Assembly (NCBI RefSeq): GCF_963576675.1 | Contig: NC_088916.1 | Location: forward strand, 83,345,501 to 83,409,500 | DNA: 64,000 bases | Reading direction: 5' to 3' | DNA from: Euphorbia lathyris | Taxonomy: Eukaryota; Streptophyta; Magnoliopsida; Malpighiales; Euphorbiaceae | Shown: positions 1 to 64,000 of the stretch, in pieces | How the letters are laid out: every line of letters starts with the position of its first letter | Numbering within the stretch: the first letter of the stretch is position 1 | Notes under the pieces: model-generated | Seen by the model: only the letters and a program-made list of their open reading frames with translations | Told to the model about the DNA's origin: nothing | Databases searched by the model: none | Made by a program: the position numbers and the translations under genes

Positions 1-2403
1 TTAAATTTTTTATCACTAAAAAAGGAGGAAGTGACACCTCAGTTCCATCGTTACTGTTTTATATTATATATAGATGTGTAGAGAATTAGAGAGATTTTAG
101 GGATTAATTTAAATTCTGTAGAACTCTTAGATATAATACAGATAAAATAATCTTTTTATAGATAAATATATATAATAAAATTAAAATTAATATATTAAAT
201 TTTTTATCACTAAAAAAGGAGGAAGTGACACCTCAGTTCCATCGTTACTGTTTTATATTATATATAGATGTGTAGAGAATTAGAGAGATTTTAGGGATTA
301 ATTTAAATTCTGTAGAACTCTTAGATATAATACAGATAAAATAATCTTTTTATAGATAAATATATATAATAAAATTAAAATTAATATATTAAATTTTTTA
401 TCACTAAAAAAGGAGGAAGTGACACCTCAGTTCCATCGTTACTGTTTTATATTATATATAGATGTGTAGAGAATTAGAGAGATTTTAGGGATTAATTTAA
501 ATTCTGTAGAACTCTTAGATATAATACAGATAAAATAATCTTTTTATAGATAAATATATATAATAAAATTAAAATTAATATATTAAATTTTTTATCACTA
601 AAAAAGGAGGAAGTGACACCTCAGTTCCATCGTTACTGTTTTATATTATATATAGATGTGTAGAGAATTAGAGAGATTTTAGGGATTAGTTTAAATTCTA
701 TAGAACTCTTAGATATAGTACGGATAAAATAATCGTTTTATAGATAAATATGTATAATAAAATTAAAATTAATATATTAAATTTTTTATCACTAAAAAAG
801 GAGGAAGTGACACCTCAGTTCCATCGTTACTGTTTTATATTATATATAGATGTGTAGAGAATTAGAGAGATTTTAGGGATTAATTTAAATTCTGTAGAAC
901 TCTTAGATATAATACAGATAAAATAATCTTTTTATAGATAAATATATATAATAAAATTAAAATTAATATATTAAATTTTTTATCACTAAAAAAGGAGGAA
1001 GTGACACCTCAGTTCCATCGTTACTGTTTTATATTATATATAGATGTGTAGAGAATTAGAGAGATTTTAGGGATTAATTTAAATTCTGTAGAACTCTTAG
1101 ATATAATACAGATAAAATAATCTTTTTATAGATAAATATATATAATAAAATTAAAATTAATATATTAAATTTTTTATCACTAAAAAAGGAGGAAGTGACA
1201 CCTCAGTTCCATCGTTACTGTTTTATATTATATATAGATGTGTAGAGAATTAGAGAGATTTTAGGGATTAATTTAAATTCTGTATAACTCTTAGATATAG
1301 TACGGATAAAATAATCTTTTCATAGATAAATATATATAATAAAATTAAAATTAATATATTAAATTTTTTATCACTAAAAAAGGAGGAAGTGACACCTCAG
1401 TTCCATCGTTACTGTTTTATATTATATATAGATGTGTAGAGAATTAGAGAGATTTTAGGGATTAGTTTAAATTCTATAGAACTCTTAGATATAGTACGGA
1501 TAAAATAATCGTTTTATAGATAAATATGTATAATAAAATTAAAATTAATATATTAAATTTTTTATCACTAAAAAAGGAGGAAGTGACACCTCAGTTCCAT
1601 CGTTACTGTTTTATATTATATATAGATGTGTAGAGAATTAGAGAGATTTTAGGGATTAGTTTAAATTCTATAGAACTCTTAGATATAGTACGGATAAAAT
1701 AATCGTTTTATAGATAAATATGTATAATAAAATTAAAATTAATATATTAAATTTTTTATCACTAAAAAAGGAGGAAGTGACACCTCAGTTCCATCGTTAC
1801 TGTTTTATATTATATATAGATGTGTAGAGAATTAGAGAGATTTTAGGGATTAATTTAAATTCTGTAGAACTCTTAGATATAATACAGATAAAATAATCTT
1901 TTTATAGATAAATATATATAATAAAATTAAAATTAATATATTAAATTTTTTATCACTAAAAAAGGAGGAAGTGACACCTCAGTTCCATCGTTACTATATT
2001 ATATTATATATAGATGTGTAGAGAATTAGAGAGATTTTAGGGATTAATTTAAATTCTGTAGAACTCTTAGATATAATACAGATAAAATAATCTTTTTATA
2101 GATAAATATATATAATAAAATTAAAATTAATATATTAAATTTTTTATCACTAAAAAAGGAGGAAGTGACACCTCAGTTCCATCGTTACTGTTTTATATTA
2201 TATATAGATGTGTAGAGAATTAGAGAGATTTTAGGGATTAATTTAAATTCTTTAGAACTCTTAGATATAGTACGGATAAAATAATCTTTTTATAGATAAA
2301 TATATATAATAAAATTAAAATTAATATATTAAATTTTTTATCACTAAAAAAGGAGGAAGTGACACCTCAGTTCCATCGTTACTGTTTTATATTATATATA
2401 GAT
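1..2403. repeat. 194-bp tandem satellite array, 12.4 monomers
   Basis: Monomers begin at 1, 195, 389, 583 and every 194 bp up to 2329. The last is cut at 2403, where the sequence switches abruptly to a copia fragment. Monomers are nearly identical and AT-rich, with one less AT-rich block (gaggaagtgacacctcag). At least two subtypes exist. Most monomers are type A. Monomers 4, 8 and 9 share a set of linked variants (agggattagtt, ctatagaac, tagtacgg, atcgttttat, atatgtata). Monomers 7 and 12 are mixed. No open frame is conserved. The array reaches the window edge, so its full size is unknown. The monomer length is near the 160-200 bp typical of plant centromeric or subtelomeric satellites, but location cannot be inferred here. 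Confidence 0.97.
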
Positions 2404-2580
2404 ACTGTCGGAATCTTGCTAACAGACTTCTCAACCAACTTGCTTCTTCACTAGTTGTGGCTAGTGCAATAAGTTCGCATTTCATACTTGATTGAGCTAG
2501 AATAGTCTGTTTTGGACTTCCATGAGTAGTATAAAAATAAACATTATGGTTTAGGTCATTTTCTGACATATACTATATGG
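2404..2580 (-). pseudogene. Ty1/copia RNase H fragment
   Basis: Minus-strand translation gives the C-terminal part of a copia RNase H domain, recognisable by KQTILAQSS, ELIALA and EEASWLRSLLA. These correspond to the family pattern KQ..(I/V)A.SS.E.E(F/Y)IAL followed by E..WLR..L. No start codon or complete domain is present. It begins exactly where the satellite array ends and belongs with the copia reverse transcriptase remnant at 3411-3905, on the same strand. The two parts are separated by an inverted-repeat insertion and unrelated DNA. Non-functional. Confidence 0.75.
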
Positions 2581-2741
2581 TTTAAAAGTTGGCAAACACA
2601 GTCCAAATTGATTAATGATGTTAAAAAAAGTCAAAAGTTAAAGGGAAAATAGTTAATTTAGTCTCTATATTTATATATTTTATAAATTAACCCTTTATTA
2701 TCTAATTATTACAAACAAACCCCAAAATAAAAAATAAAAAA

Positions 2742-3410
2742 ATCAAATACGCATCTTCTCTGTAACTCTCTAATCTTTTTTTTTCTCTTTTCTCTCTCTT
2801 CTCTCTTCTCTCTGTTAATTTCTCTCTAAAATCAAGTAATTGCAATCATACTATAATCAAGTAAAGATTATTTTGAGAAGAATGATAGAGTAATTTAGAA
2901 AGTTGATAGATGTGCAAAAGAAAAATATAGCTAAGATTAGTGAAAACTTCTATTCTCCAAATGTAGTACCTCAGGCTCACACTATTGATTAAAAGAATTA
3001 AAGCAAACAAAGAGTGAAGAAAAAAAAGCATGAGAGGGAGAGATAGAGAGAGTACAACTATACATGCACCAAAATTAGAGAAAATATTTATTTTGACTTT
3101 TATGATTTAGAAAGAATAAGACTTTCTGAAGGAAAATTCCTACAATCTCATCTTCCGATAAATGGTTCACCTGTTGCAGAATGAGGTCTCACAATAATCC
3201 ATTCGAAAGAAAGTGATATCTAAATCACGGTTTTTCTTTTTGTAACCTTGTAAATTACTTTATCATTCTTCTCATAATAATCTTTATTTAACTATAGTAT
3301 GATTGCAATTATTTGATTTTAGCGAGAAATTAATAAAGAGCAGAGAGAAGATAGAGAAAGAAGAAGAAAAAGAAGAGATTGAAGAGATATGGAGAAGATG
3401 TGTATTTGAT
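2742..3410. mobile_element. DNA element with ~155-bp terminal inverted repeats
   Basis: The sequence from 2742 to about 2895 pairs, as reverse complement, with about 3252 to 3410. Shared blocks include atcaaatac.catcttctc at the tip, ctaaaatcaa.taattgcaatcatactat in the middle and gagaagaatgata.agt at the inner end. Identity is roughly 80-85% by eye. The 350-bp interior shows no coding sequence. Long inverted repeats without a transposase fit a non-autonomous Mutator-like or fold-back element. It sits inside the copia remnant: copia coding sequence resumes right after 3410. No clean target-site duplication could be read. Confidence 0.6.
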
Positions 3411-3905
3411 AATGTAATCCAAGTTTCATGGTTCTTTTCAGGTATCCCATGACCCTTTCTATAACATTCCAACGCTCAACGCTAGGTCTACTAGTAAATC
3501 TTCATAATAATCCAACATAAGTAATGTCGGGTCTAGTACAATCAGTGGTATAGTGGAGACTGCCAATTAAAATACCATACTCTGATTGTCTTACGCTCTC
3601 TCCAATGTACTTAAATTTTTTTATACAAAGACCATAAGGTGTGCATGCAGGATTACGTTCAAAGTAATTATATTCCTTTAGAATCTTCTCAATGTAGTGA
3701 GATTGATCTAACCAAATTTCATTTTAAGACCTAGTTATCTTGGTGTCAAGAATGAAATTTGTTTCTCCTAAACCTTAAAGTTTTCACAAAGCATAGACTT
3801 CACATAATTTCCAACATGAACATTAGATCCAAAAATAAGCAAGTCATCAATATATAAGCATATAATGGTGCAAACACTATTTTCATATTTGTAGCAAGTA
3901 TTGTA
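3411..3905 (-). pseudogene. Ty1/copia reverse transcriptase fragment
   Basis: Minus-strand translation shows the copia RT active-site box YIDDLLIFGSN near 3850. Further downstream come the signatures TRPDITYVG, RFTSRPS and GYLKRTMKLGLHY, which lead into RNase H in intact elements. Stop codons and frame changes interrupt it, so it is a decayed remnant. It reads in the same direction as the RNase H piece at 2404-2580 and was presumably continuous with it before the 2742-3410 insertion. Confidence 0.8.
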
Positions 3906-4300
3906 ACCTATAAATATGGTTTAGATTTATTTTGCACATCATAAAAAAAGCTTAATAAAAAAAATCAGATTGTGCAATATTATCTTTCAAAAGTCATTAT
4001 TAATCTTTGCACAATATTATTTATGTGATTAATTAATTATATCTGTTAAATTGTCGCAATACCTCCAACATGATTCTTTTACTGTTCATAATTAGATGCA
4101 TTTTTTCTTGATGAATGTAACAATAAATATAAAATTTGTTAATACAAAATAGCACCAATATAGACTTAACGTTTACAAAATAATTAAATTAATCATATTA
4201 TATTCTTTCCCTATTAACTTTATATGTTATCATTTTTTTTAGTTCTATATTTTTATTTATTATAATACAATTAATTAGTATTTTTGCCCATTAAGATCTT

Positions 4301-4450
4301 ATATTTGTTTTTCATCAATGATTCCATGACTATTAAATTTCATTGCCCGTGTAATATATGCAAACTAAAATTAATTGAATATCCACAATATTTCGAAATA
4401 TTGTGGATATTCAATTTAGTAGTCATGGAATCATTGATGAAAAACAAATA
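4301..4450. repeat. Long imperfect palindrome (DNA hairpin)
   Basis: The left arm (4301-4397) and right arm (4398-4450) are inverted copies meeting at the central palindrome atatccacaatatttcgaaa and its mirror. The outer blocks, tttgtttttcatcaatgatt and ccatgact, recur as exact reverse complements. The left arm carries an extra segment of roughly 37 bp (around 4340-4377) absent from the right arm. Apart from that bulge and one or two mismatches the arms pair almost perfectly. No coding potential is credible; short frames crossing it are by-products of the palindrome. Confidence 0.9.
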
Positions 4451-4455
4451 TTTAA

Positions 4456-5450
4456 GCTTTTGCTTGTCCTCAAGCAAATTAAATCCGAAAACAAAGCTAG
4501 AAGACCAAGCACTCAAATAAATCAACAATGAGACATGATTCATTTCAAGTAACAATGTAGAAGATCATAATTTTGAGCCGTTTGAAACATGATAAACACC
4601 TTGAGTAACTAAACGATTTTTGAATTTATACTTTTGGCCATTAGTGAGACATTTTTCAAATAGTTGATACTTAATGAACTCGTTAAATACCTCACATAGG
4701 ATTCACTCTTTATGCTCAAGTGTTCCAGGTAACTCTCAATTTTCCAACACAAGTGATAACTATCGTGGGCTTGCACGGTCATCCAACCTCTACCACTATG
4801 CCTCCTTACTAGGATTTGATCAAAAGGACTTAATTGGATTGTAATGAAGGGTTAAGGTTTGGTGTGATTATGATGGAAATGAGGTTTAAGAATCTTATTG
4901 AGTTTCTAAAATGTTATTTCTTTTCTTTTCTTCCCCTTTTTTCTTAAAAATTTTGAATAAGCTTTTTTTTTGGAATGGGAGAATTGTATTCCTAGGGGGG
5001 TAATGTGTGTGAGCCAAAGAATGTATATATGTTTTTGCTTTAATTCTCTCTTTTTAGACAAATATTTATCTATTAGAAACTCATAGATTCTGGGATTTTT
5101 TGATAGAAAGTGATGGAATAGGGTTATATTGTGGTGGCAAAAGAAGGGCAAGGCTCAAAATGGGGAACAAGGGAAAATGATTTCGGGTAGGCTATTGGTT
5201 TATATGGTGGCGAAATGAAAGAATGCCTTAATCATATCAAATTCCTAGTTCGGTGCGTGGTTTCGGTTAGTATTTAATGCAAGCCCTATAGTTAAAAACA
5301 AGCGTGGATCCCACATCAAAGAAAAATAATCGAGCTATTTAATGTGCTCGTGGCTCAAAGTATCTCTCCATGGGTGCGTTTGTGTGGTACAAGTTCAAGT
5401 GTTTCAACTATGGGTAAATGTCTAAAAATGAGTATTTATTCAAAAATAGT
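4456..5450 (-). mobile_element. Gypsy-type retroelement 3' tail (fragment)
   Basis: No gene is visible in this stretch. On the minus strand it carries ttgcttgaggacaagcaa (4459-4476), a motif I know from the non-coding tail of Tat/Athila-type plant retroelements just before the 3' LTR. A comparable motif (cttactttaggacaagtaag) lies just before the 3' LTR at 31524. No LTR pair, primer site or coding domain was found, so the assignment rests on this motif and general appearance. Confidence 0.35.
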
Positions 5451-5814
5451 TATTCAAATTTTTATTCATGACCCAACGATTCAATTTTAGAATTTTAGAA
5501 TTGTCAAATAGGTTTATCCTATCACAAGTTAATGCTATTAAAGAGTCTTTTGGTCTTTAAAAAATTTATATTTACAAATCTATAAAACACAGCTCTCAAA
5601 TTGAATTGTAAGAGTGTAAAATAGGCTTAAGTTCAATTTAGTTCATAACTGTTAAATTATTAAACAAAATTGAAATGTCCATATGGTTTATGGTTCCAAT
5701 TTATAAGGCTTTGTAAGAGATCAAAAGGTTGCAAAATTTAGTATAGGGAGACTCATGGTTGAAAAAAAGCGAAACATGATTATGTATTTTGAATTCTACA
5801 TGTTAAACTACATC

Positions 5815-6110
5815 CCTCTGTACTTTCCCAGGCTATCCGATAGGTCCCTAAACTTTGTAGATTTCTTATTAGCCTTCTGAAGTTTTTTACAATGACTTAT
5901 TTAACCCATAAATTAGCTTAAAGTGACTATTGTCCACCTGGAGTGGTTATAATTATCAATTAGCTTTATAAACTTGCTTAAAATGATATACATTTTAACT
6001 TATCCAAACCTCATGCTTCTGCCACCCGAACTTAAGAAGCAAATGAGCATTTCAAACATATTGAGACAACTCCGAAATTCAGGAGGCTAATCGGATAATC
6101 GAAACAAATA
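5815..6110. mobile_element. MITE-like element with weak inverted ends
   Basis: The left side (ccgataggtccctaaactt, then attagccttctgaagtt) is mirrored at the right by aaattcaggaggctaatcgg. Phrases of the type 'ccctaaactt' and 'cctctgtacttt' are characteristic of abundant non-autonomous plant DNA elements, similar in style to 15945-16645. The interior is AT-rich and non-coding. Boundaries are approximate. Confidence 0.35.
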
Positions 6111-6272
6111 CAAAGAGCCCCTTAGCAGTAAAAAAATCTCTATTTGTGACTACTAAGGATGTTCCCCTTATCACCAAAAAAATCCTCAAGTACGACTACA
6201 AAAAACCAAGTAAGTTTACACGTAATAACACAGACTTCTTTTAAAGAATGTTTGGTTTAAATTTCCAGAGAA

Positions 6273-7517
6273 TGAGAATCCAAATAAATGACTAGTTCTT
6301 AATTTTGTGTGGTTCAATATAAAATCAGAATGTTATTCCCTTTGAAGTGGTTTAGTTCTTTAATGATTGGAAGAGAATTAATACAATATTTGTTAAAAAT
6401 AATTTATCAAATAATAATAATAACTTCAATTAAAAATAATATCTTGGTTTTATTACGCATATCCAAATTCCAAAGCCTTTTGGAACATTTGCTCATATCA
6501 CAGTAGTATTTTGCGGCATCTTTCAATGCATATTTGTATCCATAACTTGTACATTTCTGTCTCACATGCTAGCAAACCAATCAAAGCTTGTGGCATATAC
6601 ATTTTATTTTAGAAAAATATTGATATGCTGACAGTTTATGCATGCTAAACCGAGTTTGAATTTTGGCATAAATGAATTGTTACGGGAGGGCTTAATATAT
6701 TGAAAAAAAATCATTAATCAAAGACTTAGTATATCCATTTAAAAAATAGAGACTTAATGTATTTAAAAATAATTAATCAACCGTTTAATTTATAATGACT
6801 TAATGAATAAAAAATAAATTGATCACGACTCAAACATGCAATTTAACCACAGAACTTCGCGGATAACTATAACATGACTTCATTGATTAACTTTTACACA
6901 TTATATAGATGTAAAAAAACAGTTCATAGATATGCATGCTTGTGAAATGATGGACTTCTTGAAGAGGATGTTTTAAAGAGCATATTTTAAAGAATTTTAA
7001 TTCTTCAACTGTTTAGTTTTGATGTAATTTATGCATTGTCTGGTGATTAAAAGAAAGTTAATGTTTACACTTGAGAGAGAAAGCTAAAAAAATAAAAAAT
7101 ACTATTTCATAGTAAATGTGATACTAAAAAATTTTAATTCTTGAAAAAATTCATTTTGAGGTTGTTAATAAATTTTTTAAATCAACCCTTACACAATATA
7201 ATGCAATAAAAGCTAATAATATTAATCAGAAAAATAAAATATGATTAACTACTAATAGGATTCACTTGCAAACACAAATTGAACATCTCATATTTTGACA
7301 TGTCATTTTTATAGAGATAGTAAAATTACACGTGATTTACGAAAACATTACAAAAATCCAATATAATATTATTAATGGGTTAAAATTTGTTAAATAGATT
7401 TAGAATCAAATTTTTGGAAGATGGTGTTAATTTACTTCCTAATACAAAAATAACATTGAAATTTTAAAATTGTCCTTATATATTTTAAAATTTCTATCAC
7501 TAAAAGAGTTTATAATA
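6273..7517. repeat. Segmental direct duplication, copy 1 (~1.24 kb)
   Basis: This segment matches 11691-12934 in the same orientation along its whole length, with about 17-18 differences seen by eye (about 98-99% identity). Homology starts at tgagaatccaaataaatgac and stops sharply after cactaaaagagtttata. It is AT-rich; the 65-codon frame inside each copy has no family resemblance and I do not call it a gene. Copy 2 lies directly upstream of the multi-CLE gene, so copy 1 may be a stray duplicate of that gene's 5' flanking region. Confidence 0.93.
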
Positions 7518-8104
7518 AATGGAGATGCTTTAGTTGTAGTATACCAATTCTGTTTCGAGAACTGTGGTATACATTTATGTCATTTTTAATATTAGGTACA
7601 ATAATTATCTATTATTTATCTAATCAAAAGAACAGGGTTACCAACAAAACTCATATATCACAGTTATGGAAACAGATCGTACCAGTTCTGTTTCCATAGC
7701 TATGGTATAAACATAACTGTATACAAGTTATTTTGGTATCCCTTAGGACTTCAAAACAAGGTTATATAAAAACTTAACAAAGAATGGAGAAAAGGAATAT
7801 ACTAAATAGGCAAAAATGAAACATAGAGAAGTAAGTGCAGATACAATTTCAGTTAATTTAACTAATGCAGTTAGGCTGGCATATTAGAAAGGCCTTACTA
7901 TATTGTCTTTATCTAAGAGACAAAGGCAACATGGCTTTCATGTGCTTCGCTTAATAATTCAAGGTTCATTTTCTACGTTTGAATTTTCTCTTTTCCTTCC
8001 ATTACCAATCAAAATCTCCATATAATAATTCCTGCTTTTCAAACACAGCCTTTTGCATTTGCATATAATAACTATGAAAAGTAAACTCTCACAATTTTTA
8101 TGGA
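7518..8104. other. AT-rich spacer, no gene seen
   Basis: Nothing codes convincingly here. Two related phrases, taccaattctgtttcgagaa and gtaccagttctgtttccata, each followed by a tatggtata-like string, lie about 140 bp apart and may be a small decayed repeat. A weak promoter-like tataataat run precedes the candidate frame at 8105. Confidence 0.5.
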
Positions 8105-8550
8105 ATGAAGGTTCCGTCTATGATGCTTGGTTTAGTTGTGCTTCTAATCAGGTTTCCGTCCATGATTCATAAAACATTCAGTTTACTCGTGTTAAGCTTC
8201 TTAGGCCTACTGATACTCTTGCACTTGGCCATTAGTTACATCTCAAGGTCAGATCAATTTCTCTTCATCCTTCTTCTCACTTCCTGCATATCTTCCCTCT
8301 CTCACTTTCTGATTTTCTCTCTCTCTTCTTGACTGTAGAAGTTATCAAGGTTTTAAGAGCCAAGAAACACGTGAAAGTAAAGAGGCAACAACCAGATTCA
8401 TCAGAGGAACATATAGCTTCAGATTCTGAGAATGGAAGCAAACCTGCCAGTATGTACTCAAATAAAGATAAAGATCACCAGGTATGTATATATGTGTTTC
8501 TCACTCTCTCTATCTCAGAATATTTTTCCAGATTCTTGTATATGTCCTGA
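8105..8550 (+). CDS. Hypothetical short spliced gene, doubtful
   Basis: A 75-codon frame from ATG 8105 encodes a hydrophobic segment (LLVLSFLGLLILLHLAISY), a plausible membrane anchor or uncleaved signal. It overlaps the end of a second frame (8329-8550) that is hydrophilic and acidic/basic (KKHVKVKRQQ, then SSEEHIASDSENGS). A splice from about 8247 (ctcaag/gtcaga) to 8337 (ctgtag/aag) could join them, and another donor follows gatcaccag near 8480, but the reading phases do not agree across the first junction. I recognise no family. It may be a gene fragment carried in the segment between the two duplicated blocks. Confidence 0.22.
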
Positions 8551-8930
8551 AACCTCACCTGTTCTTTGAACAAGTTCCTCTATGTTTTAATATTTCATAC
8601 ATAATCAACAAAAGGACATTGGAAACAGCTATTAGTTAAACTTATTATAATTATTCATTTGGAGTTAAAAACTGAACACTGCTTTCAATCGTCTTGTTTT
8701 AAGACGATATTATAGAGCGATTGATTTGGTTGAACAAAACTGACCGTTGTGATAATGCTAATCGCACGAAACAAAACATGAAAGGCAACAACCAAGGGCC
8801 CAAGCTAACAACTCCATTGTAATGAGGTCCAAGTCTTAGCGGCCGCCATATACAGAGTATCTCTGAGTCTGGGATCTGACTACTGCATCTGATTGTAATA
8901 TCTTAAATAGTCAATGAAGCATACAGTTGA

Positions 8931-9833
8931 CCTCTATCTTTGGAAAGATTGCTCATGAGTTCTTGGACACCATCCTTGCCTAACGTATCCTTCAAGTAGA
9001 TAGAAGCAGCAGCTACTTACTTCCTTAGGTGTAACTTTGCCATCATAATCCCTGCCAACAATGAACATAAATTAATATAAGTTTGCAAATCTAGTTGCAT
9101 GAAGAAAGGGGGTACAAGGGTGTATTAACCCCTGAACTTATAGTCAAACAAAACCCGATGACATAACATGTAAAAATTTGCACATAATAGGCATGGCCGC
9201 TTTGCATCAGTGACCTTTCAATAACAAGATCTGCCAGAAGTTGACTAAAATAATCAAATTCAGTCATAGTTTATATGCATTACTTATCAACCGAGCTCCA
9301 AGATTGTAAACCAGAACCTGATAATTTCAACATTTAGTGCCACTGGAAATAGCTGTTCATGAATCATGACACCAAGAGCAATACACGGAAGCATACATAT
9401 ATGCACATGCTAAAAATTATCAATTTCAAACTGACTCAGCAAATGACAAGGTTACGTTTGAAAGAGAGAATTTTGTAGGTCACAACTTGATGCAAAAGGT
9501 TTCAAATTTCTTAGTTAACTAAATAAAGTTTATATTGACATAATGAAATCGTCACCTGTTTGGCTCACACTAATGCAACAAGATAAAAACAAAAAGTCTA
9601 ACATAGACCAAAACAATCTTGAAAACTCATCACAGTTTATTCTATTAAATTAAGAGAACAGTTAATGAGGATATCATGATTCCAAGAACAAGAATAAAAA
9701 CAGTAATAACCTTGATTATCTCTTCCTGCATGTCAAGGTATCCCAATTTCCTCCTTTCAAAAATAGAATCTTCTGGTGGTAAAGATGTAACACCACCAGT
9801 ATCTACAGACAGTACTTTTGGCTTTGCAATTTG
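8931..9833 (-). pseudogene. LETM1-like mitochondrial protein gene, fragment
   Basis: Two minus-strand exons resemble the C-terminal half of plant LETM1 proteins, inner-mitochondrial-membrane proteins involved in K+/H+ or Ca2+/H+ exchange. Exon 9833-9711 reads DTGGVTSLPPEDSIFERRK then YLDMQEEIIK and ends at a GT donor. Exon 9051-8931 follows an AG acceptor and encodes the EF-hand-like stretch RDYDGKVTPKEV, then AAASIYLKDTLGKDGVQEL and MSNLSKDR. Between KEV and AAAS the four bases agta are duplicated, which breaks the frame. The exons normally lying between these two, the transmembrane and ribosome-binding-like part, and the true C-terminus are absent. It is therefore a captured or degraded fragment, lying between the duplicated blocks and near a CACTA-like end at 11690. 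Confidence 0.72.
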
Positions 9834-10960
9834 AGGGTGAGTCTATATTTAATGTCAACAGTAGAGGTATCCGACACTGATTATATTCAACAAGCTTGTA
9901 CTTTGCCAAGTATTCAACAAGTTCAATGCAAGAAACTTTAAAAAGCAAAATGTGTTCAAAAGGAATCCATAGGAACAATTTCAAAGCTCATATTAGTATC
10001 AGCTTCAGTATTAAGTGCACTCCCATTACATGATCATCTAGGATGATAGCATACCTTATTACGAGAGGCATAAATTTTAACTCTCTTTGCCCTGTTAGCA
10101 AACTTCAATGTATTATGAGTTTCCTCCATACTACTAGATGCAGAAATAACTGCAGATATAAGCCGTATAACAAATTAAGAGAAGGAATCCATATATTAAT
10201 GTCACTGCAAGACATTTGGTCCATCCTCTAGTTAGAAACCAGACGAAAGCAAAAAACAATAAGAAAATAGATACATGAGCAATTCCCATTGGATTTTATA
10301 GAAAACATAATCTATACGATAGTATAGCATCAACACATTCTGCGCATTTCATGTGTTATACATAATTTGGTTATAAAATTCAGAGTATATGCATGGTCAA
10401 CTAATGAAATCAATAAATTTGAAGAATTTTAAATTAATATTTTCTTTTAACTCCTTGAAGTTGTTAACTCTGCTTATTAGCCCAGCCTTAGGGAGGAAAG
10501 CCTGCAATCCTTGCTAAATCCAACTCCCAAAATCTGCTTTTGACACTCTATGCAAAAACATGAACACAATCAAATCAATCACACAAACCTCAGTCCTTGT
10601 AAGGAGTCTCCTAGTATTCCACTTTATACATAACACCATGTAAAAAGCCAAAAACGATTTCAGCACTCATTTTCAATTTTGAAAAACTAAGTCCAATCTG
10701 ACTGCTGAAACCTAAAACACTATTCCACCTCTTCCATGTACTTACAAACTTAGGAAGAGAAAACAATAAGAAAACCCTAAAATTAAAGCAGCTAAGACAA
10801 ATAATGAGCACGAATTAAGAGGGGAAACCTCATTTTTCAACTAATAAACACCAAACAAAGATTAAATCGAATCTAATCAAAATAAAAGTTTAAATGTATC
10901 TAGAATCAATAAGCAAAATAGCTGAAGAATAAGAAAGAAAAAGAAGAGACGTTTAAAGTT
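9834..10960. other. Non-coding stretch, nothing recognised
   Basis: About 1.1 kb without a convincing exon on either strand. A 66-codon minus-strand frame (10611-10811) has no family resemblance. The stretch could be intronic DNA of the fragmentary minus-strand gene(s) on either side. Confidence 0.5.
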
Positions 10961-10964
10961 TTTA

Positions 10965-11300
10965 CAAATTGGATACTGTGATTAGGTTCTCGAGACTCCA
11001 TGTGGATATGTTTTTGCTTGGACTTAACATTCTGTGACTTCCTTCTCTTAACCTGCAATCAATAGAACAGATTCACAGAAAACACAAACATACATGGAGA
11101 ACGATTACAAAAATGGAAGAAAGAAAGAAACCTTAGCAGTGAGACCGAACTGAGGCAGGAGGTGAGCGGCCAAGAGAGGAGAATGACGTTCATAGAGAGC
11201 GGCCAAGAGAGGAAATTGACCTTCATGGAGAGTGGGGAAGAGAGGAGAAAACATCAGTCATTATGTTTGACGGAAGAAGAACAGCAGCCATGGGGTTAGG
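10965..11300 (-). pseudogene. Possible 5' exons of an unknown minus-strand gene
   Basis: On the minus strand a reading frame containing GQFPLLAALYERHSPLLAAH and LLPQFGLTAK runs to a clear donor (gctaag/gtttct, about 11132). It resumes after attgattgcag with the basic stretch VKRRKSQNVKSKQKHIHMES. The intron of about 80 bp has canonical ends and the frame stays open. The exon includes a short internal repeat (tcctctcttggccgctc twice). No complete frame from an ATG is certain and the family is unknown. It may be part of a gene fragment cargo, together with the LETM1-like exons downstream. Confidence 0.3.
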
Positions 11301-11674
11301 GTAATGACCCTTAATTTGGGGGGAACGAAAAGAAAAGAGGGAGAGAACCAAAAGTTTGGGAGGGAAATGAAAATTTATGGGGGGGAAATTTAGGGCATTA
11401 AAAGCAAAAGAAATTAATAAGTGATTAACTTGTTATTACTATAATTAATAAGTATTTAATTTTTTTATTAGAATTTATAGGGGGTTTTAATTTAGATATT
11501 AAAATAGAAAATAAAGGGGTTTTACTTTAGAATGAATTAATAAGGGGTTTTTTTGGTAAAAGTAAATCAAAAAAGGTTTTTGCTTATTATTAAATAATAA
11601 TAGAATTTGTGCTTATTAAAAGTATTTTTTATAAGTGAATTTTAGACCCTTATTAAATTTTTATTACTAATACT

Positions 11675-11690
11675 CCTTTTTCTTGTAGTG
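11675..11690. mobile_element. CACTA-type right terminus
   Basis: The string cctttttcttgtagtg ends at 11690. Its reverse complement starts CACTACAAGAAAAAGG, the canonical terminal inverted repeat of plant CACTA (En/Spm) transposons. The following base begins the duplicated segment (tgagaatcc). About 200 bp to the left is AT-rich with recurrent 'cttattaaa'-type words, as expected of a subterminal region. I found no matching left end within the window, so the element is incomplete or its left end has decayed. Confidence 0.5.
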
Positions 11691-12934
11691 TGAGAATCCA
11701 AATAAATGACTATTTCTTAATTTTGTTTGGTTCAATATAAAATTAGAATGTTATTCCCTTTGAAGTGGTTTAGTTCTTTAATGATTGGAAGAGAATTAAT
11801 ACAATATTCGTTAAAAATAATTTATCAAATAATAATAATAACTTCAATTAAAAATAATATCTTGGTTTTATTACGCATATCCAAATTCCAAAGCCTTTTG
11901 GAACATTTGCTGATATCACAGTAGTATTTTGCGGCATCTTTCAATGCATATTTGTATCCATAACTTGTACATTTCTGTCTCACATGCTAGCAAACCAATC
12001 AAAGCTTGTGGCATATACATTTTATTTTAGAAAAATATTGATATGCTCACAGTTTATGCATGCTAAACCGAGTTTGAATTTTTGCCATAAATGAATTGTT
12101 ACGGGAGGGCTTAATATATTGAAAAAAAATCATTAATCAAAGACTTAGTATATCCATTTAAAAAATAGAGACTTAATGTATTTAAAAATAATTAATCAAC
12201 AGTTTAATTTATAACGACTTAATGAATAAAAAATAAATTTATCACGACTCAAACATGCAATTTAACCACAGAACTTCGCGGATAACTATAACATGACTTC
12301 ATTGATTAACTTTTACACATTATATAGATGTAAAAAAACAGTTCATAGATATGCATGCTTGTGAAATGATGGACTTCTTGAAGAGGATGTTTTAAAGAAC
12401 ATATTTTAAAGAATTTTAATTCTTCAACTTTTTAGTTTTGATGTAATTTATGCATTGTCTGGTGATTAAAAGAAAGTTAATGTTTACACTTGAGAGAGAA
12501 AGCTAAAAAAATAAAAAAATATTATTTCATAGTAAATGTGATACTAAAAAATTTTAATTCTTGAAAAAATTCATTTTGAGGTTGTTAATAAATTTTTTAA
12601 ATCAACCCTTACACAATATAATGCAATAAAAGCTAATAATATTAATCAGAAAAATAAAATATGATTAACTATTAATAGGATTCACTCGCAAACACAAATT
12701 GAACATCTCATATTTTGACATGTCATTTTTATAGAGATAGTAAAATTACACGTGATTTACGAAAACATTACAAAAATCCAATATAATATTATTAATGGGT
12801 TAAAATTTGTTAAATAGATTTAGAATCAAATTTTTGGAAGATGGTGTTAATTTACTTCCTAATACAAAAATAACATTGAAATTTTAAAATTGTCCTTATA
12901 TATTTTTAAATTTCTATCACTAAAAGAGTTTATA
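11691..12934. repeat. Segmental direct duplication, copy 2 (~1.24 kb)
   Basis: Near-identical partner of 6273-7517, same orientation, offset 5418 bp. It begins right after the CACTA-type terminus at 11690 and ends about 400 bp upstream of the multi-CLE start codon, so it constitutes the distal 5' flanking region of that gene. Differences between copies are scattered single bases and one or two single-base length changes, which suggests a recent event. Confidence 0.93.
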
Positions 12935-13042
12935 CATGAAAGAAAACAAGATGCTAAATATAATATCTATCACTAAAAGATTTTGAATTGGGTTAACTGA
13001 ATTTAATTTTTTTGCAACCAAAATGAAGCTACCCACTCAAGC

Positions 13043-13168
13043 TTATCTATGGGTATGATTGTTAGAAAACATGGAAGCCAAATCCAGTGCAAGTGAAAAT
13101 ATTGGTTATCTATGGGTTTGATTGTTAGAAAACATGGAAGCCAAATCCAGTCCAAGTGAAAATATTCG
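13043..13168. repeat. 63-bp tandem repeat (2 copies) upstream of the CLE gene
   Basis: The unit starting ttatctatgggtatgattgt at 13043 is repeated at 13106 with few changes, ending gtgaaaatatt. It lies immediately upstream of the TATA-like box at 13213, so it may modify promoter spacing or duplicate a regulatory site. Minus-strand translation gives a repeated short peptide, but nothing suggests it is expressed. Confidence 0.85.
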
Positions 13169-13212
13169 TTTGGGTTCAAGGGATCAAATCTCCTCTGACC
13201 CAAGTTGCTAAA

Positions 13213-13219
13213 TATAAAA
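13213..13219 (+). promoter_or_regulatory. TATA box of the multi-CLE gene
   Basis: The sequence tataaaa lies 114-120 bp upstream of the chosen ATG at 13333, a normal distance for a plant TATA box plus a short 5' leader. It follows directly after the 63-bp tandem repeat. Confidence 0.5.
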
Positions 13220-13332
13220 CTCAAATTCTGTATACTTGCAATTCATGGTTTTATATCAGATCCTCTAAGATTTTCAGTGTTTGTATATATATCCCTCTAA
13301 TTGGATATCTTAATGCAATACACTTATCCAGT

Positions 13333-14052
13333 ATGATTTTATCAACAATAGGAGCTATGATGCTCATTCTTCTTCATGCTCTAACTGTGCAAGTTTCTAA
13401 TGCAAATCCTTCTCTTCAATTGCCTCAAGTTTGCCGTCACTCTTTCAATCAAGTTCCTGGCGGACCAGATCCAATTCATAACCCACCCAAACTCATTACA
13501 GCTCAACATCAACCGTCAACCCGAGTTTATGGTCATTCTTTTAGACAAGTTCCTGGCGGACCAGACCCAATTCATCACCGACCCCAACTCATTACAGCTG
13601 ATCATCAACAGTCAACCCGAGTTTATGGTCATTCTTTTAGAGAAGTTCCTGGCGGACCAGACCCAATTCATCACCCAACCCAACTCATTACCGATGATCA
13701 TCAACAGTCATCCCGAGTTTATGGTCATTCTTTTAGACTATCTCCTGGTGGACCAGACCCAATTCATCACCCATCCCAACTCATTACTGCTGATCATGAA
13801 CAGTCAAGCCGAGTTTATGGTCATTCTTTTAGACTATCTCCTGGTGGACCTGACCCAATTCATCACAGCCGTCATTCTCTCAGAAGAACCCCTGGCAGAC
13901 CAAACCCAATTCATAACCCCGGACCTGGAGAACCACCCCAGCTCCCGACAAACAGTCATTCTTTGAGAGAAACTCCTGGGGCACAAAACCCAATTCATAA
14001 CCCTAGACCTGGATCACCACCTGAACATATCTCGACTGAACATCAATATTAA
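13333..14052 (+). CDS. Secreted precursor with seven CLE-peptide motifs
   Basis: A 239-residue single-exon protein. Residues 1-24 form a signal peptide (hydrophobic core MMLILLHAL, cleavage plausible after VSNA). Seven CLE-type dodecapeptides follow at residues 39-50, 71-82, 103-114, 135-146, 167-178, 184-195 and 212-223. Examples are RQVPGGPDPIHH, REVPGGPDPIHH and RLSPGGPDPIHH (twice). The first has N at position 1. The last two are diverged (RRTPGRPNPIHN, RETPGAQNPIHN). Motifs 1-5 lie in 32-residue (96-bp) repeats with spacer LITADHQQSTRVYGHSF. CLE peptides are processed, hydroxylated extracellular ligands of CLV1/BAM-type receptor kinases controlling meristems, vasculature or nodulation. 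Most precursors hold one motif. The RLSPGGPDPxHH form resembles Arabidopsis CLE1-CLE7. The ATG at 13333 is chosen because the signal peptide starts there; the frame is open further upstream but with no better start. Confidence 0.92.
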   Translation: MILSTIGAMMLILLHALTVQVSNANPSLQLPQVCRHSFNQVPGGPDPIHNPPKLITAQHQPSTRVYGHSFRQVPGGPDPIHHRPQLITADHQQSTRVYGHSFREVPGGPDPIHHPTQLITDDHQQSSRVYGHSFRLSPGGPDPIHHPSQLITADHEQSSRVYGHSFRLSPGGPDPIHHSRHSLRRTPGRPNPIHNPGPGEPPQLPTNSHSLRETPGAQNPIHNPRPGSPPEHISTEHQY

Positions 14053-14744
14053 TAAGATGTTATCTTGTTTAATTATGGGAAGTTCTATCATGAAAATTAT
14101 CAATATAGATCCAATAATAGTTTTAGTAAAATATATATGTCTCTTCATGTTATGATCCATTTGCTTTATTATGATTAATATTATGTGTCACCGTTAGTAC
14201 AATGTTTAAGCCTTCATCCCTATGACATAGACAAAGAAGAAAGTGTGTTAATTCAGATGAATATATATGCCATAATGAAAAATTCCATGAGCTCAGTGTG
14301 AACCTGTCCTTTTATAAAATCCTTACAAAGTTACTATTATTTAATTGTCTAATGAAGAATATGTACTAGCTCTAGAACAGGTTTCATAAATGTTTTTTTT
14401 TTACAACTTTTTCTTATATTGAAATGGATTTATAGTGAAAATAAAAATGAAGTCAAAATTGTCCAAAACCTTTCATTTCAGTTTTTTGTTTACAATAGGT
14501 TTGGCTTAAGAATGGCAATTCACAAGATGTGCTGAGACAATCTATGCTAATTAGTAATTTGCTAAGATGAAACACCTTTTTATATGGAACTTAAACTTTA
14601 CTTTTCGTTTGTATAAATTGAACATTCCATAGGTGATGATGCTAGCCTACACGGGATTGTTTCTGAGTTTATACAAAATAATAGTAGAGCAAGTGGAAGC
14701 AGAGATTTCATCTGCTGCTGCAAGAATTCTCTACGGATGTAAAC
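14053..14744. other. 3' flank of the CLE gene, no gene seen
   Basis: AT-rich sequence with ttaataagatgttatc just after the stop and several possible plant polyadenylation signals (aataat, aatata) within 120 bp. No reading frame or repeat worth naming was found. Confidence 0.5.
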
Positions 14745-15095
14745 CAGATGGGTCGGGGAATGCATTTCCCATCCCCTGATCTCCATCACCGTCCCCACAG
14801 GGACCCCATATCCAGTTTAGAGATGTTTTAAAAAAGTTATTCACATTTCTCATTCCCTATTCACCGTGGGGAATCACCGTTTTAAAAAATCAGTAAAAGC
14901 AAAACGTTTAAGAAACAGTAGCTAATAATACCAAATATTAACAAGCATTCTCAAAATTTTCAAATAAAAATAAAACTAAAAATTGAAAACAATCAATCAC
15001 CTAATTAAAATGTACTTAAAATCATCCAAAAAATCAATTATCACGTGGAATAATGGGGATCCCCATTGGGGATTAACGGGACGCGAACAGAGATA
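14745..15095. mobile_element. hAT-like non-autonomous element, tentative
   Basis: The left side carries gatgggtcggggaatgcatt, then cccatcccctgatctcc and ccgtccccacagggacccc. The right side carries ggggatccccattggggatt, then aacgggacgcg. Such repetitive 'ggggatcccc' and 'gggtcggg' strings around an AT-rich core are typical of widespread plant hAT-derived elements. Exact ends and target duplication were not resolved, and nothing inside codes. Confidence 0.3.
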
Positions 15096-15944
15096 CCTTT
15101 CTTTCATTTTGGAATTCTTTCATTTATGGTGATTATAGTTTGATTGAACAATTTAGAATTTAGTTTTGCTCTGTTCTCCTCTTTTTGTTTCTTTATTCCT
15201 TTGTATACTATTCCTTTGCGGGATGTCCGGCCTTTCCCTAAACCATCACCCCATTTTTACTAAAAAAAATTGTAAATAAACAAATCTATAATATTTCATT
15301 TTTTAGGAAAAATGGTGTTACTTACTGAATTTATTTAAGAAGTTACATATACAAACAAAAATAATCATATTAATTTTATGTATTTTAAATAATGGTGTAG
15401 ATTCCATATATACATTGGGGGTAGGTGAAGATTACTAGATCCGAGCTTCTTTGAACAAGCGTCTCTTGGAATTACTCCCCGCTTGAAGATGACAAATTTG
15501 AACGGTTAGAAAACACAGATCGACAACAAATGAAATCAAAATTCGAGAAGAAGTATGACATAAAATGAAGAAAACAAAGTGCAAATGAAGAAGAAGAAAA
15601 GAAGTTATCAATAAAACGTGTATTCTGAATAGATAAAGAATGGGTAGATTGAGAACGTGGGTAATTATTTGGGAACGGTTTATCACCATGGTCATGCAAA
15701 GCTAAGGAGAAAAGTTGTGAAGAAGAAGAGTTACAATATTTTAAGAAAATGGCACATCGGGCCATAGATATCTTCAAGAGATGATACATCAGTACTATTA
15801 ACTACAAATTTAGTATATAGTATAGATTCCTGTTATATTTAAGCAAATGATATGTGGCAAGTCTGACTAGTCTTTTCACTTTTTTGAGCTTATATTGTGA
15901 ATTGGTTACTAAGCTTTGAAATAGGTCAATAAAATTAGGCCTAA

Positions 15945-16645
15945 TACATCACCAGCTCCATGAACTTATCCATAATAGTAGATTGACTCTCTGAACTTGT
16001 AAGTGTCTCACCAGTTCCCTAAACTTGCTTATTTCGTATCACCAGCTCCTTAAACTTGTCCATAAAAATTTATTAGCTCCCTGAACTTTGCAAATGTCTC
16101 ACCAGCTCCCTAAACTTGCTTATTCTGTACCAAATAAATACCAAAACTTATTAAACCTAAATTCTAAAAATACATCTTCATCTAGTTGTGAGGTAATTTT
16201 TTTCTTCCCCTACCTTTCAAAATATTGAGGAACCAGAGTTAGTAGGGTTAAGGAGCAAAAATACCATTAATATTTTGGGTCAGGAGTAACTTTACCCACA
16301 ACGTGTAAAATGGTGCAATTTTACCCCTAACGTTAGTAGCCAAGAGCAAATTTATAAATTGGTGAAATTTTTGAATTGTTTTGTCCAATTTGTACAAAAG
16401 ATAGTATATTTTTTTTCACATCCCAACATATGTTTGTGATTTGTTACCGATAAAATGATGCACGTATGAAGTGTAGATGACAAGATTCATGACCGAGAAG
16501 ACAATTTGATGAATTAGTATTATGGTTTTTGTATTCAGTTGTTACTGAATAAGCAAGTTTAGAGAGCTGGTAAGACATTTGCAAAGTTCAGGGAGCTAAA
16601 AAACAATTATGGACGAGTTCAGAGAGCCAGTCTACTATTATTAGT
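15945..16645. mobile_element. MITE-like element with ~100-bp inverted repeats
   Basis: The left arm contains agattgactctctgaactt, tagctccctgaactttgcaa and ctccctaaacttgcttatt. The right arm (about 16540-16645) is the reverse complement of the same series, ending at actattattagtct. Within the left arm the 'caccagctcc..aaactt' phrase is repeated about four times. The interior is AT-rich and non-coding. This is a common structural style of non-autonomous plant DNA elements. Confidence 0.7.
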
Positions 16646-17799
16646 CTCACATTAAAAAAAATCATGTGGAAGATACATTGATTATGATTATAAATTAAAA
16701 AAAATAAAATTAATTGGAGTTCGACCCATCTATCCTTCCTTGTACACCCCCTCTAACAAACAACGTATATAAAGAGCCACTTTTTATCCCTATATCACCT
16801 CGTATATCGCCTCTGTTAAACATAGTGGTAGTTATTTAGGAAACCACAATTACCTAATAGTATAATACAATGACAAAACTCGATAACTATTTAAATTATT
16901 ATCTTATTATTTGCCCATCCTAGGTCTTTAATGCTCAGGAATTCTATAGTTATATTTCCGGGTAAGCTCATTGTTGGATCGACCAAATTAGGGTCCATAA
17001 TTTTCCAGTTGTGCATTTTGTAATTTAAGATGGAATTCGTCTGGTTCTTTTTAATTGCTTAATTTTCTTTGATCATTGGGATAATTCAAATTTTCTAATG
17101 TAAATTGGACTTAATTCCTCTCTTTCTAAGAAAAATTGTTTTGCATGGATGTTTATAAATCCATAATCAGATAATTTCAAGAGAATTTTGTTTTACTTGG
17201 TATATAAGTGAGTCACACAAATTAGTTTTGACAAGTTAAATTTGTTGTTGTCAAAACCTAACCGCCTTGATCTGAACCACTTATGGATGGTAATATTGTG
17301 TTTTGGGTTTAATGAACAGTTCTTTTCAGTTTGCAACTAACAGGGGCTTAGACCATCTCCAACACATTTCATCAAATTTACTGCATCAAACCATGTTTTC
17401 ATCATATTCTCTATCTGTTTTGATGTTGCTACAATGTTTTTACTCCAACCCATTTCATCATTATTAGAGTTAAATGATTTTGTATGGATTGATTATTAGT
17501 GTTAAATGATTCTTGATTTCTGGTTTTTATGTATATAAAATAAATGAAAAAGAAAATAAATAATATTATTTTATTAAATGATTCCCCATCAAAAAATGAT
17601 GCTACAATGATTTTTTTTTAAATGATGGGATACGCGGAGGACACTTCGGGGACACTTCGGGGATACTTTAGGGGTTTTTTTAAAAAAACTATGAAAGTAT
17701 AAGGGTTTTTTTAAAACTCAGAAAATATAAGGATTAAAATGAAATAATCCCAGGATTACTAGTATATACCGACACGAAATCGATTGAACCCTAAACTAA
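16646..17799. other. Intergenic DNA upstream of DMS3
   Basis: No gene seen. Around 17349-17620 lies a sequence starting gaccatctccaacacattt with internal repeats of 'atgatgctacaatg' and 'aaatgattc', resembling small non-autonomous elements. Around 17630-17760 are short repeats, acacttcggggacacttcgg followed by ttaaaa-rich strings. Any promoter of DMS3 should lie near 17650-17800, but no clear TATA box stands out. Confidence 0.4.
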
Positions 17800-18803
17800 A
17801 ATTGAAAATCTCTCCTGTGCGATGCATTGAACCCTAACAAAATTGAAATTCCTAAATCTTTTCTCTCATCTGATCGAGTTCTTCTGTTCAGTGGTTCTGT
17901 GCAATCAGTTGTCTTCCTCGATTGCTTTGCTGAAGTCGATCACTCTCATCTGGTCAATCTACTTTGATCGAGTTTTTCCTCTCATCTGGTCGATCTGCTA
18001 TGAATTAATTACTTATTAGTTAATATTATAGATGTTATTTGTGGTTTTATAATGACTTGAGAGTATTATTTGTGTTTTTATAATCACTTTATGAATATGA
18101 TTTGTGATTTATATATTTATGTATCTTTTGAATTTTCATTATAAATGATATATATATTATTAATTATATATAAAATTTGCTTATCCCCGCCGTACCGTAT
18201 CTCATATTAATCACTGGAATACTCGCATATGATAAATTTCGAGACCCTAAGAAGGATGGTGATTAGTGTGGCTGGATTCATTTTGCTTCACTCAGTGAAC
18301 TATATTTTGAAAATTTTGACAAGTAGAAGAGTAGACGCCATGTATATGCTCACATGGTTGTTATCAAAGAAATTATATTGCCAGCCCTTGTTTTTGAATG
18401 GCAGAGAACTTTTAAACTTTGCAGCTAATTTTGATGACTTCATCTTCCAATAATTAGGATATTATTTGGGAGCATAAGCTTTGAAGGCTTTTAATTTGTT
18501 CACTATATGCAGTGAGACCATAAAGAAATTATATCTGAGGCTTCATATGTTTTAGACTTTTATCATCTTTAGATTTCAGAAGATTACTATGACTATTTCC
18601 ATTATTAGTAAATATGGTTTTTGTTTGTCAGCTTTTTATTGTTTCTTGAGGTGCACTGTGATGCATACAAATGTGCCTTGCTTTACCTATTTGTATAAGG
18701 AACATAGTGTCATGTTGCTCTTTGAGATGATATGTTCATAGTTGCAAATGTTAAGTCGATCCTTTTGTTTTAGTTGTAATTCTTACATAGAGTGTTTCCG
18801 CAG
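17800..18803 (+). other. Probable 5' UTR exon and first intron of DMS3
   Basis: CT-rich transcribed-looking sequence (tctctcatctgatcgagttc and repeats of 'ctctcatctggtcgatc') at about 17800-18000 is followed by a T-rich stretch leading to a good acceptor, gtttccgcag at 18803. The first coding ATG is 15 bases into the next exon. The UTR exon borders are inferred from composition only. Confidence 0.4.
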
Positions 18804-18818
18804 GATTTGTCAGCTGTG

Positions 18819-21800
18819 ATGGAAGAAGAAGCTACTATTATCCCAAGTAATGAAATGCAAAATGGTTGTTCTATGCAAGCCCAATCCGTCATATACAATT
18901 CTAAGGTTTTCAGTTTGCATAGGATCTTTACATTTTGTTGTGATGTGGGTGTAAATCAAAAGCAATTCTTCTGTTATTTATATTTTATTTTTATGGAGTT
19001 GACATTTGTAAAAAAAAAGCCGAAATTTCACATTGCAATTTGTATTTTTTTAGACATCCTTTAAGTTACTATAGCTTATTTACAATGTAAAGTAGGTCAA
19101 AGAACTAATTGTTAAATTGTAACCTTTGCAGAAATTTCAAGATGATCTACACACAGCAGGAATCCAAATCAAGCAGCATGAGGATAACTTGAAAATTTTG
19201 AAAAGTCAACGAAACAAATTAGAAGACTCAATACTTGATCTGCAAGGTATGCTAAATTTTATTTTTTGTGCCTCTTCTTGAAGATTACTCAGCTAAGAAG
19301 TATTTGCATGTGATGTTCACTTGGATACAAGCACATCTATGAACAAATTTATGTTGTGTAGTGTAATTGTTTTTAATTTAAGCATGGTAGCTACCTAACA
19401 AATTCAACTGAGTCACCTGTTTTTAATTGTTGGCCATTAATTCTTGGTTCTCCAAGTGCTTTAAGTACTGTGGTAGCAATGTTTAGATCTGTCATTCATA
19501 TACACTGTTTCCTTCAATGTTTTAGTCAATTTAATTAGACAAGATATTTCAGTAAAGTTTTTGCTGATATAAACAGAAAATGATGTTGTTAGGAAACTGT
19601 TGTGGCTAGTCCAAATCAGAGTAAATTTATTTAGAAATTGTTATTTTCGGAATTATCATTTATTTAGGAAGTCTTAGTATTAGTAGAAATAAGAGTTTAT
19701 TTTCAGAACTATTATTTAGGAAGTTCTAATTCTAATAGGATAGTAGTTTATTTTTAGAATTTTTATTTAGGAAGTGTTAAATCTAATAGAATAGGAATAC
19801 TAGTTTAAGTTTGCCTTTTGTACTATTATAGAAAGGAGCCATTTTATCATTCGTAAAGTACTATTTGAAAAACAAATTCAGTGGTCAGGAGTTCTCATCA
19901 TAGAGATCCAGGTTTCTCTCTAACGAGCTGCATTAATTAATTCTCATCATACTATCTCGAAAGAAAAAGAAGTAAGATTCACTTCATGATTTCAAGGTTC
20001 AAGGACCAGTAATTTGATCCAAAACTCAGGAGCTTAACAAAGTGGTATTAGAGCAAGTTATGGGTGAATCAAGTAATCTGGAAAAACAGTTTGAAGCCTT
20101 TTTGAGCTTCATACTGCAAAGACAGGCCAAAGGTGGAGGCCATGGTACTCCAACTAGAAACCATTGAGGAGAGTGGCAATCTAGCACAACAAGGAAGGAG
20201 ATAGGGGGTGGACAGTAGAATACGACGGCAGGAGGAGGTCTGCTTCCAAAATTCTCGAAACTAGATTTCCTAAGTTTGATGGGTCGTATGATCCCTTGAG
20301 CTGGTTGGTTGCATATGTGTGAGAATTTTTGTAAGCATCAACACACTGTTGAAAGGCACAATCGTGGTCGAAGTAGAGTTGCATAAATCTGCTGAATTAC
20401 CAAGGCTATATGAAAAAAGAGAAATTATCAAGATGGTACTGCTGGCCAGCAGTGGAAGGACCGTTTAGAGAACCGAAAGACTAAGGGGATTTGTTATAAT
20501 TATGACTAATCGTATACATGAGGACATCAGTATAAAAGATATCACTGGCTGGAAGGACTGGAGGAACCTTTACTAGAACCAGATGATGAAGATCCTATCA
20601 CCAACTGATGCTTTGGTGAAGTAGCTCCAGTTATCATCTTTGTGCATGAGATCACACTCATTTTTGTATTGGAAGACAATGTTAAAACTGTTGTAGCTAG
20701 TCTATATCATAATAAATCGTTATTTTGATTAGGTTTAGGACTTACTAGTTTCATAATTGTTATTTATTTAGGAAGTCTTAGTCCTTGAGGAGTAGGAATT
20801 TATTATCAGAATTGTTATTTAGGAAGTTTTAATTCTAATAGGGTCATGGTATTATTTTCAGAATTTTTATTTAGGAAGTTTGAATTATAATATGAGCAGG
20901 AGTTCTAGTTCAAGTCTGCCTTTTGTACTCTTATAAGTTATAACAGGGAAGTGTTTATCATTAATAAAGTAAGCATCATTTGAAAAACAAATTCAGAGAT
21001 CACGAAATTAATTCTCATTATAGGTAAGCTAGGTCGAAAAAGAAAAGCAGATTTACTTCTTGATTTCATAGTCAAGGACCAATAACTCAATCCAAAGCTC
21101 AGAACTTATAGTGCGAGCAGTTTTTTTATCTCAACTTCCAGTCTGTGTTTCCGAATGGAAGGATTTACTTTTAGATGCTAGAATTGTTTGGAGATTTTAT
21201 CTGTATAATCATTTGTGATGCATAATATCTCTTTTTCCATTTTCATTTTTTGCTTCTGACAAGTTTCCTTTCAGTTATTCTTGGTAATTATCACTCCGCA
21301 AGACCTCCTAGTGGTGAAAGTGAAAGCCATTCCTCCAATCAGAGTGAGGAAGAAACAGTAAATCAGATTCTGCAGCATGAAACTTCTGCTGCAGGCATTC
21401 TGTGTCAGCTGACAACGCGCCATGGTACTCATGCACCTCAACTCGGATTCACTAAGGATGTGCTTGGTATTGTTGCTACTCTGGGCAAGGTGGATGATGA
21501 TAATCTTAGCAGGTTAGTTTGAAGTTGCATGTTATCTGCTATTGATATTTACTATCTATCTAACATGTAGATTCTTCCTCTTCTATGAAATAAGTCTTAT
21601 GATTAGTTTCCTTGCTAATATAGCATACTATTCCTGGTTCTAATGTAGTCAGTTAATTTATGTACTCCACAATTCCAAGAGCTCTTATTATTTTCAATCA
21701 GTGAAATGCCTCTGTACTTACTGCCACACTGATCTTTTCTTTAAAGAGCTGCATGATAATGCAGTTGTTGTTAGTTATCTGCACTATTTTCAATCTACTT

Positions 21801-23201
21801 TTACTTATTCTTTCTTAATTGCAGACTTCTTTCAGAGTACTTAGGAGTAGAGACAATGCTAGGAATTGTTTGCAGGACTTATGAAGGTGTTAAAGCTCTT
21901 GAAACTTATGACAAGGAAGGCCATATAAATAGTGATTCTGGAATTCGAGGCTTTGGTACTACTATCGGACGGACTCTGGATGGTCGATTTCTTGTCATTT
22001 GTCTCGAAAATTTAAGGCATGTATCTCTTTCTTTTCTTTATTGCTGTTTGGAATTCAGCTCTTGAATTACAAACTTTTTTTCCCTTGTAGACCTTACTGT
22101 GGTGAATTTGTGGATGATGACCCTCAAAGAAGGCTTGATCTTCTACAGCCAAAATTGCCTAATGGCGAGTGCCCACCTGGATTTATTGGTTTCGCTGTTA
22201 ACATGATCCATGTGGATTACATGAATTTGTTGTATGTATCTGATGTCTATGGCCTCAGAGAGACTCTATTTTACAGCCTCTTTTCTCACCTGCAAGTTTA
22301 TAAAAGTAGGGATGGAGGGATTATTAAGATTAATGGTTTCTTTTCCTTGGGGAATGGGTAAGTATTTTGCTTTCATTATTGACATGAAATTGTCTTCCAA
22401 TTGGATCTAATGGTGAATTTCATTTGTTTACAACATCTCCTTTTGTGGTATTTGGGAATTTTCTTTCTGCATGTAGGTAGTTTAAATGCACTAAGAAAGA
22501 AATGTCTTTCTGAATCATGATACATTGTAGAATTATGTATGTGCTATAATTCGATTATAATAGGCCACCTATACGGTTCATAGTGTTAGCCTATGACCTT
22601 CCAAATTCAACTCATGATATTTGGTGCATGGATTTTTCTTCCCCCAATTTTTGTACAACTATCATACAAAAGAAAAGAAATAACTATTTTGTCTAGAATG
22701 GTCGATTCAAAGGGTGAGCCTTGGCGCAACGGTAAACATTATTGTTGTTGTGTGACCGAGAGGTCACGGGTTCAAGTTGCATGTGTGTGTGTGAGCGCGT
22801 GTTATGTGTGTATTTCTCATTTGGTATCTCTTCTTTCTGGATTTTTTTTTGTTCCCCAGGACTGATGTTGATGTAAGATTTCCAAAACCTTCCATGTCAG
22901 CAAATCCACCTGATAGCAACATGGAAACTGAGAATCAACTCAAACAGAAGACATGGGAAAAGGAGAAGTTGACAGAGGATTTAAAGCGAGAGCAAATGCT
23001 ATTGAATTCTGCAAGATTCAATTTGGAGAGAAAGAAGGAAGAGTTTGTTAAGTTTCTCTCACAAACCTCTGCAAACACACCTCAGGTATTGCACTGAACA
23101 CATCTTAATTGAGTTGGATTGGAGTTGTATTTTGCAGATTTCAACAGCATTTGCTCTCGCTTCAGATGCAGGGAGGACAGGATAGGTTCAACCCTAGATG
23201 A
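18819..23201 (+). CDS. DMS3: DMS3, SMC-hinge-like protein of RNA-directed DNA methylation
   Basis: Seven coding exons: 18819-18905, 19132-19246, 21275-21512, 21825-22016, 22091-22357, 22860-23085 and 23166-23201. The phases agree and give 386 residues (Arabidopsis DMS3 is about 420). Landmarks are [15 protein letters not shown] (N-terminal coiled coil), [69 protein letters not shown] and [18 protein letters not shown], then a C-terminal coiled coil ending [14 protein letters not shown]3 joins DRD1 and RDM1 in the DDR complex that loads RNA polymerase V for RNA-directed DNA methylation in the nucleus. Intron 22017-22090 has a GC donor (ttaag/gcatgt). A conserved stretch of about 15 residues between QVYK.R and DGGII is missing. 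The 2-kb second intron contains an LTR element and the fifth a SINE. The last exon is short and less certain; reading through the donor would end the protein at 23097 instead. Confidence 0.93.
19598..21110 (+). mobile_element. Short LTR retroelement (chromovirus-derived) in DMS3 intron
   Basis: Two direct LTRs, 19598-20039 and 20689-about 21110, start tgttgt(g/a)gctagtc. They share phrases such as 'ttatttaggaag', 'gtctgccttttgtact' and 'catttgaaaaacaaattcag'. They are visibly diverged. Just after the 5' LTR comes tggtattagagc, a tRNA-Met-type primer-binding site. The 650-bp interior keeps only decayed gag: [15 protein letters not shown] near 20262-20310 and a damaged zinc-knuckle region (GLCYNYD, then GHQYKR) near 20490. 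There is no pol, so it is a non-autonomous deletion derivative, sense to DMS3. The target duplication is no longer clear. Confidence 0.82.
22707..22800 (+). mobile_element. tRNA-derived SINE (Au-like), truncated
   Basis: The sequence ggtgagccttggcgcaacgg followed by taa is an RNA polymerase III A box in SINE form. About 30 bp further, gaggtcacgggttcaagt is the B box. The wording resembles the Au SINE family of flowering plants. The 3' part is replaced by a tgtgtgtg-type tract. It lies in the DMS3 intron between 22358 and 22859. Confidence 0.75.
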
Positions 23202-24038
23202 TATTAGAAGGGGGAATCAAATCCTTATCAGGATAGCAACTCGGAAAAGTCTTCTATTCCGTTATCGTTTTTGAATGGGCTACGAATTTCTTTTCGTGAA
23301 AAGGGCAGCTTATTCAGTTACCAAGAGCAATTGGTTTTGTGAAGTCAATGGTTTGAAACAATCCTTTTCGATCTGTGGTGTGCAGTAAGGACCGGTTCGT
23401 ATTAGGAGTAGCAAATCTGCCATTTTTTTTCCTTAAGTTCTTTCATAAACCCTGAAGTTTTTGCATTATGTGAAATTATTATGGGTTTTTCTTTTTGCAT
23501 ACTTTTTGATTAATTTGGATAAATAATTTACTAGTTTCTGAAAGTGAAATTGATTCTCAATAGTGCAACGATTGGACTTTAATTAAGTTTTGGTGTTACA
23601 ATTAAATTGAATAGATAAAAAAACAATTGGGAAAAACAAAATAAAAATATTGATAGAAGATGTCAAAAGTTAGGTATAAAATCGTGACTAAGTGATAGCA
23701 TATTGATAGCAGATGTTTAAAGTTGATCAAAACTGATTATTTATCTAAAATAAAGATAATAATGTCAAAGAAGTTATTTTTAAAATCGTGTATTTGTGAT
23801 TAAAAAAACTAGTAATTGCATCAAACAAGTTATTTTTGAAATCGTGTTGTGACAAAAAATATAAAAACCCCAAATTGAATTTCCTTGTAATATTTTCTAA
23901 ATCATGTATACGAGATAATGATAATCTTGTAGTAAAAAAAACTTATCCGAAAAATGTATAGAAAAATGAATTAGATCAAATGCAGTTAAATATTAATCCT
24001 AATTATCTTAAAAACATTATTACTCGTAAAAGAAGAGT
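23202..24038. other. DMS3 3' UTR and convergent intergenic spacer
   Basis: The first 250-300 bp after the DMS3 stop are probably its 3' UTR. Beyond 23500 the sequence is very AT-rich without coding frames and leads into the 3' end of the MYB gene on the opposite strand. The phrases 'aagttatttttaaaatcgtg' and 'aagttatttttgaaatcgtg' lie about 60 bp apart, a minor repeat. Confidence 0.5.
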
Positions 24039-24698
24039 TTATAAATCTAGTCTTGTCACTTCAACAGCTATCATCTTTTGCATTAAATTGAGCAAGCATT
24101 TCTCCTCCTGTTCCTCTTTCTCAACGTCTCCGCCTTCTTCTCCTCCCTTCTCCGCCACAGCAGTTCCCAGAACCAACCCATCCCCCGGTGGACACAAAGT
24201 CCACACTGTCTCAGGCACCCTACTGAAACAACTATAATCCGTTCCTACACCCAAACACAGCCTCTTCGCTCCCGAATCAGACCTAGACTCAGATGAAATG
24301 TCAAGACTCATCTTCTTGACAGTCAAGTTAGACTTGGATGATGCAGACAAGAACTCGGCCTGGCGTTTTCTCTGCAAAGTAGATTTCCAACGATTTTTAA
24401 TGGCATTATCAGTCCGGCCAGGCAAGAGTCCAGCAATTGTGGCCCATTTATTACCGTGAATAGCGTGAGCTTGAACAATGGTATCATCCTCCTTTGTAGT
24501 AAAAGGTCTGTGCTGAACCTCTCGCGAGAGTTGATTAAGCCACCGTAACGGGCATGATTTTCTTGAGCGGCCATGAATTCCGGTGCTTATGAAAGTCCAA
24601 TTTCTGGGGCCGTGTTGTTTAACTAGCTTGATTAAAGTATCATCTTCTTGAGGACTCCATGGGCCTTTGATACAATCTCCACCATTGAAAGAAGCCAT
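24039..24698 (-). CDS. R2R3-MYB transcription factor, MYB44/MYB73 type
   Basis: A single-exon 219-residue protein. R2 spans about residues 11-57 (W14, W34, W53) and R3 about 63-108 (F66, W85, W104). Motifs GPWSPQEDD, HGPRNWTFIS, FTTKEDDTIVQAHA, HGNKWATIAGLLPGRTDNAI and STLQRKR match subgroup 22 (AtMYB44/70/73/77), which is also intronless. The C-terminus LLNLMQKMIAVEV resembles the subgroup's MQ.MI..EV tail. Such factors act in the nucleus in abscisic-acid, stress and auxin responses. Two unusual residues lie in recognition helices: P50 (SCPLRW, where the family has R) and R103 (KNRW, usually KNHW). Length is below the 250-320 usual for the subgroup. The start is fixed by the MYB domain lying 11 residues in and by a TATA box 93 bp upstream. 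Confidence 0.93.
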   Translation of the reverse strand: MASFNGGDCIKGPWSPQEDDTLIKLVKQHGPRNWTFISTGIHGRSRKSCPLRWLNQLSREVQHRPFTTKEDDTIVQAHAIHGNKWATIAGLLPGRTDNAIKNRWKSTLQRKRQAEFLSASSKSNLTVKKMSLDISSESRSDSGAKRLCLGVGTDYSCFSRVPETVWTLCPPGDGLVLGTAVAEKGGEEGGDVEKEEQEEKCLLNLMQKMIAVEVTRLDL

Positions 24699-24790
24699 GA
24701 ATAGAAAAGTGAGAAGAAATAGGGGAAAGAAAGAACTATTTTTTCTTCTGGTGGAGACGATATAAAGTTTGATTAAGCTATTCTCCCCTC

Positions 24791-24800
24791 CTTTTTATAC
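24791..24800 (-). promoter_or_regulatory. TATA box of the MYB gene
   Basis: On the minus strand gtataaaaag lies about 93-102 bp upstream of the MYB ATG (24698). It is a strong match to the plant TATA consensus at the expected distance. Confidence 0.65.
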
Positions 24801-25154
24801 ACATATTACAATTGTGATTAGGGTATTTTGGACATCTTTGCAAAGACAATACACTGTAATAATTTTTTATTATTTTTTTCAAATTTTTAGCCTATAAATT
24901 AGTGTTATATATTTGCAATCATTATTTTTATTAAGGAATATGTTGATGTTATGGATATGGAATATTTTTAAGAATATGGAAACAATATTTATTTCCTTTA
25001 TCTATTTTAATTAAATATCATTTTAGTAATGAAAAATATTCATTACAAAAAAATTCATTGTGAATTCTTTTTTCAAAGGTATTTTGAAATTTTTATTTAT
25101 TCACCTATTTATTTATTCATTAATTTATTTATTTAGACTTTAATCATATGATTA

Positions 25155-27168
25155 GATTTAGGCATATTAATTTATTTATTTAGACTTTAATCATACGATT
25201 AGATTAAGTGATCTCTCAGGTATTCCTCTTACTGATTCTCTTGGGAAGTATCTGGGCGTTCCCCTCCACAGTGAGCGTGTGTCTAAAGGCTCCTTCAAAG
25301 AGACTTTGGATAAAGCTAATTCGACGTGTGCCACTTGGAAAGCCAAGACTCTGTCTCTCGCTGGCCGCCTCACGTTAATTCAATCTGTTAATTGTGCTGC
25401 TCCCAATCACATCATGCAGACTTGTAAGCTTCCGAATCCTGTGCTTAATGATCTTGACAACATTAACAGTAGGTTCCTGTGGGGGGAAGCTGCGGAGGGC
25501 AGGAAGATCCATCTTATGCCTTGGAGTGAGGTTTGCCAGCCTAAAGATTCTGGAGGTCTGGGTATTAGGAAAGCAAAGGACAATAATAAAGTTTTATTAA
25601 TGAAACTCCTTTGGCGTATGTGGCAAAACCCCTCCTCTCTTTGGGTTCGCCTCCTTTGTGGTAAGTATCGGAAAGACAAAATCTTCAGGGGTCCGAAAGA
25701 GAGAGTTGCTAATTGTTCCTTCCTCTGGAAAGGACTTAGTGTTGTGTTTGATGAGTTCTGCTCAGGAGTTGGCCTGGAGGTGGGGAATGGTAAGTCCATT
25801 AGTTTCTTGTTTGATAACTAGATTGGGGATAAACCGTTAATTGAGGTGTGTTCTTCCCCCCCGCCTAGTGATATACGCAACTGGAGGATTGCCAATGTGG
25901 TTGAGTCGGAAGGGGACTGGATCTGGTCAAAGTTTGATACTTTCTTTAGCCTTGAGACTCTCCTTAGAATGCGGGGAGTGAAGGTGAGTAATCAAGAGGA
26001 AGACTTGGATAGGCACTGCTGGGCGCTGACTAACAATGGAGTTTATTCTTACAAATCGGCCTTTGAAGCTTTCTCTCTCTTTAGATCTGATCCTCCCTCG
26101 GATGTGTGGAAGTCGATTTGGACCCTTAAAGTTCCTTTCCGTATTAGGAGTTTCCTGTGGCTGGGCGTTAAGGACAGGCTTCTTACTAATTCGGATAGGC
26201 ACAGAAGGCACTTGGCTGATTCTGGAGCTTGTAGTAGATGCAGAGGCCATGTTGAGACTTTGTGCCATGCTCTTAGAGATTGCTCTAATAGTAAAGAGGT
26301 TTGGAGGAAAATTCTACCACACCATATTTTCTCTTCCTTCATGGCACATTCTGAGGTCGACTGGTTCTCTGATGGTGTTAGAGGAAAGTTGCTTCCATAC
26401 ATGGAGCATGGTGACATTTTCTTTGCTATTATCTGTCACCAAGTTTGGAAATGGAGAAACGAGGAGATTTTTGGAGATAAAACTGCTTTTATGACAAACT
26501 TAGCTGATTTCTTCTCGAAAAAACTTTTCTCTATTATCGATAGTTTCAAAGGAGAGTCCCTTGCCAGAGCCTCTCAGTGTTGTGATGTCCATCTCGTGGG
26601 ATGGAGCAGGCCAAGAGAGGGGGTTGTGAAGCTGAATACTGATGGTTCCTGCCTCAGTAACGGTAAGATTACGGCTGGAGGTGTGCTTAGAGATGCAGGG
26701 GGCGCCTGGCTTTCTGGGTTCTCCCAGAATTTAGGGTTGGGTTCTTCCTTTTCTGCGGAGCTCTGGGCTATTCTTACTGGAATCAATCTTGCTAAAAGGC
26801 TGGGTGTTAAGAGGCTCTCTGTGGAGTCTGATAATTTGGAAGCAATCAAAATGATTTCTGAGAATCATTCTATGGGTCTTCACAGTCGCAACCTCATCAA
26901 AGCTATTAAAAGGCTTTGCTCCTCCTTTGAGTTCGTAGAGTTCAGACACATTTTTAGAGAGCAGAATCGTGTTGCTGATCGCTTGGCGGCGACGGGCCAT
27001 GAAGGGACGTTAGGCGTTACTACCCTTCCGGTTTCCCCTAGTTTCATCTCTCCTCTTCTCTTAGAAGATAGAATTGGGGTTAGCTTCCCTAGGCTAATTC
27101 TTGGGTAGTTTGTTGTTGTTCGTTTTTCTTTTCCTTTTCTACCAAAAAAAAAGATTTAGGCATATTAA
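25155..27168 (+). mobile_element. 5'-truncated L1-type LINE with target-site duplication
   Basis: A 16-bp duplication, gatttaggcatattaa, flanks the element at 25155-25170 and 27153-27168. The 3' end is a short poly(A) tract (ccaaaaaaaaa) directly before the right copy. The 5' end is truncated within the reverse transcriptase gene at 25207. Between the left duplication copy and the LINE lie 36 bp (25171-25206) that repeat the flanking sequence 25124-25159 with one mismatch, apparently filler copied at integration. Confidence 0.9.
25207..27108 (+). pseudogene. LINE ORF2 C-terminal half: RT end, zinc-binding, RNase H
   Basis: Open from the truncation point to 27108 apart from one in-frame TAG at 25819, where LINE proteins usually have the tryptophan of a DNW motif. 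The N-terminal part (KYLGVPLHSERV, LSLAGRLTLIQSV, FLWGEAAEGRKIH, GGLGIR) is the C-terminal RT segment. The middle (PFRIRSFLWLGVKDRLLT, CSRCRGHVETLCHALRDC) is the zinc-binding RT-associated domain. The end is an RNase H domain of the plant RVT_3 type (LNTDGS, GGVLRDAGG, SAELWAI, VESDNLEAI, FREQNRVADRLA) with D, E and D residues retained. No promoter or 5' half is present, so it is not an active gene. Confidence 0.92.
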
Positions 27169-28299
27169 AATCATACGGTGGAAATTAAAATTATTCTAAT
27201 ATTTAAATTTAATAAAATTGGATTTAATGGTGACTGACCAAATTCCTTACATGATCTATTTGACTATTACTGTTTATTTGTTGATTTAACACGTTACAAT
27301 CCCAACAAGATTTCATAATATTTGTAAAATATTAGGGTCAAAAATTTGAACATTATTGTTTACTTGTTGATTTAACACGTTACAATCCTAACAAGGTTTA
27401 ATAATAGTCATAAAATGTTTGGATCAATTTTGATGTTTATCCCTTAATATTATTATTTAGTATTGTTTGGCTCTTTCGTGGGAAATTGCGGGCGTGCCAG
27501 ATAATTATAGTATTATCAAACTATGGAATGAAATTGAGTGCGCTTTCTAACTTCTAAATATCAAACGACTGTAAGAATTAAAGAGACCGAAAATTCCTAA
27601 AGATTCGATTATCAAAACGATACCGACCTTACAGAAAATGATTGAACAACAAATAAAAATAAAAATGTACTAGAAGCTTGAATGAACTTGAACTTGAAAA
27701 TTATCTAAGGAAACAATCGAGAATTGTAAAAATGCTGAAGTCTAGAGGTAATTTGCTAGAGTTTTGCTTGGGTTTGTTGAGTTGTTGAGTTGGTTGATTG
27801 GGCTTGCTTCATCGTGATTTCTTCCTTTTATAAACATTGGAGGTAACTTCCTTCCTCTTTCCACTAAGTCACATTCTCCACATTCAGCCCACGTCTAATG
27901 TAACTGCTCCATTTTGACTTTCACGATGGATTACTTTTGACACCTTCTAACTTTCCTGCTTTTTAATTGGCTCACAAAAACACGTTAAAATATTAATTGG
28001 CTCTTAGTTTCCCCTAAGTTCACTTCAAGTTTCCCCTAATGTCCACTTTGGAAAAATATACTTAGACGTAGCCAATTAATATATTAAAAATAATTAATAG
28101 CCAAAAGATTAAATTATGGTGCAAACAATTTCCCCCCACAAGCATGGATTTGAGAGACGAAAATTTATGTTTGGATCCCTCGACAAAGATCTTTTAGACT
28201 TCGAAAAATTCAAAAAATGCAACAACAAAAATAGAAATAAAAATAAAGCACTAAATTCAAAATTTAAAGCGTGACCGTTTGTCACCCAAGGGTCTATTC
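27169..28299. other. Intergenic stretch, no gene seen
   Basis: AT-rich DNA with a pair of near-identical blocks containing ttgatttaacacgttacaat at about 27280 and 27367 (spacing 87 bp), each followed by cc.aacaag. Otherwise no coding or mobile-element signature was recognised. The region from about 28110 may already belong to the retroelement that follows. Confidence 0.45.
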
Positions 28300-28525
28300 G
28301 AAGGTACGCGCCTTTTGCCAATTTGTCCAGGTGGCGTCCTTTGGGCCGCCCTCATAAAGATGGGTTGGCAACAGACCGTTCCATCTCCTCTCCCTACTTA
28401 AGGAGACCTACCTCATTACGGTCCCTTGCTCGATTTGAATTCTTTTTCATACATTCCTTTTCACTAGTCACCGCATGCTCTGTGCTCTTTACCATTGGGA
28501 AACCCTATTTAAACTTGAGCACAGC

Positions 28526-29891
28526 ATGAGAACTCGTGGCTCTGGTAAGCAGGTAAAAATCGAGGGCTCATCGAAGAAAGAAAAAGCTAAGGGAAAAATG
28601 GCGGGGACATGCTCAGTTGCTTTTGTTCCGGACGAAAAATTGGTGAAAAAGCTTGCTCAGTTCAAGGATGCGGCCATGCAGAAATATTATGAGGAACTTG
28701 CGCAATTCGAATTCGGGCCTGTGAGGACAGTTTGCTGGAAAAAGGCTCAAACTTGATCAGCGTGTGTGGAGGCTCATGGAGACCGGCCATTTCGACTGCT
28801 TCTTTGAAATGACTGAGCCAGCCTACAGAGAACTCACATTAGAATTCTTGGCCACGTTTAAGCACAATCCAGATATCACAGATCCCGACGAAGAATGTAA
28901 GTTTAGCTTCAGGCTAATGACTCACACGTAGCGGCCTTCGTTGAATACGTTCAACAGTTTACTGGGTGCTACAGACGATGATGATCTGGAATCTGAAGGC
29001 TACAAGGAGGCATTTACTCAGACTCCTGAGGTGTTTGACCCAACAGCATTCTGGCATTCTATTTCGGGCTAGCAAAGCTATGACGGTAGTGTTTCCAAAG
29101 CGTCGAATATTGATGACTATGCCATCCGCTACCTGCATAAACTGGTTTCGGGAACCATCTTTGCCCGAGAAAACCAGGCTACTATTCCCCATGCCGACTT
29201 GACGGCCTTGTGGAGTATGTCGATCGGGCCCAGAATGAACTTAGGCTATTGGTTTGGGGAGTACATCAGCAACTTCGAAAAGAAGAATTCCTCGGTCATT
29301 TGCTGTGGAAGCATTGTAACTCGGATTGCAGAAGAACTTGGGGTTTTTAAACTAGAGGACCGCAGCCAGCTCACTGTGGTGAACCACCCTGACCAGATTG
29401 ATTTAAGGAGCCTGCAAAGCATGTTGTTTGGGAAGCTGGTGAATGGGAAATGGGTATGGATGGCCGACTTCGTTGAAGCAAGGAGAGTTGAAAGCCACAA
29501 GAGAAAGTGTGAACCTACTGTGTCTGTTTCCTCTGAGTCCGAGCAGATTGCGCCCGAAAAAGACCTCGCTTTTTACAAGAAATGTACAAAGCTCACCAAT
29601 GATGATATTGTTTGCAAGTTCGATGCTTTGTTTACGCAGAATGTGGCTAACCGAGACCAGATCCATGCTCTTGAGCATAAAACTGCTGTTTTGCAACAAG
29701 AAGTGGATATGCTGAAGCATGTCTGTATAGAGGAGCATGGGTGGGAAAGTCCTTCGGGTACCTCAGTTAAAAGTCCGGTAAGAGAAAAATCTGATGTCCC
29801 TAAAACAAATGCCGCTACCTCCTCGAAAGGGGATGGTGCCGCTCTTGCTAAGGATCGAGAGGTTGATTCCTCTCGTTCCCCACTTGTTTAA
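28526..29891 (+). pseudogene. Athila ORF1-like protein remnant
   Basis: The product begins at ATG 28526 (just after a cctatttaaac promoter-like string) with a basic N-terminus (KKEKAKGKMAG). It shifts frame near 28735 (ELAQFEF, then KRLKLDQRVW and FFEMTEPAYRELTLEFLATF) and meets in-frame TAG codons near 28930 and 29070. It then continues openly from 29199 to 29891 (SIGPRMNLGYWFGEYIS, GSIVTRIAEELGVF, C-terminal coiled coil ALEHKTAVLQQEVDMLKH). The arrangement and motifs resemble the plant retrotransposon ORF-1 family found in Athila-like elements, whose role is unclear. Interrupted and not functional. Confidence 0.6.
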
Positions 29892-31523
29892 AACCTCAAA
29901 CTTGTCGTTATCCAAGCATCCGGTAACACTTATAACCCTTCTTTGTTTTTATTGTTACACTCCCATGTTATCATGTTATGATTCTTTTATCCTGTTGTTA
30001 GAGTAACATTGAGGACAATGTTAATTTTATTTGGGGGGTGGATTGCATGTGTTTAAACTACTGCAAATCTACTTGAGCATAACATGATAAAAAGATGAAG
30101 CGTGTTGTTGTTGTAGTATGATAAGTTTAAGCAAATTTCCCTCTAATAAAATCTTGACGTCCTTGTTAAGCAAATCGCATAATGTGTTTATGTAATCATT
30201 TCACTTTCTGATCCATTTCGCAACTGATTGTGCTTTTGTGATTGCAAATTTGAGGTGATAGCTTTGTTTTATTATTTGAGCTCCCTTTTAAAATCGTGAA
30301 TTTCTGAAAATTTTCAAGTTTTAACTCAATCTTCACTTAAAGAATCTCCTGCTCCAACGCAAAAGCCCTGAAATGTGAGAACTTGAGCCTACATTAGCAT
30401 GAAAATGCGATGATTCTTCATGAGAGGGCTAGTGCATATTGTCTTTAGGTAGGTATTGCTTTGGCTGCCCTATCAAAATGGTAAAATTTTGGATGATCAT
30501 AAGAGGAAAAAGGCAGTTAGATCCCAAATTCACTCCACAAAAAGCCTACATGTGCTTCGCACTCACATTGTTAGGATATCCAACTTGAGCCTTAACCTAT
30601 TCTTTCGCAAACACAGATTTAAGGAACCAATGCCCTTCACTGTAATCCCAAAAACACCTTGAATTTGTCTCATGCTCAGGAAAAGCTGCTCGAGAGAAAG
30701 AAAAATGAAATTTTTTTGAGAAAATCTATGTTTATAATGATCAAACGGTGAAATGATGACATTTGAGGAATGAATAGGAATTTTAAAAAGATAACAGAAA
30801 AGTGTTTGAATTAGTCTCTTAAATTTTTGGACAAATGCTAACATCTTGAGACTAAAGTCAAATGTTTGGATACTTATGTTTGTGTATTCATGGGATAGTT
30901 TGGCTTATATTGTGAAACGGGCTGTGCGTAATGATCTATGCTAAGTGCCGAGTATGGTAAAATTGCATTGCATGTAGAAAATTCATACACTTAAATTACC
31001 AATTCATGTCCATACCTTAGCCTTAGCCTAACGGTACGACCCATGTCAAGACCTTTTGACTATGATCGTAAAATTTTTGATCCATCGAGATAGGGCCAAT
31101 GAGCAATGTCATAACCTAGCGATCATAGTACTAAGCTGAGAAGTGATGATACTTTCCCCTATGGCAACAAAGGCCATTTGAGAGTGTGTGAATCTTCCTA
31201 AGCTTAGTGAGGCACTTGGAGCTTAACAGGTGGTTTAAATGAGGATTGAGGGTCAATTTGAAGCTTTGAGGAATTTCATAAGAAAGGGTTTTAAAATTTT
31301 GATTCTAGCAAAAGCCTCATTAGCAGTCACAAATTGTTCAAAAAGTTATTCTTCTTAAATTCTTTCTGTTTAAATCACTTTCCTATAATTTTGTTTCCCT
31401 TATTTCTGCATAAATTCTTTCTGTAAATACTCCTTTGATTATTCATGCCTAAAACTATTTTCTTGTGTTATTATTATCTTTTTGCTTACTTTAGGACAAG
31501 TAAGGATTTTATTTGGGGGTATT

Positions 31524-32770
31524 TGTTGGGCATGAATATGACTATAATTAAACAGCATTCTAATAACATTTTATGTGTGTTTCACGCAAAATATTCCGAA
31601 ATACATGGACTTATAAGTGTTTTATGCAAATTGTATTGATCAAGTCAAAATGGGCGATAACACAGCCTGTTTTGCAACAAACCGTAAGGAGTTGAGCGCC
31701 CTTTGATCCAACGGATTTTCACTGTGTACCCGATGAAGGATAGCGACTAGACAAGTGATGGGTGCGGCGTGGCAGCAGTTGCAGGAAAGGCAGGAAAGCA
31801 ACATGATGATAAGACGGATCACCCCTTGAGTGTTCAAGGGTTAACTTAATTTTAATCATTCCCTAGTGTTAGGTAACAGTAGGAAAAACAATCTTATTTT
31901 GTAATATTTTGTGGCATGGTTCGTTTTTCTTCCTATATATAGACGTAGTCGAGGAAAGGAAAAAGGACACCTTTTTACTTTTGGAGACAATCAGTTTTAG
32001 TTAGAACTTTTGAAGAGAGGCGAAGCTCTCTTAGGACAATGACGCCTCCAATAGAGGTCTGTGGAAAATGGTGGCTATTCACTCTTCACTATGAGTGAGT
32101 AGTCGTTTTGAATGGGTTTGGCCAGTTAAGGCCGGTTATGTAAGTCTTCTATTAATCTTATTTATGAATGAATGTTGATATATTATGATGTGCTTGACAA
32201 ATCCTTAACTCCATTGCTAAATGCATGTATGTTAGTGTTAGATGCATGATAGGACACTGCTTTCATCTTCACGGAACCATTAGTCAAGCATTCAACCCCG
32301 AAACAGAGATGTCAGGAGGTTGCATCAAGGGTTTTCTTTAGAGAAATGCTGTTTAGATCGTAATGCAAGAAAGAACCAACTTTGGGGACGCTTAAGGTTG
32401 CAGTATGTCTTAGAATCTTAAGAACACACGAGAGTTGACTTAAGTGAGCATCAAAACAGAGACCTTGGCATCACTTTACTTCATTCATGAATAAATAGGA
32501 TGTTTAGAGACTGAAAGTGACCTGTTCTGGTGTGCTTGACCTGTTCTTCCCTTTTCTATCATTAAGTACTCTTTGAAATCAACTAAAGATCTGATCTTGT
32601 TTATGTTTGAACAACACCTCTCAAATTAAAGAATTGACACAGACACACACCATGTTCTACAAAGTATTTCTTGTAAACTTTGATTCTCAATCCCCGTGGA
32701 TACGATACTGGACTTATCATTTTATTACTTGTATCTAATGCACTTGCTAGAGTCTCATTTTAGGACAACA
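31524..32770 (+). repeat. 3' LTR of the Athila/Tat-like element
   Basis: Starts tgttgggc after a polypurine tract and ends aggacaaca, giving the short inverted termini TGTTG/CAACA. A TATA-like box (cctatatatagac, about 31933) lies about 400 bp in. Near the end is ctcaatccccgtggatacga, a phrase typical of the 3' part of Athila/Tat LTRs. The LTR is 1247 bp. Its partner copy is not in the window. Confidence 0.72.
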
Positions 32771-33025
32771 GTACCTCATGGGAAACCAATAGTGTACCTT
32801 AGAGGAAACCATGGTGTACCTCATGGAAAACATATTATACCTTAGGGGAAACCATGTAGTGTACCTCACCGGAAACCATAGTGTACCTTAGGGGAAACCA
32901 TATTGTGTAAGTATTGGTTGCCAAACAATTATAAAAGTGTTTTACCTTTTTCCAAAATACAGATGTCTCCAGGCTATACAGATGTCTTTATACAATACAG
33001 ATGTCTCCAGACAATATAAAATACA
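32764..33025. repeat. Two short tandem repeats
   Basis: At about 32770-32910 the phrase 'gtacctta.gggaaaccata' recurs six times with variation at spacings of roughly 25-30 bp. At 32960-33025 'acagatgtctccagacaata' recurs three times. Both lie in non-coding DNA just outside the 3' LTR. Confidence 0.8.
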
Positions 33026-34689
33026 AATTTCATTCTTATTCTTTCCATGTGGAATTCTCACAACACTAATATTAAAGACTAATATACATCAGCTTGTTGA
33101 TCCTATTGGATTACATAGGATTTTGTGTAACTTAACTGTTAACTGATTTGTACCTGATGAATATTCGTTAAACTGATCAACAAAAAAGTGATGGTGCAGT
33201 AGCTTGGCTCATTAGACCATGTGGGCTCGGGTAGCACCACCTTGTATTCCTTCCACTTCTAGGAGTAGGAGGTTGTCGCTGCTTTGTGAAGCCAGCCTAG
33301 CGCGGTGCCCTCCACTCTAGGAACCAAGTCATCTCAACCTTGGTCATGGTTAAACTCTCAGCTTGGAATGGACCAGCCAGATGTTAGTTGCATGAGCCTG
33401 GAATTTTGAGCCATAGTAATGTTCCATCACTTTGTTGCCCCCCATTTGGGTCACAAGCTTATGCTACCAAGCTCGGCGATGTAAGTTGTTATTCTTAAAA
33501 CTAATAAGCTATTTAAGGTTGTTCTAATCCAACAAAGTGAGATTTGATTTAGTAGAAAATTTGACAAATTAAATTAAATTACATCAGGCTAAAAGTGTTA
33601 AATATGACATATAGAGATTTAAATGATAACTTATATCTAATATATACAAACCAAACTATATATGGTATGCTTAATTTTTTTTTTGTTTCAGAAAATAACA
33701 TAAGATTTATTTGTAATAGTCGTTTAACCTAATTTTGATGTATACTATTACTATGTATCCTCATTTTTAAGATATTCAAAACATGATGCCAAATAAAGTA
33801 GTATGTGGACTTATATCCACACGATGTATACTATATATCATGTTTTTAAAATGATGCAATAATTGTAACGCCAAATAGAAAATTATGGATTCACCATAAT
33901 TTGAAATGCCAAATTGTATACTCATGAGATCATTAATTAATATGTAAATGGACATTTAAAAATGTATAACTAGATATTGAGCACTAATTGATGGAAGAAT
34001 CAAACCATGTCAATCCTAATGTCATTTTGGTTGGCTTTTTATGTGTCATGGAACCGATTGAACTAAAAGTGTATGCAAATACCCACTGGGCTTCCAACGT
34101 GTACCATACAGATCCAACACACCATTAGTTTTTTAATTTCCCAAAAGCTCAAGCCGCTCTGACATTATGCATTTGCTTAATTAGTGGCTTTATTTACAAG
34201 CATACCAACCTTTGAAACTTATTATTGCTTGTGTTGTGCAAGCTATATATATTAGATAAAGAATCATAGGCCAGCAGGCCAACAGTTGGATCAAGGGAGA
34301 CCTTGACGTGCTGCTTTTTTTACCACAAGTTCTTTTTCCCTTTCCTTGCATTTTTCTTTTTCCTCTCATTGTTTGTGTATAATATTCGTAAATATCACAA
34401 TAATAATAATAATAATAACTCAATATGACAAAATTTTCAAAGTTCATCTGCTAAAAAAACAAAAACAAAATTACAAATTTCTATAGAGTACAATTAAAAA
34501 TATATATGAATTAGGAAGTGAAGATTGTAGCAGGTAAACAATCATAACTAGGCGCTTTTTGCTTGTGAATTGAGAACCTCTATAAAAAAAATTGAAATGA
34601 ACCTCTTGTTTCTTTTGGAAACCTAAGTACATTGTATACTTTAATATTAAAAAAATTAAGTAGTTTGATACTGAAATTGTTTAGGGTCT
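33026..34689. other. Non-coding spacer, no gene seen
   Basis: No gene. 33225-33480 is less AT-rich than its surroundings (for example cagcctagcgcggtgccctc) and may be a fragment of a repeat I cannot name. An (AAT)n microsatellite lies at about 34400-34420. No copy of the 471-bp LTR at 43516 was found here, although the Tat element should end here. Confidence 0.45.
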
Positions 34690-34913
34690 TTTTATAGGGG
34701 ACGCTTCGTCTTTGTCCGATTATTTCAAAGTTTTGAACTTGTGCATTTCCCCTCTTTCGTTTTCTCCCGCGTCGACCTTTTAATTCCGTTACTTCTTTTC
34801 CGGCGTTGACCTCTTAATCCCGTCACTTCACTGTGTTGTCTTTTTCATGTAAGTTTTTCTTTTCACATTTGTTCCTTATTCAGCTTTTTGCTTCTGTTTT
34901 CCTTTTATCGATC

Positions 34914-37242
34914 ATGTTAGACCTCGACTTCGCGCCGTTTGACGACGATTATGTCCGCGAGGTCTCTAACGAGGTCGAAGAGATAGTTGAGGAAGCTTCG
35001 ACCAGCTCTCCTGGGTGTAATTCTCATCCCGCCGACTTCCTTCATTTGGCGAATACAACCGACGAGGGTTTAGGTTTTGACCCCAAAAAGTTGATTCCGC
35101 CACCTGTCCCAACCCCTCGTTTGTTACCAAAGAAGGACAGGTCGGGAAGTCTGGTTTGTCAAGAGACAATCGATGATTTGCGGGAGCATTATCCCTGGCT
35201 CCGAGGTCTCGAGATTATCATTCCTGGGGAGGATAGGGGACCGGGCGATTACCCAAAGGGGTACTTCACTATTTTCGTGGCCCAGATTATCTGCGGCTTC
35301 ACTTATCCGCTGGCGGATGAGATTGCTTCCGTCCTAGGCGGTTACGGAATCGCGCCCGGGCAATTGCATCCTAACGGCTGGGCTGATTTGACTCTGGACA
35401 AATTCTTGGCGGATTGTTTGGAGGTTCCCTTTTCGCCCAAAATCTTCTCCAAGCTCCACCATTTCAAAAGCTCGGCGGGGTATTTCACTTTCATCCGCCA
35501 GAGCGGATACTATGGTTTTGACGAGAAGCTGAACAAGATCCGCGAGTGGGATCGATCTTACTTTTTCATCAAGTTTAATGAGGAGAACCTGAACTTCCTT
35601 CGTTGCTGGAGCCGACCCAACGTAAAGAGTTTGAACTTCGGGTATCCCAGCCAGGAAGAATCCGCCGTTATCAAGTTCCTGAAGAGCAATCCACCTTTTG
35701 TATGGACATACGATCAGGCCTTTCATATGCTAAGGAGCCGAGTAGAGATTGCATACCGCGAGGGGGATCGTGTTGTCTATATTCCTTATCGCGTTTTTGT
35801 GCAAGGTACTTTTTATTTCCAAGTTGATGGTTTCTTTTAACCCTTTGCAGGGGTGATCCTTTATCTCAAATCGCTGCAGACCGGGAGGCCAAAGCCCTGG
35901 CGAGAAGAAAGAAGCGGATGATGGAAACCGCTTCCGTTGTAGGGGCGAATCCTTCTGGAGGGACGATTCCTTCTATTAGGGCGGATTCCCCGGTTAGGGC
36001 TTCCGCTTCACAAGGTCCCGCTTCTGCCTCTGAGGATCTTCCTTTAACCAGGAAGCGGAAGATAAGTGCAGATATAGAGTCTTCTCGTTCTAAAAAGAAG
36101 AACACTTCTGTGTCCCTTACTGTTGGCGGCGCACCTGTATCCGCCTCATCTAAAGGAAAGAGCAGTACCCCCATTCACGAGGCATCTTGATCTACTCCCT
36201 CTCGTATTGCTACTTTTTCCTCATGAGCTATCTGCCATTCTCTTGATATTTTTCTTATGCTTTTGCAGCCAATCCCCGATATTAGCGGATGGTGGACTAG
36301 GACTTTCGGCCTGGCCGTGAATTTCTCTTGCAAGGATATTGTATCTTCCATATGCAATGTCCTCGGGCGACTTCCCTCTGCCTCCCGTGTGCGCGAGCAA
36401 GTATCGCTCCCTACTGCTGTGGAAGGGATCGAGAAGCGTTCTGTAGAAGTATATTATTGCTTTGTCCTTTCGCTTTCAAATATCTTATGTTCATTGTAAC
36501 CGCATATTTCTATTCGCACATTTTTATTTGTGAGACGTGTTATATGCAGATTATCAATTTCGCTGAGGGCATTCTCCGAAGGGATGCAGAGCGAGCCAAG
36601 GAGTTGGAAAGTCTTGGTACGGAATTGGCGACTCAGAAGTCGCTTTATGATGATGTCCAAGGGAAGGTGAAGGTCCTAGAGGGCACCTGTCAGAAGGCCG
36701 TGGGCGAGAAGGAGGAGGCCCTTAAATCCCTTCAGGCCAAGTCCGATGAACTGCAAAAAGCCCTCGACGACCTAGCTGCTTTCAAGGAGGCCCAAAAGAA
36801 GAGGGTTGAGGAGATTTTGGCTGAAGATGGCGCCCGCATCTACTGGTATGGGGAGCGGATTCATGCGGCTTATGAGCACGGGCATCAGGGTCTAGTACTT
36901 AACCGCCCCAAAGTTCCCATCCCTGAAAAGGATTTAACTGGGGTGTGGGATAAGCTGGAAGCCGAGGATGCTGATATGGATGAGGTACTCTTCTTAGATT
37001 GGAAGAGTCTTCAGGATCCTCCGATTGGCTGCGAGATCCCTATTCAGCCCGCGGAAGGAGAGGCACCCCAAGCCGTTTCTCAGCCTGTGCAAGAGGTACC
37101 TCTCGCCGAAGAGGTTACTGAAGCGGTTACCGATTCAAGGGTTGAGGATTCGCTTGAAGTAGATCCTCCTATCGGAGGAGATGAGGGAGTCGCCGCAGTC
37201 CAGGAGGGCATTAGGGGCGAAGGAGAGGAAGCTGTAGCATAG
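34914..37242 (+). CDS. Extra antisense ORF of the Tat element (plant transposon protein)
   Basis: A spliced gene on the strand opposite to gag-pol. Exon 1 runs from ATG 34914 to a donor near 35805 and encodes DDLREHYPWLRGLEIIIPG, FTYPLADEIASVLGGYGIAP and a conserved globular region matching the 'putative gypsy-type transposon' family found in such extra ORFs. Further exon segments are 35851-about 36190 (basic, Ser-rich, KRKISADIESSRSKKKN), about 36270-36448 and 36549-37242. The last has a coiled coil (KELESLGTELATQKSLYDDV) and an acidic Glu/Val/Pro-rich tail. Introns have plausible T-rich acceptors (cccttttgcag-like), but phases at the first two junctions do not match perfectly, so either a border is misjudged or the copy has decayed. 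A TATA-like ctttttatagg lies at 34688-34698. The function of these proteins is unknown. Confidence 0.68.
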
Positions 37243-37516
37243 CTTAACTTATATTTGGACTTTTGTATGTAAAAACCATGTAACAAACCGTTCTGATATA
37301 TATATTTTCTTTCGGTTGTTGCTTTTCATATGTGTGTGATTGTCACTTTTTTGCCCTTTATATGTGCCCTTTGTCTTTTTGCCGACTCCATATTTGTGTT
37401 TCTTCATAGCTAGGGTGGCCAGACCCTTTTTGCAATTTTGAGTACTCGTTTATTCGCTTAATTTTATGCCTTAACTTATAATTCTTCTTTCGAAAATAGT
37501 CATAAGTTTTGATCAT

Positions 37517-37669
37517 AAGGTTTTGCGAGTGATGCGTAATCATGCATCCGCCTTTCTTTAAGAGGCAACACATTTATGTGTTTTTGATTTTAACCCTAAG
37601 GTTTTTTGCGAGTGATGCGTAATCATGCATCCGCCTTTCTTTAAGAGGCAACACATTTATGTGTTTTTG
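37517..37669. repeat. 83-bp tandem duplication between extra ORF and pol
   Basis: The block gcgagtgatgcgtaatcatg, continuing through ctttaagaggcaacacattt to atgtgtttttg, occurs at 37525 and again at 37608, almost identical. It lies between the convergent 3' ends of the extra ORF and pol. It may be part of a polyadenylation or terminator region for either gene. Confidence 0.9.
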
Positions 37670-37853
37670 TAAAGAATCTGCATTTTGTTGTAACATACTG
37701 AGTGAATGTAATAACTTTTATTGATGACGAGAAAAAGTTTATTACATATGTACACCAATTGTGCGGGATTGAAGCCTCATTAAAACCTTTTATCAGAAAA
37801 CCCAGTGGGGAAAAACTCATAAAAGGAAAAAGAGTACTCGTCATTTCCTCGAA

Positions 37854-40800
37854 CTACTCGGACTTTCTATATAGGCGTAGATTCTCTAGATTCCAGGTGC
37901 GCGGGAGCTTCTTTCCGCTCATTTCTTCTATTTCAAAAGTGGCTGGTCCCAGCTTCTTGGATACTTTGTATGGTCCGATCCAGTTGACGCCCAGCTTGCC
38001 TTTGCCATCTCTGGATTGTATTTTATCCGCTTTTTTCAAGACCAAGTCGTTTTCGTTGATTATTACTTTTCGCATTCTTCTGTCATGGTATTTCTTGATT
38101 CTATTGCGGTACATTGCCATTCGCATGTAAGCTTTCTCTCTTCGTTCCTCCACAGAATCCAAAGCATCTCTGATGTTGATAGGATTTTGTGTGTCGCAAT
38201 AATAAATTCTCCGATCTGTGGGCGACTTGATTTCAACAGGTAGGACTGCTTCGGCTCCATAAACTAGCGAGAAAGGTGTTTCGCCTGTTGCTGCCTTTAC
38301 AGAGGTTCTGTATGCCCACAACATATGGGGTATCTCATCCGCCCAACCTGTTTTTTTGTCACCTAGCCGCTTCTTGATGCCTTGAACCATGGCCCTGTTG
38401 GTAACTTCTGTCATACCATTTGATTGGGGATGGTTTACAGAAGAAAAATGATTCTTGATTCCCATGCTTTCGCAGTATGTTTTGAACTTGGCACAGTTGA
38501 ACTGGGTGCCATTGTCGGTTATAAGCTTCTGCGGGATCCCAAATCGCATGATAATGTTCTCTCGTAAGAACTTGATCATTCGCTCAGCTGTTTGTGCGGT
38601 TACTGCCTCCGCTTCTACCCATTTGCTGAAGTGGTCCACTGCAACTATCAAATACTTCCTTTTCTTTGTTGTTTCTGGGAATGGACCCACTATATCAATT
38701 CCCCATGTTGCGAATGGCCACGCCGTCATTATAGTGATTTGTTCAGCTCCGGGAACATGCTTTTCATTCGTATGGATTTGACAGTTGTGACATTCCGCAA
38801 CCATCTTCTGGGAATCTTCCACCACCTTGGGCCAGTAGTATCCCAGCAGTTTGACCTTTCTTGCCAATGCCGCCGAAGCTTCATGCGCGCCACAAATTCC
38901 TCCGTGTAGCTCTCGCAGCACATAGTCTCCTTCATTGCGACTAACGCATTTCAACCATGGACATGTGTACGATTTCCGATACAAAGTTCCATCCCGCATT
39001 GAGTATCGTGCCGACTGCCCAATTATTTTTCTGGCTAAGCTCTTATCAACCGGTAAATCTCCCTGCTCCAGATATTGACGGATTGGCATCCGCCAATCTT
39101 CATCGTCTTCCAGTTCCTCGATGATCATAATCTGATCAACCTCGAATGCTGGTGCCGATTTTATTTCCAAGCTGCATGCTTTTTGACTCCATGGTTCTCT
39201 ACTTGCCGCTGCCTTTGCCAATTCGTCAGCTTTTGCATTTTGGCCTCGCGGAACATGCACCATCTCCCAAACGACTCCCTTGTGTGTTAACTCTTGTGTC
39301 AATCGGCCGACTACCTGATGGTATTTTACGAGCTCCTCCTGTTTCACCAGATAATTTTTTGTGATCTGGTTTATCATGAGTTTGGAATCGTTGTAGATTA
39401 CCACTCTTTCTGGGGTGAGTTCATTGAGCAACTTCAATCCGCATATCATTGCTTCATACTCTGCGGCATTATTGGTAGTTTTGAAAGTTAATTTTGCTGC
39501 ATAGCACAGTCGAATAACCTCCGGGCCCTTGATGACGACTCCTAGCCCAGCTCCGTCTGCAGATAAGGCCCCATCTGTGTACATGCTCCACTCTTCTTTT
39601 TGTGCCTTTGGACATTCATCATCATCCCAGGTGAATTCGTTCACGAAGTCGGCGAGCACTTGGCTCTTTAGCGCTGGTCTTCCTTCATAGCGGATATTGA
39701 ATTCGCCCAGGCGAATTGACCATTCCATCAACCGGCCGGATGCGTCAGGTTTCTGCAGTACCTTTCGCATTGGGATGCCAGTTCTCACAATGATAGTATG
39801 CGCCTGAAAGTATGGTTTCAACCTAGCCGCCGTGGTTATCACTGCGAGGGCCATTTTGTCCAACTTCGAATACCGGAGTTCTGCATCCTTCAGGACTTTG
39901 CTCACGTAGTACACTGGATATTGTTGCCCTTTTTCTTCTCGCACCATCACAGTGCATATCGCCATGCTGGTGAGGGATACATAAAGAAACAAATCTTCTC
40001 CGTCTTCCGGCCTGCTCATTAAGGGCGGATAACATAGTAATCGCTTTATCCCCTCAAATGCTTCTTGACAATCCGGCGTCCATTCAAAGGACTTGGATTT
40101 TTTGATGGCATTGTAGAAAGGTAGACATCGCCTAGTTGAGCATGATATGAATCGCCCTAATGCCACCAACCGCCCGTTCAGTCTCTGTACTTCCCTTATG
40201 TTCCTTGGCGTCTTCATCTCCATTACTGCTTTAACCTTCTCAGGATTCGCCTCAACCCCTTTGCCGCTAACAATGAAACCCAGGAACTTTCCCGCTCTTG
40301 CTCCGAATGTGCATTTCTCTGGGTTCAATTTGAGGCCATATTTGATCAACACTTCTAGGATTTCTTTGATATCCCGCGGGTGGTCTTGCATTTTCTTGCT
40401 TTTGATGATCATGTCATCAACATAGATCGAGAAGTTCTCGCCGGATTTGTCTGAAAATATCTTATTCATCATCCTCTGGTATGTTGCTCCCGCGTTTTTC
40501 AATCCGAAGGGCATCACCTTGAAGCAATAAGTCGCCTGGTGAGTTATGAACGATGTTTTGATTTCATCCGCCTTCTCCATGGGTATCTGATGGTAACTGG
40601 ATTTCACGTCGGTGAATGATAAGGCTTCATATCCTGCAGTTCCATCTACCAATATATCAATGTTAGGAAGCGGATACATATCCTTCGGACATGCCTTGTT
40701 CAGATCTTTGAAGTCGACGCACATTCTGTACGTTCCATTTGGCTTTTTGACTAGCACCACATTGGCTAGCCATTCCGGATAGGTGACTTCTCGAATCGCA

Positions 40801-41522
40801 TCCGCCCTTAGCAAGTCCGCCACTGCTTTTTCAATCGCCTTTTGCCGCTCAGGAGCATGTCCCCTCTTCTTTTGCCGCATTGGGGTTGCCCCTTTGTCTA
40901 CATTCAACCGATGGGTTACTACGTCTGGGCTTATTCCTTTTAGCACTTCATTTGGGGCGGCAAATGCCGACTCACATTGGGTCAATACCTCGATAATGGC
41001 TTTCTTTGTTTCTTCTGAGAGTCCAGCCGCTATCCGCACGTTCTTGTCATTCGAGATGGCAAATAGTTCCGTTTCTCCCAATGCTTCCGCCGGCAGCTTC
41101 TCTTCGACTTTATCCCCCACTTCCGGTTTTGGTTCAAGTGATAATGTATAGGCCTGTTGAGATACAAGTTGATCACCTTCAACTATGACTCGCCCTTGGT
41201 GTGTTGGCAAATGTAAAGTCAAATGCTTCATTGAGATGAGCGACTCCGTCTCCGACAGGAATGGCCGTCCCAGAATTATGTTGTAGGCCAGTGGGAGATC
41301 AACAATTGCGAATTCTAAATCACCTCGCCATTTTAGATTCTTATCGCCCATTTCTGCCTCCAACACCACCTGCCCACTTGTTTGGGAGGATTGACCCCCA
41401 AAACCAGTTACATCCATGAAGGTGTGTTCCACCCGCTGTGTTCCGCCCACTTGTTGAATGCTGTCCGGGTAATGACGTTGCAAGAACTGCCTGTGTCGAT
41501 AAGGACCCGCTTGACGTCCCAT
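37854..41522 (-). CDS. Tat-clade pol polyprotein (PR end, RT, RNase H x2, integrase)
   Basis: A 1222-codon uninterrupted frame. It opens within the protease after a frameshift; the protease motif ILGRPFL is kept here, while the catalytic DTG lies in the previous frame. Reverse transcriptase has YVDD at residues 367-370. The first RNase H is degenerate (FLYVSLTSM, lacking the usual first Asp). The second RNase H has YTDGALSADGAG, NNAAEYEAMICGL, YNDSKLMI and NAKADELAKAA. The integrase zinc site (HGGICGAH, CHNC) precedes the catalytic triad D943, D1003 and E1039, with the expected 35-residue D-E spacing, and SLVYGAEAVLPVE. RT and integrase active sites look intact, but gag and the protease are broken, so the element cannot make a full polyprotein. 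Confidence 0.93.
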   Translation of the reverse strand: MGRQAGPYRHRQFLQRHYPDSIQQVGGTQRVEHTFMDVTGFGGQSSQTSGQVVLEAEMGDKNLKWRGDLEFAIVDLPLAYNIILGRPFLSETESLISMKHLTLHLPTHQGRVIVEGDQLVSQQAYTLSLEPKPEVGDKVEEKLPAEALGETELFAISNDKNVRIAAGLSEETKKAIIEVLTQCESAFAAPNEVLKGISPDVVTHRLNVDKGATPMRQKKRGHAPERQKAIEKAVADLLRADAIREVTYPEWLANVVLVKKPNGTYRMCVDFKDLNKACPKDMYPLPNIDILVDGTAGYEALSFTDVKSSYHQIPMEKADEIKTSFITHQATYCFKVMPFGLKNAGATYQRMMNKIFSDKSGENFSIYVDDMIIKSKKMQDHPRDIKEILEVLIKYGLKLNPEKCTFGARAGKFLGFIVSGKGVEANPEKVKAVMEMKTPRNIREVQRLNGRLVALGRFISCSTRRCLPFYNAIKKSKSFEWTPDCQEAFEGIKRLLCYPPLMSRPEDGEDLFLYVSLTSMAICTVMVREEKGQQYPVYYVSKVLKDAELRYSKLDKMALAVITTAARLKPYFQAHTIIVRTGIPMRKVLQKPDASGRLMEWSIRLGEFNIRYEGRPALKSQVLADFVNEFTWDDDECPKAQKEEWSMYTDGALSADGAGLGVVIKGPEVIRLCYAAKLTFKTTNNAAEYEAMICGLKLLNELTPERVVIYNDSKLMINQITKNYLVKQEELVKYHQVVGRLTQELTHKGVVWEMVHVPRGQNAKADELAKAAASREPWSQKACSLEIKSAPAFEVDQIMIIEELEDDEDWRMPIRQYLEQGDLPVDKSLARKIIGQSARYSMRDGTLYRKSYTCPWLKCVSRNEGDYVLRELHGGICGAHEASAALARKVKLLGYYWPKVVEDSQKMVAECHNCQIHTNEKHVPGAEQITIMTAWPFATWGIDIVGPFPETTKKRKYLIVAVDHFSKWVEAEAVTAQTAERMIKFLRENIIMRFGIPQKLITDNGTQFNCAKFKTYCESMGIKNHFSSVNHPQSNGMTEVTNRAMVQGIKKRLGDKKTGWADEIPHMLWAYRTSVKAATGETPFSLVYGAEAVLPVEIKSPTDRRIYYCDTQNPINIRDALDSVEERREKAYMRMAMYRNRIKKYHDRRMRKVIINENDLVLKKADKIQSRDGKGKLGVNWIGPYKVSKKLGPATFEIEEMSGKKLPRTWNLENLRLYRKSE

Positions 41523-43457
41523 CCTTCAACAGCCATCGTGATCACCAGGGCATCCGCATGTGGCTCCGTGATTCTCGCAAAGGAGTAATTGAGGGCATCC
41601 CCCCTATGTGTGTTGCTCTTTCGCCGTTCACGGCGAGTTCTTTTTGTTGGAGGCTCGTAGATTCCGCCTGCTATCACGTTTATCACCCCTTTCTTCTGCT
41701 TCTTTTCTGGCCGTGTTTCTCCCTCATGCGGGAGCGTTGTTTTCTCATCAGCTGTTTCTTTTCTTACAAATTGACTCAGCTTGCCTCTCTCGATCAGTTT
41801 TTCCATTTCCTTCTTCAGTTCGTAGCAATCATCTGTGTCATGGCCATTCAACCTGTGGAACCTGCAATACTTACTGGGATAGCGCCCCAAACTGGTTCGG
41901 CCTTTCACCTCGGGGAACCGCACATCCTTCTTTAAGGGGCTCTTTTCGATCCAAAGTAACACCTCTTGGCGAGTCGTGTTTAGTGGTGTGTGATGTCCTC
42001 CACCTTGAAAGGGACGATCACCTCTTCGAACAAAATTACTTTTGGACTGGGTCTGACGCCGACTGTCCGAAGTGGTTCTTGCGGCATCTCTTTCTCGCCG
42101 AGTTTGGGCCCTATGTTCCCTGTTGACATCATCCACTTCCATGAATTCCTTTGCTAATCTTCATGAGCTCGGCTACAGTGCGTGGTTTGTTACGGATGAT
42201 TTCTTCCCGCATGCTCCAATCTGTGGTTCCATCCGCCATGATGTTGCGAATACTCACGATATCCGGGTTCTGCAATCGCACCAGGATATCGTTAAAGGCG
42301 ACAACAAATTCCCTTAGGGAATTATAGTTTCTCTATTTGATCTCCTTCAGCCGCCTATCTGTCACATCTGTCGCTTTACAGCCCACGAACTTCGCACAGA
42401 AATCCCGACTATATTGTTGCCAATTGTGAATAGATTCTGTCGGTAAAGATCGAAACCAATCAGATGCCGCACCGCCCAAAGTTGTCGAGAATAACCTGCA
42501 AATTATGCTTTCGCTTGCCCCTGCAACATCCATTAACTCTCGGTAGTTCCTGACATGAGCCTTAGGGTCAGAATTTGGATCCCCATAGTATTTTGGTATG
42601 GCAGGTGCTTTGATTCTGTGATCTGGAATGAATTCTCGCAACGAAGGGGCAAAAGGTGAATCGCTCTGGACCTCTGCTCTCGGCCTAGGCGAGTACCCCA
42701 TTCGCTCCATCATGCTTCGTAATTGATCTTCTAAGTCAATATCGGGTATTCGCCGGACTTCTTCCATCCGCTACTGGTGAATTCTGGGTGGCATCCACCC
42801 GCCCATCGGTGTTGAGACGTGTGCCTGTTGGGGGACTAACCGCTGTCCCGTTATAGGATCAAAGTTCCATGTGTGCTCCCGCCCAGGAGTCATCAACTCT
42901 GAATGTCTGTGAGGAAAAGGTTCCACTTGCTGTTGCGGAAGAGTGCCTTGTACTCCTGGCAACGGTTGGGATGGCTGCCAGGTCGGATGTATCGTCGTAA
43001 TGAGATCTGGGTGCGAGTAGTTGCTCGGGTGGCTGTGTGGGTTTGTGCGACTACTCTGGCCCACTTGATTGGGCTCCTGAGATGGCTGCGGAAGGACAGG
43101 TATGACAGGAATAGTCGGTGATTGCATTGAGATAACCATAGGTTCTTGAGGAGCAGCCGCCACGGCGGTATTGTGTTCGGCGAGGGCCGTTAGTAAATTA
43201 ATCATTCGATCTCCAGCCGCCTGGCTCATGTTCGAAGCCAAGACTTGTCCTGCCATCTGCACAAAATCACTATTGGACATTTCCATCTCAGCTTGCACTT
43301 GGACTTCCAATAAGGGACTCAATTGTCCCGAAGGACCCGATGAGCTAGGCACCACAGGCTGTGCACTTGCAGGTTGCGAATTCGCAATCCGTAGTCCCCT
43401 GGAGTTCATACTGGTTGATCTAGTGGTAACGCCGGTCGTTCGTGATGGTTCTGACAT
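41408..43457 (-). pseudogene. Tat-clade gag and protease N-part, multiply broken
   Basis: Gag starts at ATG 43457 with a low-complexity Gln/Pro-rich N-terminal region. An in-frame TAG near 42770 interrupts it, and it continues at 42767-42336 with the retrotransposon gag core (FIPDHRIKAPAIPKYYGD, AASDWFRSLP, FCAKFVGC). Another in-frame TAG lies near 42335. After a single-base frame change near 42150 the frame 42142-41408 carries a zinc-knuckle-like CRFHRLNGHDTDDCYELK, a basic stretch and the protease active site VLIDTGSSCNVI. A second frame change near 41450 leads into pol. So there are two stops and two frame shifts in about 2 kb. Confidence 0.88.
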
Positions 43458-43515
43458 GTTCTTCGTGTACCTTTAACCAAATGTTGGTAAAAAAGGTCCA
43501 CGTTCACCGCACCAA

Positions 43516-43986
43516 TGATAACTTGCTGGATCCGCTTTGATATCCTTTGCCGGAGTTACCTGCAAAACAAAACCGGAGACAGGATCTCCGGAAAAACTCT
43601 CCGACGATCAAGTCAGTTTTTGTCAGAATGAGTCTATAATTTAGCAATAGCTTTGTGGGAAAAAATGTGAACGTACCTCCTCCCTTATTCTTAGGGCCTT
43701 TTATAGGTGTTTTTTGGGTAACCGCCGAGGGCGGTTACTCCTTAGTGGGCCACGTTCTGAGGGCGGTTACCCCTTTTTAGGCCCTGTCCCTTTCGTGGTT
43801 TTCATGGCAACGAACGTGGTTCTGAGTGGGAGTCTTGGCGCTCCGTTTAGGAATTCGGGGCGGTTTACTCGCTGCGCCCGCTTCCTTCATTCGGGTCCCG
43901 TCCAACCTTAGCCCATGGGGCTTTAATATGGGCTGGGCTGGGCTTGCGAAATGAATATAACCCGTTTTGGGCTTCGCGGGTTATCA
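43516..43986 (-). repeat. 5' LTR of the Tat element (471 bp)
   Basis: On the minus strand it begins tgataacccgcgaagccc and ends agcaagttatca, with inverted termini TGATAAC/GTTATCA. A TATA-type sequence (cctataaaaggccc) lies near 43700. The base after the LTR starts a probable primer-binding site (ttggtgcggtgaacg) followed by gag at 43457. Internal short inverted repeats 'aaccgccgagggcggtt' are notable. Only this LTR copy exists in the window. Confidence 0.8.
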
Positions 43987-44422
43987 CAATCATTTCTAAG
44001 ATATATATTTACTATATTATTAACGAAATTACAAAAATTAAGTTAAAATGCTAAAAACTAAATCCGTTACGTATAAGTTTATTACAATTTTTTTGAGACG
44101 GTCTAATATTTACTATGTTATTAATATAGTGGAGATAAAGGATTCCTCAACTCTAATAGTCTAAAAATATATCAGAATATTAATAAGTATAAATATAAGC
44201 AATGTTCTTCCTATAAACATCTTTTTCAAATCACATATCAAAACTATTGACAAACTTTTTAGATGAAATTAGCATAAGTATTAACAAACTTTTCATATCC
44301 TACCCGGCTCCCCCAACTAATATTTATTTACTTATTTATTTACAATTACATCATTCTGTTAACTAAATATAGTAGAACTCTGAAATTTTCACATGTACCT
44401 TAATGAGCAAGTGAATTTGCTT
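43987..44422. other. AT-rich spacer, nothing recognised
   Basis: No coding frame or repeat signature. It separates the Tat LTR from the nested inverted-repeat elements. Confidence 0.5.
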
Positions 44423-44809
44423 GAGTAAATTACACCAATGATACCTGAACTTTACCATAGTTCACACTTTGATACCTAAATTACATTTTGTCTAAAAAAT
44501 ATACCTGAAGTAACGATGACCAAACAATTTAGTATATTTTACCAGTCAGTGGCTAGTCAATATGAGTTTGATGAGTAAATTACACTAATGATACCTGAAC
44601 TTTACCCTAATTCACACTTCGGTACCTATATTTCATTTTCTCCAAAAATACACATAAAATAAAGATGACCCAATAATTTAGTACATTTGACCGATTAGTG
44701 ATCGGTCAATGCGAGTTTGACCATTTTAAATTAAAAATTAAGACTCATCACATACTCAATTAACATAAAATTACAATACTACTATTTAGCTCTCTCTATC
44801 TCTCTCTCT

Positions 44810-44849
<40 letters not shown>

Positions 44850-45170
44850 TGGCAATATTATAATTTTATGTTCATTGAGTGCATGATGAGTCTCAATGTT
44901 TAGTTTAAAATGGTCAAACTCACATTGAACTAAATTTTTCAATCACCTTTACTTGAGTTATGTTTTTAGGATAAAATAAAATTTAGGTACCAAAATATGA
45001 ATTAAGATAAAGTTCAGGGACCATTGATGTAATTAACATATAAAACTCACATTGACCGGTACACTAACCTGTCCGGTCATCGTTACTTAAGGTATATTTT
45101 TGAGACAAAATATAATCTAGGTACCAAAGTGTGAATAGGGTAAAATTCAGGTACCATTGGTGTAATTTAT
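44423..45170. mobile_element. Nested pair of inverted-repeat (MITE-like) elements
   Basis: The outer arms gagtaaattacaccaatgat..acctgaactttacc at 44423 and gtaccattggtgtaatttat at 45150 are reverse complements for about 100 bp. A second set of related arms lies inside (44574-44710 and 44880-45035, the latter starting gagtctcaatgtttagttta). The centre holds a perfect (TA)n run, 44813-44846. All four arms share the phrase '(g/t)ataccTgaactttacc..a.tcacact', so they derive from one family by duplication or self-insertion. No coding sequence. Confidence 0.8.
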
Positions 45171-45171
45171 C

Positions 45172-45290
45172 CGAATTTGCTCATTCACCGTTAAATATAG
45201 GCTTATTAAATCTAAGCCTCGGGATGTTTTGAATCTCCACCTTAGGATTCTAATAAGCCTAGATCTAGCGGTGAATGAGCAAATTCTACA
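45172..45290. repeat. Inverted repeat (hairpin) beside the nested elements
   Basis: aatttgctcattcaccg at 45172 pairs with cggtgaatgagcaaatt ending near 45287, and taggcttatta with taataagccta inside. The loop is about 45 bp. It forms a stem of about 35 interrupted base pairs. Confidence 0.75.
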
Positions 45291-46880
45291 TGCTCATTAA
45301 GGTGCATGTGATCAAGACTGATAGTAGAACTATAGCATTTGTTATATTCAAATGAATGGTTAAAGAAACAAATAACTCATGTATTGAATTGAATGATCAC
45401 TAATTATTGAGAACATATAACTCGTACATTAGAATTAGGATCACATACTTGTATATTCGAGGACTGTATGGTACTAATTGATACTAGCCATATGGGTACA
45501 TGTTGTATACATGTGACTGGATCGATCCACCCGAGAAAACTACATGGTGGTTGTGTCATTAGTTTTCTTAAGTAGGTCTCTAACTGTCTTCAGACCAGAT
45601 TTCATTATAATATCAATATGGGATCCAGTTCACTTTGACATACACCTAACAAGTCTGTAACAGGATGCCAAATACGAGTATGATTGGTTGAACATGTGAA
45701 CACATTAGTATTGATAGTGAAGTGATGGAATTACCACTCACATAACAGTGAGATAATATCAAAGGCCACTTGATAAGTGAGATTGATAAGTGTGTTGCCA
45801 CACCCTGATAAGTAGTTTACTTATGTGATTCATTAATCTACTTAAGATCAAGAAATATCATAAACATCAGAGAGGATGACAGCAGTTATGCCTCTAGTTT
45901 ATGATATCGATATCAAATGGTAAAAGACGTTAAGAGATAACTACAGGGTCTCTGCATCTTTAGACTGCTGAAACTCTGTCTTAGTTAAGGGCAATAATGG
46001 TTTGCTAGAACCCACTTACTGTCTGTGAGCCATAAGCCCACTGCTACCTAAGTACAGTCTCATAGGATCGTGCACATCGAACATCTGAGTTAGAACTTAT
46101 AGAACGGTACGTTGGAGAGATATAATTAATTGATTGATTGACAGCAAAATGTCAATGTAATTAATTGGTGGTTAATTAATTGATTAATTGATACTTTGTA
46201 TTAAGGTAATTGATTGATAGTCTTAAGTGTTGAGTATTTAATTGATTAATTAGTTTGCACGATGCAATTAATTATTTTTTTATAAATTAATAATATTGCA
46301 TTCGGTGAATAATTAATTAAACTAATACGTTAATTTATTAATTAGTGTTGTTTGTTTAATTTGGGTAATTAAATTTAATCTAATTACAACTAATTGCATA
46401 AAATAAATACTATTGGTATTTATTATTAAGTAATTAGATTAGAATTAGCTTAGTTTTGTAATTAACCAATTAACTCTAAACTAATTAGGTTTTGGAATAC
46501 ACTATATATAAATTAAAAACACTCCAAAACCTAATTAACACATAAGCATATTTGGCCAACCTATTTGCTTTGCAAAAGCAATACTGAAATTGGCGGCCAC
46601 CAACTTCAAAATTGTGAAGGTTTTCCTGGCTAATTACGAAATCTCTCCAGTTCTTCTTCGTTCTTCGGCTAGCACCGATTCTGGCTCAATAGCTGTTCGT
46701 GCACGTGACTACGGAGATCTTACTACCTTGTGGATTCTTCAGCCGTCTCTAGAAGTGACAGTCCGGGTATATTTATATCCTTAAACAGATCAAAAGGTTT
46801 TATTCAATCAATGGTTAACGGACAAAGATCAAACTAAAAGGGATTAGAAATAAATTTTAAACCGCAATTCCACTGCACTA
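45291..46880. other. Unclassified repeat-like DNA, possible solo LTR
   Basis: No complete gene. 45380-46130 is medium-AT with repeated short words (gtgataagt, gataagtg). 46100-46480 is extremely rich in ttaattga/aattaatt words. At 46500 tatataaattaaaaacactcc resembles a TATA box, followed by a leader-like region to about 46790. This TATA plus AT-rich upstream plus GC-richer downstream order would fit an LTR, but no partner copy, primer site or target duplication was found. Confidence 0.3.
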
Positions 46881-49593
46881 CAGTTGATTAACTGGCTATA
46901 ATCCCTAACAAGCACAAGATATGATCTAAATTTATCAAAAGCAAAAACTACCGCGATCATCTCTTTTTCCGTGATTGAATAATTTTGTTGGACCTCGTTG
47001 AGGGTCTTACTAGCATAGAAAATTGGACGGAAAATTTTATCCACCCGTTGGCCCAAACAAGCACCTACCGTCAAATCACTGGCATCGCACATGAGTTCAA
47101 ATGGGAGGTCCTAATTTGGTTTCACCATAATGGGTGCATTAATTAGTTTTTCTTTAAGCATATTAAATGCAATTAAACACTTGGAAGAAAAATTAAATTC
47201 TGCATCCTTGAGCAGTAGTTGAGTCAATGGGGTTGCTATTTTGGAAAAATCCTTAATGAATCTCCTATAAAAACCCGCATGACCCAAGAAACTCTGAATT
47301 CCTTTTACATTAATTGGTGGAGGTAATTTTTCAATTACCTCAATCTTGGCCGGATCAACCGCGATTCCCTCCCCGGAGACTTTGTGTCCAAACACTTTAC
47401 AATCTCGTACCATAAATTGACACTTTTTCCAACTAAGAGCGAGATTAGTATCCTCACATCGTTGAAGGACCTTATCAAGATTGTTTAGGAAAATTTCAAA
47501 GGACGGTCCAAAAACTGAAAAATCATCCATGAAGACTTCCATGAAGTCCATAATCATTTCGGAGAATATAGCTATCAGCAACGTTCAAAGGTGGCGGGGG
47601 CATTACAAAGCCCAAATGGCATCCCCCTATATGCAAATGTCCCATAAGGACAAGTGAATGCTGTTTTTCTTGATCCGAAGGATCAACGAGGATTTGCATA
47701 TAACCGGATAAACCATCTAGGGTACAAAAGAATTGGTGTCCCGCCATTCTTTCCAACATTTGGTCAATGAACGGCAAGGGAAAATGATCTTTGCGGGTGG
47801 CTTCGTTAAATTTCCTATAATCTATGCATACCCGCCATCCGGTTACCTTTCTCGTAGGAATTAGTTCTCGTTGATCATTTCCGTTACTATTGTGCCCCCC
47901 TTTTTAGGAACACATTGAAACAAACTCACCCATTGACTATCGGAGATAGGAAAGATTATACCTGCGTCAAGGAGTTTGATTACCTCGGCTTTTACCACCT
48001 CTTTCATGTTTGGATTGAGTCGTCGTTGTGGTTGCACGGAAGGTTTAATTTCGTCCTCCATAAAATGCGGTGTGTGCAAATGGTGGGGCTAATTCCCTTG
48101 ATATCGTGAATGGTCCACCCAAATGCTCCTTTGTGTCTTTGTAACACCGCAATCAATGCTTCCTCCATTTCCTCTGTCAAAAGAGAAGATATAACAACGT
48201 GTAAGAAATTAGGAGGTTGTAAAACACACATTTCAAATTAGGAGGCAAGGGTTTAAATTCCAAAGTGGGGCTCTTTGAGAGACGACTTTGGTTTAGCTTT
48301 ACTATCCCGGTCCAAACTCTCGAACCGGTTCTTTGCCCACAAACATTGTTTTATCTCGGAGGAGTATTCAAAGGGCTTATTTAATGGCTCCTTATCCACG
48401 TGCTCATCACCATTTGAATCGGAAAGAGGTTTCCGTGGAGGTCCTATCACACAAATTCTCAACAAACATATCAATAGTATCCATAGAGTAAAAAATTGCA
48501 ATCTTCCATGGTATTAGAAGGAAATATCATGGAATTATATACGTTGAACACTACCTCTTCATCTTACAACCGTAGTATGAGCTTACCTTCGTGAACATCT
48601 ATGAGAGTTCTACCTATTGCAAGAAATGGTCTACCTAGGAGGATGGGTACCGAATCGTCTTCCGCCATGTCAAGCACCATAAAATCGACAGGGGAAATTA
48701 ACTTGTCCACTTTCACCAAGACATCCTCCACAACTCCTTTTGGCCGGGCAATTGATCTATCGGCCAATTGAAGCGTCATGTTGGTAGGCTTTGGCTCCCC
48801 CAATCCGAGCTTCCTAAAAATGGACAAAGGCATTAGATTGATACTAGCACCTAAATCACATAAAGCTCTACTAAACTCAACATTACCAATTGTGCATGGA
48901 ATGGAAAAACTTCCTAAATCTTTGAGTTTAGGTGGGAGTTTATTCATTATAATTGCGGAGCATTCCTTCGTTAGCGCTACCGTTTCATTTTGTTCTAAAT
49001 CCTCTTTTTGGCAAGGATTTCTCTAAGAGACTTTGCATAGGTGGGCATTTGTTCCAATGCCTCCGCAAATGGGATGTTGATATGAAGCTTCTTAAAAATT
49101 TCCAAAAACTTGCCATATTAGTGATTTAATTTTTCCTTTTTTAACCTTTGTGGAAATGGGAGCTTTGGTACATAAGTCCTAATTGGATCACTAACATCTT
49201 TTATTATTATCCAAGGAAGTCACAGTTTTTGGGTCTAAACCGGGCTTACTTACCACTTCCGGTTCGTTACTTACCTTTGGAGCGGTCGGAATCGCCTTTG
49301 GAACTGATGGTTCCAAACCCTTACCATTATGGAGTGTAATCGCTTGTTCGGTCTCCCGATTCTTAGGCCTTATGTTTTGTTCGGTATTGGTTGGGAGAGA
49401 GCCTTGTTGTCTCTCTTGTTGATTGCGATTTAATTGGGCCACTTGATGCCTCAAATCCATACAAAAGCCTCATTATCAGCAAGACGGAAACATATTTCTT
49501 TAAGGAGATTAATTACCATGGAGTCTTGCATGTTGCTAGGAGGTTGAGAAGTTTTTCCTCCTTGGGATTGGGGGATTGACCCAAACCTTGCTC
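46881..49593 (-). pseudogene. Athila-clade pol remnant (protease, RT, start of RNase H)
   Basis: Minus-strand pieces in order: gag/pol linker frame 49460-49191; protease 48947-48564 with the Athila-type active site CDLGASINLMP and ILLGRPFLA; RT N-part 48231-47861 (VKAEVIKLLDAGIIFPISDS); RT middle 47777-47523 (FCTLDGLSGYMQI); RT core 47581-47111 (FMEVFMDDFSVFG, FLGHAGFYRRFIKDFS); and RNase H start 47092-46900 (CDASDLTVGACLGQ, ASKTLNEVQQNYS). The frame changes several times and stops intervene. Coding homology ends abruptly near 46900 (after KFRSYLV), so the rest of RNase H, the integrase and the 3' LTR are gone. It reads in the same direction as the gag at 53875-55089, from which the CACTA insertion separates it. 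Confidence 0.9.
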
Positions 49594-50348
49594 CACTACA
49601 AGAAATTTGGTCTATAACGAGAGTCAATCTCGTCGTGAATTGTATAAATACCGTCGTTATTAACTTATAACGACCGTATATACCGTCGTCCACCCTCGTT
49701 AAAACCTTTGAGGTTAAAGGTATTAACGACGATATACCATGTCCCGTCGTTAAAATTAAACAATGACCGTATGTAGCTCATCGTTGCTACTCACAATAAT
49801 GACTGTCGTTATTAACTATTTCACTATCGTTATTAAGACATTTTAATGAGTGAACAAACGGTCATTATTTACATAATTCACCGTCGTTATTATGACAATT
49901 TAACGAGTGAATAACGATCATTTTTTCCGTTCCTCATCGTGGTTATTATTAAATTTTAATGAGTGAATAAATGGTCATCATTTTCATAAATCACCGTGAT
50001 TGTGATTACATTTTATTGAGTGAATAGACAATGGTTATTTCCATATGGTACCATCATTAGAAATGATATTTACAACTATAATTTGATCGTTATTTAACGA
50101 ATGTGCCGACTTTAAAAATTATTTAAATATCTAATCCAATAAAAAAATTTCAATAGTTGAAACATATATAATAAATGTGGGTTGCTATTTACCGCCCCTA
50201 TTTTCCCACTTATCGCCTTGTTTTTACATTTTTACCCTTTCTCTTTTTTTCAAAATAAAGATTTTCAACCCCTTCCCCCACTTTTCAAACTCCTCCCCCC
50301 ACTTTCAAAATCTTAACCTCATTTGAACATTTCAATTCGAAAACATCA

Positions 50349-52724
50349 TGGCGGGTCGTGGAGGTCGAGGAAAAGGGTTGTTCAGTCCATCGGTACGTGT
50401 TTAAACTGTTAAAAAAGTTTTTTTTTTTAAATTTTGTCTGGGCGGGCAGAAATGCCCGCCTTTGAACTGTAGGGGCGGGCCTTTTGGCCCGCTAAGGCCA
50501 AAATCCCCGGCCAAAATCCTGGGGATTTTGGCCAGGGCGGGCCGACATCCCGCCCAGGAAAAATCTTGGGATTTTGCCTAATCCTTGGGCAAAATCCCTG
50601 GATTTTGCTCCAGCCGGTCGTTTGGTCCGCTCAGGCAAAATCCGGCAGGGATTTTGCCCCGAAATTACGTATAGGCGGGATGTTTCGCTCGTCCGGAAAA
50701 TATTCTGTTTTTTTATTTTTTAATTTTGTTATACATTGTAGCAGACCTTTGTTTCAGCGGTTGATCGTGAACCAAATAAGCGTGGTGTCACAGCTTCTGC
50801 TCAGAGGACCAAAAAAATAGATAAATTGATGGCAGATGCACAAAGGGCGCACGAGACAGTTCATCAGCCCATGGACGAGGATTACGTTGCCGTAGAGGCT
50901 GATAATGAGTCTTCCGAAGCCGATTCTTCCGATGACGATACTGTCCCAATTCTTCGATCGTCGAAGGCAAGAGGCAGTCGTATTGCTCATTCTGAGTCAT
51001 CTGGTAAATAATTTACATTATTTTTATGTTATTATTACTTGGCTGTCATTGATTAAATGTTATATGTGTGATATAATTGCAGGGAGCAGCAGCAAAAGAT
51101 CCAGGGATGCTGAACAGGATTGGATAGTGACGGATCCTGTCCCAGGTGGACCAGTAGACGGTTCTGTGATTCCTAATTTTTTGGGACATTTTGCTTATAT
51201 GATGTGGAGCGGGCACATGAGGACCCAGCTCAGGGGCCATACTAGGGGGCATTATTGCAAGCAACTGATGAAATGGTACTTGACAGCTAGTCCATAGGTT
51301 AAGAAGCTTATACGAGATTCGAGACTGTCACACCTACCGAGTATCATGTGCCCACACATTGATATGCCCCTGATATGTGCTTTTATCGAGCGTTGGCAGC
51401 CGGATACATCATCATTTCACATGCCCTTCGGTGAGATGACTATTCTGCTACATGATGTGTGGGAGATTTTACGTATACCAGTGGATGGCCAACTTGTGTC
51501 TACTGAAAGTGGAACAGAGCAGTCTAAGTCCGCAGTGATGGAGCTGTTTGGGGTGACTAAGGAGGAGCTGGAGAGTAAGCATTGGAAGGGCGGTGGTGTA
51601 GTTTGCAATTCCATCGTCTCTATGTGTTCCGTAGGTCGGATGTCAGATTCTGAGGCGATCGGGTGGATGTTTTTGTTATTAGGTTCTACTTTGTTTATAG
51701 ACAAGAGTGGCGACCGTATCCGACCCGTATGCTTGATGGAGGTGCAGGATGGGGTAGAGGGCGTGGGTGGATACTCATGGGGCTCAGCTACACTAGCTTA
51801 CCTATACCGACAGCTAGGTATTGCTAGTAGAGGAGATTGTTCACAGATCACAGGATGCCTGACTCTTCTTCAGGCGTGGATATACGAGTATTTCTCGTGT
51901 TTCAGACCTCAGCGAGAGGGATACATCCCCCGACCAGATGATCCACGAGCTCGGATCTGGTCATCGACAAAGCAGCCCAGGACTGATCAGCGGTTGAGAG
52001 AGTTACGTCTTCGTATTGACAGATTGACAGCGTCCGAGGTACATTCATCACTTAATTATATTAGTACTGTATTTATAATTTATTAATTTACTTGTATACG
52101 TATGCAGGTGATGTGGCTCCCGTACGGTCGTGATATAGTAGTCCGCACTCCTATGACTATTTATAGGGGATGGATACAATACCGGGATATAATGGAGCCG
52201 TATATGCCCGATCGATGCCTCCGTAAGTTGGGGTATGTCCAGATCGTGCCCATGCGGATTTTCACGCCCACGAAGGTTGTACGTGATTGGACTAGCTCTC
52301 GGTATAAGTTAGAGCATACAACTGTGGTTGCCCATGATAGTTTGGAATTTTTTCCAGCGTCGTCTACACTTATGATGTTGATATACACTATCGTTGATAC
52401 TCAGTCAGCATGTGATGAGGAGTACATGTCGTGGTACGTTCGATATTCACATCCGCAGGTCTTGCCCGATACGCAGGCACAGCCAGATGATGTTCTCAGT
52501 CGTTCGAACAGTGAGCTTGTAAGTCATTTGGATTGTGGTTGTTAATTTTAAACTAAATGTTAATTAAAATTCTCAATTAATTATTGTTTTTCCAGTGGGT
52601 TACGCGCTTTTCTAGCATCTCTTGTGGTGTGATAGCAGATTTACAACAGATCGATCCGGATAAGTCAGCTGAGTGGATGGATATCCTGGAGCATGCTATG
52701 AGTGATTGGGATCTGGCCAAATGA
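50349..52724 (+). pseudogene. Plant mobile domain (PMD, MAIN-like) gene with one stop
   Basis: Five exons (50349-50393, 50745-51003, 51083-52038, 52108-52518, 52596-52724), all with GT-AG introns and consistent phases, total 600 codons. A TAG at 51295-51297 (codon 173) interrupts exon 3. The N-terminus (MAGRGGRGKG) is basic, and an acidic Ser/Asp-rich stretch follows (SSEADSSDDDTVP). The PMD includes IDMPLICAFIERWQPDTSSF, HMPFGEMTILLHDVWEILRI, WMFLLLGSTLFIDKSGD, YLYRQLGIASRGD and LQAWIYEYF. The domain occurs in retrotransposons, in Mutator-like and CACTA elements, and in host proteins such as MAIN and MAIL1. It ends in WDLAK. Intron 1 is unusually GC-rich and palindromic. Expression could still yield a short or read-through product; as it stands the frame is broken. 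Confidence 0.85.
50440..50700. repeat. GC-rich palindromic cluster in PMD intron 1
   Basis: At least five short inverted repeats occur in 260 bp: ggcgggc/gcccgcc (50441-50460), gggcgggcc/ggcccgc, ggccaaaatcc/ggattttggcc, ggcggg/cccgcc and ggcaaaatcc/gggattttgcc. The elements alternate in orientation. GC content is far above that of the surrounding AT-rich DNA. Function unknown. Confidence 0.85.
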
Positions 52725-52899
52725 TTAGGGACTGTTTTTTAAGTCGTTTTACTATCAATATTTTGCTACTCGTCAATTGTTTAAGTCGTTTTATTTTCTA
52801 AACAGTAATTTCAGTGAACAGTGATATCACTGAACATGCTATGACTGAATATTAATATTAGTGAACATTTATAACCTGCAATAATATTAAGGTCATCAA

Positions 52900-53006
52900 A
52901 CATAATATTACTAAACATTAAGTTCACTAAAGATTACTAAACATTAAGTTCATTAAATATCAATAAACATTAAGTTCATTAAACATAAGTTCACTAAACA
53001 TAATAT
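52900..53006. repeat. Short tandem repeat inside the CACTA element
   Basis: The word 'ctaaacattaagttcattaa' and variants ('aaacataagttcact', 'taaacattaagttcac') recur about six times between the PMD gene and the OTU-like fragment. Non-coding. Confidence 0.7.
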
Positions 53007-53008
53007 TA

Positions 53009-53460
53009 CTATCTATATCCCGCAACAATAGCAAGTCTATCCCACTGTGCTCGCCGATCCGCATACAAGAGATCCCATCCTTCAACAGAACTCTGCCGAC
53101 ATTCACTCCAATTAACCAGTATAGGAGGTACTGGAAAATTACTAGACAAATCTAGCCGAATAAAATGTTCGTACGCACCTAAATGAGCTATAATAATCTC
53201 ACGTTGTGGTCGTGTAGCAGTCGAGGGTGCATATAACGGTAGCACCGTACCACATGAAAATAAGCTATCACCTTCAGCGTAGCCGAAAAAAAACAGCCGC
53301 AGTATATAATGAGGCAATGGGATACAAGTCCTCCCAAACTGTCAACCAATGTGCTTGAGTGCAACCACCACCATTCCAAGAAATTCGCCTTATTGCCACT
53401 TCTATGCCGCCAAAGTAGATTGGTTGGTATATGCTACGTTTAGCAATGATTTCATTTGCT
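53009..53460 (-). pseudogene. OTU-protease-like C-terminal fragment
   Basis: On the minus strand a frame with RSIYQPIYFGGIEVAIRRIS, WNGGGCTQAHWLTVWEDLYP and IASLYTAAVFF continues, after a one-base frame change in a run of eight Ts, as FFFGYAEGD, HLGAYEHFIRLDLSSNFPVP and NWSECRQSSVEGWDLLY, and stops after VAGYR. The arrangement (GG.E, LY-IAS-Y, a region ending in HF(I/V) then P(M/V)PP and NW) resembles the C-terminal part of OTU-like cysteine protease genes carried by plant DNA transposons; the His of HFIRL would be the catalytic one. The N-terminal Asp/Cys part is missing. The assignment is from memory of the family and is not certain. Confidence 0.48.
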
Positions 53461-53874
53461 ATACGCTTCTATCCGCTCATCTGTCGGTGTCCTTGTGGAT
53501 AAACGCACCAAAGAAGAAAAAAGTTACAAATTTTTTAAAATTTTATTTCATTTCATTTGTAACAAATCATTTTTTTTGTGCACAAAGAAGAAAAAAGTTA
53601 CAAATTTTTTAAAATTTTAAGCGCCAAAATTTCGAAAAGTTTTTATGAAGGTAGTTTTAGAATAACAACTGTATTCCTTTTGTGGTTAATAAATGATATA
53701 TTAATAACTAGAGTAATATATGTTATTAACTACAAGTTTAATTTATGGTCGTTACAAATGTAGTTGTTAGCGAGAGTACTTTTTTACCCACGTAGAAAAG
53801 CTTTTTTAACGAGGGTATCACAAGTACCTTCGTTAAATTTGGTCATTATAGAATAGATTTCTTGTAGTGCTCCT

Positions 53875-55089
53875 TGTATTCATTATGAAATCCGGATGGG
53901 AGCTTCAACACCTTTTGATTGTTGCCATACGACAAATTTGCATGTTGGTGTTGAGGCCTCCATCCGTTGTTATTATTATTATGGTGGTGATAAGCATATG
54001 AATTATGATAGGAGTTGTAGTTAGAATTGTACCTTGGATGTCCCCCTATATACCTTACACTTTCGGCATCACCGGCAAAAGGACTTCCAGCTTGGCAATC
54101 TTGCCCATGATGATCACCACCGCAATACGAGCACATTAGGATTTGTGTTGTATTTTTGAGGCTCACTTGTACCATTAAGGAGTCTAGCTTCTTATTCATT
54201 TCGACCATGGAAATCTTAGGAGCCTTGTCTTCCACGGAAAATGTTTGATGTCGCGAGGGTCCGACAAGCCGATCTTCTTGCCATTGGACGCTTTTTCTAG
54301 CTAACTCGTTGATAAGTTCATAAGCCTTGCTTGCTGATTTCCTAAACAAATCCCCACCTGCGGCGGAATCCACGATTGCATGATTATAGGAGTTAAACCA
54401 TGATAGAATGTACTTACAAGATCGTGCTTGGGGATGTCATGATGTGGGAAATTTCGGAGCAACTTTCGAAACCTAGCCCAAGCTGAGTGAAGGGCCTCGT
54501 ATTCAATTTGCCTAAAGGAAGTGATATCATTTCTCAACTTAACCGTCTTGGATGGCGGGAAGTAGTAGGAAAGGAACTCCTTCTCAAGCTTCTCCCATGA
54601 TGTAATTGATCCCGCCTCCAACGAGTGCAACCATTCCAGCGCTTGACCTGTCAAAGAGAAAGGAAAAAGCTTTAGACGTACGGCTTCAACCGGAACACCA
54701 TTTTACCGAGAAGTATCGACACACATTAGAAATTTATCGAGATGTTCATTGGGGTTCTCATGAAGTTCTCCTCCAAATTGACCGAGTTGTTAGATCAATT
54801 AGATTATGCTCATCTTAATCTCATAGGTGTTGGCCGGAATGGTGGGAGCAACGATTCCATTGCGATTTTGGGGCCTATGCGGAGCAAGGATCTCCATTAT
54901 TGTTCTTGTGTCATTACCTCCTCCAGTTCGGATGTTGTTCACGGGTTGGACGGGTGGTCTTTGGTTTGCCTCGGGTTGGTTGGCTTTGTTGTTGAAATTG
55001 GCCATCTTTTCTCTTCGGATCCTACAAAGAGTACGTTCAATTTCAAGATCAATAGGAACGAGAGTACCACTTCGAGATTGGGTGTGCAT
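53875..55089 (-). pseudogene. Athila-clade gag, split by the CACTA insertion
   Basis: Minus-strand gag starts near 55089 (TLCRIRREKMANFNN, PTIPANTYEIK). It continues through an in-frame stop near 54705 into the core ALEWLHSLEAGSITSWEKLE, FLSYYFPPSKTVKLRNDITS and FRQIEYEALHSAWARFRKLL. After a frame change near 54385 come the Ala/Gly motif DSAAGGDLF and the zinc knuckle CSYCGGDHHGQDC (about 54130). The frame is interrupted by the CACTA element after GFHNEYKE, and gag resumes on the far side at 49590 (GSIPQSQGGK). Gag forms the nucleocapsid in active elements; this copy is dead. Confidence 0.9.
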
Positions 55090-55225
55090 AAACTAAAGAA
55101 GTAAATAAAGAAAATATGAACAAGAAAGAATATTGTTAGTAAAATTGTATATAAACAATTTATACAAAAAGAATGCTTAGACTAATAATAAAACGTTTTG
55201 GTCTAATATTGCAAGAAAATATAAA

Positions 55226-55243
55226 TCCCCGGCAACGGCGCCA
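55226..55243 (-). other. Athila primer-binding site (tRNA-Asp type)
   Basis: The minus-strand sequence tggcgccgttgccgggga is complementary to the 3' end of plant tRNA-Asp, the usual primer of Athila-clade elements. It lies six bases inside the LTR end (tgatagttata at 55250), which fixes element orientation and the inner LTR border. Confidence 0.85.
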
Positions 55244-55249
55244 AAAACT

Positions 55250-56000
55250 TGATAGTTATAATCTAGTAGTGCGGTAAAATATTATGATAAGTGTTATGGT
55301 TATAGATATGATCTTTCTATGTGCTTTCAAACTCTACTAGACGCTACTACGTAGGGGCAAGTGTACCTCGTCGTATCAAGTAATAATCCGGTTAAGACCG
55401 GGTATCGAATCCACAGGATTTATATCTACAAGTATTAAACTACTCGGTTCTACACGTTATCTAAGCGGTGAATACTTTAGCTTGGGTTGGGTGACAACTA
55501 CAAACTACTCCTAAACTACGGTGAAACAGACTCATGTAATTCAAACTCTTAATGAAGTGCTACGGGAGATGATAAGTTATAACATATGATAAATAACTCA
55601 AAATGTATTACGATTAATATTTTACTCTTGCAAAGACGATTATTTATAGACCGAACAACTCTGTGAGGTTCTAGGGTCGTTATTTCCTCTTAAGGCGACT
55701 CTAATTCTTAGGATCAGAAACTAGGGCCCGTAAGTTCCGTGGCTTCTCAATTCCTACGGTTTCCTGCTTGTCAACTCCGGTAAGGCAACACCTATGTGAA
55801 TCCTAATAGATTTCAGAGCTCGTAAGCGACCTACACAATAATCAATTATAATTATCAAAGTAAGCAATAAATACCAACACATATAGAGGAAATGAAATCG
55901 TAAATCATATATTATAAATGTGGAATGTATAAAAGTGGAATACAACCAAGCATAGTACATAGGAAGAGTACAAGCTAGTTAACAAGCAGAAAGGAATAAG
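55250..56000 (-). repeat. 5' LTR of the Athila element, cut at 56000
   Basis: The inner end tgatagttataatc at 55250 neighbours the primer-binding site. At 56001 a CACTA-type terminus begins, so the LTR appears interrupted there. A minus-strand TATA-like string (catttataatatatg, about 55910) lies within. No partner LTR was found left of 46880, consistent with truncation. Confidence 0.6.
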
Positions 56001-56640
56001 CACTAGTATAGAAATGGCTTTTAACTACGTCTTATTAGCCACGGTTTTATTATTAACCGTAGTTAAAGGTTATTGGAATCGGTTGTTTGAAACAACCGAC
56101 ACTAATGATGTCTTATTGGCCACGGTCAATATACAAAACCGACCTTAATAACCTTCATTTTTATTTCTGTGTTTAATTAAGAGTTATTAGCGTCGGTTTT
56201 GTAATTGACCGTGGCTAATAAAGCATAATTGGAGTCGGTTGTTTCAAACAACCGACTCCAATGAGTCATTATTAGGTTCGACCGTTTACATAGCCGATCC
56301 TAATATCCTTTTTCCTTTTTACCAAATTCGCAGATCTAAGAAAACTCATTCGCGTGTTTTGAATTCTTTTCCTAATTCCTAGACCTAAGAAGATCTTCAT
56401 CTCAAAATCTTCCTACCAAGGTCTCACCATTCCAAGACTTTTACTCTTCTAAAAACTCAGCGAGGGTCACAAAATTGTGTCAATAGTCCAACTGGTTATT
56501 TTAGAAGAAAGCATAATCCCGGGATTCAAGAAGACGATACTAAATTTTCACAGGTTCAAAACATAATTTTTTCTGGTTTCTTGTTGAAAGTAAGATACAT
56601 AATCTAATTATGCAATTAGTTCTTAATTTCGAAGTGTTCC
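56001..56640 (+). mobile_element. CACTA-type left end with subterminal repeats
   Basis: cactagtatagaaatggctt begins at 56001 and continues ttaactacg, a known style of CACTA terminal repeat. The next 300 bp contain repeated inverted motifs: 'gtcggttgtttgaaacaaccgac'-like palindromes, 'ttattagccacggt' in both orientations and 'cggttttgtaattgaccgt'. These are typical subterminal arrays where transposase binds. The right end is not identified, so the extent is unknown; the GT43 fragment that follows is probably its cargo. Confidence 0.65.
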
Positions 56641-57510
56641 TTCAAATCTTGTTGATAACAGTCCACTCTTTGTAATTGAGAGAAGAGTTAGCTCTAGAGT
56701 TGTTGTCGACCGTCATAGAATCCGGATCCGGCCGTGGCCTCATCCTAACACCAACGAGGTTATGAGAGCGCATCAGATAATCGGGAGGGTGCAGAGAGAA
56801 CAAAGGATTCAGTTTGGAGTGAAGACTCCTAAGACTATTATCGCAATCACACCGACTTATGTGCGAACTTTCCAAATGCTGCATTTGACCGGTGTTATGC
56901 ACTCACTCTTGCTTGTCCTTTACGACCTTATTTGGATTGTGGTGGAAGCCGGTGGCATCACTAACGAAACTATGTCCATCATCACGAAATCGGCACTCAA
57001 GACTATCCATATTGGATTTAAAGAGAGAATGTCGAATTCCTGGGAGGGAGGCCATAAATTGGAGGCCAAAATGCGGCTTGCTGCTTTGAGGTACCACTTT
57101 TTTTCTTTTTTGCTTGATTAGTTCGATGCTTAGATGTGGCCTTTTGCTTCTCCGTCTAGTATTTTGAATGTTAAAGTGAAGTAAATTTTAAGTCGGCCAA
57201 TTTTAAATTGAATTACGGAGAAGTAGGGAATTAGACCGTTTTACTTGTTATTAGAGTGTGAACTGATGCGGTTAGATTTGTTTCTGTGGTGGAGCAGAGT
57301 TGTGAGAGAGAAGAAGCTGGATGGGTTAGTGTTGTTTGCAGATGAGAATATAGAAATTCCTCTGTCTCTTTTGAAGGATCCGTCAATGGTGGAGCCTTTA
57401 GAAAGCTGTGAGCGGCAAGTTATGCTTTGGTGGCTCCGTGTTGAAGCCCGAAGTGATAGCAAATTTCCTCCTGGATATGTTTTTCATCCTTCACCTTTAC
57501 TACTATTCTA
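56630..57510 (+). pseudogene. GT43 glycosyltransferase (IRX14-like) captured fragment
   Basis: Exon 1 (about 56630-57090) encodes RRVSSRVVVDRHRIRIRPWP, VMRAHQIIGRVQREQRIQFG, PTYVRTFQMLHLTGVMHSL and VVEAGGITNETMSIITKSAL. A 207-bp intron (57091-57297) follows, and exon 2 encodes VVREKKLDGLVLFADEN. Then comes a jump directly to IEIPLSLLKDPSMVEPLESC and WWLRVEARSDSKFPPG. This is the IRX14 branch of family GT43, Golgi enzymes needed for xylan backbone synthesis. More than 100 residues of the catalytic region between FAD and LSLLKDPS are deleted, the nucleotide-binding acidic motif is altered (FADEN), and the N-terminal membrane anchor and C-terminus are missing. The retained intron shows DNA-level capture, probably by the CACTA element whose end lies at 56001. 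It is not a functional enzyme. Confidence 0.88.
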
Positions 57511-57728
57511 GTGTTCTTATGGTACAATTTTGATCTATGAAAATCATTTGATTTTATTTACTTTGCCATTGCATATTTGATTGTCGATTACATTTTATTT
57601 ATAGGAATTGATGGATTTTTGGGTTCTAGAAAGTTGCACAGGAATACCTTTGAGTGAACCTAACATCATGGTGGTATTTTGGGTTTATAACAATATTGTT
57701 TGGTAATGTGAACATTACTTTGTCATAA

Positions 57729-60665
57729 TTGAGAGATGGTGGAGAGAGGGTGAAGTTCGTCCTTACGCTAATGATGAGAGAGCCAAAGGCCGACGAGAAG
57801 TCTACTTTGGTAGTTTGTCCTACACACAAATCGTTTGTCAGCGAATGTGAAGAGAGCCAAATGGTGTATGTGGTAATGGTTAAGGCGAATCACGAATCCG
57901 CCCAAAGGGACGAAAGGGAGACGCCGAATGAAGTGACCCGCCTACTTGGCGAATATCAGGATCTGTTCCCTAACGAACTGCCAAGTGGGTTACCACCTTT
58001 GAGGGACATCCAACATCACATCGATCTTGTGCCTGGGGCTAGTTTACCAAGCCTCCCACATTATCGAATGAGCCCAAAGGAGAATGACATCATGAGACAG
58101 AAGGTGGAGGAACTCATCGAGATAGGATACGTTAGGGAGAGTATGAGTCCTTGCGCCGTTCCAGCTTTACTTACACCGAAGAAGGATGGGTCTTGGCGGA
58201 TGTGTGTTGACAGTAGGGCTATTAACAAGATCACCATCAAGTACAAGTTCCTGATTCCAAGGTTGGATGACATGCTGGACCAATTTGGCGGATCTCGAGT
58301 CTTCTCCAAGATTGATCTCAGGAGTGGTTATCATCAGATACGAATCCGATCTGGGGATGAGTGGAAGACCGCCTTCAAGACGAGAGATGGATTGTATGAA
58401 TGGTTAGTTATGCCATTTGGAATGACCAACGCCCCCAGTACTTTTATGAGGTTGATGAATCAGGTGCTTCGCCCCGTGATTGGAAAATTTGTAGTTGTGT
58501 ATTTTGATGACATCCTGATTCATAGCGAGACTTTGGTGGAACATGTGGAGCACTTGCGGACAGTATTTGACCTATTAAGGAAACACCAGCTATACGCCAA
58601 CACTAAGAAATGTGATTTTGTCATGGAGAGCCTGGTTTTCCTTGGGTTCGTGGTTAGTGGCGAGGGGGTCCAAGTTGATGGAGAGAAGGTAAGAGCCATC
58701 GGAGAATGGCCTACTCCGAGGAATGTGGGGGACATCAGGAGTTTTCATGGGCTAGCAACCTTTTATCGGCGATTCATTAAAAACTTCAGTTCTATAGTCG
58801 CCCCATTGACGGAATGTTTGAAGAAGGGAAATGGGTTCGAGTGGGCGGACACCCAAGAAGAGAGCTTCGCCTTGATCAAGGAAAAGCTGAGTACAGCGCC
58901 AGTTCTGGCGTATCCCAATTTTGATAAGATGTTCGAAGTTGAGTGTGATGCCAGTGGAGTTGGGATTGGTGGTGTCTTGATGCAAGAAAAGAGGCCCATT
59001 GCATACTTCAGTGAGAAGCTCTGTGAGGCACGACAAAAATGGGCAACTTATGATCAAGAGTTTTATGCTGGAGTAAGGGCGTTGAAAGTATGGGAGCATT
59101 ACTTGGTGGGAAAAGAATTCATCCTCTACACTGACCATCAAGCTCTCAAGTACCTGGGAAGTCAGAAGCAACTTCGAAGCTCCATGCATGCCCGGTGGTC
59201 CGCCTTCATAGATAAGTTCCCCTATAAGCTTATCCATAAGACTGAAAAACAGAACAAGGTGGCGGACGCCTTGAGTCGATGGGTGTCACTAATCAAGACA
59301 GTAAACCTGGAGACCGATTGTTTTGAACACATCCGAGGAGAATACTTGGCGGATCCTGATTTTGGGAGTATTTGGGAAAAATGTAAGAACCAGCATGGAG
59401 ATGGAGCGTATCACCTGATGGATGAGTATCTCAGGAGGGGCAACCAGCTTTGCTTACCTTGCACCTCCATTCGCGAGAAGGTTGTTCGGGATCTACATGG
59501 CGGATCCCTTGGAGGGCATTTTGGGCGAGACAAGACTTATGAAGCAGTGAGTTCCCGTTATTTCTGGCCTAAGATGAGGAGAGATGTTACCTACTTAGTA
59601 GAACGATGCTATATCTGCCAGTCCGCCAAGGGATGCACTATAAATACTGGCTTGCTGCTACCTTTGCCTGTGCCAGAAACCATCTGGGAGGATCTGTCCA
59701 TGGACTTTGTCCTAGGGTTACCCAAAACTCAGAGGGGCATGGATTCCATCTTTGTCGTGGTTGATCGGTTTTCAAAGATGGCTCACTTCATACCATGTCG
59801 CAAGACTAATGATGCTTCGGCAATAGCGAAGCTATTCTTCAAAGAGATTGTAAGGCTACATGGCGTACCTAAGAGCATTGTCTCGGATCGTGATACGAAG
59901 TTCCTCAGTCATTTCTGGCGGACGTTGTGGGCTCTGTTTGATACGTCTCTGAAATTTAGCACCACCGCCCACCCTCAAACAGACGGACAGACAGAAGTGG
60001 TCAATAGAACTTTGGGAAACTTACTGCGCAGCAAATGTAAGGATAAGCCCAGGATGTGGGATGTGGTTTTAGCCCAAGCTGAGTTCGCCTACAACGACTC
60101 TGTCCATTCGGGAACCGGGAGATCTCCATTTGAAGTGGTATACACAAAGACCCCGAATCACGTCCTTGATATAGCCCATCTTCCCAAAGGAAATGTGACC
60201 GCCAACCAGCTGGCCAAGGATTATATACAGATGCACCAAGAGGTGAAAGAGACTCTTGAGGAGAGAAATCAGAAGTTAAAGACCAAGGCGGATGAACACC
60301 GCAGGGACCTACAGTTTGAAGTCGGGGATGAGGTTATGGTATACTTGGGCAAAGAGAGACTCGCCAACGCCGCCAGTAGCAAGCTTCGGCCTAGGAAATA
60401 CGGGCCATATAAGATCACCAAGAAGGTCAATGCCAATGCCTATCATATAGCATTGCCGAACTGGCTTGGTAAAATCTCACCAGCATTCAACATCCGTGAC
60501 CTTAGCCCATGGAAGTCGGATGGTCCTTTGGAGTTCAAACAGGGCGAATCAGTGCCGAGTTCTTTTAAAGAAGGAGAGAATGATGCGGACATCCTAACTA
60601 AGATCACTGATCACAGGCGCTCTGGCGGATCCCCAAGACATCAGGCTCACGAAGGTTGTACCTAG
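57729..60665 (+). CDS. CRM-clade gypsy pol polyprotein, 5'-truncated
   Basis: A 978-codon uninterrupted frame. The first about 60 residues are the protease end and linker. RT has YFDD at 258-261 and [18 protein letters not shown]. RNase H has [19 protein letters not shown] and [12 protein letters not shown]. Integrase has zinc ligands H590, H597 and CYIC, and catalytic D659, D720 and E756 (35 residues between the last two). The C-terminus ([40 protein letters not shown]) is the CRM type that replaces a chromodomain with the CR motif. The frame runs 85 bp into the 3' LTR, another CRM trait. Gag and most of the protease are absent and GT43 sequence lies upstream, so the element is 5'-truncated even though pol is intact. 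Confidence 0.93.
60567..60580 (+). other. Polypurine tract of the CRM element
   Basis: aaagaaggagagaa lies within the pol coding sequence immediately before the LTR start tgatgcgg at 60581. Placement of the tract inside coding sequence is characteristic of CRM-clade elements. Confidence 0.75.
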
Positions 60666-61090
60666 GAGGGCGGATCCCCAGGACAAGCCAACGGGGCGAA
60701 TCTAGGAGTGCGCAAGGAGGCGTATCAACATCTACCTTGGGCGGATCTCTCGGACTACTTGCTCCCGAAGCAATTCACCAACAACCCTGACAATCCGTAC
60801 CTGTACCATTGTACCGATTGTCGGGGCGTATCACCCATTTTACCCTTCAGTCGATAACCTGAATGTAACCCTAGTAGGGGTAATCTTTGTCTTTTATCAT
60901 TATTAGAGGGGAGTATTTAAACCCTCATTTTGTAAGAATGACGGCAACTTTTATCAATCAAACATTATTCTCTTTGAGAACCGAGGTTTATACCTTGTTA
61001 TTGGGATTCACTCCTAGTTTAGCTAGAGAAGAAACTCTTTGTTGGTTTACGATTAAAACCTTCATTTATCGCTTTCAATCTGTATCAACA
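60581..61090 (+). repeat. 3' LTR of the CRM element
   Basis: Begins tgatgcggacatcc after the polypurine tract, the LTR start typical of CRM elements. It contains a TATA-like gagtatttaaacc near 60910 and ends around tgtatcaaca (61090). The end is approximate because no 5' LTR is available for comparison. The first 85 bp are coding. Confidence 0.65.
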
Positions 61091-63124
61091 ACTGCAGATT
61101 TCACATGTTATAGTCGTGGAGTAACTCTTTCCACTATATTTTCAGCCTCCCGATCATCAGTCGTGTTGTACCTAGAAAGCACATCCTATATAAAAACATG
61201 GCATCATCTGAAAAAAAAAGCAGTGGAAATTACATCGAGAAATTAAACTACATCCATGTGAAGCAAATGTCATTTTGGCAAATCAACACGAAAAGCAACA
61301 AAAATAATATTACATTTGATATTCTAGGAGTTTTATTCAATTGGTAGTTCATTAACTAAAAATTAACAAACAAAGTATCAAACAATGCACAAAACAGGAA
61401 AGAGTCAACAACTTACATGGTTCACTAAGAAGACATTGGGTTTCCTGTTAGATCACATCCAAAGAAAGTGTTAAATAGAAAATAATGGAATAAATCACAA
61501 AATCAAAACCCTATCGACCCAAAATACACAAAATTTCAAGTAATAGGCCAATAAAGTCATACTCATCCCTCATACTTAGGATTCCATACTTTCCAGGAAA
61601 TGAAATAACAGAGTGAGGGAAAAGGGGGGTTTCCTCTGATTTGAAGGTTTGGAACAGAACCACCGCTCTTAAGCTCTCCTATCTCAAGATGTAGGGTGCT
61701 TCCAAAGGTAGGAAGGAATTTGATCCAAGCCCTTATGCGAGAAGAATGAATCTCAAAAATGAGCTGTCGTATCTGGATGGATATAAATCTACTTTTGCAG
61801 TTCATTTCATTTCATGATGAAACATATCAGAACACAATATGCAACATCTTAAAAATGAAAAACCAATCTTATACAATCAATTTAGCTAGACTAGAAGACA
61901 CAATTTAGCAAGACTATAAGCTATTAAAGCAATACATTGCTTACCATCACATTTCTCAAGCTCACAAACAGGGCATCCAACAATATGTTTGTGTTTATAA
62001 TATCAAGTCTATAGTAGATAGATGAGCTACTATAACTAGTGAGTGTTAATGGGTAAAACAAAAAAAAAATGCAAATTAAATCAGCTCCCATAAAACCACT
62101 TGTCCTGCTAAAACTTGGGACAAGTGACAATTGTTAAACCTGCACATAATACAACTCCAAATGCATGATAAATTAATAATGAATACATCTTTTCCATCTT
62201 CCACCACTAAGTTAGCCCAAAAAATCCTCCAAACCACGTTAATGCTCTGCAACATAAGGCAAACCACAAGATCAATCAAAGGCGCCCAACTGAAGTAGCA
62301 CCTACAAGCACTTCTATTGAAAAGTAAGCTCAAAGAAAAAATCTAAGAGATAATCACTTCTTTACAAATAAGGTGTTGAATTATAGGGTAGTTCTGCGCT
62401 AGACAAATGACAATTAAAAACAGTACTTGTTTTTCACTATGTTATACCAATTTGATAAATACAACTATGAACACTCCAGATAGAGACTCCACTTGGATAT
62501 GGAACTACAGTTGGAGAAAGCTCATTGAAACATAATGATAATGCAAGGCATGCCTAGAAATGGGTCAAAATCAGATCCATCCATCCAATATCGCATAAAA
62601 TCAACAAATTCAGAAAATAATTGAATCTGAAACATGATTTAACTAGTCAAATTAGAAATAATTAGTCCTACTCACTTTCAAGCAAGCTCTGGCAAGATAG
62701 AAAACACGGTCGATTGAGATTAGGATGCATCTGAATCACCATTGCAACGAGGACAGATCTTCTCCGTAGTGAATGGAGTCGACACTCCTATTTCCTTCAC
62801 CGATGCAGATTTCTTTGCAGTGGTGGCTTTGTTTCAGGCCATGCGTCTCAAACATGAGATGAGGAGTAGATGTCGTTGATGAGGATTTTCAGTTAATGGA
62901 TTCGAGTTAGGGGCCGATAGTTACAGATTTGGAAGATGGCTCTGTTCGTAGCAATAGTTCGGCTTAGGCAGTAGATGGCTGGTTCGGTTGCATTGTCTTG
63001 GACAAAGTAAGCATCCAATCGACTCGTCATCTGCCCATATGTATAACTTGACGTACCCTCTCTTCGTGGCATCAAAACATGTGGGCTAATAAAAATGCAT
63101 TTGTTTGCCATAGTTCTAAGGTTC
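61091..63124. other. Unidentified stretch, no gene recognised
   Basis: Two kb with low-complexity AT-rich parts (61240-61550, 61810-62070). A minus-strand frame at 61805-61563 (RAWIKFLPTFGSTLHLEIGE) is open over 80 codons but matches no family I know. 62690-62890 is GC-richer with exon-like sequence on either strand. Gene fragments could be present, but none can be named. Confidence 0.4.
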
Positions 63125-63605
63125 AACTTTTTTGTTGACAAAAAGAAGGTAAAATTTATTCATCATCAAAAAGATCATTACAAATAAAAGGAGGGAAATT
63201 ATCCCAAGCCCTGGGATCACATAAAGAACGTGTCGCTAGAGTATGAGTAACACGATTCACATACCTATTAATAAAACAGATATTACAATCAGCTAAGTCC
63301 TTTTAGCAGGGCTTTACAATCACCGATAAGGAAACCAAAGGACGAGTCTGAATCATTTGGACTATGAAGAGTGTAAACCCCTTGCCTTTTAGCCAACTAA
63401 GGGCTTTACCATATCTAAGGCACTCAGCTAGTAATGAGTCTCTCGGGCTGAGAAAAAAACCCATTTTTTCTCATAAAAAGTCAGCAGAATCTCGCACTAT
63501 AGCACCAAAGCAAATGAATTCAGAACCTGTAGAGAAGTCACGGTCGTAGGTATCAGCACATTTCAGAGCCTTCTGCCAACTATTACGGAAACTTGTTGCC
63601 TTCTA
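63125..63605 (-). pseudogene. LINE RNase H 3' fragment
   Basis: Minus-strand translation, with several stops, gives the C-terminal RNase H region of a plant L1-type LINE: GSEFICFGAIVRDS, LLAECLRYGKALSWLKG, FINRYVNRVTHTLATRS, then W.NFPPFICNDLFDDE. The order and motif (F.NR.AN.VAH.LAR..W..PPF) match the 3' end of such elements. An A-rich tail (caacaaaaaag) follows at 63125-63135 on the minus strand. A short, dead, 5'-truncated insertion. Confidence 0.72.
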
Positions 63606-63775
63606 AAAAACCACACCTACAGGAAAAGACAATTTTTTTCAAACCTCAATGTTTTTGGGAAAAACGTAATATAGTTTCAAACTTATAAAACATTACAATT
63701 TTAGATCCAACTTTTAACAAAAACAAGTGAAACTTCTGATCATCTTTTCTCGAGAATAAAATCTTAAATTTGTGG

Positions 63776-63900
63776 TTGAGAGCTTCCCTATAACTAGGAA
63801 GGTCATGAGTTCGAATCACATCTGGATAGGATAAAAATGTTTCTTTCTTATTTATAATGTAAGCCCATTGTGCGTAAAATTTTAGAAAAAAATCTTAAAT
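63776..63900 (+). mobile_element. tRNA-derived SINE-like sequence
   Basis: gtggttgagagcttccctat resembles a pol III A box. About 30 bp on, aggtcatgagttcgaatcac is a good B box. The body continues to taagcccattgtgcg. It lies just before a microsatellite. Exact ends are not defined. Confidence 0.6.
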
Positions 63901-63904
63901 TTCA

Positions 63905-63938
63905 CAGTTTATTATTATTATTATTATTATTATTATAA
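63905..63938. repeat. (TTA)n microsatellite
   Basis: About ten uninterrupted tta units follow the SINE-like sequence. Confidence 0.9.
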
Positions 63939-64000
63939 ATGAACAGTTTTTACAGAAACTTCTTTTTGTTTTAGACAATGAAAAGTTTTTTTTTTGTTGT

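What the first reader, a model, noticed from the sequence alone, without database searches (positions are those of the whole stretch)
13333..14052. Multi-CLE precursor: seven CLE peptides in one secreted protein
Seen: signal peptide, then seven 12-residue CLE motifs, five of them in exact 96-bp repeats. The repeats encode at least three different peptides (RQVPGGPDPIHH, REVPGGPDPIHH, RLSPGGPDPIHH twice) plus diverged end copies. Known: plant CLE precursors normally carry one motif; multi-motif ones are rare (some rice, legume and other plant genes, and secreted CLE effectors of cyst nematodes). Inference: one gene could deliver several ligands, or a higher dose, to CLV1/BAM-type receptors. The mixture of V- and S-type position-3 residues suggests it spans two signalling specificities. 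The repeat is still homogeneous at DNA level, implying recent expansion.
Basis: partly seen in the sequence, partly recalled or inferred. Interest (0 to 1): 0.88.

Follow-up and report, generated by a model that had tools for sequence, protein, structure and literature searches.

The report
Multi-CLE peptide precursor in a spurge
A plant gene, probably from a spurge (Euphorbia), encodes one secreted protein carrying seven copies of a short CLE signalling peptide; precursors of this kind are already known from many plants, so this is a new example and not a new kind of system.

Summary
The observation mostly holds. Window 13333-14052 (+) is an open frame of 239 aa with a hydrophobic leader and seven CLE-like 12-mers; 20,000 shuffles of the protein gave at most 3. 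Two details fail: the 96-bp repeats are exact in period but not in sequence (four complete units 81-94% identical), and mixed position-3 residues do not show two specificities. The host is a Euphorbia close to or the same as E. lathyris (neighbouring MYB73 gene 95% identical). Multi-CLE precursors are documented: MtCLE14 has 7 domains, LjCLE33 has 9 (PMC5570945); 59 in 27 species (PMC8496505, citing Goad 2017). A different one exists in Euphorbia peplus. Evidence that the gene works is mixed: in motifs 1-5 the P4-H11 core changed only synonymously (3 S, 0 N) against 4 S, 18 N elsewhere, but pN/pS is about 1 over whole units and over the 12-mers. Motifs 6-7 lack Gly6 and are probably weak or dead. 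Verdict: an ordinary new member of a known kind.

The parts
13333..14052 (+). ORF of a multi-CLE pre-propeptide, 239 aa, stop TAA at 14050-14052
13333..13404 (+). putative signal peptide, residues 1-24, predicted cleavage VSNA|NP; no basic residue in the n-region
   Evidence: hydropathy and -3/-1 rule only; no dedicated predictor available
13447..13482 (+). CLE motif 1 NQVPGGPDPIHN (position 1 is N, not R)
13543..13578 (+). CLE motif 2 RQVPGGPDPIHH
13639..13674 (+). CLE motif 3 REVPGGPDPIHH
13735..13770 (+). CLE motif 4 RLSPGGPDPIHH
13831..13866 (+). CLE motif 5 RLSPGGPDPIHH
13882..13917 (+). diverged CLE motif 6 RRTPGRPNPIHN (Gly6 replaced by Arg)
13966..14001 (+). diverged CLE motif 7 RETPGAQNPIHN (Gly6 replaced by Ala, Pro7 by Gln)
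13436..13866 (+). 96-bp tandem array, 4.5 copies, 91% matches
   Evidence: pairwise identities
13871..14021 (+). pair of related 67-nt units (81% identical) holding motifs 6 and 7, spacing 84 bp

Best explanation
This is a plant CLE pre-propeptide gene with seven CLE domains, grown by in-frame tandem duplication of a 96-bp unit (32 aa: 12-aa ligand plus spacer) and a second, more diverged pair of units at the 3' end. Shown: ORF, hydrophobic leader, motif anatomy, similarity to other multi-CLE precursors, and synonymous-only change in the P4-H11 core of motifs 1-5. Inferred: the protein enters the secretory pathway; Pro4 and Pro7 are hydroxylated and Hyp7 perhaps arabinosylated; proteases release 12-13-aa peptides around each HSF|R...HH boundary; and up to four distinct canonical or near-canonical peptides (motifs 1-5) act on CLV1/BAM-class receptors. 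Motifs 6 and 7, without Gly6, are most likely weak or inactive.
For: ORF open over 240 codons, P about 3.5e-9 by composition, and 7 motifs against a shuffle maximum of 3. Leader. Repeat-driven, partial similarity to plant multi-CLE proteins: five hits at E below 1e-3 (Rhamnella 2e-10 over 75% of the query, two of Sesamum alatum, Vitis rotundifolia, one unnamed), and more by profile. Core P4-H11 of motifs 1-5: 3 synonymous, 0 nonsynonymous changes, against 4 and 18 elsewhere in the unit, Fisher P 0.015. Same architecture in published precursors (PMC5570945, PMC4526924, PMC2254619; passages). CLE3 acts CLV1/BAM1-dependently (PMC12235424, passages).
Against: No transcript or peptide data; without a transcript an intron that removes some motifs cannot be excluded, as happened with a Medicago gene once counted as multi-CLE (PMC4526924). 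pN/pS is about 1.0 over whole units, 1.14 over the 12-mers and 2.2 in the spacers, and variable columns fall evenly on the three codon positions (8, 7, 7): outside the core there is no sign of constraint. The core was delimited after seeing the motifs, motifs 6-7 (which do change in the core) were left out, and the test rests on 3 core changes. No Pfam CLE family hit, although the library copy seems to lack the model PF27922 that some relatives carry. No orthologue with the same leader and spacers was found, so conservation between species is untested. A short uORF (MQYTYPV, ATG at 13313) overlaps the main start. One published test of multi-motif precursors saw no amplified activity.
Confidence: 0.75

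Rival explanations
1. A decaying relic: a once-active multi-CLE gene now drifting, its ORF still open because the duplications are recent.
For: pN/pS about 1.0 over the repeat units and 1.14 over the 12-mers, variable columns even over codon positions; end motifs degenerate at Gly6 and Pro7; 25 inferred changes give a 35% chance of no stop under neutrality, so openness alone is weak evidence; no annotated orthologue found; satellite and retroelement sequence elsewhere in the window.
Against: Synonymous-only change in the core of five motifs; no frameshifting indel among five units, for which the neutral chance falls from 37% to 2% as the assumed indel rate rises from 0.05 to 0.2 per substitution, with 80% of indels assumed to shift frame; leader in frame.
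Confidence: 0.2
2. Only one or two of the motifs yield active ligand and the others are spacers or processing by-products, as supposed for wheat TaCLE26 (a special case of the best explanation, not exclusive of it).
For: PMC6747155 speculates on a single functional CLE in TaCLE26; switchgrass multi-motif precursors gave no amplification; motifs 6-7 lack Gly6.
Against: Motifs 1-5 keep an identical protein core and motifs 2-5 the same preceding residues VYGHSF.
Confidence: 0.3
3. Foreign DNA, such as a cyst-nematode contig in the assembly.
For: Two Globodera CLE proteins are among the weak hits, E 0.48 and 5.7, and one of them reaches E 2.5e-5 with the plant profile.
Against: The same window carries a MYB73 gene 95% identical to Euphorbia lathyris, a full-length plant SRP RNA, a plant mobile domain and retroelements; Rhamnella scores E 2e-10 with the single sequence.
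Confidence: 0.01

Closest known systems
Legume multi-CLE pre-propeptides (MtCLE14, LjCLE32/33/46/47, GmCLE37a/b)
   Same: Leader and six to nine CLE domains; repeats of 24-35 aa, constant within a precursor except LjCLE33; MtCLE14 has seven domains and no predicted intron (PMC5570945; PMC4526924)
   Different: Another plant order; here motifs 2-5 encode three different peptides, in MtCLE14 domains 2-5 are identical; no orthology shown, sequences not held
Rice and wheat multi-CLE proteins (OsCLE502/506, CLE75/76, TaCLE26, CLE30/31)
   Same: Two to six CLE motifs at intervals of roughly 30 aa after a leader (PMC2254619; PMC6747155)
   Different: Monocot genes with other motif sequences
Euphorbia peplus M5689_024906 (P0168)
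   Same: Same genus, leader plus two scored and, by eye, three degenerate CLE-like repeats
   Different: Different leader and spacers and RLVPGGPDPI-type motifs; profile E only 4.6e-3; not an evident orthologue
Rhamnella rubrinervis FNV43_RR13718 (P0002)
   Same: Best hit, 32% identity over 75%; six scored motifs (the first doubtful) with V, S and T at position 3, one with Gly6 lost
   Different: 177 aa, other spacers

Membership tests
CLE pre-propeptide (CLV3/ESR-related) | N-terminal signal peptide | tested here: met
   hydropathy and -3/-1 rule; heuristic only
CLE pre-propeptide (CLV3/ESR-related) | 12-13-aa CLE motif with R1, P4, G6, P7, D/N8, P9, H11, H/N12 | tested here: met
   five motifs match all seven scored positions (P4 to H/N12), one six and one five; R1 in six of seven
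CLE pre-propeptide (CLV3/ESR-related) | curated family model match | tested here: inconclusive
   no CLE hit in the Pfam copy, but P0007, P0008, P0011 and P0015, listed with PF27922, show no such hit either, so that copy seems to lack the model
CLE pre-propeptide (CLV3/ESR-related) | processed, hydroxylated peptide acting on CLV1/BAM-class receptors | not testable with these tools
   needs peptide mass spectrometry and bioassay
Multi-CLE domain subset | two or more CLE domains in one precursor at regular spacing | tested here: met
   seven domains, first five at 96 bp
Multi-CLE domain subset | transcribed as one mRNA without an intron removing motifs | not testable with these tools
   no expression data
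MtCLE14 orthologue group | shared leader and spacer sequence or synteny | not tested
   MtCLE14 sequence not held
Cyst-nematode CLE effector | located in a nematode genome | tested here: not met
   plant neighbours in the same window

The most novel reading that the evidence does not exclude
One precursor releases both canonical CLE agonists (motifs 2-5) and natural Gly6-substituted variants (motifs 6-7) that damp or compete with them, giving a built-in ligand ratio. Synthetic CLV3 with Gly6 replaced by Thr gave a clv3-like phenotype and competed with wild-type peptide (Song 2013 as told in PMC4526918, passages). Against it: PMC4526918 itself found Gly6 variants of CLE1/4, CLE7, CLE26, CLE27 and CLE45 inactive, weak or unchanged but not clearly antagonistic, and Gly6 is not a preferred site of departure in the scored multi-CLE motifs (10 of 128; P4 12, P7 16, P9 14, H11 14, H/N12 24, D/N8 2), which looks like ordinary decay.
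Probability: 0.05. Interest if true: 0.7.

Novelty: new member of a known kind. Interest (0 to 1): 0.25.

Why it matters
It adds a clear seven-motif precursor from a spurge to a class whose processing is little studied (so said in PMC4526924, PMC6747155 and PMC8496505, passages). Because motifs 2-5 encode three distinct peptides with the same core, the gene would be a clean test of whether plants really cut several ligands from one CLE precursor: mass spectrometry could tell the products of individual repeats apart, which the identical repeats of MtCLE14 do not allow.

Tried and rejected
Search of the window's own genome for paralogues: the genome search was busy or unreachable in 7 tries, so copy number in the genome is unknown. 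Pfam gave only unrelated hits below their cut-offs for this protein (best BTH_I2711-like, E 0.0018). Solved structures: one chance match, E 2.2. Structure prediction was not run: a repeat precursor that I expect to be disordered would give no usable model. The first frame tried was off by one base (a wrong translation, two refusals, and a script that printed the wrong frame; its six-frame pattern scan is still valid). Exact string PGGPDPIHH in the paper library: 0 papers, which says little because sequences sit in figures. A search for Euphorbia, CLAVATA3 and CLE peptide gave 473 papers with at least two of the three terms, 12 listed, none with Euphorbia in the title; I did not follow up its mentions of Euphorbia. 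The 1.24-kb direct repeats upstream were considered as LTRs of a retroelement; they start TG, but by eye I saw no CA end or target duplication, left open.

Papers: PMC5570945, PMC2254619, PMC4526924, PMC6747155, PMC8496505, PMC4526918, PMC6612224, PMC12235424, PMC11756074, PMC7552357: passages found by search words only; PMC7552357, PMC11756074 and PMC6612224 carry no claim here. Goad 2017, Song 2013: not seen, cited through those papers. Paper searches: (listings).

Full report
What is there. The + strand of window 13333-14052 holds an open frame of 239 codons plus stop. It starts with MILSTIGAMMLILLHALTVQVSNA, a hydrophobic stretch (best 11-residue mean Kyte-Doolittle 2.33) with a -3/-1-rule cleavage site after residue 24, and then has seven 12-residue CLE-like motifs. 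Motifs 1 to 5 start exactly 96 bp apart; motif 6 follows motif 5 by 51 bp and motif 7 follows motif 6 by 84 bp. Tandem Repeats Finder reports 4.5 copies of 96 bp at 91% matches. The four complete units are 81 to 94% identical pairwise, so 'exact' applies to the period, not to the letters. In 20,000 shuffles of the protein the number of motif-like windows averaged 0.10 and never exceeded 3, against 7 observed; 240 open codons has probability about 3.5e-9 at the local base composition. A six-frame scan with one loose pattern showed no other match that I would call a CLE motif (judged by eye; the pattern needs R or K first and L or I tenth, so it is not exhaustive).

Whose genome. A MYB73-type gene at 24039-24794 on the minus strand is 95% identical over 98% to a Euphorbia lathyris protein; the next named hits are a second E. 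lathyris protein (69%), E. peplus, Hevea, Jatropha and Ricinus (349 proteins passed, 120 listed). The window therefore comes from a spurge close to or the same as E. lathyris. The listed cluster stands for 9 sequences, so the species stays open. Retroelement ORFs, a plant mobile domain and a full-length plant SRP RNA agree with a plant chromosome and speak against a nematode contig.

Relatives. A search of about 5.8 billion proteins scored 6695 candidates and gave 21 hits at E up to 10, but only 5 below 1e-3: Rhamnella rubrinervis (2.2e-10), two of Sesamum alatum, Vitis rotundifolia and one unnamed. The rest, weaker, are from Zingiber, Trema, Magnolia, Abrus, Morus, Hibiscus and others, and two Globodera CLE proteins at E 0.48 and 5.7. 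A profile of 12 proteins (this one and 11 of the 21 hits) gave 47 proteins at E up to 0.01, of which those 11 match by construction; only the 7990 candidates sharing most words were scored. One Globodera protein reaches E 2.5e-5 there. A 172-aa Euphorbia peplus protein (E 4.6e-3) has two scored and, by eye, three degenerate CLE-like repeats but another leader and other spacers. I tallied 47 of the 49 distinct proteins from both searches (this protein included; the two nematode hits left out): 42 of 47 have two or more motifs scoring at least 5 of 7 consensus positions. Repeats below that score were not counted. The searches were baited with multi-motif proteins, so this shows that such precursors occur in many angiosperm lineages, not how frequent they are. 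No protein with the same leader and spacers was found, so no orthologue is established.

Is it working. Taken over whole units, nonsynonymous and synonymous divergence are equal (pN/pS 1.01); it is 1.14 over the 12-mers and 2.17 in the part of the unit after the motif, and the 22 variable columns fall evenly on codon positions (8, 7, 7). So the array as a whole shows no constraint. Within motifs 1-5 the core P4 to H11 has 3 synonymous and 0 nonsynonymous changes, while the rest of the unit has 4 and 18 (Fisher P 0.015). The core was delimited after seeing the motifs and the count is small, so I read this as modest evidence that the peptide core has been kept. Absence of stops is weak evidence (35% expected by chance for 25 changes); absence of frameshifts is stronger only if indels are common. 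Motifs 6 and 7, not in that test, have lost Gly6, and motif 7 also Pro7.

How it would act. By analogy with CLV3 and CLE3 (PMC12235424, passages) the precursor would be secreted, hydroxylated at Pro4 and Pro7, perhaps arabinosylated, cut into 12-13-mers and sensed by CLV1/BAM1. All of this is inference here. From recall, RLSPGGPDPIHH differs from Arabidopsis CLE1/3/4 only at position 10, and the RQV/REV forms resemble CLV3 and CLE40. Since CLE3 acts CLV1/BAM1-dependently, as CLV3 does, the V/S difference does not by itself give two specificities; 13 of 42 multi-motif precursors mix V or I with S, T, P or A at position 3 by my rule.

What is known. Oelkers 2008 (PMC2254619) described five multi-CLE proteins and proposed signal amplification; the M. 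truncatula one was later re-read as MtCLV3, with only one CLE domain translated because of an intron (PMC4526924), a caution that applies here until a transcript is seen. Soybean has GmCLE37a/b with six domains (PMC4526924), M. truncatula MtCLE14 with seven, L. japonicus LjCLE32 with eight and LjCLE33 with nine (PMC5570945); wheat TaCLE26 has four (PMC6747155). PMC8496505 cites 59 such proteins in 27 species and found no amplified activity from two switchgrass multi-motif precursors. The present gene is a new member of this kind. What is modestly useful is that its repeats are distinguishable.

Boldest reading not excluded. Motifs 6-7 could be natural Gly6 variants that temper the agonists of motifs 2-5. 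The tally does not favour it: Gly6 departs in 10 of 128 scored motifs (1 of 42 first, 7 of 44 middle, 2 of 42 last motifs), less often than Pro4 (12), Pro7 (16), Pro9 (14), His11 (14) or H/N12 (24) and more than D/N8 (2). PMC4526918 (passages) found Gly6 essential for CLE1, CLE4 and CLE7 activity without antagonism, and variants of CLE26 and CLE45 weak.

Noticed in passing
1-2403: Satellite array, 194-bp unit, 12.4 copies at 98% matches, starting at the window's left end.
   Followed up: no
6273-7514 and 11691-12934: 1.24-kb direct repeats, 98.6% identical, 5.4 kb apart, the second ending 398 bp upstream of the CLE start codon; LTR pair or segmental copy, undecided.
   Followed up: partly
13043-13170: 63-bp tandem duplication (95%) about 160-290 bp upstream of the CLE start.
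   Followed up: no
13313-13336: Upstream ORF MQYTYPV whose stop codon overlaps the CLE start codon, downstream of a TATA-like site at 13284.
   Followed up: partly
33184-33477: Plant SRP RNA, minus strand, full-length model match, 162.5 bits.
   Followed up: no
24039-24794: MYB73-like gene in one ORF, minus strand; its E. lathyris cluster holds 9 sequences, which may mean a MYB73 expansion.
   Followed up: partly
21936-22361: Exon-like ORF that I recall as resembling the DMS3/GMI1 family; no Pfam hit at E 0.001.
   Followed up: no
37857-41525, 57729-60662, 25822-27105, 51298-52083: Ty3-type pol ORFs, an ORF with zf-RVT and RNase H-like domains (LINE-like, by recall) and a plant mobile domain ORF.
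   Followed up: no
P0015: Hibiscus cannabinus protein with four CLE motifs fused to an NTP_transferase domain, probably a gene-model fusion.
   Followed up: no
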